From Macrocystis pyrifera (Eukaryota; Sar; Phaeophyceae; Laminariales; Laminariaceae): a stretch of DNA of 64,000 nt. The DNA lies in the NCBI GenBank assembly GCA_031763025.1, contig JASSKH010000009.1:1674001-1738000 (forward strand), read 5' to 3'. Under the pieces are notes generated by a model that saw only the letters and a program-made list of their open reading frames with translations, was not told the DNA's origin and made no database searches. Position 1 is the stretch's first letter; each line of letters starts with the position of its first letter. The translations under genes were made by a program, and so were the position numbers. Shown here in pieces: positions 1-64,000 of the stretch.

Positions 1-860
1 TGACCAATTCCGCGGAAAATGCCGTTTTACCTGACTGAGTCCGAGAAGAATGCCGTTTTACCTGGCATTGGATTTCGAGAGTTTTATGTGTTTGCAACAG
101 AGAGGCTGGGGATTTGAGCATTTGAATACTGATTTTGAGGGTTTGAGTGTTGATTCAAGTATTTGATTTTTGGGTTACAGATTGGATTTTTGACTTTCTG
201 AATTTCGTTTGAGTTGGTCATAATATTGAGATGTTTCCACCCAGCGGAGTCGTACATTGTAGTGTAAAGAGCCTGGGGGGATATTAAAGTATGGTCGTGT
301 ATAATGAGCAGGGGGGATATTGATTGTGCTCAGAAACACGACGGAGACGTTACATCTAATATTAGGGAGTTCCATATATTGACATAGGATTATAGGAGAG
401 GGATATTTTGTCGGATATTCGGGGGGGATAAACGGGAGGTTTATTCTTGCGTCATGTTGAATAATAATCTGCATACGATGCATGAGCTGTCACTCGACAG
501 CTCGGATGTAATATAGGAGGAGTTCCGTGTCATGTCTGGAGTCAGCCACGCGTTCCCGCGCCAGCTGCGCCTATACCTTTAGAGATCAATCAACAAGTAT
601 ACTTACCAGTAGGCAAAACACGCAACAGCAAACAGCTGCTGCAGCTGCTGTGATTGAGTACATAAGTCATCAGTAGTATTAATAGTACGTACATCATTTT
701 ATAAATTGGTACCACAGGTACTCTGTTCTGGTATCATGCAGCAGTTTCTTCCCGATTTTTATTTCGACGTCGATTATTGATAGTTTCATCCGGCTTTTTT
801 GTACGTAGTTTTTTTTTCCGTGGGTGATGTGCTGTCTCCGTGGTTTCGGGTGCGATGCTA
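1..860. other. unassigned AT-rich stretch
   Basis: I see no convincing gene here. A 16 bp direct repeat (AATGCCGTTTTACCTG) starts at 18 and again at 49. The open frames are short, AT-rich and unlike any family I know. One copy of the word ATTAATAG lies at 678-685. Confidence 0.5.
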
Positions 861-866
861 TCGTAT

Positions 867-975
867 TATTACGGGGGTCCATAGTTAACAGGACCAAATA
901 TTGTTAGTAAAAAAAGGTAAATATATAGGTTTTTATTTATGCCATAGGTCCTGTTAACTATAGACCCCCGTATTA
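867..975. mobile_element. MITE-1 copy 1 (Tc1/mariner-like)
   Basis: About 109 bp with terminal inverted repeats reading ACGGGGGTCCATAGTTAACA at the left and its near reverse complement at the right. The core is AT-rich and includes AAATATTGTTAGTA and ATATAGGTTTTTAT. At least nine more copies of this family lie in the window. The cleanest copies are flanked by TA on both sides, which suggests a TA target duplication. There is no coding capacity. Confidence 0.85.
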
Positions 976-1237
976 GCTTTGCTTTGGCTCTGCTTTGGCA
1001 CATGCGTATTCGATACTCAGTAGATACTGGTGTCGTACGCATATATACGCTCATCCCACTTTTTATTCACGGGGGACCGACATCTTGTTGTTTTGGTATT
1101 GTTTGTTAACAGTTGTTGTCACATTAACCCACCGCAGCCCATCGCCACAACACGAAGCAGTCCGTGGTCGCAGGACAGGCTCCAATAATAATTATTAATA
1201 GTATAATACCTCTCTGGAGCTCTGGATTGTGTTTGTG

Positions 1238-1655
1238 TTCTTCACATTAAACCGTTCTTTCAACCCGTCGACATCCAGACATCCAGCAACCAGTGTCCGT
1301 GCCAATTCTTCAATCGTAGAGAGTTACAAGATATTATGTGGTCACAAAACTACGCCACAGAGAAACTACATTGCTATGCAGTAAGCATAAGCAGAGTAAA
1401 CAACGCAAGGCCATGTCATCATACTGGATACGACAGGCACGACATACATATTCTATAAATTAGAGACAACAAAAGGAAACAAAAACTACAAAAACACAGG
1501 AACACAGCAAAAGAAATAAATAAATCAAAGAGAAAAAGGAAATAAAAGATACAACAAAATTATGTCGTGTGCCTCCCTCAGGAGATGTAGCAGACACTTT
1601 AAAAAAGAGGGAATGAAAGAAACAGCACCACTACATACACTATACATGCATCCTC
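1238..1655 (-). mobile_element. T1 inverted-repeat element, half copy
   Basis: Matches the right half of the fuller element at 3903-4598: a core with GTCGACATCCAG and ACTACGCCACAGAG, then an A-rich stretch, then the terminal CCTCAGGAGATGTAGCAG. The left half is missing. It abuts the LINE remnant that begins near 1655. Confidence 0.7.
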
Positions 1656-3470
1656 GCCAATGTTTGGGTAGCAGGAGAAGTCCCCCAGCAATGGCGAGAT
1701 GCAATCATCAGTCAAGGTCCTTTACAATAAGCAGGACCGAACTGATTGCAACAACTACAGAGGGATCTCGCTTGTTGCCCACGCAGGCGAAGTTTTGTTG
1801 AAAATCGTTGCGTCCAGCCTCAGCAACTACTGCGAGACCGAGGGATTACTCCCGAGGAACAGTGCGGCTTCCGCCCTGCACGATCAACGATCGACATGTT
1901 GTTCGTCGTGCGCCGGTTGCAAGAAAGAGCTCGGACGACAAAGGAAAACCCCCCTGCACACGTGTGCTTTATCGAACTGCAGAGAGCGTACAACTCTGTC
2001 GACCGAGAGCTAGCTGCTGTGGGAGGTGCTCACACGCTTCGGTGTGCCAACCAAGATGCTGGCAGTTATCCGCAATTTCCACGACGGCATGCGGGCTGGC
2101 GTGCGTACGGATGGCAGCGAGCACTCGGAATGTGGTTTGATGTCACGCAGGGGCGGCAAGACTGCGTGCTATCACCGTTACTTATTTAATGTGTTCTTCG
2201 CTGCTGCGCTACACGTCGTACTATTAATAGCACGCTTGAACCATAGACGAAGCCACCGTAACGAATTCGGTTCTATTCGGTGATGCTGGAGTAGTCGGAA
2301 CAGAGGAGCAGGAGGAGCCGTTGGCGTGCGTGCGAAGAGCTGCATGGGGCAGGTTGTACGCCGATGACGCAGCAATTGTCTCGAAGTCGGCTGAAGGGCT
2401 CGCGAAAATGATGACAATCATCGTGACTGTCTTCGAAGCAGCAGGCCTCACGATATCGGAAAGGAAGACAGAGACAATGCTTCTACGAACACCAGACCAG
2501 GCAAAACCCTTGCACCACCACTCGTCATCGAAGCGGCAGGGCAGAGGTATAAACAGACGGTCCAGTTCTAATACCCAGGCATCATTATCCACGAAAACGC
2601 TGATCTCTCGCTCGAAATCGACAGACGGATCTGCCTCATGCGGGCATGCCTCAAACGGTTCGGCCCGGAGTTGTATGATAGGACGATTGCCCCCCTTAGC
2701 CTGATAGTCCGAACGCTGAAGGCCGAGGTGATTGAGACCCTGCTGTACGAGTGTGTGACGTGGACCCTCAGAGCGGAACACTTTGCCAAGCTTCGAACGG
2801 CTCACCACCAAGTCCTGTTGCGAGCCATTAGCTTCCAGTTCCGACTTCGTACTGACCATGCCACCCTCTCGTACGCGAAGGCCCTCAAGATGACACGCTG
2901 CGAGAGCATCGAAACGACCACCCGTAAACGGCGGCTCTTCTTTGCGGGGGCCGTGGCACGACTAATCAAGAGGAGCGATTACCCAGCCGGGTAATGTTCG
3001 GGAGGATGGCTGGTGGGGGGAATCCGAGACCTGGCGGACAGTTGAAGACTTGGCATAGACGCATAGTCGAAGACCTTATTTAGTAGGGAGTTTCGAGCCA
3101 CCGAAGGGTCAACGGAACTCGCCCCTGTAGTGTTTTAGAGTTGAGACCGCACTGTGGTCCACTGCGGCCAAAAAGGCGGGGAATTGGTACCGGGGGGTCC
3201 TCGAAGCAGCCGAACGGTTCATGGTGAGGTGGCACGAGGATGAGGCACAGCTGGATAGACAGCGCCGCGCATCCGCCGTGGGTGGTGGTCAAGGGAATTG
3301 GGGGAGGGGGGGGAACAGGAGGAGTGGAAGGAAACCTGGCCAAGGGAATGCGGGGAGGGGGTGGAACAGAAGGAGTAGAAGGGAAACCGCGGTGGACGAC
3401 AGTAGGAAGGAGATGGCAGGAGGGGTAGCAAGGCACCAGGCCGACTAGGAAGTAGAACATGCCTATGCTA
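1655..3470 (+). pseudogene. LINE reverse transcriptase, decayed (subfamily B)
   Basis: A non-LTR retrotransposon ORF2 remnant spread over several frames. Early RT blocks are readable around 1735-1990 (CNNYRGISLVAHAG near 1750, then a QCGFRPARST block). A YADD box lies near 2356 (LYADDAAIVSKSAEGL), and the C-terminal region near 2880-2970 contains CESIETTTRKRRLFFAG. Frameshifts and stops prevent one continuous frame, and the endonuclease part is absent, so this is a 5'-truncated dead copy. The C-terminal block is closely related to the fragment at 46090-46560, so both belong to one subfamily, related to but distinct from the LINE at 10.5-26.6 kb. The segment from about 3085 on recurs inverted at 4880-5490. 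A copy of CTATTAATAG interrupts it at 2221-2230. Confidence 0.85.
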
Positions 3471-3902
3471 CTCGTGCCGCCAGCTGGTGCAGATGGTTCG
3501 AACGTGGTCTTCCTTTGTCTTATTTTTTCTTTCTATTTGGCGCTTGATCCTCTGTGATTTTTATTTTACTTCTCGTCCTTTCTTCTATTGATAATCCTCA
3601 AGAAAGGAGTCGTGTGGCGTAGATGGATGACGAGCCTGCTTGGCTTGTTTCGTATTGTCTGACGCCGAGGGGCGGGGCATATAGTTGACGAACTCAGGAC
3701 GGAGACGGCAGGCAGGGTAGCAAGGTCCCAGACGGATTAATAGTAGGCAGAACCTGGCTATGCTACTCGTACCACAAACTGCTGCGGCTGCCTGGAGGGT
3801 GCTTCGTTCTTCGGATTGCCAGTTATTTTCCCTTGCTTCTTAGTCTCATTCTGTTTATAAGTACAGTAGTAGTGGTGTTTTCTCTTTAGCACGTTCTTTT
3901 TT

Positions 3903-4598
3903 CAAGTGCCTGCCACATCCGCTGCGGGGAGACACGACTTTTTTCTCTTATTTTTTTTTTTCCTCTTTCTATTTCTATTAGTTTTCTTGGTTTTCTTTCG
4001 TTTTCTCTCTTTCATAGAATATGTATACCGTGCCTTTCATATCCAGTATGATGACATGGCATCGCATTGTCCACTACTGCAGTTGTGCTCTGTGCTTCCT
4101 TCATACGTAACAATGTATTATCTCTGTGGCGTAGTTTTGTGACCACAGAACTTGTATCTCTCTAGGATTGAAGAATCGGCAAGGAGATGTCGACGGTAGA
4201 AAGAACGGTTTAAGGTGGAGAACACACACACCATCTGTGGCGTAGTTTTGTGACCACAGAACTTGTTTTTCGCAATTATAGGATTGGAGAATCGGAACGG
4301 ACACTGGTTGTGCTGGATGTCGACGGGGAGAAAGAACGGCTTAATGTGAAGAACACACACCATTGTTACGCAGTAGCAAGCAGAGTAGACAACAATGACA
4401 TGTTCATCATACTGGATACGACAGGCACGACCTACAGGTTATATGAAAGAGAGATTAACAAAGGGAAACAAACACAAACACAAAAAACAACCAAACAGAA
4501 AGAAAAGAAACGCATCGAAGAGAAAAAGGAAAATGAAACAAAAAATAAAAATGTCGTGCCTCCCCTCAGGAGATGTGGCAGGCACTTGACAAGAACAA
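3903..4598. mobile_element. T1 inverted-repeat element, fullest copy
   Basis: The ends read AAGTGCCTGCCACATC and GATGTGGCAGGCACTT. Going inward, both arms carry a cgGGGAGxCACGAC-type block, a long pyrimidine (or purine) tract and a conserved CAGTATGATGACATG block. The centre holds a duplicated segment with TGTGGCGTAGTTTTGTGACC at 4127 and 4220. There is no coding capacity. Related copies lie at 1.2, 50.5, 51.3, 54.5, 54.6 and 58.0 kb. I cannot assign the superfamily. Confidence 0.7.
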
Positions 4599-4879
4599 GC
4601 GAAAGAAACAGCACCACTACTGCTGTACATGCTATTAATACATACAGAGGGAAGTAACAGGGGAACCGAAGTGTGATATGAAAGCATCCTCCAGATAGCG
4701 GCAGCAGTTTGTTGTACGAGTAATATAGCCAGGTTCTCCCTACTTGGCTGTCTGGTACCTTGCTACGGACCCTGTCTACCATCTCCGTCCTAAGTTCGTC
4801 AACAATGCCGAGCCCCCGGAGAGGATGTGTCAGACAATACGAAACAAGCAAACCAGGCTGCTCGTCGTCCACCCACGTC

Positions 4880-5490
4880 ACACGACTCCTTTCGTAAGGA
4901 CAAGAAGAAAGAAAGATGTACTATAAATAGTAGTAATATAATGAAAATCATACGAGGATCAAGCGGGAAAAAGATAGAAAAAAGAAGACAAAGGAAGACC
5001 ACGTTCGAACCGGCTGTACCAGTTGGGGACATGAATGAGTAGCATCGACATGTTCTACTCAATAGTCGGCCTGGTGCCTTGCTACGCTGTCTGCCATATC
5101 CTTCCTACTTTCGTCCACCGCGCTTTCCCTTCTACTCCTTCTGTTGCCCCCCCTCCCTGCATTCCCTTGGTCGGGTTTCCTTACACTCCTCTTGTTGCCC
5201 CCTTTCCCCCTATTTCCTTGGGCACGACCCACGGCGGATTCCCGGCGCTGCCTAGTCAGCTGTGCCTCATCCTCGAGGACCTCCCGGTACCACTTCCCCG
5301 CTTTTCTGGCCGCCGTGGACCACAGTGCGGCCTCAACTCCAAACACCAAGGGGGGGTGTTCCGCTAACCCTTCGGTAGCTCGGAACTTCCTACTAAGGGC
5401 CACTCCTAACGAACAAAAAAAAACACGATTCGTGAGATTTTTGTCGTGAATCGTGATTGTTTTGTGGTGAATCACGACAAACAAAATCAC
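4880..5490 (-). pseudogene. LINE C-terminal end and 3' tail, antisense copy
   Basis: On the minus strand, residues such as KFRATEGLAEHPPLVFG followed by a charged Gly/Arg-rich tail parallel the plus-strand sequence at 3085-3450. This is only the last part of ORF2 plus its 3' tail, with no RT motifs. It forms the right arm of the inverted repeat. Confidence 0.7.
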
Positions 5491-5560
5491 GATTCACGAC
5501 TCCAACTATTTTAGCTTTTCCCTAAAAAAAAACAAAATCACGATTCGAGACATTCGTGAT
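5415..5560. repeat. AATCACGATTC hairpin cluster
   Basis: The word CACGATTC and its reverse complement GAATCGTG recur several times. At 5441-5500 TCGTGAATCGTGATTG faces CAATCACGATTCACGA-like sequence, which could form a long hairpin. No function can be assigned. Confidence 0.6.
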
Positions 5561-5832
5561 GTCTGAAAATACGCCTGATCAAGCCACTACGCAACCCACG
5601 CGCACCAACGGTATCCGATGGTCGGTATAGGGGCATGGCAGACTCTGCTTCGTACGCCGCTTGTGGACAACGGGCGGCTACCCAAAGACATCGCTGGGCG
5701 CGAGCTAACGAGGAGGTTGTGGCCTCGAAATTTCCAGGAGGAGGAGCTACTGCTGGAAGACAAACGCGAACATGAATGCACTCCAGTTCGGGGGACAATT
5801 GGGGGAGACCACTTGGAATTATAGACAGATAT

Positions 5833-6081
5833 GCGGAGTATCTCTACGTTCACGAGAGATGCATGTTTTGTTCACAACCGACGGAATTAATCATTTATAG
5901 TCATGGGCTCTACCGACGGAAACTAATAGCTGAAGTTGCCCAGAGGCAGAGAGAAGAGAAGAACGGCCACACTCGTCCCGCGCCCCCGCCTAGCTTTTCG
6001 TGATAGGTGCACAAGCAGAGCACGGCACTGCTCGCTGCCGATTGATAGGCCTAGAGGCTAGGTCTACTGTTGTGGTTTCTC
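5833..6081 (+). repeat. split direct repeat A1
   Basis: 249 bp, starts GCGGAGTATCTCTACG and ends TTGTGGTTTCTC. Repeated at 7274-7522. It contains a short open frame with a CxxC pair (HERCMFCSQPTEL) that also reads through the B1/A2 junction in the second copy. Confidence 0.9.
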
Positions 6082-7015
6082 GTAGCGTGGTGCGCGTCGG
6101 AGGGCAATCAAGCCGGTACTATAGCCAGTAAATTATCAGCTGTGTTGCACTTTCACCGCGTGAATGTGCAGATGGAGTTGCCCACGTCGTCGCCGCTTGT
6201 TAAACGCGCTTTGAAAGGGGTGTCACGGTCGCACGTTGTCGCCGGTACCCCGAAAAGAATTCGGCGCCCTATATCGTGGGTCACGTTGTCGGAAGGACAG
6301 GGCCTGGCCCTGTCGTGGGGCCCGGGCGGCCGAGTGCTTTGGCTGTCGCTAGCGTTGGGCTATTTTTTCATGGCGTGGTCTGACGAAATATTCGCCTCCT
6401 CGTCCGGAGTAGTACACCCCGTGCATTGCTTGACGAGGGGGGACATAGCGTTGTTCGCGGGGGGACGGCGGTTGAACTCGGTGCAGTGGCATCAGGCTAC
6501 CAGCATCGAGGTTCTATTTCGAGGCCATAAAGGCGACCAGGCTCAGCAAGGATCGGTGATCGTGCGCACACGGGACGACGCCTTCGGGGCGCGTTCCGGG
6601 GTAGGAGCAGGCGGCGGTGCCGTCGCTCTTATGGTGGAGTTGTTGTCGGGATATCCGACGTTGCCGGAAAGCGCCCCCCTGTCGTCGTATCGGTACGGTA
6701 ATGAGGTCAGAGTGTGGGGGGTACACGGAGGCCCTCGGGGCACTCCGCGAAGTGGTAGCCGAAGCAGGAGACGATCCCAGCGAAGTCGGCCTCCACTCAT
6801 TGCGTATCGGCGCAACCACTACTCTAGCGGCGGGGGGGGAAGTACCGCAGAGGGTGATTCAGAGAGAAGGTAGATGGAAGTCCCCAGAGTCTTCCAAGAC
6901 GTACACCCGCAATAACCCAGAGGACGCGGGTATCGTATCTCGTAAACTAGCAGAGACGGATAACATAAGGCAGAGGCAGCCAGGTCAGGGTACTGTCTGG
7001 GGCCGAACACCGTAG
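6070..7015 (+). pseudogene. tyrosine recombinase (YR), frameshifted
   Basis: Catalyses DNA strand exchange through a tyrosine nucleophile in DIRS-like elements, Cryptons and phage integrases. The first frame (from 6070) carries the N-terminal and early catalytic part (LALGYFFMAWSDEIFA at about residues 95-110, then RGHKGDQAQQGS). The second frame carries the C-terminal boxes: HSLRIG at 6794-6811 and GRWKSPESSKTY, with the presumed nucleophile Tyr at 6902-6904. The switch falls in a G run near 6711-6721, consistent with a one-base slip. The position where the first catalytic Arg is expected is Trp (TGG, 6376-6378), one C-to-T change from Arg, so this copy is probably inactive. The gene lies between repeats A1 and B1. 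The family call rests on the HxLR and Tyr boxes plus this layout. Confidence 0.75.
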
Positions 7016-7036
7016 TATCGACGCGACCGCGGTATG

Positions 7037-7273
7037 GGGGTATGTCAATGGTTTTCTACCATTGGGGGTCTCGGTCGTCCGAGACTGCGTTTGTTAGAGC
7101 CCCGGCCAGTCGGCTGGGGGGGGGGGGGGGGGAACTCCTGGGTACTGGCAGTACGATAAGGCAACGAGAGTCAGCGGCCGGTGCCGCGGCTCTCGTACCA
7201 CGCCAGGAGACTCCCCCCCCCCGACGTCGGAGAGAATAATAATAACATGACAATTCGAAGGATATACAACAAA
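7037..7273 (+). repeat. split direct repeat B1
   Basis: About 237 bp, starts GGGGTATGTCAATGG and ends GATATACAACAAA. It includes a long G run and a C run (slippage-prone). Repeated at 7656-7889. It ends exactly where A2 begins. Confidence 0.9.
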
Positions 7274-7522
7274 GCGGAGTATCTCTACGTTCACGAGAGA
7301 TGCATGTTTTGTTCACAACCGACGGAATTAATCATTTATAGTCATGGGCTCTACCGACGGAAACTAATAGCTGAAGTTGCCCAGAGGCAGAGAGAAGAGA
7401 AGAACGGCCACACTCGTCCCGCGCCCCCGCCTAGCTTCTCGTGATAGGTGCACAAGCAGAGCACGGCACTGCTCGCTGCCGATTGATAGGCCTAGAGGCT
7501 AGGTCTACTGTTGTGGTTTCTC
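7274..7522 (+). repeat. split direct repeat A2
   Basis: The second copy of the 249 bp A repeat, nearly identical to 5833-6081 (one visible T/C difference near the 3' third). It directly follows B1. Confidence 0.9.
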
Positions 7523-7655
7523 CCGCCCACCCGCCCCTTTATTCTTTCGAAGGTGGGTGGAACGGAGCGGCCACAGGGTGTTGGCCACACCGTATTATAC
7601 TTGTATTATTGTCTGCGATTAACTGGTAGCGATTCGGGGCTCTCACCAGGAGAGC

Positions 7656-7889
7656 GGGGTATGTCAATGGTTTTCTACCATTGGGGGTCTCGGTCGTCCG
7701 AGACTGCGTTTGTTAGAGCCCCGGCCAGTCGGCTGGGGGGGGGGGGGGAACTCCTGGGTACTGGCAGTACGATAAGGCAACGAGAGTCAGCGGCCGGTGC
7801 CGCGGCTCTCGTACCACGCCAGGAGACTCCCCCCCCCCGACGTCGGAGAGAATAATAATAACATGACAATTCGAAGGATATACAACAAA
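7656..7889 (+). repeat. split direct repeat B2
   Basis: The second copy of repeat B. Its G run is shorter than in B1. It forms the right end of the tyrosine recombinase element. The 133 bp spacer 7523-7655 precedes it. Confidence 0.85.
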
Positions 7890-8029
7890 ACAAGTTTCTG
7901 TGCAGTTGTGGTACTATTGTAAGATGATAAAACCTTATCGCAAAAGATACCGCAGCAGCGAGAGTGGTAGAGGGAATACCGTGCAGATACATATACGTAG
8001 ATTTTTGCCGCCAACCGGCTAGCTACGGT

Positions 8030-9485
8030 GGTGGTCGAGACCTCGTGCTTGCTCTAGGCCCGTGAAACGAGCAGTCCCCAACGAGGTGCACCTTCTAGCC
8101 CACCGTACTTTTCAGGTGCATATAAACTCCCTCTGATCATTGTTCGCTAGAAGTCGTTCGGTTTCGGCGAGGTGCGCTTCGAAGTACGCGTGCAGTCCTG
8201 CGGCAATCACCTCATCCTGCAGGTTCGCACACGCAGATCTCTGTGTCTTCCACGCGGTTCTATCCCGGGGGTGGGTACGGAAAAAACTGTCGTGCGTTCT
8301 CCCTCGCTGTCCATGCACATATGAATGCGGCCAAGGTTTCGGCAGACTCACACCATCCATGTCTGCGGTGGTGACGTGGAGAGGGTGGTACCAGTTTTTC
8401 GACCGCATCAATAATAGACGTGATGAAAGACTTTACCATGCCAGACGTATTACGGTACTGGGATAAGTGTGAAGCGGGGCCCGCACGGTAGTGGTAAGGG
8501 TAAGGGACGCAGGTGGTTCTGGATAAGCTGGTTGAGAGTGAAACGACCCTCGCAACTACTTGTTGACGACACTTTTCATCGAACATAAACAGCTGCCTGT
8601 TGAACTCTCGGTGTTCTGGGGGTTTTCGTGTTTGTCTGTTCTGGGGGTTTTCGTGTTTGTCTGTTGGGTGCAAAGTGACCACCGAATCGGACTTTTATGG
8701 TAAACAAGATGTAGTCTGAGTCGGCCTTAGCTGGGGGCGGAGGCTGTAAGACGACTTTAACAGCATGTACTCTAGGCCGATGAGCTTGACGGGGTAGGAC
8801 GTAATCCATCCGCCTACGGTCTTTCGGGCTGGTGCCGTCGTGTGTATGTGATGTTCCACCCTTGCGCGTACTGAAAAACGAGTTGGTGAGAGCTAATTGC
8901 AATTGGTGGCGAACGACGGAAGTCGTTTGCCAGTATCGTTGCGACCATCACGTCGATATGCATGCTCCAAGCGCTCTACTTTCATCATCACCGCACACGT
9001 CTATCCTCTGCCCCCTTCGCGCGTTGTCATCCATCAGTGCAAAAAGGCCCTCTTTCGTCCGAATCTGTTCCACCAAGTCCTCCAGTTTCTGCCAGGAAAT
9101 ACGTTTCAGTTCGGCATCGTTGGTACAATCAGTTGGAGCATACGCGACGACGAAATTAACTGCCTCGCATTTACCAGCCAACTCAAAGCCCATAGAAATA
9201 AGCCATTCGTCAATAAACTGGTGTGTGTACACAGACTTACTGCACAACGATTCCTTGACAGCTAGACCTCCGTACAGCCCTTGCCCGGCAGCTCTTTTTT
9301 CCTGATCTTGAATAAAAAGCGCGGTACCATGCCGCACGGAACGTCGTGCTGCCGGACCTTCGAGTTTCCTGGAGGCCAATGAAGTCATAGCCGAGCTGCT
9401 GGCTCTTCTCCAGTACACGCTCGTCATGTCGGTACCCGTTGTTGCCTTATACAGCCAGGGTGCGCACAGTGTAGGTCGCTACCGC
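8030..9485 (-). pseudogene. LINE endonuclease (EEP family) and linker, decayed
   Basis: Minus-strand remnant of a non-LTR retrotransposon. The apurinic-type endonuclease begins near 9475 (TVRTLAV, then a TAA stop), followed by YDFIGLQETRRSG near 9385 with the catalytic Glu. After a frame change come VNFVVAYAPTDC near 9150 and FALMDDNARRG near 9030, which stands for the GDxNAR box. After another change comes RKGGTSHTHDGTSPKDRRRMDY near 8850, equivalent to the DxxD/H region. The part at 8411-8112 matches the linker between endonuclease and RT in this LINE group (AYFEAHLAETERLLANNDQ). No RT follows, so the copy is truncated. In life the enzyme nicks target DNA for target-primed reverse transcription. 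Confidence 0.8.
8613..8662. repeat. 25 bp tandem duplication
   Basis: The unit starting GTTCTGGGGGTTTTCGTG occurs twice in a row inside the LINE endonuclease remnant and adds to its frame damage. Confidence 0.85.
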
Positions 9486-10480
9486 CACAAGTGCCTCCTT
9501 CTTTTGTCTCTTAGGAGCCTCACGTGCTGCATTTTTTGCCAGACGACGTTAGGCTCGTTCCCGCCTCCTTTGTCGTTGTCTATTTTTATTTTTCTCTATG
9601 ACGACTGTGGCTCTCCGTGTAGCCCGGTACGCGCCTTGGTTTCCGTTGGCTGGGTGCAGCCGTCCCAGCCAACGCCGACACTCCCCTTCTTCCTATCGTG
9701 CATGCGTACCCACGCTGTGGCCAGCGTCTCCACTCCCCCGGTTGCCCTTGTGACGCTCTCTGCTGTGGTGATGTACTCGCCTCGCCTCAGGGATGAACTC
9801 CTTGGCGTCGGGGCTAAGAAGAAAAAGCACGCCCACCACCCCACGCGGTCCATAAAGTGAGCAGGCCACTAGCCAGACCGCGCAAGGTTTCCCCTCTATC
9901 CAGCCCGAGGCTCGATGCTCGTGTGACCGTCGCTAGACCGTTGCAGGTCCTGGCGGACTTCTTCGGCCAACCCCTGAAGAATACCTCGGAAAAATAAATA
10001 AATAAATAGGCAAAGAATAATACACGTGATAACTGGAGCACATCTACACCACAGACAAAAGTAGAAGTGGGGTCGGCGTACGTACGTATCAGTGACATGC
10101 CGTACGCTGTTCAAGTCGCCACAGAAACCGAGAAGACCGCATAGCTGTACCTCGTTTTGTATATGCATATATATTAGCGACTGGTCCCCGGCCGGGGTGG
10201 AGCTCCGGCCTGCGGCTTCCCCAACGCGTGCTAGAGCTCCCAGAGGAGTGCGGCCTTGACCTTGTGCGTCTAACTAGCGTTCGAGCATGGTCGAGCCGGC
10301 GGTAATAGCCAGCGACATGACGGAATTTTTCCTCTCGGAATTTTTCCACGCGGTAGTATTGCCTGCGGTAGCCGTATCGTATCGCCGTTGCGGAAGCGTG
10401 GAAAGTAGCGAACTGAGAAGAGAGGCTAGGACCCACGTGAGTAGGCACCCCATTCGGCGTCATCTAGGAGGTGATGGGCG
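9486..10480. other. LINE-flanking sequence with dispersed repeat R1
   Basis: No intact gene. The segment from about 9940 to 10150, read on the minus strand, is homologous to 27010-27200 on the plus strand (shared GTAGATGTGCT and TCGGTTTCTGTGGCGACTTG). R1 is thus a dispersed repeat, possibly the UTR of a retroelement. The rest is unassigned. Confidence 0.5.
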
Positions 10481-10926
10481 TTGAGGGCGCATTGGGATTG
10501 CTGCCCCCAGCACGTCGGAACCTCGGCACGAACCGGGCCGGGCAAAACAGCACGGAATGGAAGAAATCTACCGCCTGGTAAAGCGCAGAGAGTAGAAGAG
10601 AAAAAAAACGCGGCACGGAAGAAGCGGAGGCAAGGTCGGAAAAGTCGCAGAAAAGCTCGGAAGCTACGCTCAGATGCGAGGGCTGGGTTCAGAGCTGGGG
10701 AACTCGTCGTGAGTACATTCAACGTTCACACACTCGCCATCAACGGCAAGAACGGCATCGGTCACAGCGAGGTCATCATGAAGGTATGCCAGGAAATAGG
10801 GTGCGGGATCGTAGGTCTCAAGAGACTAGCGAGACGGGCATAGCACGTTCACAGCACCTGGATACACGATTTTTTGCTCTGGGGCAGACAGCAGCAAATA
10901 TGAGAGGAAGGGCACCCATGGTGTAG
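10481..10926 (+). pseudogene. LINE-A, 5' part with start of endonuclease
   Basis: A basic Lys/Arg-rich leader (about 10570-10680) is followed by the endonuclease N-terminus: VVSTFNVHTLAINGKNGIGH near 10710, then IGCGIVGL near 10800. A frameshift disrupts the QETRR block. The frame then reads PGYTIFCSGAD and KYERKGTHGV up to 10926, where the Gypsy element begins. The same frame resumes at 21805 with VGLAVRES once one GTAG copy is removed, which shows that the two pieces were one gene. Confidence 0.85.
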
Positions 10927-11447
10927 TGTTACAGCAAGGTACAGCTCTCAGACCCTAAAAAGGACCTGCACTCGTTAGATCTCTGAGGCCGGCTCACCTG
11001 TTGTTTGGGAGTTCGAGGAAGTGCCGTCAAGCAGTAATGATCGGGTCACGCAGAACGTGGATCGATGCAATGCGGTAGATGCAAGCAGTCAGCGTGAACA
11101 CTCAACGAAGAACCACAGACACGATGACGGGTACGACGGGCAAGGCAGGGCCCAAGGGGCTGGGGGTCGATAGGACAGGTATCACAACTCACTTGGCTTT
11201 GACTTTCTTTCTTCACGTGGTGGTGTTTTGTAAACACCGGGTGGTCCCGGAACCTCGTTACTGGCTCTGTACCCGAGACCGAAGGCGTTCCCACACCGGG
11301 GATCCTCCCTGCCCTTATAAGATCCGCCCAGAGGATGCTAACCAAAGCTTGCCCTCTGCCTGTTGAATAGACCCGACGCGTGATACTGATCAGAACAGCT
11401 GTCTCGCGCCGTATTATCCTCCTCGAAGCACTGCCGGCGCTGCAACA
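10927..11447 (-). repeat. Gypsy 3' LTR
   Basis: 521 bp, direct repeat of 21284-21804, with TGTTACAGCA and GCGCTGCAACA at the plus-strand ends. Some differences from its partner cluster around 11300-11380. Confidence 0.95.
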
Positions 11448-11458
11448 CCCCCCCTGCC
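11448..11458 (-). other. Gypsy polypurine tract
   Basis: On the minus strand a run reading GCAGGGGGGG immediately precedes the 3' LTR, the expected place for the primer of plus-strand DNA synthesis. Confidence 0.7.
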
Positions 11459-11599
11459 CGACGCAGCATGCGCCGGAGCAAAACGGGCCCCCCCAGCAGC
11501 CGAATGCTTCTTCTCTCCCCCCATGCTAATCGGCTCACCGCTTCCGTTCCCCGCCTGTTGCTGACGGGGGTCATCTCTGGCCCGCGGCGCTCCGGTGCT

Positions 11600-12265
11600 C
11601 CTCGACCCCGCGAGTCACTTCGCTGCGGTTAAGCTCCTCCTAATCTCCGACAGGGTATCTCACTCGCCAATACGGCTCCCTAAAGTCGTACACCTTTCCT
11701 ACCGCCGCTCGACTCACGCCATCAGCTCCAGCAAACGACCGCCTGACCTGTGTACCCGTCGGAAAGTCCTGCAGCGCTCTCGTTCGCAGCCCCTGGTCAC
11801 GCTCTTCCTTCGGTAGTGGTTCCGGCGGCCGGGGGCGGCAGTCCTTTCTCTTGTACACTTCCCAGAGGGCATGGAAGACGTCGAGTTGCAGAGGGGTGAA
11901 GCTGTCCCTTACTTCCTGTTCAGGTAGCCACTCTGACTCCACCCCACTTTGGTATCGGCCTCGGTACTGCCACTTCTACCCGGTCCCCGTGCTCTCCATG
12001 GCTCGCCGGTCCGTCAGGGTATAGAGCGGCACCGCCACCGTCGAGGTGTCTGCCAACCCCAAGCCCGCGCCCCATGCCAGATGCGCGAATTCGTCCTCGA
12101 AGGCATGGCGCAGATGCTCCGGCCGCACGTGAAATTCCTTAATGTTGGCAACCGAAACCGTTCTCCTCCGGGTCCGGCGGCCGCTCATTGTCGCCTGGTA
12201 GCTGATACCCGGCTGTGCAATGGCCGTCACCCGCTACGGCCCCGTCCAGTGTTCATGTGCTAGTT
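11600..12265 (-). pseudogene. pol: Gypsy Pol C-terminus: GPY/F-like domain and terminal module
   Basis: Downstream of the integrase core the frame reads KLAHEHWTGP, then a TAG codon (around 12237) where the GPY/F motif expects an aromatic residue, then RVTAIAQPGISYQATM. A further module follows (11942-11640) with GKVYDFREPYWRVRYPVGD, then another TAG where the pattern suggests Trp, then EELNRSEVT. GPY/F domains help integrase to multimerise and bind DNA. The WRVRY..GD.EEL module resembles chromatin-reader-like ends of some Gypsy integrases, but I do not assign a fold. The two in-frame stops make this copy non-functional unless read through. Confidence 0.6.
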
Positions 12266-12329
12266 TGACGTGAGTGTCCTCCCGCGCCATCTTGCTGTCT
12301 GTCTCCTTTACCAGCATCAGGTCTCCCAC

Positions 12330-13415
12330 TCATGCCCCTTCGCCTGGAGAGTGTCGCCTAATGGCCGCATTGTGGCGTACGCGTCGCTTGTTCTTGTCCT
12401 CCTGACGCTTCTTCAATATTGCCCGCAGTTCCATGAACGTCTGGTGTCTCTCCGCCACGAAATTGTCGAGCCCAGTGCGGAAATTTTCACCGTCCAGCGC
12501 AGGAGTAAGAGCATCCAAGTTTGTGCGCGCATCACGACCAAACAGAATCTTGAAGGGCGTCCCACCTGACGGGAGACGCGGGTCCGGCGTAGTCCTTTGA
12601 ATCCAGCAAGCCGCGCTTACATATTCGTCCCACCTTGCCGGCCAAGATTTGCAGAGCTCCGCCAAGACCTCCTGAAGCCACCCCCCCCATCCTTTCCCGG
12701 CTCCTTGACTACGAGGGTGGTCAGCAGGACCATGATCCAGCTCCACCCTCAGCCACTGGCGCAGGTGGGCGACTACCTTAGCGGTGAACTCCCCCCCGGC
12801 ATCGCTCCTAATCGACAGCGGCACGCCAAACGTGAGTAACAGCTCCAGGAGTTTCCTCGCTACTCCCACCGAATCCTTAGATTCCAGCGGGTACGCAAAC
12901 AGGAACCGGCTGGCCCGATCCACCACTACCAGCAGGTACCTATTCCCTGCGCTGGATACCTGCTTCATGTCCTGGAGGTCCATCTCAAGCACTTCCCAAG
13001 GCCACAATAACCGGGCAGGCATCATGGCCACGCGTTGGCTCGGGGCCCTTTTTCTCCTCCTGCAACCGCACGACAGTACGTACTCCCTGACGTCCTGGGC
13101 TACTGTCGGCCACCCGTACTTGCCCTTAATCAGCAGAAGGGCCCGCGCAACCCCCGGGTGGCCGTAGGTACTGTGCACGAGTGCCAGCACCCCTGGCACT
13201 AATGCTCTCGGAATGGCCAACTTCGGTGCCTCCCCCCGAGGCGCGCTCCACAATAAGTCGTTGTCGTCGAGAAAGTACTTCACCGTCCCTTCCGGTGACT
13301 GCCTGTCACCTCTTCCTCGCAATCTGCCCCAAATGAGGCCAAGTCGCGCGTCCTCCCGTTGCCGTTGCACCAGTCGTGGTTTATCACGCAGCACTTCCGC
13401 TACCTGGTCGACCAT
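12330..13415 (-). pseudogene. pol: Gypsy integrase
   Basis: Inserts the cDNA into the host genome. The N-terminal zinc-binding region is recognisable (HSTYGHPG followed by YVLSCGCRRRK, with the Cys pair in CxC rather than CxxC spacing). The catalytic core shows the first Asp in LEMDLQDMKQ, YLLVVVDRASRFLFAYPL, and the second Asp in SIRSDAGGEF. The block that should contain the third catalytic residue reads SQGAGKGWGGWLQEVL, with no Glu in frame. A Glu codon is present one frame away, so two compensating one-base indels in flanking G and C runs (12680-12705) seem to have removed it. The rest (TPFKILFGRDARTNLDAL) is typical. The frame is otherwise open for about 360 codons. This copy is probably inactive. 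Confidence 0.9.
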
Positions 13416-13460
13416 GGAAGGAAGGGGTCCCGGGTATTCCGAGTATTCCGCTCTCAGTGC

Positions 13461-14690
13461 TCACCGCCTCGGCTGGGGCTGTGCTCTGGACTGTGACGAC
13501 AGTGTGGGTTGTACGTGCGATGACGACGGCAGTGCTGACGGGGTCGACTGTGTAACAAGCGGCCTTGGCACCTGCGCATGCTGCTCTGTTGACTTTCCTC
13601 CCGCTACGCCCGCTCTGGACCTCGTGACCGCCGGCGTTACCTCGGCTAGGTCCTCCTCGAAGAGCGCCTGCAAGCCTTCCAGCGATTTAGTTCCGTGGAG
13701 CTGTCCCCCCCTGGCTTTGTCTATCAACAACCCCTTTGCCCACAACCCCGACAAGGCCTCTCTCGCTATAGGTGGCAATGAAAAGTCCGCCAATATCGCG
13801 GCCACTGCTCCCCTGCTGACGGTTGGGGGCACTCGGTAGTCCGCTCGTCCGTTGGCGAGTATCTTGTATACCGCAAAAGTCAGCTTGTCTGCTTGGTCGA
13901 TATCGCTTGCGTCCGAGGGGTGCGGTTTGTACGTTCCTTCGGGGGGTTTTTCGCCCATGATGTGCGTTCGAGTGATGGAAATGATTGGATCGTCAAAAGA
14001 AAAGACCCCCCTCTCTTCCACGCCTCGCTTGAGGAAGTAGGTTCCCCTCCTCCCCAAGAACCTACCTAGAGATGTGCACCCTGAGTCGCGCCTTTCTATA
14101 TCCCTCCTCCACTCCCTTAGCCTCTCACCTTCTCTTTCGGGCCTCCCGCTCCTCACGCCGACAGCGAACGCCTTCCTCTTCCCCGACGGAACCCCCACGA
14201 TGTCCGCCGCCATTTGGACTGTCTCCACCGTACACGCCGCTTCCTTCAACGCAGGCAGCACTACCTGCCCCCACTCCGTCGATCGAAGTAGATTCGGGTA
14301 GCATTCCAGCAGGAGAACCCTGGCCGTCGAATCGATGAAGGCCCTCACGATATTCGTTGCCAAGGTTGCTGCTCCACCGGGCCCCCGCTGGCCTGACTTT
14401 CAGGATGCATCTCCCATCACGACGCTCGGGCTCAGGTCGTTCAAGAGCCTTTTGCAATCTTCCCCCCGTGGTTCCGCTCTCACCAGTCGAACTCCTTGGT
14501 CCACCCCGTTCTCCCTAACACACTCGAGCGCTCTCCAGTCGTGGTCGGTGGCACCCTTGACTGCGACCATTTCCTTCGCCGCCATGAGACCACCTCCCCC
14601 CCCGCAGCAGAGCACCACGGCGACTGGATGCTCCTCGGCTGCGGACGTTGTGGCGGCTCTCTCAGTGTCTGCGTCGACGGCTCTGCCTGG
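13461..14690 (-). pseudogene. DNA cytosine-5 methyltransferase domain inside Gypsy pol
   Basis: This domain sits between RNase H and integrase. Motif I-like: VAVVLCCGGGGGLMAAKEM (from about 14624). Motif II-like: ATDHDWRALECVREN. Motif IV region: LSPSVVMGDAS, then TGA (14400-14402), then KSGQRGPGG in the same frame. Motif VI-like: VLLLECYPNLLRS (Glu at 14304-14306). Motif VIII-like: GVPSGKRKAFAVGVR (about 14195-14150). A later segment with DDPIISITRTHIMG and YKPHPSD could correspond to motifs IX/X. C5 methyltransferases transfer a methyl group from S-adenosylmethionine to cytosine using the motif IV Cys. The TGA lies exactly where that Cys would align, so the copy is either nonsense-mutated or recoded. 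The frame continues open to 13461 with a Ser/Pro/Gln-rich tail. Retrotransposon-borne methyltransferases are known from dinoflagellates and a charophyte alga. The motif order supports the call, but only a profile search can confirm it. Confidence 0.72.
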
Positions 14691-15799
14691 GGTAAAAATT
14701 ACGCTTGCCGCAACCGCCGCGTTTTTCCCCGTTGGCTTGTTCACCTCATCTGCCCCCAGTTTGCTGAGCAGTACGCCGTCGAGCACCGGTCCCTTGGGGC
14801 CCCGGTACGTGGTCCTCGTGGAGGGATCGTGTGGGAATGAGTCATCGATGTCCATGCGCGGCGCGTCGTTCGGCGGTAGCCTCGAGAGGGCGTCCGGCAG
14901 CTGGTGGTTTGCCCCGGTCGCCACTGGAGGTCGATGTCATGCTCCATCAATCTGAGCGCCCACTGGTGGAGTTTCGACGAGAGGGCCTGGCTCTTGAACA
15001 GCCACGTGAGCGCGGAGCAGTCGGTGAACAGAACGAATCTCCTTCCCCACAAATACGGTCTGAAATGCTGGATGGCCCACAACACTGCCATCACCTCTCG
15101 TTCGGTTGCGGACCGTTTGGCATCCACCCTTGACCACCGGTGGCTCGCGTATCCAATGACACGTTCCTCTCCCCTGGTATCCTGCGTAAGCGCCGCTCCC
15201 GCACCCAGCTCGCTGGCGTCCGTATGCAGTTGAAACGTGGCCTCCCAATTGGGCAACGCCAAAATCAATGGCGATGTGAGGAGCTCGATCAGCGCCTTCA
15301 GGGCCTTGTCCTGCTCCACCCCCCACGGCACCCGGAGCCTCCTTGCCTTTTTTGACGCGAACCGCTTGTCCCGGAGCAGGTCCGAGATAGGCGCCACGAT
15401 CGAGCTGTATCCGGGCACAAACTTCCTGAGGTAGCTGCCCATGCCCAAAAGTGACCTGACCTCCTCCACAGTGTTAGCACGAGAGAGTCTGGCCTCCGCT
15501 TCTATCTTCGTTTTTGACGGTTGTACGCCCAGTCTGCTGACAACCATGCCGACGAACTCCTGCTGCGGAGCGCACCAAGTCGATTTGGCCAGGTTCACCG
15601 ACAACCCAAATTGCTGGAGCCGCGCCAGCACCTTCTCCACCAGGCCCACATGTCCCTCGACGTGTTTGGTGTGGATGATGATGTCGTCAAGCCAGTTCTG
15701 TGCGTCTTTTCCTTTTAGCGGACCCAGAGCCTCCCCCACGTAGGCCGCAAAGTCGGAAGGAAGGGTCTCAGCCCAAAACCGCACCGGTTGAATTCCCAC
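14691..15799 (-). pseudogene. pol: Gypsy reverse transcriptase C-terminus and RNase H
   Basis: The frame contains the RT catalytic box as WLDDIIIHTKHVEGH (two Asp retained, first position Leu), SVNLAKSTWCAPQQEFVGMV, and the thumb/connection LLGMGSYLRKFVPGYSS. RNase H follows with FQLHTDASELGAGAAL, ATEREVMAVLWAIQHF and FTDCSALTWLF, giving the expected D, E, D order. The DALSRLP end of RNase H lies in an adjacent frame (ORF from 14924), so there is a frameshift near 14900. RNase H degrades the RNA of the RNA:DNA hybrid. After DALSRLP a linker of about 80 residues leads into the methyltransferase. Confidence 0.92.
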
Positions 15800-16520
15800 A
15801 GCTCCCCGTGGGCGTCACGAAATGCGGTCTTGTGCTTGTCTTCCTCGGCAATTTCCAACTGGGTGAAACCTGACGCTAGATCAATGGACGTGAAGCACGT
15901 GGCGCCCCTCATGTTGTCGAAGATGCTTGCGATATCTCCCAGCCCTCCGCTATTGGACTCCAGCAACGCTTTCAGCCCTCGATAATCCTGGCAGACCCTC
16001 GCCGTGCCATCCTTTTTTGCCACAACGACGCAGTTTGCTGCCCACGCTGACTGCGACCGGCGAATCGTCCCTGCTTTCTGTTGCTTCGCCTCCTCGCTCT
16101 GGATCATGGCCGTTTCCTCCGGTGAATACCGTCGCTGTTTGCTGCGTGGGGCGTGCAACTGTTGTCAGTCAGCGGAAGCTGCAACTTAGCTCGATTGCAG
16201 GCCGGGACAATCTTCGGGTTCACCGGGAACACATGGCGGTACTTCTCCAACGCTCGAATCAGGGCTTCCTTCACTGGGGCACTCGTCTGAGCGTTGTTGG
16301 CCAACGACAAGTCCACCCCGTCGGCGTCCGCCCCCTCACCCGCGCGTTCCTCCGGCGCCGCCAATACTGACTGTGCCTTCATCTCCGATGTGTCGTCTGC
16401 CTGCACGACGGGGTCTAATAGCATCCGCATACGTTCCTTGTCCCTCGTATTGAGGGCGTAAATCCGAGCAACGACCCCGCCCTGCTTCAGTGCTAAGGGT
16501 ACTTTTGAACGGTTCACCAC
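15715..16520 (-). pseudogene. pol: Gypsy reverse transcriptase N-terminal part
   Basis: Two overlapping frames. The first (from 16520) carries the protease-RT linker with ALIRALEKYRHVFPVNP. The second (from 16158) carries the RT fingers and palm: WAANCVVVAKKDGTARVCQD, YRGLKALLESN, and CFTSIDLASGFTQLEIAEED with the first catalytic Asp. Frameshifts near 16150 and 15790 separate these from the neighbouring parts. The function is copying element RNA into cDNA in cytoplasmic particles. Confidence 0.9.
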
Positions 16521-16550
16521 CTTGCACTGGAGCGGCGTTCCGGGGTGCCA

Positions 16551-18083
16551 CTACTGCGCCCCGCGCGCGATCCCCAACTCTTCCCCCGTCTCCATGTCGT
16601 ATGAAGCCTTCGGTTCAACTACCACCAGCTGCCTGTCTTTGGGTTGGACTCCCTTAGCATAAGCGTCCACCTGCGCGCTGACGAAACCCGGTACCACCGT
16701 ATGTCGGGCTGGACGTAGTTCCCACTGTAGGGTGCCATCGTCCTCCCAAGCCGCTGAGCCCTCGCTGAGTTGTGTGAGCGGCTCGGTTTTTTCCGCCGGC
16801 TCTCCCTCTCCACAGGGTGGCTTGACGGCGCAAAATTGCTCCCACGTTGCCGTGTTCCTGGTCGCCACTGGCTCCACTTCTGCTCTGCTCGGTTGGACAG
16901 ACGCATGCCAGCTCACCGGCTTCCGCTCCGCCACCTTTGACGAGGAGGCTCCTCCTGTTGACGAGATGAAGGGCACCCAAGGTGACTCTGGTGCCGGTTT
17001 GAAACCTCCCCCGGCCGCGAAGCTGATAGTGCTGCCATTCTTTCTCAGGAACGCTGCTCCTATGATAAGGCCGTACGGGAGATCCTCCACCACCCGCACC
17101 AGTACCTTGCGCACCCTGTCCTCCGGGCTGAACACCAGCGGGAGCTCGCACGATCCGGAAATTTTCATTGGCGGGACTGCGCTGTTCGTGGGGTTGGCTG
17201 CCCTCAACCACCCCTGTCCCCTCGGACTCATCATCGATTGCCCCCCCCTTCCACTGCGTTCGACGGAGCGTACGAATGCCGCGGAAGAGTAATTTCCACC
17301 CCCTGCCTCCGTGTCGACCAGCACCTCCACAGGAATGCGGCAACTGGTTCTGGTGTGGTGCCACACGAATGCGCGCACCCACACCTGCTTAGCCTCCGCT
17401 CCCACGGCCGCCACGCTGCTTGGGGTGTCCACATCTAGAGCGTTCAACGCGAAGTTGCTGTACTGCTGCGCCGGGACGACCTCGTCGTTGTTAGCGCCCC
17501 CCCCGCCCTTTGTCGAAGCGGCGTCGTAGGTGCTGCGTCTCTCCTCCTCTTCCTCCCGACCCCGCGTTTGTTGCTCACTTTGGTTGCTGTTCCCCAGGAG
17601 AGAACCTCCTGGGGCGCGTCTTCCGGCCCGCAAGACACGCGAGGCGCCTGCGGCGGCCCCGCCCTCCTCGGCCGTGTGCGCGCTCAGCATTTCGAGTGCC
17701 GTAAACATACCAGGCTCTAGCTGCAGAGCTTGCGTCGGAGTGGTCTTGCGGGGGTACAATCCGTACGGCACGACGTCCTCGTCGTGCGAGAAGCGGCACC
17801 TTCCTCCACCGGCACTCTTGTGGGGGCAGTCGGAACCCCTCGCATGAAAAAAGCAGACCCTTCGCTGGCGCAAGGCGTCGATCACCTTGTCTTCGGCATC
17901 CGGGCTCGGTAGTTCGTCCCATTCCTCCCTGCGGTCCGTTGTTTCTCGGTTCCTACTGCCCGGGCGATCGTTTCTGTCACCTTTGCGGCTTACAAACGGG
18001 GTTCCATGTGCACCCGGGGTGGAAGCGCGGACGTTGGAAAAGGACGCGACGTTTGGGTGATCGTCGACAGCTTCCTCCTCCAC
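16551..18083 (-). CDS. pol: Gypsy CCCH zinc-finger and aspartic protease ORF
   Basis: 510 codons. Residues 77-100 hold a CCCH-like zinc finger (C-x8-C-x9-C-x3-H: VCFFHARGSDC...CRFSH) in place of the usual CCHC knuckle of Gag. An acidic/Gly-rich linker follows. At about residue 253 the protease starts with VEVLVDTEAGGGNYSSAAF. The family needs D-T/S-G and here the third residue is Glu (codons 17307-17315), one G-to-A change away from Gly. The distal protease motif is intact (YGLIIGAAFLRKNG at about residues 340-355). The protease cleaves Gag-Pol, and this version is likely dead. The frame is otherwise open, with no internal stop, which makes it the best preserved ORF of the element. The start is the ATG at 18083, but a fusion with upstream Gag is possible. 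Confidence 0.8.
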   Translation of the reverse strand: MEEEAVDDHPNVASFSNVRASTPGAHGTPFVSRKGDRNDRPGSRNRETTDRREEWDELPSPDAEDKVIDALRQRRVCFFHARGSDCPHKSAGGGRCRFSHDEDVVPYGLYPRKTTPTQALQLEPGMFTALEMLSAHTAEEGGAAAGASRVLRAGRRAPGGSLLGNSNQSEQQTRGREEEEERRSTYDAASTKGGGGANNDEVVPAQQYSNFALNALDVDTPSSVAAVGAEAKQVWVRAFVWHHTRTSCRIPVEVLVDTEAGGGNYSSAAFVRSVERSGRGGQSMMSPRGQGWLRAANPTNSAVPPMKISGSCELPLVFSPEDRVRKVLVRVVEDLPYGLIIGAAFLRKNGSTISFAAGGGFKPAPESPWVPFISSTGGASSSKVAERKPVSWHASVQPSRAEVEPVATRNTATWEQFCAVKPPCGEGEPAEKTEPLTQLSEGSAAWEDDGTLQWELRPARHTVVPGFVSAQVDAYAKGVQPKDRQLVVVEPKASYDMETGEELGIARGAQ

Positions 18084-18199
18084 CTCCTTCCCCTCTTCCT
18101 CCTCGCCCTCAGAGGATAATTCCCCGTCTACCAGCCAGCGCCGCGCACGCGCTGTCCCGGAGCACCTCTACCTTCTTCCTCCATGCCTTGGGTAGTTCC

Positions 18200-19480
18200 C
18201 TGGTGCGCGGTTTACATCTTTCCTCCCATTATTCCCTCGACGGAAACCCCCTCGTCTCGTTCTGCCCCAGGGGCAGCCGCTGACTCTGTGCTAGCCCCGC
18301 TACGCTGCCTCGGCTCCGTCCCGTCAGGGGTGTCGCGGCTAGGGGGTAACGACTGCACCGGGTGAGCAGTGCATTGATCAAGCCGTAGAATATGCCGTGA
18401 GAGACTTCTCCGCGGTGTACCATGTACGGATTCAGAGGTTTACCGGCGTCCACGTGTACCGGAGTGAGATATTACTTAGCCTCAGTTCCCACCTGGATCA
18501 GGAGCGATCGGAGGCGCTGGTAAAGAATAGATTTACCGCTCGTTCACAGAGCTCCGCCACCTTCCTCCCCGACACGTACCTCCAAAAGTGGAGTTCTTCC
18601 GACGTGTGCGGCCTCGCCTCGTCTGCTGTTGCCGCGCGAACATGCAGCACCAGCCGGCGGGCTGCGGCCATCCACGACTCCCCTTGGATAAGCTTTATCT
18701 CCGTGAGTGCCGCCTCAGCCCTCTTCTGCGCCTGCCCTGAATGCGCTACCTCGGCTACCAGGATCCGGCACCACTCCTTGGTCGTGACTTCCTCGAAGGG
18801 AATGTGGCAAAACCCCCCTTGTACGAGAGGTACCTCCACCGTAGAGTGCGGGCGCATCAGATCGCGTGTCGCCAGGGTGTCCGCGATGAGCTTTCCAAAG
18901 CACTCGACTCTCCACGGCGTCAGCCTATCTGCTCGGGGCCGGGCAGGATTGATCCCATCGGTGGAGAACTGGTCTTGGGGCATGGCCCACGCCGCCCCCT
19001 CGAACTGTGACCTGATCTTAGTAAGCTTGTCGACGAACAGCATTGGATTGTTCCTCCATGAGAGCTCGCCCTGCGGTGCCGCAACCAGTCCCACGAAACC
19101 ATCTTGGCCTTTTATCAGTCCCATGTCGCCTACGATCTTGCTCACGACCCTTTGGGCCTCTTTCGAACTGCTGGGTTCCAATGCCCACAGGTGGGTTGTG
19201 GTCTGCGGCGGTGCTACCCCCGTCGGTTGGGGTGTCTGTGCGTTTTGGCTCGACTGCCATATCCAGGGGATAGGACGGGGGCAGTGCTGGTATCGTGCTC
19301 CATGCTGCCCGACGTATGCTGATGGTGCGGGCTGAGGCTGGCGTAACGTTTGCGCCTGGGGCACCTGCGCGGGCGAGTAGTGTGCGCAGGAATACCCCCC
19401 CCCCCCTCATGTTACCCAGACTCCATGGATGCGCTGCGTAGCCAATCGGGCGTGGTGCCAGGCTTGTTGCCGGTGCCGGG
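18200..19480 (-). pseudogene. gag: Gypsy Gag capsid region
   Basis: A long minus-strand frame (19364-18498) follows a Gln/Pro-rich start. The capsid-like part has WRNNPMLFVDKLTKIRSQFE, WRVECFGKLIADTLATRD, IQGESWMAAARRLVLHVRAA and ELHFWRYVSGRKVAELCERA. The helical pattern ending in an FWRYVSGRK-type block is typical of Gag capsid C-terminal domains. The frame then shifts near 18490, and the Gag C-terminus (GIFYGLINALLTRCSRYP) is readable in another frame to about 18230. A 13-base G/C run at 19397-19409 causes a further shift from the upstream domain. The product would form the intracellular particle. Confidence 0.75.
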
Positions 19481-20381
19481 CGTAGGGGCTACGCCGACAC
19501 CTGTTGTTGCTGGTGCTGCTGGTGCTGCTGGTGCTGCAGCTGCTGCAGCTGCTGCTGTTGCTGTGGCAGCTGCTGCCTCTGTTGTGAGAGCGACGACGGC
19601 CGTTCCCTTTGATGTTCTGGCGACGGGGACTGTTGCTGGCTCCGTACTGACCTCCCCTTCTTGCTGCGGCGGCGGCTCTCCCGGGGTGCACTGCCGTGGC
19701 TGCTGTCCTGGCTACGGCTGCGACGGCGTTCCTTGTGGTCGCGGCCGCGACTACGGTGGCGGCTTCGTTCCTTGCTGTCGCGGTTGCGGCCGTGGTGACG
19801 ACGACGGCGTTCTTGGCTATCGCGGCTGTGGCCACGGTGGCCGCTGCGTTTTTTTGCCGTCGCTGCCCCGGCCCCGGCGGCTGCGGCGCTCGCTGCTTTC
19901 GCGGCTACGGCTGCGTCGGCGTTCCTTGTGGTCGCGGCCGCGACTGCGGTGGCGGCTTCGTTCCTTGCTGTCGCGGTTGCGGCTGTGGTGACGACGGCGG
20001 CGTTCTTGGCTATCGCGGCTGTGGCCACGGCGGCCGCTGCGTTTTTTGCCGTCGCTGCCCCGGCCCCGGCGGCTGCGGCGCTCGCTGCTGTCGCGCCACT
20101 CCTGCCCGCTGCTAGAGCGGTGGCCACGGCTACGGGGACCGCTGTCCTCCCGCTCCTGGTCGCAACCACGGCCGTAGTTGCTAGATGGGTAGGGTTCGCC
20201 CATGCCCCCCCCTCCTACGCTGTGGGCGCGTTCGCGAGGATGACCGCTTTGCTGCGGTTACCACCGCGGTCCTGGTCGTTGTCGCCCCCCCGTCGCTGCT
20301 GCTACGAAATGGTTCGTCGCCCCGCGTACTGCCTCCTTCACCGGAACGGTCGTCCTTGTTGGTGGCGTGGCGGTCGTCCAT
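19480..20381 (-). pseudogene. gag: Gypsy Gag N-terminus: Arg/Ser-rich domain and polyglutamine
   Basis: From the ATG at 20381 the product starts MDDRHATNKDDRSGEGG, slips in a G run near 20205, and continues as an extended Arg/Ser/Glu-rich domain (RSRRGRGSDGKKRSGRRGHS and similar) down to about 19690. It contains a 64-residue tandem duplication (192-193 bp, for example GTTCCTTGTGGTCG at 19728 and 19921). The two copies differ by one T in a poly-T run, which shifts the frame. A Gln-rich tract follows (about 19500-19590, CAG/CAA-type codons). RS domains are typical of splicing factors and nuclear-speckle proteins. In a Gag such a domain could bind RNA or direct the protein to the nucleus, which is inference. 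Confidence 0.7.
19690..20095. repeat. 193 bp tandem duplication in gag
   Basis: Two adjacent copies, period 192-193 bp. They match over nearly their whole length, including TGGTCGCGGCCGCGACT and GGCTATCGCGGCTGTGG. Confidence 0.9.
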
Positions 20382-21265
20382 GTTTCTCCAATTTCCTTCC
20401 CTTTCCTTTCTGCGGTCTGCTGTACGTTTTACCCTGTGTGTACGCTCGGGGCATTGTATGACCGCACAGAAAAAGGGGAAGGACACATGTATCTGGCTGT
20501 ATTTTGAACATAGATTCACATACGGTCAGCATCGTTCACAGCCCTTGTGTTGTTTGAGATTGTCTGCGTGTCAGGTGTACAGACTTGTCCTGAAAAAAAA
20601 AATAGTGTTAGTGTTTTGAAATTCTTGGTCCATGCTTGGCCTGAAAGCGAGTTACGTGTTCGTCAAAAAATGTGTTATAAATGACCTCGCTCTTGGACGG
20701 CATCAGTACAGCAATAGGTTCTACATGATTAGTTACCGGTGTCACCTAACCCGGGCGAACATCATACGAGACTATGCGTGTATCAGTACGTACGGCGCCT
20801 GTGGTCTGTCGACACCTGTCGTGTGCATTTGTTTTTGAAGATGATATGTGGTCAATAGCATGCAGTCATCTATTAACGAACGTGCATGTGTGTGAACATG
20901 AACAATGAGCAGGCAAACGAGCACGGGCAACAGGCAGACGGAGCACGAGCAACGAGTATGCCTGCATGCATTGACCGAGCACATATCTTCAAAGCAATAC
21001 AGAACGAACAGGCGAAGTGCCACTTGCAGCGTGCACACATAACAGCATTGCAAGTATGGCCATAATGCCAGGCGGGCGAAACGAAAACATGCGGGTTTTC
21101 ACATGCATACGAATGTGAGTACAAGAGTGTATATGACTAATATACGAGATCAATGTGAGGTGACGCATGAACATGCATGATAGCATCATTTCCCCGATTT
21201 TGCAAAACTCTTCGGGTCCCCTGCAATCGTTTTGCAGACACTTCGATCTCCTGCAATGCACTTCG
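20382..21265 (-). other. Gypsy untranslated leader
   Basis: About 880 bp between the primer binding site and the gag ATG. Only short unrelated frames are visible. Near 21225-21275 the phrase CACTTCGATCTCC(C/T)TG occurs twice next to the primer site. Confidence 0.6.
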
Positions 21266-21283
21266 ATCTCCCTGGGTTCGCCA
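21266..21283 (-). other. Gypsy primer binding site
   Basis: Directly after the 5' LTR the minus strand reads TGGCGAACCCAGGGAG, the TGG-start expected for pairing with the CCA end of a tRNA. Its complement ends CTGGGTTCGCCA. I cannot name the tRNA with confidence. Confidence 0.8.
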
Positions 21284-21804
21284 TGTTACAGCAGGGTACA
21301 GCTCTCAGACCCTAAAAAGGACCTGCACTCGTTAGATCTCTGAGACCGGCTCACCTGTTGTTTGGGAGTTCGAGGAAGTGCCTTCAAGCAGTAATGATCG
21401 GGTCACGCAGAACGTGGATCGATGCAATGCGGTAGATGCAAGCAGTCAGCGTGAACACTCAACGAAGAACCACAGACACGATGACGGGCACGACGGGCAA
21501 GGCAGGGCCCAAGGGGCTGGGGGTCGATAGGACAGGTATCACAGATCACTTGGCTTTGACTTTCTTTCTTCACGTGGTGGTGTTTTGTAAACACCGGGTG
21601 GTCCCGGAACCTCGTTACTGGCTCTGTACCCGAGACCGAAGGCGTTCCCACACCGAGGATCCTCTCTGCCCCTATAAGATCCGCCCAGAGGATGCTAACC
21701 AAAGCTTGCCCTCTGCCTATCGAATAGACCCGGCGCGTGATACTGATCAGAACAGCTGTCTCGCGCCGTATTATCCTCCTCGAAGCACTGTCGGCGCTGC
21801 AACA
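21284..21804 (-). repeat. Gypsy 5' LTR
   Basis: 521 bp, direct copy of 10927-11447, about 97-98% identical by eye. It ends AACA at 21804 and is followed by the target duplication GTAG. Confidence 0.95.
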
Positions 21805-22435
21805 GTAGGACTAGCTGTCAGAGAGTCTATTGTGGCAGGAGTGGGCAAAGATGGCCTCGTGGTGGAGTGCGATAAAACCAGACTGATGAAAGTTCGCATT
21901 CAGCTCCAGGGCAAGTCGAATGGTGTTTCTTTAGTTGTCGGTTATGCGCCTATACTGGATGCACCCGTTTGCGAGAAAGATCACTTTTGGAACGAACTAA
22001 ACAACGTCGTCTCGGGGAGCCCTCAGTGAGGATCACCTACTTGTGCTCGGGGATGCGAATGCTCGCACCGGCAAGCGAGAGAGCGGATGTGCCGGCAGTA
22101 AGATGATGGGCAAATACGGGCGCGATGAATTGAACAACAACGGAGAGAGACTACGCCTCCACGCAGCTGACTACAGGCTTGCGCTACTCAATACGTTATT
22201 TGCCACACCTACTCGCGGGGTGTCGTACACTTTCGAATCTCCCAACTCTGGGAAGGGTCAGTGTAGGCTACTACTACATCCTTACTCGACAAGTTGATTG
22301 ACGCCTGCTTCGCAACATGACAGTACAGAAACCACCAGAGGATCGGCATGAATCTCACCACAACCGCGTGGTCTGCAGTATTCGCCTCTTGGGCTGATTT
22401 GTGCCGAATCGTAGGGTGAAAGCAGGCCGGTGGTC
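21805..22435 (+). pseudogene. LINE-A endonuclease, second part
   Basis: The frame continues from 10926 with VGLAVRESIVAGVGKDGLVV, SLVVGYAPILDAP near 21935, then after one frame change LVLGDANARTGKRESG near 22045 (GDxNAR catalytic box), YGRDELNNNGERLRLHAADY, and SYTFESPNSGKGQCR near 22225. This is the C-terminal half of an exonuclease-endonuclease-phosphatase domain of a LINE. It is interrupted at 22436 by the GGAAGT foldback element. Confidence 0.88.
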
Positions 22436-24066
22436 CTCATTATTTGGTAAATGAGTGGAAGCTTTCACAACTTCCATGCTAAAAAACTTCCAAAACTTCC
22501 ATTTTGACTTCCAGATGGAAGTTTTTCATTTCCAAATGAAAGTTTTTCGATTCCAAATGGAAGTTGTGAAAGTCAAAATGGATTTTTTTTACTTCGAAAT
22601 GGAAGTTGTGAAAGTCAAAATGGAAGTTTTGGAAGTTTTTTACTTCCAAATGGAAGTTGTGGAAGTTTTTTACTTCAAAATGGAAATTTGGAAGTCGAGT
22701 GGAAACTTCCATTTAGTCCATGGAAGTTTCCATTTTGGAAGCTAGTGCAAGCCAGTGTAAATTTCCACAGCGGAAGCCAGTGGAAGCAAAGTGGAAGCTT
22801 CCACTGCCATGCCCGGTAGAAGCTTCGTCCAGCTTCCACTAAGCTTCCATACACCTTGATATATTTTCACCTACTGTCACCCACTTCCATTTCACGTCTA
22901 GAAGTTCCATTTGACTTCTACCTTCAAGGAAACTTCCATCGGCGTCCGTAGAATCTTCTGTCCACTTCTATTCTCAGCCGTAACTTCCACTTACTTCCAT
23001 CTACTCGCATCCGCTTCCATTCAACTTCCACAACTTTCGTTTGGCTTTCAAAACTTCTATTTTACATTTAAGTTCAATGAAACCCGCATCTGAGTACGCA
23101 GAATCTTCTGACCACTCCCCCCATATTCAAGCGCGACTTCCACCTATATGTACGTACTTCTCACGCACAACCATTGAACTTCCAATGGCTACACTTGCTT
23201 ACTTATTTATCTTCCATTTAACTTTCAATTCAATGGAAACTTCCACGCACGTCCGCAGACCCTTCCATCCACTCCTTATGTAACCCCTACTTACACGGAA
23301 ATTCTTATCAGCGTTCGCCGAAGCTTCCATACACTCTCATATGCAAGAATAAATTCAGCATGCTTTCATGTACTTCCACGTGCTTCCATCCACTTCCATT
23401 AAACTCCCAAGAAATATGTTTTGCCTTGTATTACCATGGAAAACTCACATCTACGTCTGCAGACGCTTCTATCCACTCCCCGGGGCCCATATGCATGTGG
23501 AACTTTGGCCTAATTACTTCCTTTTGGAAGTGAAAACGGTAGTTTGGAAGTCAAAATGGAAGTATTGGAAGTCGGGTATGAGCCTACCACGCGAATTCCA
23601 TTCTACATTCAACTTCCAAAACCTCCATTTTGACTTCCAAACGGATTGGTTTTTCTTCCCCAAAGGGAAGTTTTTGACTTCCAAATGGAAGTTTCGACTT
23701 CTTTTCGACTTCCAAATGGAAGTTTTCGACTTCCAAATGGTAGTTTTAACTTCCAATAACTTCCAAATGGAAGTTGTGAAAGTCCAAATGGAATTTTTGG
23801 AAGTCAAAATGGAAGCTTCGCCAGCAATTCAAAACCTTCTTTTTTGACTTCCAAAACTTCCGTTTGGACTTCCACAACTTCCATTTGGAAGTTAGATACT
23901 TCCATTTGGAAGCTTCCACCCGACTTCCATTTTGACTTCCACAACTTCCATTTTCACTTCCATAACTTCCATTTGGAAGTCAAAATCGAAGTTTTGGAAG
24001 TTTTCACTTCCAAATGGAAGTTTTGGAAGTCGAGTGGAAGCTTCCACCCATTTACCAAATAATGAG
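22436..24066. mobile_element. foldback element made of GGAAGT words
   Basis: 1,631 bp with terminal inverted repeats CTCATTATTTGGTAAATG and CATTTACCAAATAATGAG. Both shoulders are packed with GGAAGT/ACTTCC every 8-20 bp, often as ACTTCCATTT and AAATGGAAGT. Orientation is mixed on both sides, so single strands could fold extensively. The flanks show a possible 6 bp duplication, GTGGTC/GTGGAC, with one mismatch. The element splits LINE-A between its endonuclease and RT. The internal part has no coding capacity. The superfamily is unresolved. Confidence 0.8.
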
Positions 24067-26500
24067 GTGGACCGAAGCAGGCTGGGGAAAGCGAGCAATT
24101 GATCTACAACGGTTGGTGGCAGACCCGGTTTCCGAGCGGATCTCAAAAGGGAGATAACCAAACTCGTCCCCCCACGACTTGTACAATTGGTAGTGTCGAT
24201 GATAAGGCAACTGCTGTAGTGGGGACCGTGCTGTCGACTGCTGCTAAACTAGCGCCTGATACCAGCAATCAAGGGCGGCTGGGTTGGTGTACGCCCGAAG
24301 AGGTAAAAGCACAGGAACTGGCAGGAGAGGGAAGATACGAGGACGCAACTACGTGCTAACCCAAACGACAAAAGTCTGCGGAAAGCCTTGAAGGTTACCA
24401 CAAAACAGCTCAGACGTGCGAGGACGGACGGAGCGCAGAGGTTCTCCGACGAATACGTCAGTCAACTTGAAAGGCGTACCCAAGAAGGCGATCAGTTTGG
24501 GTTCTACACACACCTTAAGGGGATGGATGTGGAAGGAGAGAGGACTTTCAATTCGCAGTACATCAGGGACGAGGAAGGTATATTATTGCGCGACATCGGC
24601 CTCATCCGCGAACGATGGATAAGGTGGTTCCATAAGCTGCTAAACACCAAGTCATCGACCCTCGACCCGACTATCACCAACGAGCTCAAGGTTTGGCCCT
24701 CGTGCAGTCCGCTGGATGAAGTCCCGTCTAGGTACGAGGTGGAAGACGCGATCCGGGAGATGGCGAACCGCAAGGTGGTTGGGCCTGATGGTCTCCCGGC
24801 TGAACTCCTGAAGGTCCTGGCCGACGAAGGAGACCCGGACACCCTAGGAAGCTTCTACGAGATCGTTGTCGCTGTGTAGAGGGGAGGGGTCGCAGCAATG
24901 GAAGGATGCAACGATTAAGGTGCTGCACAAAACAGGAGGGAATATGGTAATTATCGTGGCATCTCCTTTGTCGCGCACGCCGGAAAAGTACTCCTTAAAT
25001 TCATCGCGCGCCGCCTCAGCGACTAGCGCGAGCGGGAAGGCATCCTGCCAGAGGAGCAGTGTGGCTTTAGGTCTGAACGTTCCACGGACATGATGTTCGT
25101 GGTGCGACGCTTGCAGGAACTGGCGAGGAAGAAGGACACCCCGCTGTTCATGTGCTTTGTCGACCTCACCAAAGCCTATGCCTCCGTCGACCAATCCCTC
25201 CTGTGGACTGTCTTGGCTCGCTTTAGCGTGCCACCTAGAATGCTCGCCGTTATCCGCCAATTGCACGACGGCATGCGAGCATGCGTGCAGCTGGATGATG
25301 GCGAGTGCTCAGATATTTTCGACGTGGAGCAGGGTCTTCGGCAAGGGTGTATGATCGCTCCATTGTTGTTCAACATGTTTTTCACCGCGGTGCTGCGTGT
25401 GGTGGAGAAGCGCTTCGCCGCTGATAAAGTCATCACGGACAGCATGGTGCAACTCTAACGAAAGAAAGAGAAGGAGGAAAAGAAGAGGGGGAAGGCGCGG
25501 GCCGAACAAACCGACGGACAGGGGAAGGAAGAAGAGCCCCAGACATTGTCAGGCAATGCTGTACGCTGACGATGCGAGCATTGTATCGCGATTACCTAGC
25601 GGCCTGGAGAGGATGATGACGGTGATCGTGACTGCATGTGCCGCGTTCGGCCTGACGGTCTCGAGGGCCAAGGCGGAGATAATGTGTCTGCAAACGAAAG
25701 ATGGGGGGAACGTGCCGTTCACCGTCACCGCGGCCGCTGAGGTAGCGCGTCGACTCCAGAGGGCATGGGCGTGCTTCGGGTGGTATAAGATGGAGATCTA
25801 TGACCGCCCCGCCCGGATGTGCGCCTACGCCTGAAGGTGCGGATGCTGAGAACCGAGGTGATCGAAACGTTTCTGTACGGAAGCGTTACTTGCAGCCCGA
25901 GCAAGACTGATTACGGCAGGCTACGGGAGGTCCACCACAAGATGCTCCTCCCATGCATCGGCTAGCAATAACGAAAGCGCGAAGAACGCATTCTATCCCA
26001 TGCCAGCGCGCTTCTCAGGACAAACTCCGAGAGCGTTGAGACGGCGGTACGCAGGCGTAGGCTGGTGTTTGTGGGCTTTGTGACACGCATGGCAGAGGAG
26101 GGTCTGCCGAAGAGGGTGATGTTTGGGGAGATGGTCGGGGGTGAGGACTACTCCGGAGGACAGTGGTGGAACTGGATGAGGTACCTTGAGGAGGACCTCA
26201 AGGAATTTCGCATCAAGCTCGAAGGGTGGCGCGAGGCAGCACAGATTGCCGGCAGATGGTTCCGACGGGTCGAGGAAGGGGCAGAGGTCTTCACGCGTAA
26301 ACGGTATAAGGATGAGAGGGAGGCATCGGCAGAACGGCACAGGATGGCTGCAACCGCGACTACAACCGTTGACGCCGATGTATACGCGCAGGATGGGGGG
26401 CGAAAGGGGGACGAGGAGGGAGTGGGCGAGGGGGGGGGGGGGGGGAGGAGGCGGTCTGCCCAACATACTGACGCCTGGGTATGGCTATCATCGTCATGAC
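24067..26500 (+). pseudogene. LINE-A reverse transcriptase and C-terminal domain
   Basis: Linker and RT in several frames: FGFYTHLKGMDVEGERTF near 24500, NRKVVGPDGLPAELLKVL near 24770, [16 protein letters not shown] near 25160 (first catalytic Asp), [17 protein letters not shown] near 25335, and LYADDASIVSRLPSG near 25560 (YADD box). A GAG/AAG-rich insertion separates the last two blocks. The C-terminal region reads ESVETAVRRRRLVFVGFVTR near 26030 and EDLKEFRIKLEGWREAAQIAGRWF... Frameshifts at about 24880, 24945, 25460 and 25840 make it a pseudogene. With the 10481-10926 and 21805-22435 pieces this is nearly a full endonuclease-RT LINE. Confidence 0.9.
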
Positions 26501-28084
26501 GCGCTCCCTTCTTTGGGACCCGAGCAACTACGGGCCATCCGGGCGTGTCTGTATGCACCAGTGCCTGCATTTCGTCTTATCTATCCCACCCACCCCTTTT
26601 TGTCCCTTGTTTATCCCTTTTTGTCTTTTTTTTTCCTCTTCTTTTCTCTTTCCTTTTTTCCCGTTTGCCCCTCTTTGTGTCTCTGCATCTTCCTTTTGCT
26701 TTTTGCTATCTGCTTTTCCTTTTGCTGTGCTTCCTACTCCTCCTTTTCGTTTTTAGTCTATGGGTTATTTTTGCTTCCCTGGTTTTCTTGGTAGCGAAGT
26801 AAGTATCTTAGTTTTTTGTTATTATCTCTGTTCTACACCCCTTGCGTAGTTTGCGAGCCCGAAGCCTTTGAAAATCTGCGCATTCTCTTGGGTGTTTCCT
26901 TTCTTGCTTTCTTGCTTGCTTGAATTGATATTTTTTGTCTCTTCCCTTTTAGATTTTGGATTTTTTTATTTTTTGACATCGAGTTGTTTTTTCATGTTGT
27001 CTATTTCTTCTGAGTATTATGCGGTCTGCTCGGTTTCTGTGGCGACTTGTACAGAGTACCGCATGTACCTGATGCGTACGGGCGCAGACCTCACTTTTTA
27101 TTTTTGTCTGGTGTGTAGATGTGCTTCAGTCATCATGTGTATGATCCTTTGCTTATTTATTTTTTTTACCGAAGTATTCTTCCACTCCAGAGTTACTGGA
27201 GCTTGTCCTGCGACCACGGACTGCATTGTATGGTGGCGATGAGTTAATGTGAGAACAACAACAACAACAATACCTCGTTCAACTTTCAAATATAGACACA
27301 CACACTCCTCTTCAATTCTGCAGCTTCAGGTTTTGCCTTCCTCATGTACGAGATGTATATCCTGTATTATGAGACCATACGAAATCTGTATTCCGCGTAA
27401 TCGACGTATCGCGCACAGCCTGCACGTATAAGTTCCGACGAAAATCCTCGTCCACACCCACGAGTAGAGCTCCGTGTTATATTGTCTTCTTCTTTTCTAT
27501 CTCAACCCTCCCCTGCCTCAGTCTTTCCTAGTTCAACCAAACTGAACTCGCCGTCAACTCTATGACCCGCTTGCCCATCCCTTCTTTTCAACGATTCAAT
27601 ACCTCTCCACAAACCCCAGATTCCCCCCATTTAAACCTCCACATCTCACAGATTTTGTTTTTCATTTTATTCATATTAAAAATCCCTATCACGTACTCGT
27701 ACGACCTTAATATCTCCCACAATTTCAAACAAGGAGATTCGACGAAACCAACCCTCGCTCTCACAGCAGATCGGGCATACCAGTATTTATCAAGGTGGCG
27801 TTCTACGATAGAGGTTCACCCTATTTTTTCTGGTGATAATCTCCTCACTTGACCTTAAGGAGCTCCATACCTCACCCGACACTTCTCTTCAAGATACATC
27901 AAGTTGCGTTCCGATGAACCAATCCCATGGCCCAAGTATACAAACACGTCATTTTTCGAAACAAGATTGGCATTCGGACGATTTTGGGTTAAGGAAGGAG
28001 CCCCGTCCCTCAGAAAACATTTTAGCGGAAACGTGCTACCTCTATCGTAGAACGCGTCCAGTGTCGTGTCCCCTCCCCCCCCCC
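26501..28084. other. LINE-A 3' tail and dispersed repeats R1/R2
   Basis: A long T/C-rich 3' UTR-like stretch (26570-27000) is followed by R1 (27010-27250, homologous to 9940-10150 on the other strand) and R2 (about 27310-27400, sharing ATTCTGCAGCTTCAGGTTTTG with 39898). 27420-28084 is unassigned. No gene is seen. Confidence 0.5.
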
Positions 28085-30137
28085 TGTCGGTGCTACAGCA
28101 GTAGACCATGCAGCAGTGACGGCGCTGCTACAGAAGAGCATGTAGTAGCTAGCGCTGAGTAGAGGTTCGGGGAGAGTAAAAGCCAGGGCTTTTCGCGGGT
28201 CAGGTCAAACCTCACGGGTCGGGTCGGGTCGAGTCGGGTCAGCGGATCCTACCCGACCCGCGAAAAAATTGAGGTGTGTTGACTTGACCTGACCCGAACC
28301 GCGAGATTTTGAAAGCCTCTTACTCCGACCCGATCCGACCCGAGAGATTAAAAAAAACTATAGACCCGACCCGTGAGATTTGAATCGAATCTCCTGACCC
28401 GACCCGACCCGACCCGCGAGATTTTATAACCTCCTGACCCGACCCGACCCGACCTGCCACCTCCGGATTGACCCGTGAGACACGGTTTTCACTCGGGTCG
28501 GGCCACCTTGGCCGGCGAGACCATATATCTTGACCCGCAGGTTCGACCTGCGGATCCGGCCCATGAGTCGACACTTTAAAAACAATGCAATATTCAATTT
28601 TGTGCCCCGCAGCGGTGCATGACCTGGCTGTAGTGGGTATGGATGGATGCGGGCATGCGTATATGGATTTGGGGGTGTTTAAATGTTTGAATGTGATACT
28701 AAAGGAGTATTATTGAGTATTGGTACGAGGGAAGCCTTTGGGTAAGAGAGTAGAAAGTGTTTCAAGTGTCGAGTCCGCGAGCCGGATGCGCGGGTCCGAC
28801 CCGCGGGTCAGCAGAAAACAAGTCGCGGGTCATGCTGGCCCGACCCGCGAGTGACCCGTTTCTCGCGGGTCATGCCCTGACCTGATTATCATCAGCTCTT
28901 GACCCGACCTGGCCCGACCCGTGATATTTGAAAACTTCTTGACCCGACCCGACCCGACCCGACCTGACCCGATCCGTGAGATTTGAAAAAATCTCTTGAC
29001 CCGACCGGGCCCGACCCGCGAGATTTGAAAACCTGTTGACCCTACCCGACCCGACCCGACCCGATATACATTTTGAACACCCCGTGACCCGACCCGCGGG
29101 TCAGGTCTAACCTCACGGGTCCCGACCCGACCCGCGAAAAATTTGAGGTGTGTTGACTATATCAGACCCGACCCGCGAGATTTTAAACGTCTCGTGACCC
29201 GACCCGACCCGACCCGACCCGCGAGATTTGAAAATCTGTTCACCCGACCCAACCGACCCGTGAGATTTCAAAACCTCCTGACCCGACCCGATCCGACCCG
29301 CCACTTTCCCAGTGACCCGTGAGACACGGGTTTCATGCGGGTCGGGTCATCTTGACCCGCGAGACCATTTTCTTGACCCGCAGATTCGATCCGCGAATCC
29401 GGCCCGTGGGTCGACACTTCAAAAACAAAATTAATACTCATTTTGGTGCCCTGCAGCGATATGTGGCCTGGCTGTGATGGGCATGGATGGATGTGGGCAT
29501 GCGCATATAGATTTGGCGGTGTTTTGGTGTTAGAATATGACACCAAAGGAGTATTATTGAGTACTGGTACGAGCGAAGCCTTTGGGTACGAGAGCGGGAA
29601 GTGTTTCAAGTGTCGAATCTGCCAGCCGGATGTGCGGGTCCGACCCGCGGGTCAGCAGAAAACAACTCGCGGGTCATGCTAGCCCGACCCGCGAGTGACC
29701 CGTTTTTCGCGGGTCGTGACCGTGAGCTTCTCATCAGCTCTTGACTCGACCTGACCCGACCCGTGAGATTTGAAAAATTCTTGACCCGACCCGACCCGAC
29801 CCGTGAGATTTGAAAAACTCTTGACTCGACCTGACCCGACCCACGATATTTAAAAACCACTTGACCCGACCCGACCCAACCCGTGAGATTTTGAACACTT
29901 CCTGACCCGACCCGACCTGACCCGTGACATTTTGAACACCCCGTGACCCGACCCGTGGGTTGGGTCATGACCCGCGAAAAGCCCTGGTAAAAACAGAATG
30001 AATTATTATCTCACAGTACAAGTGCGTCGAAGCTGCCTGTGCTGACGGTTTCATATTCAAGCAAACCGCCATCCATACCATACAGTACAAAACCTAATGT
30101 CCTATTGAGTCGTTCTTGCACTATAAATATCCTGACA
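28085..30137 (-). repeat. Copia 3' LTR, split by a hAT-like insertion
   Basis: LTR parts are 28085-28183 and 29995-30137 (about 242 bp in total). They align collinearly with 38704-38951 (for example GCGCTGAGTAGAGGTTCGG and GCGTCGAAGCTGCCTGT). The break holds the element 28184-29986. Confidence 0.88.
28184..29986. mobile_element. hAT-like non-autonomous element, tandem dimer of GACCCG words
   Basis: The ends read CAGGGCTTTTCGCGGGTCA and its inverse TGACCCGCGAAAAGCCCTG, a CAGGG-type hAT terminus. The flanks are GTAAAAGC (28176-28183) and GTAAAAAC (29987-29994), an 8 bp duplication with one mismatch. The sister LTR at 38.8 kb has the empty site (GTGAAAAC). Inside are dense GACCCG repeats with CGAGATTTGAAAA spacers. 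Two head-to-tail units of about 900 bp are visible (junction near 29087), each with a central unique part containing GGTATGGATGGATG-like sequence. There is no transposase. Confidence 0.88.
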
Positions 30138-33100
30138 TGTCCTCTCAAGAACTACTTCATACCAGTTCGTATTCACGTGATCCAACTGAGTACAGTAGGA
30201 CAGCTCTTTCGATCTTGAAAACACAAATAAATACCATCAACAACCAGGGTCAAGTCCTCCGTGTCTTATATTCTCATGACGTGCAACGATGACAGTCATG
30301 AAGGCCTTAGTTCTACCAACCGTATCCCTGGTTGGGAGCACCCTGTCCAGAAACCCTTCGCGCGTGCCATCACGCCTGACAAGCCTACGACCGCCTCCCT
30401 CACTACCTCGATGGATGATTGTTTTGGGCATGTGTCGTGCGCCCTCGCAGGCGGAGCCACAGTACCGGAGGCGTTCACGCTCCTCCTGAGGTTTCTGAGC
30501 AACCACTTCAACCCCACCGACACGGGGGCTAGCTACACTAAGTTGCATATGGCGTGTCTTACGGAACCCCTTTTTGCGGTTTTAGTCGGGAGTTTCGAGA
30601 GGTAGTGTCGGCAGCGATGAGGACTGAACGTGTTTTGGCACCGAGGGTGGAGGTCATTTTGGAAGTGGTTCGGATGGCAGTTAACGAGCAGTACCCCAGC
30701 TTGGTGCCCACACGCTGTACCCGAGGGTTTTGGTTATCGTATCGAGGCCTTTCGGTACTTTGGACGCCATGTGATTGGCTTTAGAGACTCTTGCGAACAC
30801 TAAGACACCTGCAATCGAAGTCGAAAAAAACAAATTGCCTGCTTCTTCGACGGGTGCGCGGTCATCCGCGGGGGCCCGGCCCGCCAGTAATGGTCGCGGC
30901 CAGGGCCGGACGCTTTCCCGGTGGCCTTCATGGCAGACGGGATCACTCAACAATCCGTTTCTGATGAACGTCAACAAATCCATCCCTGACTGCCTCGAGT
31001 CGTCATTTGACACGTCTTGCAACTGCTGGCTCCTAGACGAACACCGCAACGCTGAAGTTCATGTCGTTTGCATGTCCATCCAGACCGATGACCCTCCCCT
31101 CTGGAGCGGCTAACTATTATCGTCCGCTCGCGCCACCGCACTCAGCGAATACCGAGGCCACTGTCTAGACTGCCACGAAGGGACACACTCACTCAGACAG
31201 TGTAGACACCCCTTCCAAAACCTTAGCGCCATTTTGAACCCGACCTCGGAACGCTCGGCGACGACGGCGAGGTGTCCCGACGTTTGCAAGAATGCATGAT
31301 CCGACACCGCCGCGAGAACAAGTTCTCACGATCGAACGGACAGCAAAACCAGAAAAAACAAAAAGCGTCGCTTCGGCCACTCGCGTGGGCAGCACCACAA
31401 CCAGGGCCAGCAGAACAGACAAAGCGACGACAACACACACGCGGAACGAGGATACCAGCAGTCTAATTCCGGCCATCACGGCGGTGGTCCGACCGCCCCC
31501 GCCCCTTCTAACCTGGCGGAAACCCGAATGGACTCCAGCCAGGCATCTTCCGTGCCGGTAACTCACAGGTCGACGGTGGTACAGCCCCTCCCGCCCGTCC
31601 GCCGTTAACATTGCCGGGAGAAAAAATATTGATTTCACAAGGTGCTCGTGTCCCAGGCTCGCCCAACGCTCAGCGCCAACCTGCCCCAAACGAGCCCCGC
31701 ACGTTGCCCCGTACTTCGGACCGACGCAGCGACCCAGCCTCCCTTGTTTCACCGGAGAGCCCCCCGGCGTCTCCCCCGGCGTCTGGGGCCCGCGCCTCAA
31801 ACGCCGCTCCCCTCAGCCTGTGCACGAGAGTAGGCGCGTCAAACGCCGCTCTCCCAAGCCACGCACCACGCACCACCTTGATTGTCGCCCTGGCGTGTCG
31901 TTTTTTTTCAGCGAGGGTGTCGACCTCCTTGACCTCCCGGCCATGCGGTGGCGGTCGGTTTGAGGCGCGGGAAGGCCGACACCGAAACCTCGAGAGCTTG
32001 GTTGAAGCTCGACTCGGCGTTTCCTCGCAATAACGGTGGCCGCGCTACCCTTTTTCCTATCAAGGAGGAGTTGAAAAGTTAGCTACCTCGTTCCCCTTCC
32101 CCACAAGATCTACATGAAGGAAGTCCTCTCCGGTCGACACTTTGTTGCCACCCACCCGAACCCCGTTCTTGAAGTCATCTACAGGGTCTGCTGGCCCTCT
32201 TATGTCTTCGCCGCACGCTACTCCACGTGCGCCGCGCTCCTTCGGCTCCAGTGGAACACGACAAACCTGACACTGCCCGTCGAGCCAGTGGTGACTCCAT
32301 GGCCTCCGGTCAAATCAACCGGACGGCAAACCCGTTAAAATCGGAAGAATCGCAGCTCTCGTCAAGCAGAACGGGCTCAAAGCCCCCGCCCCCCTTAGTA
32401 TTTGACCGTACTCTCGAGTATTCAACGGAGCGGGTGATACTGTTCTGGCAGCCTCCTGTGTTTCGCAGTGGTCTCCCTCGTCTTGCGTATTCAACGATGT
32501 GTCATATTCCTGCGCAGAGCACTATAAGATGGCTGAAAAGGCTCGCTTTTTTCAGAACCACGGCGCAGCGGAGCGGATTATGTCCCCGCCAGACCCACGC
32601 GAACACAAACGTATCAGTCGAGGCGTGCATAATTTCCAGGGCTTTTCGAGGGTTAGGTCAAACCTCACGGGTCGGGTCGGGTCGGGTCACCCGATCCGAC
32701 CCGCGGAAATTTGAGGTATGTTGACTTGACCCGTCCCGACCCGCGAGAGTTTGAAAACCTCTTGACCCGACCTGACCCGACCCGCGAAATTTACAACGTT
32801 GTTGACCCGACCCGACCCGACCCGTGAGATTTGAAATCTCCTGACCCCACCCGGCCCGACCCGCGAGATTTCAAAAACATCTTGATCCGACCCGACCCGA
32901 CCCGACCCGCCACCTTCCTATTGACCCGTGAGACACGGGTTTCATGCGGGTCGGGACCTTGAGCCGCGAGACCGTTTATCTTGACCCGCAGGTTCGATTC
33001 GTGGATCTGGCCCGTGGGTCGACCCTTCAAAAAACAATTCAATATTTGTTTTTGTGCCCCACAGCGATGTATAGACTAGCTGTAGTGGGTATGGATGGAT

Positions 33101-34198
33101 GCGGGCATGCGTATATGAATAAGGCGGTGTTTTGGTGTTTGAATATGATAAAAAAAAAAGAGTATTATTGTGTATTGGTAGGAGAGGCTTTCGGTTAAGA
33201 GAACGGGAAGTGCTTCAAGTGCCAGATCCGCGAGTCGGATGCGCGGGTCCGACCCGTGGGTCAGCAGAAAACAACTCGCGGGTCATGCTGGCCCGACCCG
33301 CGAGTGAAGCGGGTCCTGACCCGACCCGTGAGCTTTTCATCACCTCTTGACCCGACCTGACCCGACCCGTGAGATTTAAAAACGTCTTGACCCGACCCGA
33401 CCCGACCCGTGAGATTTGAAAACCTCTTGACCCGACCCGACCCGGCCCGCGAGATTTTGAACACTTCCTGACCCGACCCGACCCGACCCGACCCGACCCG
33501 TGACATTTTGAACACCACGTGACCCGACTCGTCTATTGAGCACTGGCACCAAATGTTTGGCTGAAGCCAGCCCTTTTGACCTCGTGTGGGCCATCGGTCT
33601 CCGGGCAGACGACCTCGAGGCCCAAGACCCCCCTCGGTGGCGAGCGGAAAATTTTTCTCTGGAAAGCCCTTCCCGCCGTTCGCGACACCGTTCGCGCAAG
33701 TGAGGCCGGGCTGGCACACCCCGCCTCCTCTCATCAATTTTGCACTCCGATCACTCCCGACGGAATTCATGAGATTTCACCAGCGCCGCCTCGCCAATTG
33801 GCCGTGTCCCGCGCATGCCCAGGTCCTCCCTTGGAGTTTTCGACGTGCTTTTCTGATGTGCCTGCTGACCACAGCCCCAAGGTTTTGGTTGTCGCATCCA
33901 GGATCGACCCCTCCCTCTCGCTGTCAGAACACGACCCCTGCCTCGTCAGGGGTACCATTGCCCTCGACGACGCCTCCTTTACAAACTAAACCGCGATTCA
34001 CAGCGGAACTGGCGCTCTCACACCTTTTAGTTGTGCGGCGCTTCTTGACACTGGCTCCCCACAGACTTTCGTTCGACGAGATGTTTTAGATCACATGCTC
34101 AATGAAACGTCAGCAGTGTAACCCCCCAATAGCCTTCTTCATACGAGTTGCTTTAAACCCTTTAGCATTGATGCCTGATTTTGAAAAAAGGAGGGCGA
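30138..34198 (+). pseudogene. gag: opposite-strand retroelement fragment: Gag, zinc knuckle, protease
   Basis: Within the Copia element but on the other strand. A Gag-like region starts near 30261 (PEAFTLLLRFLSNHFNPTDT), shifts frame near 30600 (VEVILEVVRMAVNEQYPSL), and reaches a perfect CCHC knuckle at 31162-31203 (CLDCHEGTHSLRQC, C-x2-C-x4-H-x4-C) after one TAA. Low-complexity Pro/Ala/Ser-rich linker sequence follows. After a hAT-like copy (32637-33535) the frame resumes with VVASRIDPSLSL and an aspartic protease start LLDTGSPQTFV (Asp at 34047-34049). A purine-rich run GAAAAAAGGAGGG lies at 34181-34194. No RT or integrase on this strand was found. It is either a truncated second retrotransposon inserted here or an antisense module acquired by the Copia element. 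Confidence 0.65.
32637..33535. mobile_element. hAT-like GACCCG element, single copy, right end truncated
   Basis: Starts CAGGGCTTTTCGAGGGTTAG, like the left end at 28184, and is collinear with one unit of that dimer (about 900 bp), including the GGTATGGATGGATGCGGGC centre. The final ~35 bp with the inverted CAGGG terminus is missing, and sequence changes at about 33535. Confidence 0.8.
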
Positions 34199-34774
34199 TC
34201 ATTCACCGAATAGCACGAAGTGGTTTGAAATAATCTTTAGCGCGCCCAAGCTCTTCGTGGGTATGTCGGCCTTTTGGAAATCTGTCTCAATGCACTTGGC
34301 ATCCACTACGTTGTCCGCGACTAGGGACCTAAAATGGTGATTTTTTTCATCTATATGCGTCGTGCGAGGCGTAATCTTGTTGTTTCGACTGGTGGCTACA
34401 GCACCCAAGTTGTCGTCAAAAACAAGGGCCGCCTCGCTTTTCTCTCTACTTCTCGTCTTCAGTATGTTCCTAAGGTGATTTATCATCATTAAGGCTTTCG
34501 ACGTCGCTACATACTCTGATCACAGGTGAGACACAGCCACAACCGTTTGCTTCACCGACTTCCAGTCTACTGGCGCTCTTGCCAAGTACAAAACGACGCC
34601 TGTCATATAATACCCCTTACCCCTGTCAGCAGCGTGGTTTGCCTCAACGCACGCAGTAAGTTCGTCTCCATGCTGTGCGTCTTCGCTGTGAGTCAATCCA
34701 ATCGAAGTCGTGCCTTTCAGATACCTCAAAACCCCTTTCATTTTGGTCATCGCTCTCGGACCTGGTTTTGACAT
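34199..34774 (-). pseudogene. pol: Copia RNase H
   Basis: Two frames. The upstream one reads VLRYLKGTTSIGLTHSE and APVDWKSVKQTVVAVS. The downstream one reads ALVFDDNLGAVATSRNN, RTTHIDEKNHHFRSLVADN and KADIPTKSL, ending FVLFGE. These are the classical Copia RNase H blocks (DWKS..Q..VA.S, HIDxxxHxxR, ADxxTK). A frameshift and loss of the EAE block lie at about 34500-34520. Confidence 0.88.
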
Positions 34775-34819
34775 ACTCGCGTAGGCACCATAAACTGCAT
34801 GCGCAAGGTCCGGCCTCGT

Positions 34820-35690
34820 GCACTTGCTAACGTAAATAAGAGATCCCGTAGCAGACCTGAAAAACGTGGTGTCCTCTGTTGACTAAAACTTCTTCCTCTT
34901 CAATCTGCACGGGCCCCGCTTCAGCAGGCGTTTTCGTCGGGTGTGCGTCAGCCATCCTGTGCGTTTGCAGTATTGTCCTAGCGTATGTTCTGAGCGATGA
35001 AAAAATAGTTCCTGCATGCACATTTCGGTTCATTGCCATACTTAAAAGGAACTTTGCGTCCCCCAGGTCCCCGCCGTCTCAAACATTTCCTGCAGTTTTT
35101 TATAACCAGTAAAACTTACTCGTCGTCTGATCCGGGGAGCATAAAGTCGTCAACATAGAGAAGAAGCAAAACTGCGCCGGAGTCCAGGTTGTAGACACAC
35201 GGATCGACGGTGCAAGGGGTAAAATCAATATCCAGCAAGTACATGTGCTTTGGGCCGCGCCAACCACAAGGGCAAAGAAGTAAGCCACGCAGCCACGCCT
35301 TCAGTCGCCATACTTTGGCCCTTTTGTGTCTCTTAAAATTCCTATCCTTATGGAAAGGTGACGTACACGTCCGGATCATCACACTCCATCCTGGCCTGCG
35401 AGAATGCGATTTAATATCGACTTGCCTAAGAATGAGTCCTTTGTTGGCGGGGTTAGCGATCAGGAGATGGACAGACTCCTGAGATGCTACTGGTGCTACC
35501 TTTGTCAACCCCGGTGCCAGCCTGGTGGAAACCTTTCACCACTACTCTCGACGTCTGTCGACAAGGCATTCCGTCGGGTTTACTTCCACCTGTACAAAAC
35601 CTTGACGGGGTTGCTTGAATGTCTTTGGGCCGGTCTACCCACTCGAATACATCATGTTCGATTAAAGACGTGCATTCCTCTGACATGCTT
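34820..35690 (-). pseudogene. pol: Copia reverse transcriptase
   Basis: Blocks in order: FEWVDRPKDIQATPSRF and RVVVKGFHQAGTGV (35686-35500, early RT domain); ANPANKGLILRQVDIKSH with the first Asp, then a divergent stretch containing VWRLKAWLRGLLLCP (corresponding to the KSLYGLKQAPR block); DPCVYNLDSG; and LLLLYVDDFMLPGSD with the YVDD catalytic box (about 35130). The frame breaks at about 35500 and 35110. The continuation (35039-34827) has SLRTYARTILQTHRMADAHPTKTP. Function: synthesis of element cDNA. Confidence 0.9.
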
Positions 35691-35973
35691 GCATGCCAGC
35701 CTACGGCATCAGCCCCGCTTACCGCGGGTCGTGTGGCATATATCCGATCTCGCCAGGCTTGCCAGCTCCGATGTTTCCATCATTTTCTCCTGTAAGTAGT
35801 GCAAATTCGGCTTGCTCGTGCATGCGCTATCTCGTCTGCGTTAGAAATGAGAGACCGTTACTGCGCCGAGGCGCTGTCGGGTGATATACCTTGCTGCCTG
35901 TCGCTTTTGCGCAATATAGTATGTTGTTCCTGTGACGCCGTTGGCTTCTCGGCAGATTCTTGTCGTCGTGGAT

Positions 35974-37181
35974 TTATTTTGGTTCAACATCAGTCTCGAC
36001 CCCTGGCACAAATACCGTGCTCGGATCGGGAAACGGATCATACCCTACCTTTGGGCGACCCACGTCACTCACGCTCTTCTTGCGAAACGATACCTTTTCT
36101 GAGTTGGTTATTTCGTGCGGCCGTTCTGGATCCCAGAGCCTGTATGTCATGCTCTTGGTGTCATACCTTACCAAGTGCTTTTTCTTAGCTCGTGGGGTCA
36201 ATTTTTTGTTTCTTGTAGCGTACCTCTATGTGCTTAAACGCCAGTGACCCCCACTCGTGCATGTGCTTCATATTTCCGAGTGGTTTACTTCCCCATACCT
36301 CGAGAGAAGGCTTGCCTCCCAGGACATCCGTCGGCATGCGATTACTGATGTGCACCGCAGCTTCGATGGCTTCTGCCCACAGTTTCTCAGGAAAGTGGGC
36401 AGCTCCCAGAATCAGGATGCGCGTAATACCAATAATGGTGCCAAAACCACGCTCGGCGATAGAATTTCCTTGAAGGATATAGGGTGGGTTGGTCTCAATG
36501 AGATTCCAAGTGACTCCGCTAGCGCTTGAAACCTTCCCTTGAATTCGCCTCCCCCATCGCACCTACTTGCCAATGCAGATTACCTTCAGGATCAACGACA
36601 CCTTGGATCACCTGGTTCAGGGCATCAGCTGATTCATCTGTCGTCCTCATAAAAACCACCCACCTCATTCGCGACATGTCTTCGGTGAACATGGTGAGAG
36701 ATTGGCAGCCTCCGTACGACTCAACGGGATGCTTCCCCCACAGGTCAACGTGGACGAGCGCAAGCCGTGTACTGGAGCGAGGGCAATCGGACGGGCTGTG
36801 AGTTCTTCCTGCTTTCGGAAACTGCGCATAGTTCGCATTCACCTGCTTCGATGTTTCGGTTAAACTTCATTCCCGTTGCCGGTTTCTCAGCAAGCTGTTT
36901 CATTAGCGCGAGTGACAGTGGGCCAGCCTTCGGTGCCACGCGTCAGCGTCCACTGTCGTGCGGAATACGTTTTGTTTCGTCTCTTGCGCATCCGGGACTA
37001 TACGGAGGACATACATCCGTGGAACTGCCGTTGAAACGGGAAACGCGTGTTTGCCTTTGCGTAGAACAGGAGGGACGGACAATAGGTGGGGCTTCACTCC
37101 CTTTTCGTTGAGCGCTCCTGCCGAAAATACGCTCGCTCCTAGATTGGGAACAATCAGCACTTCCAGGCTGATCAGTACCAT
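35974..37181 (-). pseudogene. pol: Copia integrase
   Basis: The pre-integrase block WHRRLAHCHSR (about 36903-36930) is followed by a CxxC pair (ECELCAVSES), the core start LALVHVDLWGKHPVES (first Asp), a disrupted second-Asp region (frameshift near 36545), and NSIAERGFGTIIGITRILIL with the Glu, then AIEAAVHISNRMPTDVLGGK. The Copia-type C-terminal block (KKKHLVRYDTKSMTYRLWDP) lies at 36201-35974. Three frames are needed, so it is inactive. Confidence 0.88.
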
Positions 37182-37549
37182 CTCAACTCGTTAATTTAGT
37201 AGGCGAAAGACGAGCGTTCCTTTGGATGTTGCGCTCGAACGTCCGCATGACCATTTAATTTGCACACTGCAGGCGACTGTATCCATCACATGTTGACAAA
37301 AGACGGGATTCGGCGGTCATTATTTGGCTCGATGCTGCGGTATGGATGAACACTGTGTGTCACAGGGGGACGTGCTGGTTTCTTGTTTCCATCATCGCCG
37401 GGAAAGCGATATCTTCCTGCATTTCGTCATGGCTCGGGGATTCCACGCCATGGCCAACAACAACCTGGAAAGCCTTTTGGCCAGCGTTCTCGGTACTCGT
37501 GCACCAAGCGTGTGAAGCAGATGCCTCTGCGGGTGTAACGTGTCAAGTA

Positions 37550-38330
37550 CTACAGTATGTTGGGTTTCATCGGTATGTTGGTGCGAGAAGCGAAACGGGC
37601 ACTCGTGCCAGCCGTGCTCCGTGGAGTTCCGGCAGTAGTTGCAACGGCAGTGGTGGTTCTTTCCGTCATTTCGCCCACCTCCTCGTCCTCCTCGAGCTTG
37701 GTTGCCGCGGCCTCTTCCTCGTCTACCACAGTTTCCCTCTGTTTCGCTATTATCACATGAGTTCCAAATGCAGTTCGTAGACGTGTAACCGCCGTTGTTG
37801 TTGTTGCCTCTCGCGGAGCTATTGGTGATACCATGTGCACGACGTCCTCTTCCTTGACCTAGACCGTTGTTTCTACGGAAGCTTCAATGTCCCCCGTGCA
37901 CTACAGTAGCTGTATATGCGCGCTCGTGACTGTCTGCATTATTTTCGCCTCGTCCCGCACTTTCGTCTTTAGCGGTAGCCTTTTCACTAGCTTGCATGGC
38001 ATGGTAGGACGTTGCCCGGGCTGTTATATCTTCGAATTTCGAGGCGCTGCCATCACGCTGTCTATCACGAAGTGATACTGTCTTCAGTAGTTGGTACTTC
38101 TCATCAGGAAGTGCTCTGACGAATGCGTGTGTTTTGCGAGCGGGGATCACAGCTTCACCGAGCGCTCCCAGTTCAACACAAATGTGGCGCTGTTCCTGAA
38201 TTACTCGCGCAGGACCATATTTGTCAGCCGGTCGCTTACAAATTGGCGAGCTGATCGCACAGTTCCTGTATTTTCGATCGCCATCGAGCCGGTATTTGGT
38301 CTCGAGTGCCATCACGGCACCACGACCATC
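37550..38330 (-). pseudogene. gag: Copia Gag with zinc knuckle
   Basis: The frame at 38315-37884 has YRLDGDRKYRNCAISSPICK, AFVRALPDEKYQLLKTVSLR and ASKFEDITARATSYHAMQAS, resembling Copia-type Gag. After a frameshift and an acidic/Thr-rich stretch a knuckle is read near 37640-37590 (CNYCRNSTEHGWHEC, C-x2-C-x5-H-x4-C), a spacing seen in some Copia Gags. A protease between 37.2 and 37.5 kb is not recognisable. Confidence 0.7.
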
Positions 38331-38685
38331 GACAACTCGGCCGTTCCTACCGGAGCGTAAGCTTGTGCAACTTGAGCGGCGACACTAGCATACTCGCCTC
38401 GGCAATCCGCCGTAGCGAGGAGCATTCGCGCAAAAAGCTTGCCATTTTTCTCGTCGAAGCGGTGACATTTTTCGGCATATTGTGTCCTCTGCAGCTGAGT
38501 ACGTAGCTTCTTCCTCTATTGCTGTAGGTACGGTCTCGACGCCCGACACAACTTTGCCGAGCCCGTCCTCGTTCGGTAGCGATCGCTGTAGCGTAATCCA
38601 CCCGTGATATTGGTTGTGCTCCTCATTGAATTAGCAGTACCCTTTTCGGAAAGGCGAGGGCATTGCTGACTCTGAATCAGCACCT

Positions 38686-38703
38686 CCGAGTGCGCTCATA
38701 ATC
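38686..38703 (-). other. Copia primer binding site (half-tRNA type)
   Basis: Directly inside the 5' LTR the minus strand reads GATTATGAGCGCACTC. TTATGAGC is complementary to the anticodon-loop region of initiator tRNA-Met, the primer mode known for Copia elements. Confidence 0.65.
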
Positions 38704-38951
38704 TGTCGGTACTACCTACAGCAGAGTAGAACTTGCAGCAGTGAATGTACTGCTGCAGAAGAGCATGCAGTAGCCAGCGCTGAGTAGAGGTTCGGGGAGA
38801 GTGAAAACAGAGTAAATTGTTATGTCACAGCACAGGCGCGTCGAAGCTGCCTGTACAGACGGTTTCATATCCAAGCAAAACCCACCATACCATACGGTAC
38901 AAGACCCAATATCCTGCTGAGTGGTTCTTGCGCTACAAATATCCTCTGACA
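38704..38951 (-). repeat. Copia 5' LTR
   Basis: 248 bp, TGTCGGTACTACC to ATCCTCTGACA on the plus strand (TG...CA on the minus strand). Collinear with the split copy at 28085-30137. It retains the site that is empty of the hAT-like dimer. Confidence 0.9.
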
Positions 38952-39257
38952 TCCCCAACCCCCTTCGGCGAAAACAATTGATGCACATTAATTTGACATA
39001 GTCTCAAATTAATCCAGTACGTTTTATCTACCTGCCTCGTAAGAAAAATCGACAGTACACACGATCTTATTATCACACACGGCTTGGAAAATTATGAGCT
39101 TCGACGATAGCATCGATTTCGTGGTAATGGTTATCCATATCGTGCCCGCTTTTGGCCGAAAAATTAATGCACATTAATTCGAAGTCACAAAATACTTAAC
39201 AAGAACTACATGTCTCCACAATTCTCGTCAGCGGAACTTGTTCCTTTGATGTGAAGA

Positions 39258-39289
<32 letters not shown>

Positions 39290-39400
39290 CCCCAGCTAAT
39301 TTTCTTCTCTCCAAAATATCGAATAGTATCCTTATAATAGTCGGTAGTGACAGTGCTGATGATGGTATCCAAACATATTTATTTATAAAAAACAAAACTG
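38952..39400. other. AT-rich stretch with a direct repeat
   Basis: GATGCACATTAATTTGA near 38977 and AATGCACATTAATTCGA near 39165 sit in similar contexts (GGC(C)GAAAA before each). A (CAA)n run of about 30 bp lies at 39260-39290. No gene is seen. Confidence 0.5.
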
Positions 39401-39508
39401 TATTGCGGAGGACCATAGTAAATGGGACCTACGGTACAAACCAAAACCTATATATTTTCCTATTTTTACTGACAATATTTGGTTCTATTTACTATGGTCC
39501 CCCATAAA
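39401..39508. mobile_element. MITE-1 copy 2
   Basis: Inverted ends GGAGGACCATAGTAAATGGG and CTATTTACTATGGTCCCC, with the family core CAATATTTGG. Confidence 0.85.
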
Positions 39509-39991
39509 CAGTAAGTAAGGTTCATTCTTATCGGAGAGGTTTTTTTCCAATATTTCCAATGTTTGGAAGTAATTGGAGATACGTATCAAGATACAGAGGC
39601 GCTCTGTCACTATTCGTGAAATTCTCCACAAGCAAAAAAAATCATGTTTGTTAAATTTCACACACGTATATATTTGGAAAAGCAAATCAGGAAAATCTGC
39701 AAGATTAAAAAATTGCGCGAAAAAAAAACATGGAAGTTATGGAAAAGAAGCTCTCCGATAAGAATGACCCTACAGTAGTACCAGGTACCAGATAAGAATA
39801 CGCACCGAAAAAATTGCCCATTAGTGACAAGGTACAATGCGTGTGCAACCTCGAAATTTGCTTTGATTGTTTCCCAAATATGACACACCCATTCCTTGAA
39901 TTCTGCAGCTTCAGGTTTTGTCTTCCACATATACCGACTGTACTTTCTGCATGAGGCCATATAAAACCCGTACGCGTGATCAAAGTATCGC

Positions 39992-40100
39992 TATTACGGG
40001 GGAACGTAGTAAATAGGACCTGTAGTGCACACAAAAACCTATATGTTTACCTATTTTTACTGACAATATTTGGTCCTATTTACTACGGACCCCCGTAATA
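39992..40100. mobile_element. MITE-1 copy 3
   Basis: TATTACGGGGGAACGTAGTA at the left and TACTACGGACCCCCGTAATA at the right. The outer bases are perfectly palindromic, including a flanking TA on each side, which defines the family ends best. Confidence 0.9.
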
Positions 40101-40364
40101 GCATGACCCACAGCTTGCAAAGGTCATGAGTTTCGACCAAATCCTCAATCTTGCAGCCCATGTGTATTTTTTTCATGTTGCAGAGAGGAAAAAGTCGAAT
40201 CAGCGTACGTATGTCTATAGATCCATACGTGCAGAGTTTAGACGTTTAGGCACAATAACTGCGGAAACCGCATACGCAGATACGCAGAGAAGAAACGGAG
40301 ACAAAGCAATGATGTCAGGAGACAGCATTTTTACCCCTTAAGGATTACCCTGGGCTGGATAATC

Positions 40365-40500
40365 GATCGATTACCCACAGCTCAGTAGGTAGCACCTTCA
40401 CATTTGCCATCGCATTTGACGTCGTCCAGGTCACGGATTCGAACCTCACTTCGAGCGCTTCTTTTTACAGGAACGCTTGCGCTTGCCAAAAAAAAAACAG
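40365..40500 (+). repeat. possible tRNA-derived SINE
   Basis: CAGCTCAGTAGGTAGC (40378-40393) resembles a pol III A box and GGATTCGAACCTC (40435-40447) a B box. The spacing is longer than in a standard tRNA and the stems do not pair well, so this is not an intact tRNA gene. A run of ten A lies at 40487-40496. Confidence 0.35.
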
Positions 40501-41040
40501 ACTGCAAGGTTGCCTTGACATGCCTTGGCTGACACCAAACTACTAGGTTTTAGTCTGGAACAGTCGGCCCTGCACGCTTGACAGCGTACATTTTAGCTTT
40601 GCTTGAGATGTCTCCTGACATCTTTAACACAAAGCCGACACATCCAGATGTACATGCATGGCCAGTTTCAAGCCGAAAACAGGTACGAGGTGAGACTCCC
40701 CAATGGCACGGCTCCTGGCGTGTGGCTTGTACTTGTTTTTAGTGTGCAACTGGTTTAGCCACAAAAGTGACAGGGTATACCTGATTTTGGCAAAAACCAC
40801 TAAGTAATTCAAGCCTGAACGCACCTCAGTATGAAGAGGCTTTTATGACTAAAGGGGAAAAAAGGCCTCATTACAAGGAGTTTTTTCGGCCTGTAGGCAA
40901 AAAACTGACTCACTACAAGAGGCAAAAGCAACTCGGGCTGTGTTCTGTACGAGGTTTCATCAGACAATCAGTGCTTTTGACTACAAACCACAGTCCACTA
41001 CTCTTAAAAGTACGTTGATGTTCAACATGACGTTGAAGAC
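40501..41040. other. unassigned
   Basis: No gene or repeat family recognised. There are some GGAAAAAAGGCC-like and TTTTTCGGCC-like phrases around 40850-40910. Confidence 0.4.
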
Positions 41041-41050
41041 GGTGCTGTGC

Positions 41051-42600
41051 AATGACCGAAAATTGCTCCATCGCTGATGTATCCATCATGGACAGCGTGG
41101 TGCAACTCCAACGAAAGAACGAGGGGGGAGGGGAAGAAGAGGGGGAAGGCGTGGCCGGACGCCGACGTCGTGAGGAGTGGTGTCAGCTGACGATGCGGGC
41201 ATTGTGTCGCGATCATCAGGAGGCTTGGAGAGGATGGTGGCGGTGATCGTGATTGCTTTAACGGCGTTCAGAGTTACCGTCCCGGAGGCCGAGACGGAGA
41301 TCATGTGCCTGCAAACGAAAGATGGGGGAAGGGGGTGTCGTTCAACGCTACTGCAGTCGGCCAGGTGTACAGACAAGCGGTCGAGTTTGTCTATTTGGAG
41401 CGGGGCTATCGACGCAAAATCGGGATCTCAGCGTCGAAGCAACTCATCGAATCCTGAGGACATGGACGTGCTTCGAGCGGTACTCAGATGGCGTTCCCGC
41501 GCAGGCGTGCACTCGCGGTTGAAGGTGCGTGTGCTGAAAGCTGAGGTAATCGAGACGATACGCCACCGGTGCGTCACGTGGAACTCGAAACCGGCTGACT
41601 ACGACAGGGGTGATCATTGTTTGTTTTTTTTTTCGTGGCAGTGCCGCGGCAGTGCCCATGGTATGCCGCAGCATTGCCACAGCATGCCGCGGCTGCCCAT
41701 GGCAGTGCCCACGGCATGCCGCCACACGCCACGGCAAGTCGTGGCAGCCCGCGACAAATGTCATGGCATACTGCGGAACGACTATCGCGGCAAGCTTTAC
41801 GACAATCAACACGGCAACCCTCACGCCACGTCACGGCAAACCCCACAGCAAACGGTAAGCCCCGCGGCGCGCCACCGAAACGTTCACGGCGTATTGCGGC
41901 AATACCCACGGCAACACCCACGGAAATACTCACGCCAAGGCGCGCGGCAAGCCCGCACATATCACCACAGCAAAGGTCGCGGTAGGGCCCGCGCGGCAAG
42001 ACCCGCGGCAAGGCCGAGTGGGAACAGGGTGCCAGATGGTCTTCCAGAGGAGAGCTGATTATTTGTTTGCACCTTGTGAGTGGGAGCAGAGCGCCGAATG
42101 GGATGGGCCCAACGCGAGGTCAAATTACCATGTGGGAGCAGGGTACCAGGCGGGTGTCTTACCTTGGGCATGGCCGAGAGTTTTGCGGTGAGATTTGCAG
42201 TGGGTGGGTCTTACCGTGGGGTCTTGCAATTGACGTGGCCGCGGGGCTTGCCGTGAGATGCCATGGCAAGTACCACGGCAGTATCCGCAGGCACAAACGT
42301 GGCGTGTGCCGCGGCAGCGCCATGGCCGATGGACACCCATAGACTTTGCGGTGGCATGCCACTAAAAAGTAAAATAAAGTGCGTCCGTGCACGCGTGGGA
42401 AGAGCGCCTGCCGAAGAGGGTGTTGTTTGGGGAGGTGGCCTGGGGTAACAAAGACTACTCCTTTGGACAGGAGAAGCATTGGGTGTCTCGCCTCGAAGAA
42501 GACCTGAAGGAGCTCGGCATCAAGTCTGAAGGGTGCCGCGAGGCAGAACAAACGGCCGGCAGATGATTTCAATGGCCCGAGGACGGGGGGGGTGTGCTCA
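41051..42600 (+). pseudogene. LINE-A 3' fragment interrupted by a word island
   Basis: 41075-41610 parallels 25420-25920 of LINE-A (DSVVQLQRK, a GAG-rich insert, GLERMVAVIVIALTAFRV, TEIMCLQTKDGG, VRVLKAEVIETI). It resumes at about 42385-42590 with LPKRVLFGEVAWGNKDYSFG and EDLKELGIKSEGCREAEQTAG in shifted frames. Sequence between TRPADYDR-type and RLPKRV-type blocks is replaced by the CCACGGCA island. Confidence 0.8.
41625..42345. repeat. CCACGGCA/TGCCGTGG word island
   Basis: About 700 bp in which words such as CACGGCAA, CCGCGGCA, GCCATGGC and GCATGCC recur every 8-15 bp. CCCACGGCAA-type orientation dominates on the left and TTGCCGTGG-type on the right. A second island of the same word type is at 57675-57905. 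It is inserted in LINE-A sequence. The open frames here only reflect the repeat. Confidence 0.75.
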
Positions 42601-44010
42601 CTGTCATGTATGGTCGTAGTCGTATGACCATAGACCCTCGCATCCCTACAATGCCGGGACGGAGCACGTGGGGTTTTCACCGACCAGGCAGCTATTGCTT
42701 GCACCAAGCGCGAAGCGCCGTGAGATGGTGGCCGAGTCGAGTCGCATGAAGGGTGAACTGCATCCTACTAAGAACCGCTTTTGAGATGGGTTTTCTTGCT
42801 TATGGGTGACAACGCCAATAAATTCATATATTTTCTGATTTGGCTACTTCCAGAGAAGTCTTGTTTTCACTATGCAACTACCTCGTGAGTGCCTTACCAT
42901 AAGCACTACCGTGGTACGATCATCCCCCTTGTGCAGAGTTAAGGTTCTCCCCGTACAAATATGATGTAACTCGACGGTCAGCCGTGGTAACCGCCAAAAA
43001 AAGCATAAAACAACGGTACCCTGTCTGTCTAGCTCACGCAGTGAGAGGCGTGTTTTACCGGGGCCTTCCCCGAATTAATCCCGCGGACCGTGGAATCGCG
43101 GTGAGTCTACCATATCAGATTGACAAATGAGGAGTAAACAACAAAGAACCTTAAGAAAGACAAAATCACGGCGAATTGAATGACGGTGCTGTTTTCTTTA
43201 CGCTGTTTTGTTTTACGTAAAAAAAAAAACAACACCGTCATTCGATTCGCCGTGATTTTGTCTTCCTTACGGTGCTTTGTCATTGTTTGCTCCTCATTTG
43301 TCAATCTGTTATGGTTAATTCACCGCGATTCCAGGGACCGCGGGATTAATCCCGGGGAAGGCCCTGTGTTTTACAGCGTCGTCGCCAAGCGACGCCAACC
43401 CAACCCACCGTATATATACCAGGTATGGGTGAGGGGGGGGGGTGTACTCGATAGGAGAGAGAGATGCACTCGATCTCATGCATGGCCGTAGTCGTATGAC
43501 CATAGACCCTCGCATCCCTACAATGCCGGGACGGAGCATGTCGGGTTTTCACCGACCAGGCAGACATTGCTTGCACCAAGCGCGAAGCGCCGTGAGGTGT
43601 CCGGCGAGTCGCATGAAGGGTGAGCTGCATCCTACCAATAACCGCTTGTGAGGCGGACTTGCATATGGATGACAGCTTCAATGAGTTAGTTTAATTTCCG
43701 GTGTGGCCACTTCCAGACTCAGCAATGGGAGTACTATGTAACTGCCTCTTGGGTGCCGTACCTTGAACACTACGTGATACGATCAATTCCCCTGCGCAGA
43801 GTGAAGGTTATTTACTTCACACAAACGATCTAACTAGACGACCAGCTGTGGGCGACCGCCAAAAAAAACAAACAAACAAACAAACAAAAAACGGTACCCT
43901 GGATGTCTAGCTTACGTAGTGAGCGGCATATTTTACAGCGTCGTTGCCAACCGACGCCAACCCAACCCATAATATATACATATAAATATAAATAGGGAGG
44001 GGGGGGGGGG
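42598..44010. repeat. tandemly duplicated segment next to LINE-A tail
   Basis: Copy a (42598-43058 plus 43367-43445) and copy b (43465-44010) share CATAGACCCTCGCATCCC, GGTTTTCACCGACCAGGCAG and the end GACGCCAACCCAACCCA. Copy a carries the 308 bp MITE and copy b has the empty site. The end of copy b (44010-44100) resembles the LINE-A 3' tail at 26.45 kb. Confidence 0.85.
43059..43366. mobile_element. hAT MITE with perfect 8 bp target duplication
   Basis: 308 bp, almost a full palindrome. The right end reads AAGGCCCTG and the left end CGGGGCCTTCCCCG. TGTTTTAC flanks both sides (43051-43058, 43367-43374). The duplicated segment copy b at about 43930 has TATTTTAC once, an empty site. The arms share AATTAATCCCGCGG-like and TTGACAAATGAGGAG sequence. 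There is no coding capacity. Confidence 0.93.
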
Positions 44011-44369
44011 GATCTGCCCAAGCGATTGACGGCTGGGTTAAGGCCATAATCATCATGGTGCTTGCTCTCCCAGTACCGTAAGTAGTTAGCAAAGGGTTAG
44101 GGCCGCCCGGACTCCGTCGACTTTCTGCATGCCTCCGGTGCCTGCCTTTCCTTTCGCTTTCTCTCTTTTCCTGATTGTTATCTTTCCCCTGTTTTTAATT
44201 TCTTTATTTCTTTGTTGCTTTCTTCCTCTCTTCCTAACTGTCTGTCATTCGTTTTTCTTTCTTTCTCTTCCTGTTGCGCTCTTTCGCCTATTTTTCGCCC
44301 ATCTCGTACTGGTACATACACCCGAACAGGCATTCATTATGAGCAGCGGCAGTACAGAAAGTGTTCGCT

Positions 44370-44479
44370 CTTAACCCTTTCTAGAACTGCAGTCCCGTTT
44401 TGGGGACAAAACACTCAAAATTCTAATAGTAGTCTGTCCCCAAAACTGACTAAAGAGACTGCAGCACTCAAAGGGTTAG
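44370..44479. mobile_element. MITE-2 copy (piggyBac-like ends)
   Basis: TTAACCCTTTCTAGAACTGC at the left and CTCAAAGGGTTAG at the right, with inverted GTCCCGTTTTGGGGACA and TGTCCCCAAAAC inside. TTAA at the left edge and CCCTTT termini suggest piggyBac-type insertion. Copies recur at 50.35, 53.8, 55.1, 58.2, 59.0, 59.8 and 60.2 kb. Confidence 0.7.
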
Positions 44480-44789
44480 GGCCGCGGCGGAACTCTCAGG
44501 AATATGTTGTTGAGTAGGCGCGCGTAGGCATTTCGTCAGAATGTACAAACGACTTGGAAATAGAGCACAGGATTTGCAAACAAAGATCCCTGTTGCAAAA
44601 ATTCTGAAACCTCCTGCAAATAACCAACAATCCAGAGCGATTCCAGCCCCTTTCGACCCTTTTTTATTGTTTTACGCCCAGATAGTTGAATACCTCTGCG
44701 GGATTGTGTTTTGTCTGCCCGCATTTTGTTCGGGTGGGTCAGGCTACTGTTAATAGTTTCAAAAGCTCCGCCATGAACCCAGCGCTTCC

Positions 44790-44897
44790 TATTACGGGGG
44801 TCCATAGTTATCAGGACCAAATTTTGTTAGTAAAAATAGGTAAATATATAGGTTTTTATGTATACCATAGGTCCTATTAACTATGTACCCCCGTAAA
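44790..44897. mobile_element. MITE-1 copy 4
   Basis: ATTACGGGGGTCCATAGTTA and TTAACTATGTACCCCCGTAA ends, typical core. Confidence 0.88.
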
Positions 44898-46089
44898 TAG
44901 GTGAAAACGATTTACATCGGTGATGTCACGGTTTCAGGGATTCGGTGGACAAAGAGAACTAAATCACAGATTTTGCGACTCTCGGTGCTGCTGGCTCGCA
45001 ACTTTGAGTCCACGAAGTCACCTCGCGAGTCGTTTCTGGATGCCTGCGACTGCTGCCTAGTGCACTCGACGCCCTCACACATCCCATAAGGAGCGTGGCT
45101 AAAAATTCTCGGGCTGTGGTTGCTTTGTGAGGAGTTGTAGCTGCGGACAAGTGAAGTGCAATCATTCGGTTGGGGATTGTTTGTTTTTTTGTCTTATTTC
45201 GGTTCTTCCGAATTTCGACCAATTTCGACCGCTGCAGCACCCCAAAGTCAAGGTGCAGACCTCTGTTGAGAAATGGCGGACGATCGGTCTGAAGAGAATC
45301 ACACGCTACTGTAGACGAAACGCCAAGCTTTTATAAACCCGCGCTCTGCTAAGGCCCGAACCGGCCGAAGGACAAAGCGCAGCGTGCCAAAATAGCGGCG
45401 GAAATATGCGCACCGATGTAGTGTCTAGAGAACAGTTGGGCTGGGCACTGGCTGCCTCAGTCATTAGCGATTAAACTGTATTCAAATCAACCAGTATACG
45501 CCTAGGGAAGCGGGGCGGCCGAGCCTAGCTCGATCAATCGCCCCCCCCACCCCCCGTTGGTGAGGGGACCCCCCTGGAGGTGCCATAACATTAGGCGTCT
45601 TCTCCTCTTGACTACCGATCACAATCGAGGCTCAACACTGCATTGGCCGGGGGTGGTTGCGGTCATCGGCAAAGAAGAACCATTTAATGAAAACAAGAAA
45701 AACGCATGCAACGTGTGACTGTCTGCTCTCTATTATTTCTCTTCTCTCCTCCCCGAAACGTATTTGGTGGGTTTCCGTAGTATAGTAGTTTCCGTAGTAT
45801 AGTAGTTTCCGTAGTATAGTAAGGCGTGTTTCTTGAACGTGCGTAAGATACGAACTGCTGGTGAACATATTGGCAGCGTCAATAAGTAGATTACTACTGC
45901 GAGTACATATTTTGCCAGTGCCCAGCCCTAGGGATTAGAGCCACCGGGAAATCCGGGGATGGGGAATGGATGTTATCCTCGCCGGCCTTAAGAAACGCTG
46001 AAATGGCGTCGAGGCTCAATCTCCTAGTTTGCACAGGTATGCGCATACGAGCTACCGTGTTTTCTGTTAATTGAGTTGAAGAGTTTACT
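44898..46089. other. unassigned, with a 17 bp tandem repeat
   Basis: No gene recognised. A 17 bp unit TTTCCGTAGTATAGTAG is repeated three times at 45771-45822. A C-rich run lies at 45540-45560. Confidence 0.5.
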
Positions 46090-46560
46090 AGGCTCACTAA
46101 TTGTTGCGTGTTCTTCCTCCTACGGATCTTTGGCTTCCAGCGCCGACAACGCACGGACCACCTCATGCCGAACGCCAAGGCTCCAAAAGAGGCACAATGC
46201 GAGATCATCGAGAAGACCATCCGCAAACGACGAGTGGCTAACCGCCGGGTGATGGTGCGGACGATGACTGGCGGGGGGAAACCGAGACCAGGCCGACCAA
46301 GAAATACCTGGACCCAACGTCTGGCTGACGACCTCAAGGTGTTTAGCGCCACCGAGAGATCCGCGGAAAACTCCCGGTTGTTGTTCAGAGCAAGTACGGT
46401 CTAAGGCCAACAGTGGCCAAGTAGGGTGGGAAGTGATGCTGGAGGACCGTCGAAGCGGCGGGCTGTTTCATGTCAAGGTGGTCCACGCACGAGGCGGAGA
46501 CAAGCTGACTACGCCACGCAGCAGGGGACGCCAAGAGTGGCGACAAGGATAATGTAGGGG
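46090..46560 (+). pseudogene. LINE subfamily B ORF2 C-terminus
   Basis: Reads RIFGFQRRQRTDHLMPNAKA, EIIEKTIRKRRVANRRVMV, GGGKPRPGRPRNTWTQRLAD and DLKVFSATERSAENS. It aligns with the block at 2840-3200 of the first LINE copy. Only the last part of ORF2 is present (5' truncation, usual for LINEs), with frameshifts after 46404. Confidence 0.8.
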
Positions 46561-47075
46561 AGGGGCTGCTGGGGGGGGGGGCGTGCAGATACCGCTGTCG
46601 AAACGGTGGGCGAAGGAAAGCGGTTAGGCGTAGTGGGATAGGAGTACCATGTACGACCGGAACAATATATATATCCCGACGAAAATACAAGACTATCAAG
46701 AGTACGTCCTGCGTTCGTAGAAACAGCTGTTTTTTTATACAAGCACAAGCCGCTCAATCGTGTTTTTCATATCGTAGCGAGAAGGTTTCAGTCGGAACCA
46801 TGCGAAGAGATGACCAAAGCATAATTTTGGCGAATTAAGTCTCCTACCGTAACGGGAGACTCTTCAGATGATTTCAACCTCCACCACAGAACGCCGCAAG
46901 CCATCAGAAGCTCTCGAAATGATACGTGCTAAGGTGGAATGGGCGCAAGACGAGTCATGCGCAAGGTTGGATGGCATTGTAAAAGCATCAGCAAAACGTA
47001 CGTATGTCGTTTTTACTCGGGTGGACACTCACACCCTGGCCCCAGTGTCGAGAAACGCGCCATGCACTGAGAACA
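46561..47075. other. unassigned
   Basis: No gene recognised. A G run at 46571-46580 and a short A/T-rich stretch are the only visible features. Confidence 0.4.
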
Positions 47076-47505
47076 CGATGTCAGCCTGAAAGACATCACA
47101 CTGTTGATGATGACACGTTGCCAAGCCGGGAATTGTCACAACTTTGGCTTGGAAGACATGTTGCCAAGCTGAAAGTTATCACAAAGTTGACACTGACGGC
47201 ATGGTCTCGAGCTGAAAATCACCACAAATTTCACCGCTGGCAAACATTTGAGCACGCGTTGTCGATCACAAACCCATCACAACGTTGGCACTAAGGACAA
47301 TTTGTCAGGCTCAAAATTACCACTACGTTTGACATTGAGGACACCTTGTCAGGTTGAAAACCACCACGATGTTGACAGCTCGGAGGACACGGTGCCAAGC
47401 TGAAGAGCACTGCGATGTTGACACTGAGGACGCCTTGTCAACCTGGACATTATCAAGCATTGACTGAAAATTATCACACTGTCGGGCCAGCGTTGTGACG
47501 CTTTT
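47076..47505. repeat. degenerate minisatellite, ~45 bp unit
   Basis: Recurring phrases TTGCCAAGCTGAAA, TTATCACAAAGTTGACACTG and AGGACACCTTGTCA define units of about 45 bp, roughly nine diverged copies. Confidence 0.75.
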
Positions 47506-48315
47506 CAGCTTGTCCATGTGTCCTCAGTGTATGATAAGGTTCTCGACGTTGTGACCTCAGGGGGAAGGGCCAGACCACCGGCGTAATAATACCTAACCTC
47601 TGAACCGGGCGGGGGGGGGGAGGGCGTCGCCTGCGTATGCCGCTTGGCAAGTAGGTCGCCGAGCGGTAAAACTTTTGCGTCTTGAGAGGGAAAGTAACAA
47701 TGACGATAAGAACATAAAAAGCGCCGCCTGACGGAGCGGTTAATACTCACCAGTACCAGGGCGAGGTTACTATCCTGCTAGTACTACTGCAAATCGAACA
47801 GTCTGGAGTATACCTGGGCTTTCAACGACCCTGACAGAAATCCCGGATGGACCTTTAATGTTTCAGTCAGTACCCGTATTTCTATCATAGAGGTCAACTA
47901 TAATACCTTGCTGCGCATGACAGTGTGTTAGAAGATATTGCATCATGTCGGGAACCCGTACGTCCTTGAGTATTTGTCGCTCACACAAAAGTAGACATAA
48001 TATCATTCGACGATTGATGAATCCCCCACGAAATCCTGCCGTTCAGGCAGCCCTACATAGACCAGACCGAGCCCAGCATACTACCGCGTGTAAGTGGTGT
48101 GGTATATCTACCCGATACAAATATTTTGGGGTACAATCCACGGAGGGGCGACCTTATCTCCCGCAACCTCATTCGCGGGGCGGGTCGAAATTTTCATGGA
48201 GGTACGGAAACTTCAGAGACAGGAAGGCTGCCTTGTCAGCGGCGGCGGTGACTGACGACGTGGCCAGCCAACTATTATGTCGTACCTGGTACGTCGTATG
48301 TTATACATATAATAC
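47506..48315. other. unassigned
   Basis: No gene or clear repeat. A G run lies at 47611-47620. Short open frames lack family resemblance. Confidence 0.4.
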
Positions 48316-48392
48316 CACTCTGGACGTAAATATAAGGACCGATTGGTACTCATATTAATGTACAAATTATCCTTATATTTTCGTTCAGAGTG
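48316..48392. mobile_element. short MITE (MITE-3)
   Basis: 77 bp inverted repeat with ends CACTCTGGACGTAAATATAA and TTATATTTTCGTTCAGAGTG around a short unique loop. Flanking TA bases suggest a TA target. Confidence 0.7.
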
Positions 48393-50349
48393 ACATATAT
48401 TTGTTGTACGCGCCCGGCCACCGACGACGGTTTCCTTCGCGCTTACCTTCGATGGCGTTCACCGGTAGCGTCCTGACGATAAGAAGTTGACGTCACATGT
48501 TCGAAAGGTTGTGTCGGCCAGATTGCCATTGATATTATGGATTTGGACGTGAACCAGATACACACTACAGATCACTTAGACCGATGCCAATGGAAACGGT
48601 GCCTCATTTCAGAAGTGTTGTTTTTTACAGCTGCATCTCGCGGGGCAATTGAAATAAGACCTTTTACTTATTAATAGGAGTAATTGATCCTTGTTGAGAG
48701 TGATTTCCATTCCTGCTAGTAGTGCACACAAGGCCTCGGGTTGAAGATTTTACAGCGGCACGAGATGTTGCCAAGGGCCCAAACATTTCCCCGATTTTTG
48801 ACGAGATTGGAATCTCAGTTGGGCCAACGCTTGAACTCTCGGCAAAATCTTGATTCCCCGTAAAACCTTTAAACCCAGGCCAAGTATAAACTATCAACTG
48901 TAGCGGCAAGCTCTCGCAAAAGAAAAAAAACGCACATATATTGACAACAGGAAATCTTATTTCAAGCTACCCGCGAGATACAGCCAACCGCTGAAACGGT
49001 GAACAAATGAGCATTTGTTCTTTAAGATACCGTTTGCGTTAGCATCGGCCTAAAGGCCGAACAGTTTGGAAAATCCGATCTGGGTCTTGTGTTTCCCTCG
49101 CCTCTCTCCGGGGTCGCAGCTGGAGGAAACCACGACCAGCCCGTTTAGAAAAAAATCCGATATGGTCTTGTGTTTCCCCCGATCTTCCCTTTTCTACCTC
49201 TACTGATAGCAATGTCACTCGCGGAGAGCTCAAAATCGAAAGGATGTGTCCAAGCTCCCGTCCATTGCTGCTACGTACAGGGGTGCAGGAACTCGTTTTT
49301 AGCACCGGGCAAGATTCAGACATTTTTTCTAAATTCCAGATATTTCCCATGTATTCAGAGTGGGCTAATGTGATGGAGTGCCATACGACTCACCTGGTAC
49401 GTAGCTGTAGATATATATATGATAAACTAGATGTTTATAATTCGTAGAATACATGACGTCACGCTTCTGACAGGAGGTTTTGTGCCCATGTTATGTCAAC
49501 AACACCCGCGGGAACACCCGGGAACTCGGGGAGTTTCAGCGTTCGTTGTGGTCAAGTATGTCTTTTGGAGCATCCCCCTCTTCGATCTCTTTTTTTTTGC
49601 TCTGCCGTGCTGTGTGTGTTCCCTGTTCCCTTCCACGCTTGACAATGATTGATGGATAGTCCTACATAAAGATAAGAAAAACAGCAAGAATGGGTAGAAA
49701 TGAACTGACGTTGATGGAACGAGTAACTACCCAGCAGAGATAATCCCTGCATTCCCGAGGGCAACTCATTTTCACATATTATGCATGCATGCATCGACAA
49801 ATCTATGTCGTCGTGCGCATCGGTTTACAGGAGTAGGGAGTAGGCTGGGGCAAAAAATGCCACTACGGGTAGTACGTAGTTATCACGAAAAAATCCAAAC
49901 TAAACAGCCACCGACGACGAGGGAATATCTCTGGATTTTCCGAAATATAAGCACCACCCAAGCAAGGGTCCAGATCGATCCTACAGTCACTGTAAGACTT
50001 ATAGTGACCAACTCCCTCTTAGGACTTCAGAGGGGAAAAGTGACGATCAAAAGTGACGATTTACTAGGTACTTCCAAGTATATCAGTACATAATAACAGC
50101 GACGGCCGCACTGCGAGATTGGGGAATGATCCACAATTGACTGGGGTCCGAGTTACACTGCGAGGAGTCGTGAGACCCGGGCGCAGCATGTATGTACTCA
50201 TATGTGATCTTACAACCGTAAGCTCTGGGCCGGCCTCCACACGCTCGCTCGTACACGGCTGATAACCCTAAAACAAAGCTATAATTTTGTTGTTGTCGTT
50301 ATCTCGGGGTGGATCCCAAAGGAAGTATAACGAACTATATATCAACTCC
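48393..50349. other. unassigned
   Basis: No gene is supported. AAATCCGAT(C/A)TGGGTCTTGTG-type sequence occurs near 49071 and 49155 as a short direct repeat. Several open frames of 60-100 codons have no recognisable family. Confidence 0.4.
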
Positions 50350-50398
50350 CTGCGCCTTCAGAACTGCACCCCATTTCGGGGACAGACTATTTAGTTGG
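50350..50398. mobile_element. MITE-2 half copy
   Basis: Contains AGAACTGCACCCCATTTCGG and GGGACAGACTA, the left half of the MITE-2 family. Confidence 0.5.
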
Positions 50399-50470
50399 CA
50401 TCGGAGCCCTTATACTTATACTTTATATTGTAGATAATACTACTCTACATACAGCAAGCATTAATAAGTA

Positions 50471-50760
50471 AGTTTTTTTTGTTTCTTTTCTCTTTCGAAT
50501 TGTCTTTGTTTTTGTTTTTGTTTTTTCTCTTTGTTTCGTTTTTGTTTCTCTAGGTCATGGAATGGGTATGTCGTGCCTGTCGTACGCAGTATGAGGACAT
50601 GGCATTGCATTACATACGTGGCAATGTAGTATCTCTGTGGCGTAGCTTTGTGACCACAGAACTTGTATCTCTCTAGGTTTGAAGAATCGGCACGGACACT
50701 ATTAATAGTTGTGCTGGATGTCGACGCGTAGAAAGAACGGTTTGATGTGAAGAAAACAAC
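50471..50760 (+). mobile_element. T1 element half copy with embedded CTATTAATAG
   Basis: Pyrimidine tract, CAGTATGAGGACATGG, TATCTCTGTGGCGTAGC and GAAGAATCGGCACGGACACT, then CTATTAATAG at 50699-50708, then GTTGTGCTGGATGTCGACG. Other copies read CACT-G/AG-TTGTG here without the extra bases. A (CAA)n run follows to 50782, and a second CAA/CAG tract lies at 50860-50935. Confidence 0.75.
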
Positions 50761-51257
50761 AACAACAACAACAACAACAAGTAAGTAGAACATACACGTT
50801 TCTGTTTGTTTCTGTATCAGGCTAAAAAAAGGGATCACACGTACCAGAAAAAAAAAAACAGCAGCAACAACAACAACAACAACAACAACAGCATCAACAA
50901 CAGCAACGACGACAGCGACAACAACAACAGACCAGCAGTACAGCAGAATAATCAATCGAACTCACAGCTGACTGACTGACGACGTATTTCACAAATTGAT
51001 AAAATAATCATAAATTAATGCAAAATAGATATGGTTAGATTATCCTGTTAGTTGTATTCCGGTTGTTCGTTGTGTGTTACTCTGCTGTACTGCTGGTGGT
51101 CTGTTCTTGTCGCTGTCATCGTTGCAGTATTAATAGTCGTAGCTGATACTCAACTTTGCAAGCTGCGTATTTATACGTCTTGTCTATATTCCATTTTTAC
51201 TGAATTTTACAAGTGTTTTGATAATACCGGTAAGCCGAACGCGCGTATTCATATATT

Positions 51258-51562
51258 TCTTTTTTTTTTCTTTTTTTCTTTTTTCTTTTTTCTTTTTCTC
51301 TTTCGAATTAATTGTCTTTGTTTTTTGTTTTTTTTCTCTTTGTTTCGTTTAGTTTCTCTAGGTCATGGAATGTGTATGTCGTTCCTGTCGTACGCAGTAT
51401 GATGACATGGCATTGCATTGCATACGTGGCAACGTAGTATCTCTGTGGCGCAGTTTTGTGACCACAGAACTTGTATCTCGCTAGGATTGAAGAACCGGCA
51501 CGGACACTGGTTGTGCTGGATGTCGACGGATAGAAAGAACGGTTTAATAATGTGAAGAAAAC
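51258..51562 (+). mobile_element. T1 element half copy
   Basis: Collinear with 50471-50760 but with the plain GGACACTGGTTGTGC junction. It ends in a short (CAA)n run. Confidence 0.75.
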
Positions 51563-51574
51563 AACAACAACAAT

Positions 51575-53018
51575 AATATGCAATTCCTTGTCAAGGATAT
51601 AGGCCAGTAATGGCTCCCCTGGGCGAATGCTGCCCGGGTCAACACGACAATAATCATTCGCACTGACAACCTAAACAAGGGAGAATGATATTTATATATG
51701 ACGTTGCAACGTGTCGAAACCTTTTCATTTTACAATAGAATACGCGCGCTCGATTATCACAATACTTGTAAAATTCGGAAAAAAATGGAATATAGACGAG
51801 GCGTATTACGCAGCTTGCAAAGTTGAGTATCAACTATTTAATCAGTCGAACTCACAGCTGACGTATTTTATAAATTTGAAATGACGTATTTCAAAATTTA
51901 TAAAATGAATAAATAAATGAAATTTATAAAATAAATGTTATGTATTGATTGATTGAGTGTTTGTTGTTGAGTTTTCGTATCGTATGGTTCTAAATGTGAG
52001 TGATTCTTCCGAGGATAAGCTGCTGCTGCTGCTTTGATCCCTATTTTTAGCTTTTATTTGACATGGCTCGAGGTGGCACTTATTATTATTATTTTTTTAT
52101 AATTTTTGAAATACTATTGTGAATAGTAGCTGCTGCTGCTGCTGAGTCGCTCTCTGCTGTGAAAGCTGAAACAAAACTACACTTGCTTGTACAGAAGAAG
52201 CAGCACAATCGATCGACAATCGCTGAACCTGGAATCCTGGGAAAATGCTGGAAATTTGGGAGCGGCGGAACCTACCTCCCGAACCCCGAAGCCCCGGAAG
52301 TACAACTTAAACAGTCAGCACTTTTTGAATATTTTCGGCGAATGAACGGTGAGAACCAAGATGAGAACCAGAACCAAATAGTCCATTCGTTTTTATGTAC
52401 GTTTTTTTGGGGAGGAAAACAGAACTTTAACTTTTCATGGAACAGAACATCATGCTCCCTTCCTCCCATAATCGCTGGAGACAATCTGGGGGGAAAGAGA
52501 GCCACATTGCAGCCTCGTGTGATCAGCGGACGTGCTCTCCGCCCTCTACGTTGCCCTAGCGCGCAGGCACAGAAGACTTTGAAGGTGCGGGTTGCAGCGG
52601 AGGTACGGGTGTGGGGTGTGTTTATTGCCCTTTGCCTTGCAGCCAAAGTTGTACAGCGTAGCAGTTCAGCAGCTCGTACCTCTCTCTGGTGCGTCTTTTT
52701 GTTCTTCATCATCGTGCCCCCAATTCCGGCCACCAGGAGTTTCGCGTTGTCTCACACGCTCGTGTACAGACTACGGTAGATGCAAGTCCGAGAGAATACA
52801 TAGAGCGCAGCGAGCGCGAGGCGGGAATAAATCTACTGCAACCCCTCCCCCCTTAATGTCTGTTGCGTTGCTCGCGGTGCGCAAGCTTTTCATGCGGCAA
52901 CTATTAAATACCAGGCAACTATTTGTGCAATGTGTGGTTACGTTGATGTACAATACGAGTCAACCTGTTTATTCTCTATGCTCCTGTGTTTTGACCCCCA
53001 TCGAGAACTGCAGTCGGT
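51575..53018. other. unassigned; possible upstream region of a host gene
   Basis: AT-rich to about 52.15 kb with (CTG)n at 52020 and 52130, then more balanced. An open frame of about 200 codons (52159-52779) lacks any motif I know. Its composition does not look clearly coding. Confidence 0.35.
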
Positions 53019-53204
53019 ATGACGAACCCACCCGCAGCCGGCGCAAATTCGGCGGGTGCTCCTGTTCCCGCGGCACCCTCTGAGGCAGCGGCGGCAAGAC
53101 CACCAGGAGATGCTGATAACAAGGCGCCTGGTGTCACGTTCGAAGAAGGGATCACTGCTGCCGACGACGAGATGCAGGGGCGGAAGGAGCCCTCATCACG
53201 CCAG
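53019..53204 (+). CDS. candidate host-gene first exon
   Basis: An ATG-started frame of 62 codons (MTNPPAAGANSAGAPVPAAP onward, Ala/Pro-rich, then an acidic part with FEEGITAADDEMQGRKEP) runs into CAG|GTGAGA at 53204/53205, a strong-looking 5' splice site in phase 0. A possible acceptor CTCCCCCAG ends at 53393 and would open a 26-base exon closed by AAG|GTAATT at 53419/53420. The putative intron (189 bp) contains a CAG/CAA repeat. No family is recognised. This is the only place where splice-like signals and frame agree, but it could be chance. Confidence 0.3.
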
Positions 53205-53227
53205 GTGAGACACATACAACAATATCA

Positions 53228-53229
53228 AT

Positions 53230-53264
<35 letters not shown>

Positions 53265-53275
53265 ACAGCAGCAGC
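53228..53275. repeat. (CAG)n/(CAA)n microsatellite
   Basis: About 48 bp of CAG with interspersed CAA units, within the putative intron. Confidence 0.9.
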
Positions 53276-53419
53276 CAGATAGGCAGAGCAGAGAGGCGAC
53301 GGGTCGAACCCCTCCTGTGAGTTCGTCTCGGTGCGACTGACTCTATAGATGTATACCAGGTACAGAATAACAAAAATGCTGTTGCTCCCCCAGTGGTTCG
53401 AAAGAAGCATATCATCAAG

Positions 53420-53809
53420 GTAATTTTACTGCTCTTTGTTCCTGGTACGTGGGTCCAGTCTGGAATAATATATTATTTTCGAAGACGGATGGTCGCAACG
53501 TCGCGAACATGTCTTCTGTGTCAGCCTGCCCTGTGCCTCTCTTCGTGTACTTGTCAGCGTGTTGACCTCCTCCTGTCCTCCTGTCCTACACATATACACG
53601 TCCATAGCCGCAGCAAGCAGCAAGCAGGAAGTAGAGGGTCCGATTGATTGCGGCGTAGTTCAGTGCAGGGCTCGAATTCAGGTCGTACGAGTACACCGCT
53701 GCTGTTGCGCACGGTGTGTGGTATTATATGCGGGTACCAGGTACATACTATACCATAGAGTCAGTGTTATTAATAATACAGTATTAATAGTAGATGCTGA
53801 CGCCTATTA
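53420..53809. other. unassigned
   Basis: No gene confirmed. Contains the words ACCAGGTA (53736) and ATTAATAG (53783). Confidence 0.4.
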
Positions 53810-53858
53810 TTCGACTGGTTTGTCCCCAAATCGGGACTGCGGTACTAAAGGGGTTAAC
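53810..53858. mobile_element. MITE-2 right half
   Basis: GACTGGTTTGTCCCCAAATC, GGGACTGCGG and ACTAAAGGGGTTAA, ending in TTAA. Confidence 0.65.
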
Positions 53859-53978
53859 TACGCGTAACGAAGGTCCGCCCTTCGTAACAAGGTTTTTTAC
53901 CGTAAGCAAATCGTGTCCCCTGATCCTCGGTGCGGTGGGAAAAACCCTCCACATATAGGCGGGAACCCATTGGATACT

Positions 53979-54085
53979 ATTACGGGGGACCATAGTAAAT
54001 AGGACCCATGGTACACACAAAAACCTACATGTTTACCTATTTTTACTCACAACATTTGGTCCTATTTACTATGGTCCCCAGTAAT
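53979..54085. mobile_element. MITE-1 copy 5
   Basis: TATTACGGGGGACCATAGTA and TACTATGGTCCCCAGTAATA, flanked by TA on each side. Confidence 0.9.
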
Positions 54086-54172
54086 ATGCTTCGTATACCT
54101 TTTGGTATTGGAAAACGCGCGGCAACGGTCTCAGCCGGAAGAGATCGAAAATGCGATGAGAACAGCGTAATT

Positions 54173-54480
54173 ACCCATCTGTGTTCGGTGGGGGAGGACG
54201 TTGCGACTTGGCCGCTACGATGGTAGTGCATCGAATCGAAGCAAAGGAGGATGGATACTGGAATTATTAGAGCTGCAAGTCGGCAGGGTTTCGCGAGCAT
54301 TCTTTTCTACCCGTCGACATCCAGCACAACCAGACCCATGTGTGTTCGGTAGGGGAGACGTTGCGTAGTGAATCGAATCGAAGCTCTGGAGAATTGGTAC
54401 TGGAATTATTAGAGCTGGAAGTCGGCAGGGTTTCGCGAGCATTCTGTCCTACCCGTCGACATCCAGCACAACCAGTGTTG
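54173..54480. repeat. ~150-160 bp direct duplication
   Basis: Two adjacent copies starting ACCCAT(C/G)TGTGTTCGGT at 54173 and 54333. Both contain GAATCGAATCGAAG-like, GGAATTATTAGAGCTG and GTTTCGCGAGCATTCT sequence and end at CCGTCGACATCCAGCACAAC, the T1 core. Confidence 0.85.
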
Positions 54481-54483
54481 TTG

Positions 54484-54610
54484 CCGATTCTTTAGTCCTA
54501 AGAGATACCAGGTAGAAGTTATTATGGGGTCCTAAAGTAACTACGCCGCAGAGATACTACATTGTTATGCAGCAAGCAGAGTAGACGAGTAGACAATGCA
54601 ATACTCGTAT
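54484..54610 (-). mobile_element. T1 element fragment with embedded ACCAGGTA
   Basis: Minus-oriented T1 core where other copies read AGAGATACAAGTTC. Here it reads AGAGATACCAGGTAGAAGTT, an apparent gain of about seven bases forming the TACCAGGTA word. Confidence 0.6.
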
Positions 54611-54640
54611 ACATATATACCAGGTAGTTTATGTTTTCTT

Positions 54641-55131
54641 TACGTAGCGCGATTTTTTTCAAGTTGTCTGCCACACCCCCTGCGGGGAGGCACGACAGTT
54701 TTTTTTTTTTCTTCTTTCCTTCCTCTCTTTTGATTTGTTTCCTTGTTTTCTTTGTTTTCTTTCGTTTTCTCTCTATTATAAAATCTGTGTGTCCTGTCCA
54801 GCATGATGACATGACGTTGTTTGTGCTCACCAGGTACTTCATACGTAACAATGTAGTATCTCTGGCGTAGTTTTGTGACCCAGACACAGAACTTTGTATC
54901 TCTCGAGGATTGAAGAATCGGCACGGACACTGGCTGTGCTGGATGTCTGGATGTCGACGGGTGGAAAGTACGGTTAGACGTGAAGAACACGCATATTGAA
55001 TACGACAGGAACGACATGCAGATTCTATGGAAGAGAGAAAACTAAAAACAACAACAACAAAAAACCATCGAAGGAGAAAAGGAAAAAGAAAAGAAAAAAC
55101 TTCGTGCCCTCCCCGGAGGAAAGGTAGCAGA
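54641..55131. mobile_element. T1 inverted-repeat element, second near-full copy
   Basis: Starts with GTCTGCCACACCCCCTGCGG after the boundary sequence and ends CCTCCCCGGAGGAAAGGTAGC. Pyrimidine and purine arms enclose the core. It is shorter than the 3903-4598 copy. Confidence 0.7.
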
Positions 55132-55222
55132 ACCCTTATAGGACTGCAGTCCCTGAGTGGGGACAATCTACTTGTAATTTGACTGGTTTGTCCCCAAAAC
55201 GGAACTGCAGTCCTAAAAGAAC
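55131..55222. mobile_element. MITE-2 copy
   Basis: AACCCTTATAGGACTGCAGT and CGGAACTGCAGTCCTAAAAG ends, with GGGGACAATCTACTTG and TTTGTCCCCAAAACG inside. Confidence 0.75.
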
Positions 55223-55268
55223 GAGATAAATGAACAACACCGCTACTGCTGCTGTACGTATAAACACC

Positions 55269-55839
55269 CCTGGACAATAGACACACAATGGTCTATTGCC
55301 AGCCACAGAGTATCCGAGGAAAAAAAACGTCGATATATATTGCCAGCGACAAGAGACAAGAGGAAAATCTGTGGGATATATATTGCCAGCGACAGTAGTA
55401 GGCCAGAGCAAAATCTATGGATATAGATGCACACCATATTGTATTGCCGGCGACAATAGACAGGGAAAATCTATCGATATATATATATATATTGCCAGCG
55501 TCGATAGGCGAGGGGAAAAATTATCGGTATATATTGCCAGCGACAATAGACGAGGGGGAAAACTATCGATAGATATTGGCAGTGACAGCAGGCCGGGGGG
55601 AAAATTATCGATATATATCGCCAACGAGAGTAGGTTGTGCAGCGTGTCCATCGCTGACCATGGCCATCCGCAATGGATTTGAGAAGTCTGCCCATCGACG
55701 GCCATGGTCAGTCACGGCAGATTGGGGACGGTAACAACAGATAGACATCGATCGCCGACAGCAATATACGCGTCCACTGCACCACGTTCTACATTATATC
55801 CCTATTATTTGCTGCAACGGTCATTGTCTGTTGTCCAGG
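55269..55839. mobile_element. TIR element containing a ~50 bp minisatellite
   Basis: The ends CCTGGACAATAGACA and TGTCTGTTGTCCAGG are inverted repeats with one mismatch. Inside, units with TATTGCCAGCGACAATAGAC and AAAATTATCGATATATATTG recur about eight times (55290-55640). The right third resembles 57350-57420. Confidence 0.75.
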
Positions 55840-55853
55840 ATCGAAAACCACGT

Positions 55854-55966
55854 TTTACGGGGGACCATAGTATATGGGACCAAATTTTGTTATTAATAGT
55901 AAAAATAGGTGCGATAATATATACCAGGTAGGTTTTTGTGTGTACCGCAGGTGCTATTTTATTTAC

Positions 55967-55999
<33 letters not shown>

Positions 56000-56331
56000 C
56001 ATCATCACTTTTACTTTCCAGCCCACTCGTAGGAAGTTTTACCCTCGACGATCTTCTGGACAAGCCGTGGTCACAGGTGTCGTCCCTTCTCCCCCCCGGT
56101 ACGTGCCTTTAGTTTTTATCGCGCATAGGGTTCAGCATTCCCACTGCTCGTCGATTTTCATCGAATGCACAGCTAACTCACGCTCTCGCGCTTTCCGCTC
56201 ATCAATTTTTTATGCAAGAAAAAGTCCCTACGAGCATGCACTCGGTGAGACTCGAACTCACGAAATTGATCTTGATAGGCTCGCGGACCACCTACCAAGC
56301 CACCGGGGACGCCGGCTATGGTCCTCCGTAA
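55854..56331. mobile_element. MITE-1 copy 6, split by a SINE
   Basis: The left part 55854-55969 (TTTACGGGGGACCATAGTAT ... TTTACTAT) and the right end 56316-56331 (CTATGGTCCTCCGTAATA) together make one MITE-1. The left part contains both word insertions: TGTTATTAATAGTAAAA and ATATACCAGGTAGGTTT, where other copies read TGTTAGTAAAA and ATATAGGTTT. Confidence 0.85.
55970..56315 (-). mobile_element. tRNA-derived SINE with poly(A) tail
   Basis: Read on the minus strand. The head carries an A-box-like TGGCTTGGTAGG (56291-56302) and a B box within GTGAGTTCGAGTCTCAC (56246-56262), whose GTGAG/CTCAC arms form a perfect T stem. A TTTTT run follows about 25 bases downstream. The body runs to about 56000 and ends in a tail of about 30 A (T at 55970-55999). 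The acceptor arms do not pair, so it is not an intact tRNA gene. CTAT flanks both sides, a likely short target duplication inside MITE-1 copy 6. Confidence 0.75.
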
Positions 56332-57000
56332 TATTAATATTATTGGTAGAGAGATTAATTTATGGAAATGCCCATGCTTCCTGCTCCATTCGTTGGCCTA
56401 GCTGAGAACACGTGGTCACGATATACCGCCGTGTCATACGCCCATTGTCGTGTGTCAAAGTGTTATCAAGATGAACCATATGCACTCACTATTTTTACTA
56501 CTATTGCTGTGGAGGACAGGGTACGTAGATACCGTCAATCTCCGATCGCAAATGCCAACCATGAATACACGTTAACCAACGTCCGGTCTATGAGATCCGC
56601 CATCACTGATGGACCTTCATAATGGTTGACGTTCGGGCCATGAAGTCCGAACGCGCCAGGGAGAAAAGGGTCCTTCACGAAAGGACCCGCACTCTCACAA
56701 TTTCTATAAGTTCTCTCCTTGCGAGACGCGAGGGAGGCTTGTGGAGGCACCTCCTTGCCACATATCACGAAAGAGAACGTGCACGTCAAGGCCTCGGCCA
56801 ACCCCGTCAAAGACGAAGACAAGGCCGACACCGGCAACGGAGCCACCCTCCATATTGTCGCATTTTATTATACCTGGTATTGCTTTTGTCACACAAGAGA
56901 TACCTTGTTGTGCTCAGCAGAGTACGTTGTGCGTGTGTCGATCGATATACTACATTGCCGACTACAGCAGTAGCAGTAGCAGTAGCAGTAGGTGGTGAGC
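56332..57000. other. unassigned
   Basis: Open frames on both strands of 80-130 codons, none recognisable. GTTAACCAACGTCCGGTCTATGA-type sequence near 56575 and TTGACGTTCGGGCCATGAAG near 56625 form a loose repeat. Confidence 0.4.
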
Positions 57001-57014
57001 CGTGCCCAACAATG

Positions 57015-57425
57015 AATGGACATTGTCGGTGACAATAGATTTGAGAACGGTGACTATCGGCAAACATCGCCTGCCACAATAGATCGTGGGGAGTATCCAT
57101 CGATGGCCATTGTCGGTGACAATAGAATGGGGATGTGATCCATCGATAGTCATCGCCTGCCACAATAGATAGTGGAACACCCAGTCGATAGCCAGCCACC
57201 ACCGGTGACAATGGATTGGGGATGTGATCCATCGATAGCTACTACCGACGAAAGTGCACGGGGAAGCAGGCCAATCGATAGCCACTACCGGCGACAACAG
57301 ACTGAGGAAGTAGTAAATCGATACAGCAGTAGACACTACCGACGGCAATAGGCACGCCCATTGCGCCATATTCTACGTATTGCTATTGCAGTGGCCGTTG
57401 TCTATTGTGCAGGCAGGGTGTGATT
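57015..57425. repeat. minisatellite related to the 55.3 kb TIR element
   Basis: Units of about 45 bp with CATTGTCGGTGACAATAGA, GATGTGATCCATCGATAG and CATCGCCTGCCACAATAGAT. The right end (CATATTCTACGTATTG, GTTGTCTATTGTGCAGG) parallels 55780-55839, so both are copies of one element type. Confidence 0.75.
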
Positions 57426-57459
57426 ACATTTAAGCAGAGTAAGTGGAAGAACCAAGGGA

Positions 57460-57625
57460 AACAACAGGCAGACCGAACGAAGCACAGCAAAAAGAACAAG
57501 AAGCACCCTCCAGGTAGCCGAGGCAGTTTGTGGTACGCGTGGCATGTCTAGGTTCTACCTACTAGTCGGTCTGGCACCTTGCTGCCCTGTCTGCCGTACC
57601 CGTCCTGCGTTCGTCAAGTATGCCC
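57460..57625 (-). repeat. LINE-tail-associated repeat, antisense
   Basis: GGCAGTTTGTGGTACGCGT, TCTAGGTTCTACCTACTAG and GTACCCGTCCTGCGTTCGTC match the inverse of 3695-3790 and also 4680-4800. Confidence 0.7.
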
Positions 57626-57642
57626 CTATGGCATTGCATTGT

Positions 57643-57674
57643 CTAACCCTAAACCTAACCCTAACCCTAACCTA
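57643..57674. repeat. interstitial telomere-like tract (CCCTAA)n
   Basis: About five units of CCCTAA/CCTAA in 32 bp, directly before the CCATGG word island. The complementary strand is TTAGGG-type. Confidence 0.85.
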
Positions 57675-57905
57675 GGTGCCGTGGACATTGGGGTGCCGTG
57701 GGGGTTGCCATGACATGCCGTGGAGTTGCCATGGAGTGCCGTGGCGGTAGCCGCGGGGGTTACCATGGTACTACCCATGGCATATCATGGCAACCCCCAC
57801 GGCGTACCATGGAATCCTATGCCACGCCATGGGATGCCGTGGTGATGCCATGGTATGCCATGGGCGGTACCATGGCAATGCCACGGCATGCCCACGACAA
57901 GATCA
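57675..57905. repeat. CCATGG/CCGTGG word island, foldback
   Basis: Dense GCCGTGG, GCCATGG and GCATGCC words. GCCGTGGGGGTTGCC (left) and GGCAACCCCCACGGC (right) are exact inverse copies, so the island can fold on itself. Related to 41625-42345. Confidence 0.75.
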
Positions 57906-57974
57906 AATAATGTAGAACCCTGATTGTCTGCTCTGTTTACTGCTGTTTAGTGCATGACAACGAGCTGCTGTAGT

Positions 57975-58190
57975 ATTGTGGCGTATTTTTTTAACTCCAA
58001 ATCTTGTATCTTTCTATTATTTCGGGAGACAATAGAAAGTAGGACCAAATATTGTTAGAAAAAATATATAAATATATAGGTTTTTGTGTTACCGTAGGTC
58101 CTATTTACTATGGTCCCCCGTAAATATAGGAATGAAGAATCGGCACGGACACTAGTTTGTGTGCCGGATGTCGACGGGTAGAAAAGAACC
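57975..58190 (+). mobile_element. T1 core split by MITE-1 copy 7
   Basis: T1 core left part AAATCTTGTATCTTTCTA, then MITE-1 (58015-58125, CTATTTACTATGGTCCCCCG at its right end), then T1 resumes GAATGAAGAATCGGCACGGA. TA lies at both junctions. The resumed core reads CACTAGTTTGTG. Confidence 0.8.
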
Positions 58191-58191
58191 G

Positions 58192-58302
58192 CGCCCTTTT
58201 GAAACTGCAGTCCCGTTTTGGGGGCCGTTTTTGGGGACAAACCAGTAAAATTCTAGGTAGTTCGTCCGAAAACGGGACGACAGCAGTACCAAAAGGGTTT
58301 GC
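58192..58302. mobile_element. MITE-2 copy
   Basis: GCCCTTTTGAAACTGCAGTC at the left and ACCAAAAGGGTTT at the right. GACAGCAGTACC stands where other copies have CTGCAGTCC. Confidence 0.8.
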
Positions 58303-58977
58303 AAGACATCGATAATCGATCATGAATGATCTGCAAATTATAAATAGTAGGTGCTCCAACAATTTATTCCGGTACGCATAATTTTATATGTTCAATACGA
58401 GTAGCACCTCGCATTATACCTGACACTTGACCATCGTGCCTACTATGGAACTTAAGAGGGTACGCGCGCGTGCATGCACGTTTTTTCTCTGCATGTTCTG
58501 TTTTGTTACGGAGTATGTCATGGATTCATAGGAAATCCCGGGGATGGACAAGTTTCATCCCCGGTTTAGCCGTAACAGCCGTACCAGCAGGGTACGTATC
58601 AAGAAAAGCTGATTTCCCGCAATTTTTTCCCGTAACAATTTTCGCTGACAATCTGCCTCAACGTACAGCAGTACCCTGTCAAAACGTGATGACGTGTGCT
58701 CCACTGCTCTGAGAGTGGTCGCTACCAAGTTTGAAGGCCGTTGGTGCTGTTGTGGCCGGAGTTCTCGCTCGAGACATCGGAGCCTGACCCATTTCTGGCC
58801 GGTTTTATTTCAGACTAAACTAGGCGGCGTTGTGTGTTGAAAGCACAGGTTTTTATGTTTTGGGCAGTGATCGGAAATGGTTCATTAATGCCTACCGACG
58901 GCACACTACCCTGGGGTTTCTACACGATGAAGGGAAAATCCTGTTTTGTTTTCCGGTTTCGGCTTCCCATAAGATTC
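58303..58977. other. unassigned
   Basis: No gene. A small hairpin (GGGGATG ... CATCCCC) lies at 58540-58562. Confidence 0.4.
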
Positions 58978-59072
58978 AGCCGGAGAACTTCAGTCCCATT
59001 TTGGGGACAAAATCTCAAATTTCAAACAACAGTTTGTCCCCAAAACGGAACTGGCGTTCTAAAAGGGCTAAC
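58978..59072. mobile_element. MITE-2 copy
   Basis: GAGAACTTCAGTCCCATTTT and CCCCAAAACGGAACTGGCGT with CTAAAAGGGCTA at the right end. Confidence 0.75.
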
Positions 59073-59112
59073 GAAATGTTGTCCATGGCCAGGACATGGG
59101 TCGTTGGTTTTA

Positions 59113-59222
59113 ATATTGCGGGGGACCATAGTTAGTAGGACCTACGGTACACACAAACACCCATATATTTCCTTATTTTTACTAACCATATTTGGTCCTA
59201 TTTACTATGGCCCCCCTTTTAG
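59113..59222. mobile_element. MITE-1 copy 8
   Basis: ATTGCGGGGGACCATAGTTA and TTTACTATGGCCCCCC ends with ATATTTGGTCC. Confidence 0.85.
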
Positions 59223-59341
59223 TACGTTCGAAGCTCGGGCCCACCATGAAAACGCTTTTGTAAAGAAGTGAATTTCCTCGTGTCGAGAATCTGAAAAATC
59301 ACTCTTCCTGGGTCCCCAGAGATACATCCTCGGACGACTAC

Positions 59342-59379
<38 letters not shown>

Positions 59380-59398
59380 GCTGCTGCTGCTGTTGTGC
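59342..59398. repeat. (TTG)n/(CTG)n microsatellite
   Basis: About 57 bp of TTG changing to CTG units. Confidence 0.95.
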
Positions 59399-59811
59399 TC
59401 ACATTAACTCTCAAATCAAGGAGGCGGTGGTCGCACAAAGGTGCTGGAGCCCTATTAATAGAAAGATCCGAAAAACCATTAAAAAAAAAAAAAAAAAAAT
59501 CGGTTCGACGATTCCTTCCCACCTAAAAGTTCACGAACGAAGAAGGCGCACACAAACTGAACTACGTCAGCAGTAACATGGCCGCGGGCATCCGCTGAAC
59601 TACACAGCATAGCGTTTCCCCCGTTTCCACAACTCCCCAACTACCAGGTACTTGACTACCAAAACTCCGTAGTAAGCACATACGGCCCCATACGAAGACC
59701 GAGGACCGAGGACCCCGCTGTTCTGAAGGGGAAGACAGCAGTGTTGGCAGGTATAAGGCTTAGATTTGGTAGGCAATCGGCTAACCTTTAGCCAGTACGA
59801 GCCCAAAGGAC

Positions 59812-59886
59812 TCTCAGGGAGGACTGCAGTCAGTCCCGTTTTGGGGACAAACCCATAAGCGGGAGTACAGCAGTTCTAAGAAGGTC
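59812..59886. mobile_element. MITE-2 shortened copy
   Basis: GGACTGCAGTCAGTCCCGTT and GGGACAAACCC. The right side is GGGAGTACAGCAGTTCTAAG, again with an altered CTGCAGT site. Confidence 0.65.
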
Positions 59887-60018
59887 AACAGGCCCAATGT
59901 AGACAACATGTATAATAACCCTACCCAAGTCCTCTACCAGTACTGCTGGGCGCCCACGCTGCTTTCGAACGGTTGATTACACCAATCATTGTTGTTGCTA
60001 TTAGTACCAGATATTAAT

Positions 60019-60140
60019 ACTACGGGGCACCATAGTAAATAGGACCAAATATTGCTATTAATAGTAGAAATAGGGAAATATACAGGTTTTCGTGTCCACC
60101 ATAGGTGCTATTTACTACAACTATGGTCCCCCGCAGTAGT
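60019..60140. mobile_element. MITE-1 copy 9
   Basis: TACGGGGCACCATAGTAAAT and ACTATGGTCCCCCGCAGTAG. Contains CTATTAATAG at 60055-60064, at the same internal site as copy 6. Confidence 0.85.
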
Positions 60141-60179
60141 CGTCTTTATTTTTTATTTCAGTCGCCATCTCGGGGTCGG

Positions 60180-60296
60180 TTACCGCAGTCCCGATTGTGG
60201 GGACGAACTACTTATACATACACTTCTTTGACTGGTTTGTACCCGAAACGGGACTGCAGTCCTAAACGGGTTATTAGGGTTGTTAGGGTTACGAGT
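60180..60296. mobile_element. MITE-2 copy followed by TTAGGG-like units
   Basis: GCAGTCCCGATTGTGGGGAC and GAAACGGGACTGCAGTCCTA, then GGGTTATTAGGGTTGTTAGG, a degenerate telomere-like tract. Confidence 0.65.
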
Positions 60297-61686
60297 ATTA
60301 GTAGATAAACTGCTGTCCGAAAAAAAAAAAAAAAAAACTTTACAAGGGGCACTCGAATTTTTAGAACTTGCTGCGAGCTGTGGGTCGGCAGCATTCATGT
60401 TTCATGACTATTCAATAATATGGTCGCTAGTCGGCGAAGCCGACCGCAACAATTGACTTTAGTCGCCGAATTGGCTGGCGAAGCTCGAGGCGAAAACTAC
60501 GAAATTCCCTAAATTACTCTGTTTGGATTCGGGTTCATTTTACACGAGAGAAGCGCAATACGCATGTCCTACAGATTTCACGTGAGTTTCGACATGAACA
60601 AAAAAAAACGGCTTCAGTTCAGGGCCCGTATTAACGAAGAACTTTTTTTGTGTGGATTGAATTTTATTACGTAGAGAAAATTGAATTTTATTTGATTTTA
60701 ATATTATCTCTGTGAAAAAATGTGTTTGGGTCCCTTATCGAGCAAAAATGACGTTTTTTTTTTTTTTCTCTTCCGATTTAGTTTCTTCGCCCTTCTCTTG
60801 TCTCTCCCGCCTACTCCTAACTCAGATCCGGGATCACAAGCACGCTCTTCTCCCTCCTTTCCACTACGGTTCTTGGCTTGCATTTTTATCGCGAGAATAC
60901 TTTATCCCTTTCTTCTCTCATCGACTTGCGTCGTGTCACCGCCGTGTCCTAAAACTCGAATAGCGCAAAAGGGCCAACGAACACCCGTGGGCATCCAACG
61001 GAGCGAGCGATGGCGCGCGTCCTCCCCGGAGCGCAGCGGCCAACGGCACTCTTTCTTTGCCGGCACCGACTAGGAGGCTATCGCTCTTGGGGTGTATTGG
61101 CTAGCGCAGCCCTCAAGCACCACACGAGCAGCAACGACAGGGATACGGCAACCGAACTTCGGAGCGAAGTCGTGGCCTCGTTGGTGCTCGTGTGGCTTGG
61201 GAGGCAAAGAAGGATACAAAACTGCGCGTAGGGCGGCCTTGCAAATTTTTTGAGGCGCCACGACTGTCCACTCTGTGCTAGGGGCCGTCGGACCTCGCGC
61301 TGCGGCTGCTCCGGTGGCCCTACCCCTCGGGAATGATGGATCACGCCTCTGAAGCAGTCGACGACACGGCTCAAGTTTGGGTGGCTTGGTGCGGTTTGGA
61401 GATACTCCCCAAAACTGAATAACACCATGTGCAAACTAAGTCATAAACAGTACTAAGCTCTTCTTATTGAATTTGGTCTTCTTATTGAATATGGCGTTTT
61501 CGATTTTCACTCGAAAATGCCTGCGTGCTGATTCACTTTCCGACCAATCCGGTGCAAATGATATCCAACGAAAAAAAAAATCTCGCGATACAAAATTCCT
61601 CGCAAATACGGACCCTTGTTAGGGCAAGTCTTAAACAGGCTGGTATTCAGCATCAATAGTACCTTGTACTTGAATGTCCCCGGCAT
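60297..61686. other. unassigned
   Basis: No gene recognised. T runs at 60750-60768 and A runs at 60320-60337 and 60600-60608. GTCGGCGAAGCCGAC-type palindromic phrases lie near 60430-60490. Confidence 0.4.
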
Positions 61687-62250
61687 AGGTTACCACAGCC
61701 GCCGTAAATCCGCCTGCGCAGGCGAAGTTTCAGAACCTGCAATAAAAAAAACACGTTATTTCCAGTGGAAACCCGCACAATTTTTGTATGAAAATCACAA
61801 CGAAGAACACACAGCGCCCAACGGACGAACACACACCCACACACAGTAAGTAGCTCAGCAGTAGAAGAGGCTCGCATAAGCTCGCAAAGCGGGTGGTCTG
61901 AAGTGGCGGCTCTACGGCGCGTGCGGCTGGTGCTAGTACGGGGACCTATGGCATACATAAAAACCTGTATATTTAGGTATTTATACTAACAATATTTGGT
62001 CCTGTTCACTATGGACCCCCGTAATAGTGCCATTATTTTCCTGGTTGTTTTTATTTTGTACACAGACGTACTCTCGCACGCAAGCTCTCACACAATAATA
62101 TAGAGCCACCGCACAGCACCAAGCACCACCAGCAGCATGAGCAGGGGATAGAGGAACGGCACGAGCTCCCTCGCCGTTGTAGCTCCTACGGAACAGCAGG
62201 ATAGTTGCTCGTCTATAGCACCCCTGCTACAGCTATACTCTAGCGAGAGA
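61687..62250 (+). repeat. left arm of an inverted duplication, with MITE-1 insertion
   Basis: Shares GCAGGCGAAGTTTCAGAAC, TTTCCAGTGGAAAC, CAAAGCGGG and GACGAGCTCCCTC-like blocks with 62870-63320 in reverse. MITE-1 copy 10 (about 61938-62028, left end shortened) lies between GGCTGGTGCTA and TAGTGCCATTATTTTCC. The other arm lacks it. Confidence 0.85.
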
Positions 62251-62869
62251 AGCAACGAGACACTATCTCGTTATTACAGGGAATGACACTACTGCTGAAG
62301 TACTCGTAAAGTACATCGGTATTTTATACGTTGAGTGCACTACTACTCGTATCGTACCAGGTATGTTTTTTGTGGGAGGGGTACTGCTGCGTCACTCTGG
62401 ACAGTGTAAAACCGTTTGAAGTCTACTGCTGTACTACTGCTGTAGTATCAAAATTGAACGTACCAAGTAATCATTATTCCGGCCAGCGTGGTACTGCTGT
62501 ACCAACACGAACACCCAAACTAGGATTTGCTGTTGATGATCGAGCATATATATACCAGTACCTGGTACAGCATTGTTCGTTGGTACTGCTGCAAACATAC
62601 AGCAGTACTGCTGTACGTGCACAGCAGCAGAAAGCACCACATTCGTTCGTGCGGCAGTACCACCATGACCGGAAATATATTTGCGTTTAATTCCGATAAT
62701 AGACTCGAAACGATATCATATTATCGTCCAGAGTGTTACGTGTCAGCGCTCCCCCCCAAAAAAACATAGTGCCTTTAAACTATATAGTTGTACTTTACGA
62801 GTATTAGTGGTATCATTGCCTACAATGACGAGATTATGTCTATTTCCTTTTTTTCCCGCTAGACGTAGG
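62251..62869. other. spacer rich in CAGCAGTAC/GTACTGCTG words
   Basis: GTACTGCTG, CAGCAGTAC and ACCAGGTA/TACCTGGT words recur many times. No gene is seen. Confidence 0.5.
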
Positions 62870-63320
62870 TACCTATAATAGCTGTAGCTGGGGTATTATA
62901 AACGAGCAACTAGCGTGCTGTGCCGTAGCAGCTACAACAGTGAGGGAGCTCGTCTTGCTCCTCTGTCCCCTGCTCGTGCTGCTACTACTGCTGCTTTTAT
63001 GGTGCTGTGTGCAGCGACTCGAGTGTGAGAGCTGCGTCGGAGAGTACGTCTGGGCACAATAAACGACCAGGAAAATAATAGCACTATAATAGCACCAGCC
63101 GCACCCGCCGTAGAGCCGCCCGCTTTGCGAGATACTTTTGCGAGATTCTGCTGCTGAGCTAGTGTGTGCGTGCGTGTGTGTACGTTCGCTGCGCGCTGTG
63201 TGCTCTTCGTGGTGATTTCCAAATAATTGTGCGAGTTTCCACTGGAAATAGCGTGCCTTTTTTGCTGGCACGTTCTGAAACTTCGCCTGCGTAACCAGAT
63301 TTACGGCGGCTGCTATTAAT
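62870..63320 (-). repeat. right arm of the inverted duplication (MITE-free)
   Basis: Reverse complement of 61687-62250 with moderate divergence. The MITE site is empty (GGCTGGTGCTATTATAGTGC on the minus strand). Short frames on either arm are not conserved between the arms, so neither looks coding. Confidence 0.85.
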
Positions 63321-64000
63321 ACTCGTGTTGTTTGTACAGCAGTCGTAGGTGTAACGATAACTATGGGTACTGCTTCACGAGTACCTGCTCCATAAGCCAA
63401 CCTGGCAAGGCATACTCCGCCTTTGTCTCCACCTGATGTAAGACAGGTACCTGGTAATGATATATATGATATCCGGGGATTTGTTAGGCATGCTTAGAGC
63501 GACAACCGCAATACTACCGGTACCTGTAGCTGACTTCCGATACTGCTGTACTACTGTAAATATTACCAGGTACAGTAATAATAGTGAGTAGTAATTCCGA
63601 CGTTCACATAGATGGTGTTATCGCTTGACCGTTGGATCATTTTGTTGATTGCGGCAGTAGTACGCCTGCGCGTCAAGATCAACGGTCAGCGGTAATATAT
63701 ACATACAGGCACGAGCCGAGCTGCCACATAGTCGAGCTTGATAGAAGTACAACGGTTTATCTGCCGCTACAGCAGTAGGAACTCGTGCAGAAGGATACTT
63801 GAAACTGTCGTCAAGTGTGCTTTGGTGGAATGACTTTTCCCCCCTTCTTCTGTCTCTTTTTGCTACGGGAACGATATCTCGATGGGGATATATACGTACA
63901 CCACCACCAGGATTAGATACGCCAACGTGCATTTGTATGATACAGCGATACTCGTACACACAGCGATACAAAAGAGCAGTTCCCAGTAAGTACGAGAATG
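63321..64000. other. unassigned
   Basis: No gene recognised. The words TACCTGGT (63448), ACCAGGTA (63565) and GCAGTAG recur. Confidence 0.4.

Follow-up and report, generated by a model that had tools for sequence, protein, structure and literature searches.

Architecture of the element

The window, the whole 64,000-nucleotide stretch of Macrocystis pyrifera DNA that was analysed and a part of a 537 Mb genome in 223 contigs, contains an LTR retrotransposon that spans positions 10927-21804 on the minus strand. The element and its flanks comprise the following features.

10923..10926, unstranded: target-site duplication GTAG, 4 bp, left copy (read adjoining the LTR end)
10927..11447, minus strand: 3' LTR, 521 bp (blastn against the other LTR)
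11448..11459, minus strand: putative polypurine tract adjoining the 3' LTR (read from the sequence)
11607..11750, minus strand: Tudor-like C-terminal domain of Pol, approximate place (PF21743 on the pol ORF of a sister copy, placed by tblastn)
12717..12995, minus strand: integrase core (PF00665, E 7.6e-11)
13050..13214, minus strand: integrase zinc-binding domain, H2C2 (PF17921, E 3.9e-10)
14400..14402, minus strand: in-frame stop codon in the window copy (ORF reading)
14912..17363, minus strand: N-terminal part of pol, three frame pieces in the window copy (tblastn; RVT_1, RT_RNaseH)
14942..15244, minus strand: RNase H domain (PF17917, E 2.1e-30)
17625..18543, minus strand: gag-like ORF, two frame pieces in the window copy (tblastn with the sister-copy ORF upstream of pol)
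21265..21283, minus strand: putative primer binding site, starting TGG, directly inside the 5' LTR (read from the sequence)
21284..21804, minus strand: 5' LTR, 521 bp, TG...CA ends (blastn against the other LTR)
21805..21808, unstranded: target-site duplication GTAG, 4 bp, right copy (read adjoining the LTR end)

With its TG...CA LTRs, short target-site duplication and reverse transcriptase-RNase H-integrase order, the element is a Ty3/gypsy LTR retrotransposon. The two LTRs align without gaps and are identical at 508 of 521 positions (blastn), a divergence of 0.0255 (K2P). The N-terminal part of pol, which contains the reverse transcriptase and RNase H, is 95-97% identical to the sister copy (tblastn), and the two gag-like pieces are 86 and 93% identical to the ORF upstream of pol in that copy; this ORF has no Pfam match, so gag is assigned by position only. 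The Tudor-like tail was found on the sister pol ORF at E 5.3e-4 and 20.2 bits, under the curated cut-off of 27.2, and the same profile also matched at E 0.012, likewise below the cut-off. The window copy itself is broken: besides the in-frame stop codon at 14400-14402, the reading frame changes at other places in gag and in pol.

Several further features of the window were noted. A protease-like region can be seen by eye in the N-terminal part of pol, as can, close to the junction of gag and pol (about 17770-17880, minus strand), a zinc-finger-like motif of CCCH type (CFFHARGSDCPHKSAGGGRCRFSH), the usual gypsy knuckle being CCHC. Between the 5' LTR and gag lies a 193-bp direct duplication (86%; window 19658-20043), in which one minus-strand frame holds arginine/serine-rich repeats. 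ORF pieces at 8948-9478 (minus strand) and 10475-10843 (plus strand) adjoin the element and by eye resemble endonuclease regions of non-LTR retrotransposons, and imperfect repeat arrays of a GACCC unit, spaced at about 40 bp, occupy 28267-33530, one cluster lying around 28-30 kb and a second around 32.7-33.5 kb.

Copies in the genome and relatives

A DNA search of the genome, in which 40 of 112 candidates were scored, found at least 40 copies; identity is 100% for the window copy and 91-96% for the others. A protein search found at least 118 matches at 58-100% identity (108 scored among 273 candidates). The pol frame is open over the whole 4.5-kb piece in three of the 30 copies fetched (L014, L022, and L027). 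One of these, when extended, has 1,940 open codons, with matches to reverse transcriptase, RNase H and integrase and a weak one to Tudor, and the other two have open frames of 2,019 and 1,782 codons. In these open copies a domain derived from C5-methyltransferases sits in the Pol frame, in agreement with the preliminary description of this DNA, which had placed a cytosine methyltransferase inside Pol rather than in a separate ORF; the domain is thus produced as part of Pol. Homologous proteins, the relatives discussed below, retain the methyltransferase-like domain, and the Ty3/gypsy lineage that carries it is probably one of brown algae. Among viral contigs, 15 pattern matches included no relative.

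The methyltransferase-like domain

On the minus strand, as had been proposed, the domain is flanked by RNase H (PF17917) on one side and by the two integrase domains, zinc-binding (PF17921) and core (PF00665), on the other. The DALSRLP sequence that had been taken to end RNase H upstream of it is located at 14874-14894. The extent first given, 13461-14690, holds only in part: the domain occupies about 13647-14636, and 13461-13646 is linker. Its blocks, two of which (IX and X) are additional to those listed originally, are as follows.

13647..14636, minus strand: C5-methyltransferase-like domain lacking PCQ (AF2 model of the sister copy with Foldseek/VIA, hhalign, motif order)
14586..14624, minus strand: motif I-like, G-rich SAM-site loop (alignment of relatives)
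14505..14552, minus strand: motif II-like block TDHDWRALEC..NG (well conserved across lineages)
14403..14426, minus strand: motif IV-like block, PCQ absent (copies, relatives, PCQ scan of homologues)
14286..14315, minus strand: motif VI-like, Glu kept (45-row alignment; hhalign register)
14157..14195, minus strand: motif VIII-like GVPSGKRKAFAVG (hhalign and 45-row alignment)
13848..13889, minus strand: motif IX-like (hhalign pairing with the Dcm motif IX stretch)
13743..13796, minus strand: motif X-like (hhalign pairing with the Dcm motif X stretch; modelled helix 294-307)

In the family alignment, the motif I glycine is present in 20/24 rows, and motif II has its aspartate in 25/28 and its asparagine in 28/29. 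The motif VI glutamate is found in 38 of the 45 rows of alignment A7, and motif VIII keeps its proline in 38 of 41 rows and a basic residue in 40 of 41. Blocks resembling motifs I, II, IV, VI, and VIII follow one another in C5-methyltransferase order, as initially reported; a functional motif IV is not borne out, PCQ being absent from the block.

Homology to C5-methyltransferases

A search with Pfam profiles had been set beforehand as the refuting test. It returned no C5-methyltransferase match in pieces of the window, nor in three copies even at E 10, and NCBIfam gave nothing in two copies at that same threshold. PF00145 matched the relatives P0028, P0029, and P0046 under its cut-off, and was absent from seven of ten relatives in one set and from all six in another. 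Although this outcome counts toward refutation, it was overturned, as far as homology is concerned, by profile-profile and structural comparisons. When the family was aligned with 43 Dcm-type proteins by hhalign, the score was 34.4 (E 0.001, at a probability of only 21%); the maximum among column shuffles was 28.3, and none of the 198 usable of 200 shuffles reached 34.4. Shallower alignments gave no significant hhalign result (E 0.68), and a four-row profile searched against solved structures had two matches (E 0.73 and 1.8), neither of them a methyltransferase. The comparison with Dcm-type proteins, together with the ordered motifs, argues for profile-level sequence homology to C5-methyltransferases.

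The AF2 model of the sister-copy domain, in which residues 194-293 are unreliable, was matched to C5-methyltransferase structures (Foldseek/VIA), and model and profile together indicate a C5-methyltransferase fold. Among the best Foldseek rows are DNMT2 structures, at ranks 2, 4, 5, and 7, as might be expected of a DNMT2-like pseudo-enzyme that binds RNA while reverse transcription proceeds, be it the genomic RNA or the primer tRNA. The model is matched about as well, however, by DNMT1 and by bacterial DNA enzymes (Foldseek/VIA), and we regard such an RNA-binding role as unlikely.

The catalytic centre

Catalysis by C5-methyltransferases uses the cysteine of the motif IV PCQ, and P176, C177, and Q178 are invariant in the Dcm set. 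In most copies of the element this site reads GDASR, and in one GDTSR. A letter stands in the motif IV column in 43 of the 45 rows of alignment A7 (33 serines, 3 cysteines, and 7 others), and PCQ in none of the 45. Serine occupies the site in 64 of the 66 genomic loci read, which overlap, L035-L064 being largely duplicates of L003-L032; the 30 distinct copies L003-L032, the window copy included, all have serine, as do four of the six degenerate copies L065-L070. PCQ was likewise found in none of 130 homologous proteins, many of which are too fragmentary to include the site, and a PCQ displaced elsewhere or permuted was rejected on the same count. Subfamilies with PCQ within the genome were also considered and discarded, as six of the low-identity copies, those that were fetched, were degenerate members of the same family.

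An alternative, low-confidence hhalign path places the motif IV-like block just after PCQPFS, so that either the cysteine has become serine or the PCQ loop has been lost, and under both registers the nucleophile is gone. In the copies and relatives read, the aligned sequences thus indicate that the motif IV catalytic centre is absent. The three relatives with a cysteine in the motif IV column, P0028, P0046, and P0075, read GDACR or GHACR and perhaps represent a sister lineage nearer the ancestral enzyme; activity elsewhere in the lineage is accordingly possible. Four others (P0011, P0072, P0080, and P0105) have a shortened motif IV loop (IGNVEPGES-like).

Selection on the domain

Within the genome, pN/pS was computed between stop-free copies of equal length. 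The core of the domain gave 0.54 (from 17 of its 18 stop-free copies) and the C-terminal part 0.60 (18 of 19); the corresponding values were 0.60 in reverse transcriptase-RNase H (14 of 15), 0.38 in integrase (10 of 11), and 0.42 in the linker (19 of 20). Purifying selection across sister copies, a check proposed at the outset, is therefore seen weakly at most: in a neutral, star-shaped simulation of the core the median was 0.78, and since 6 of 200 runs gave 0.54 or less, the core value alone is weak evidence for selection. Stronger evidence comes from the structural blocks, which are conserved in relatives only 31-43% identical to the sister copy.

These values bear on whether the domain is a decaying passenger, left without function by the disappearance of 5mC from its host and now a mere spacer in pol. 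The near-neutral core pN/pS and the missing catalytic loop are what such a passenger would leave, but the same structural residues are conserved at that degree of divergence and the pN/pS of the domain resembles that of reverse transcriptase-RNase H, so that passive decay seems quite improbable.

Methylation traces and the host background

The 30 copies carry no trace of CpG methylation decay, in a test that addressed the CpG context only and lies apart from short-lived marks on cDNA: singleton transitions fell on 45 of 280 CpG sites, compared with 132 of the 765 C/G sites outside CpG (Fisher p 0.71). The observed/expected ratio of CpG is 0.95 for the element, as against 1.01 over the remainder of the window.

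A profile search of the genome with PF00145 found only two exon-sized pieces, on contig C193, whose best sequence match is to DNMT2 structures; the same search is blind to the domain of the element, and could miss other divergent genes. From the portions of the literature consulted, brown algae are reported to be without 5mC (PMC13076208; PMC12477816), with negligible 5mC in Ectocarpus (PMC12477816), and to lack DNMT1, DNMT3, and DNMT5, having no DNMTs beyond DNMT2 (PMC13076208). The outgroup Schizocladia is described as having DNMT1 and high 5mC (PMC13076208), and early-branching brown algae that encode DNMT1 are mentioned in a further source (PMC12344493). The genome also carries the EsV-1-7 motif family PF19114, with at least 150 scored matches, all above cut-off (1,584 first-look candidates), these counts being of motif repeats, several per gene. 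None was found in 14 control genomes; the named controls are prokaryotes, so this says little about other algae. The family is described as expanded in brown algae and patchy elsewhere, viruses included (PMC7457493), and its abundance here is in keeping with a brown-algal host.

The preliminary description had suggested that the domain could methylate the DNA of its own element, a suggestion that is not supported, as PCQ is missing from all the copies and relatives read, CpG transitions are not raised and brown algae are reportedly without 5mC. An active self-methylating DNMT of the kind suggested for KnitGypsy-Dnmt3 and SymbioDIRS-Dnmt3, placing marks on the cDNA or the genomic copies of its element, would account for the retained fold, motif VI glutamate and motif VIII basic residues and for the cysteine of three relatives, and active retrotransposon DNMTs have precedent in the published account (PMC5890265), but given the lack of PCQ in the sequences read, of excess CpG decay (in that one context), and, as reported, of 5mC and of DNMTs beyond DNMT2 in the host group, it is highly improbable.

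A putative nucleic acid-binding module in Pol

We consider it likely that the domain is a catalytically dead C5-methyltransferase fold, translated within Pol, whose role in the cDNA-integrase complex is to bind nucleic acid and possibly AdoMet as well. Because the fold is kept without the catalytic centre of motif IV, the domain is most likely a pseudo-enzyme. On this model, a C5-methyltransferase domain would have been captured into a Ty3/gypsy pol gene between RNase H and integrase, and would then have lost methyl transfer, through replacement of the motif IV cysteine by serine or through loss of the PCQ loop, with retention of the fold. The dead domain would grip nucleic acid without methylating it, and because RNase H and integrase adjoin it, the likely site of action is the cDNA or the integration complex. 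It may also assist the Tudor-like C-terminal tail in holding or aiming integration, a tail of this kind making target choice plausible. Binding without methylation would fit, by analogy, the structure 3ubt, which is among the Foldseek rows and is by its title a Cys-to-Ser mutant of M.HaeIII solved on DNA. The mammalian host gene DNMT3L, a non-catalytic DNMT fold that serves as a binding partner, offers a likeness in its way of working alone, as a catalysis-free DNMT fold used for binding.

Relation to known elements

Capture of a DNMT by a Gypsy pol gene is already known from Klebsormidium nitens, where KnitGypsy-Dnmt3 carries a cytosine methyltransferase inside the Pol ORF of a Gypsy LTR element, in several copies (PMC5890265). 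As described there, that domain is a Dnmt3 whose key residues are conserved, its Ka/Ks lies under 0.2, and the host has 5mC, whereas the present element lacks PCQ and belongs to a host group reportedly without 5mC. The structural matches of the present domain place it neither with nor apart from eukaryotic Dnmt3. SymbioDIRS-Dnmt3 and SymbioLINE-Dnmt of Symbiodinium are also retrotransposon-borne DNMTs, but of the DIRS and LINE classes and with key residues kept, and de novo CG methylation is reported as demonstrated for the SymbioDIRS type (PMC5890265). Ty3/Gypsy and DIRS elements encoding DAM/DCM are said in a review to occur in Stramenopiles, although the available text of that statement specifies no element, species, dead centre, or methylase type, adenine or cytosine (PMC6338049).

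Among brown-algal elements, Gypsy-10_Ec32 of Ectocarpus is a Gypsy whose Pol ends in a Tudor domain, a position at which the sister pol here has a sub-threshold Tudor match, but in the description on which this comparison is based a methyltransferase-like domain is not mentioned (PMC12477816). The Tudor-bearing Ectocarpus Gypsy has a relative in Tribonema minus (PMC12477816), and the sub-threshold match makes kinship of the present element to that Tudor-bearing lineage plausible. Sola1-1_Ec32 also places a DNA methyltransferase on a brown-algal transposon, but as a separate ParB-methyltransferase gene of a DNA transposon, predicted to be of the N4-cytosine or N6-adenine type (PMC12477816). A methyltransferase-like domain without PCQ in a brown-algal Gypsy was not found in print in the open-licence literature (main texts), and the form common to the relatives, lacking PCQ and in a lineage reportedly without 5mC, appears new within that scope.

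The many copies of this mobile element carry a DNMT-derived domain, invisible to Pfam in this family, despite a survey that, in the part drawn on, reports only DNMT2 in brown algae (PMC13076208). It is conceivable, though we hold the idea tentatively, that the captured methyltransferase has become a purely binding module of Pol in hosts devoid of 5mC, forming with the Tudor-like tail a two-part integration device that reads chromatin and DNA, and that it is a fossil of a lost brown-algal 5mC system. If the binding role is true, the element would separate two proposed or conceivable roles of retrotransposon DNMTs, methylating and gripping, and provide a natural case of gripping alone.
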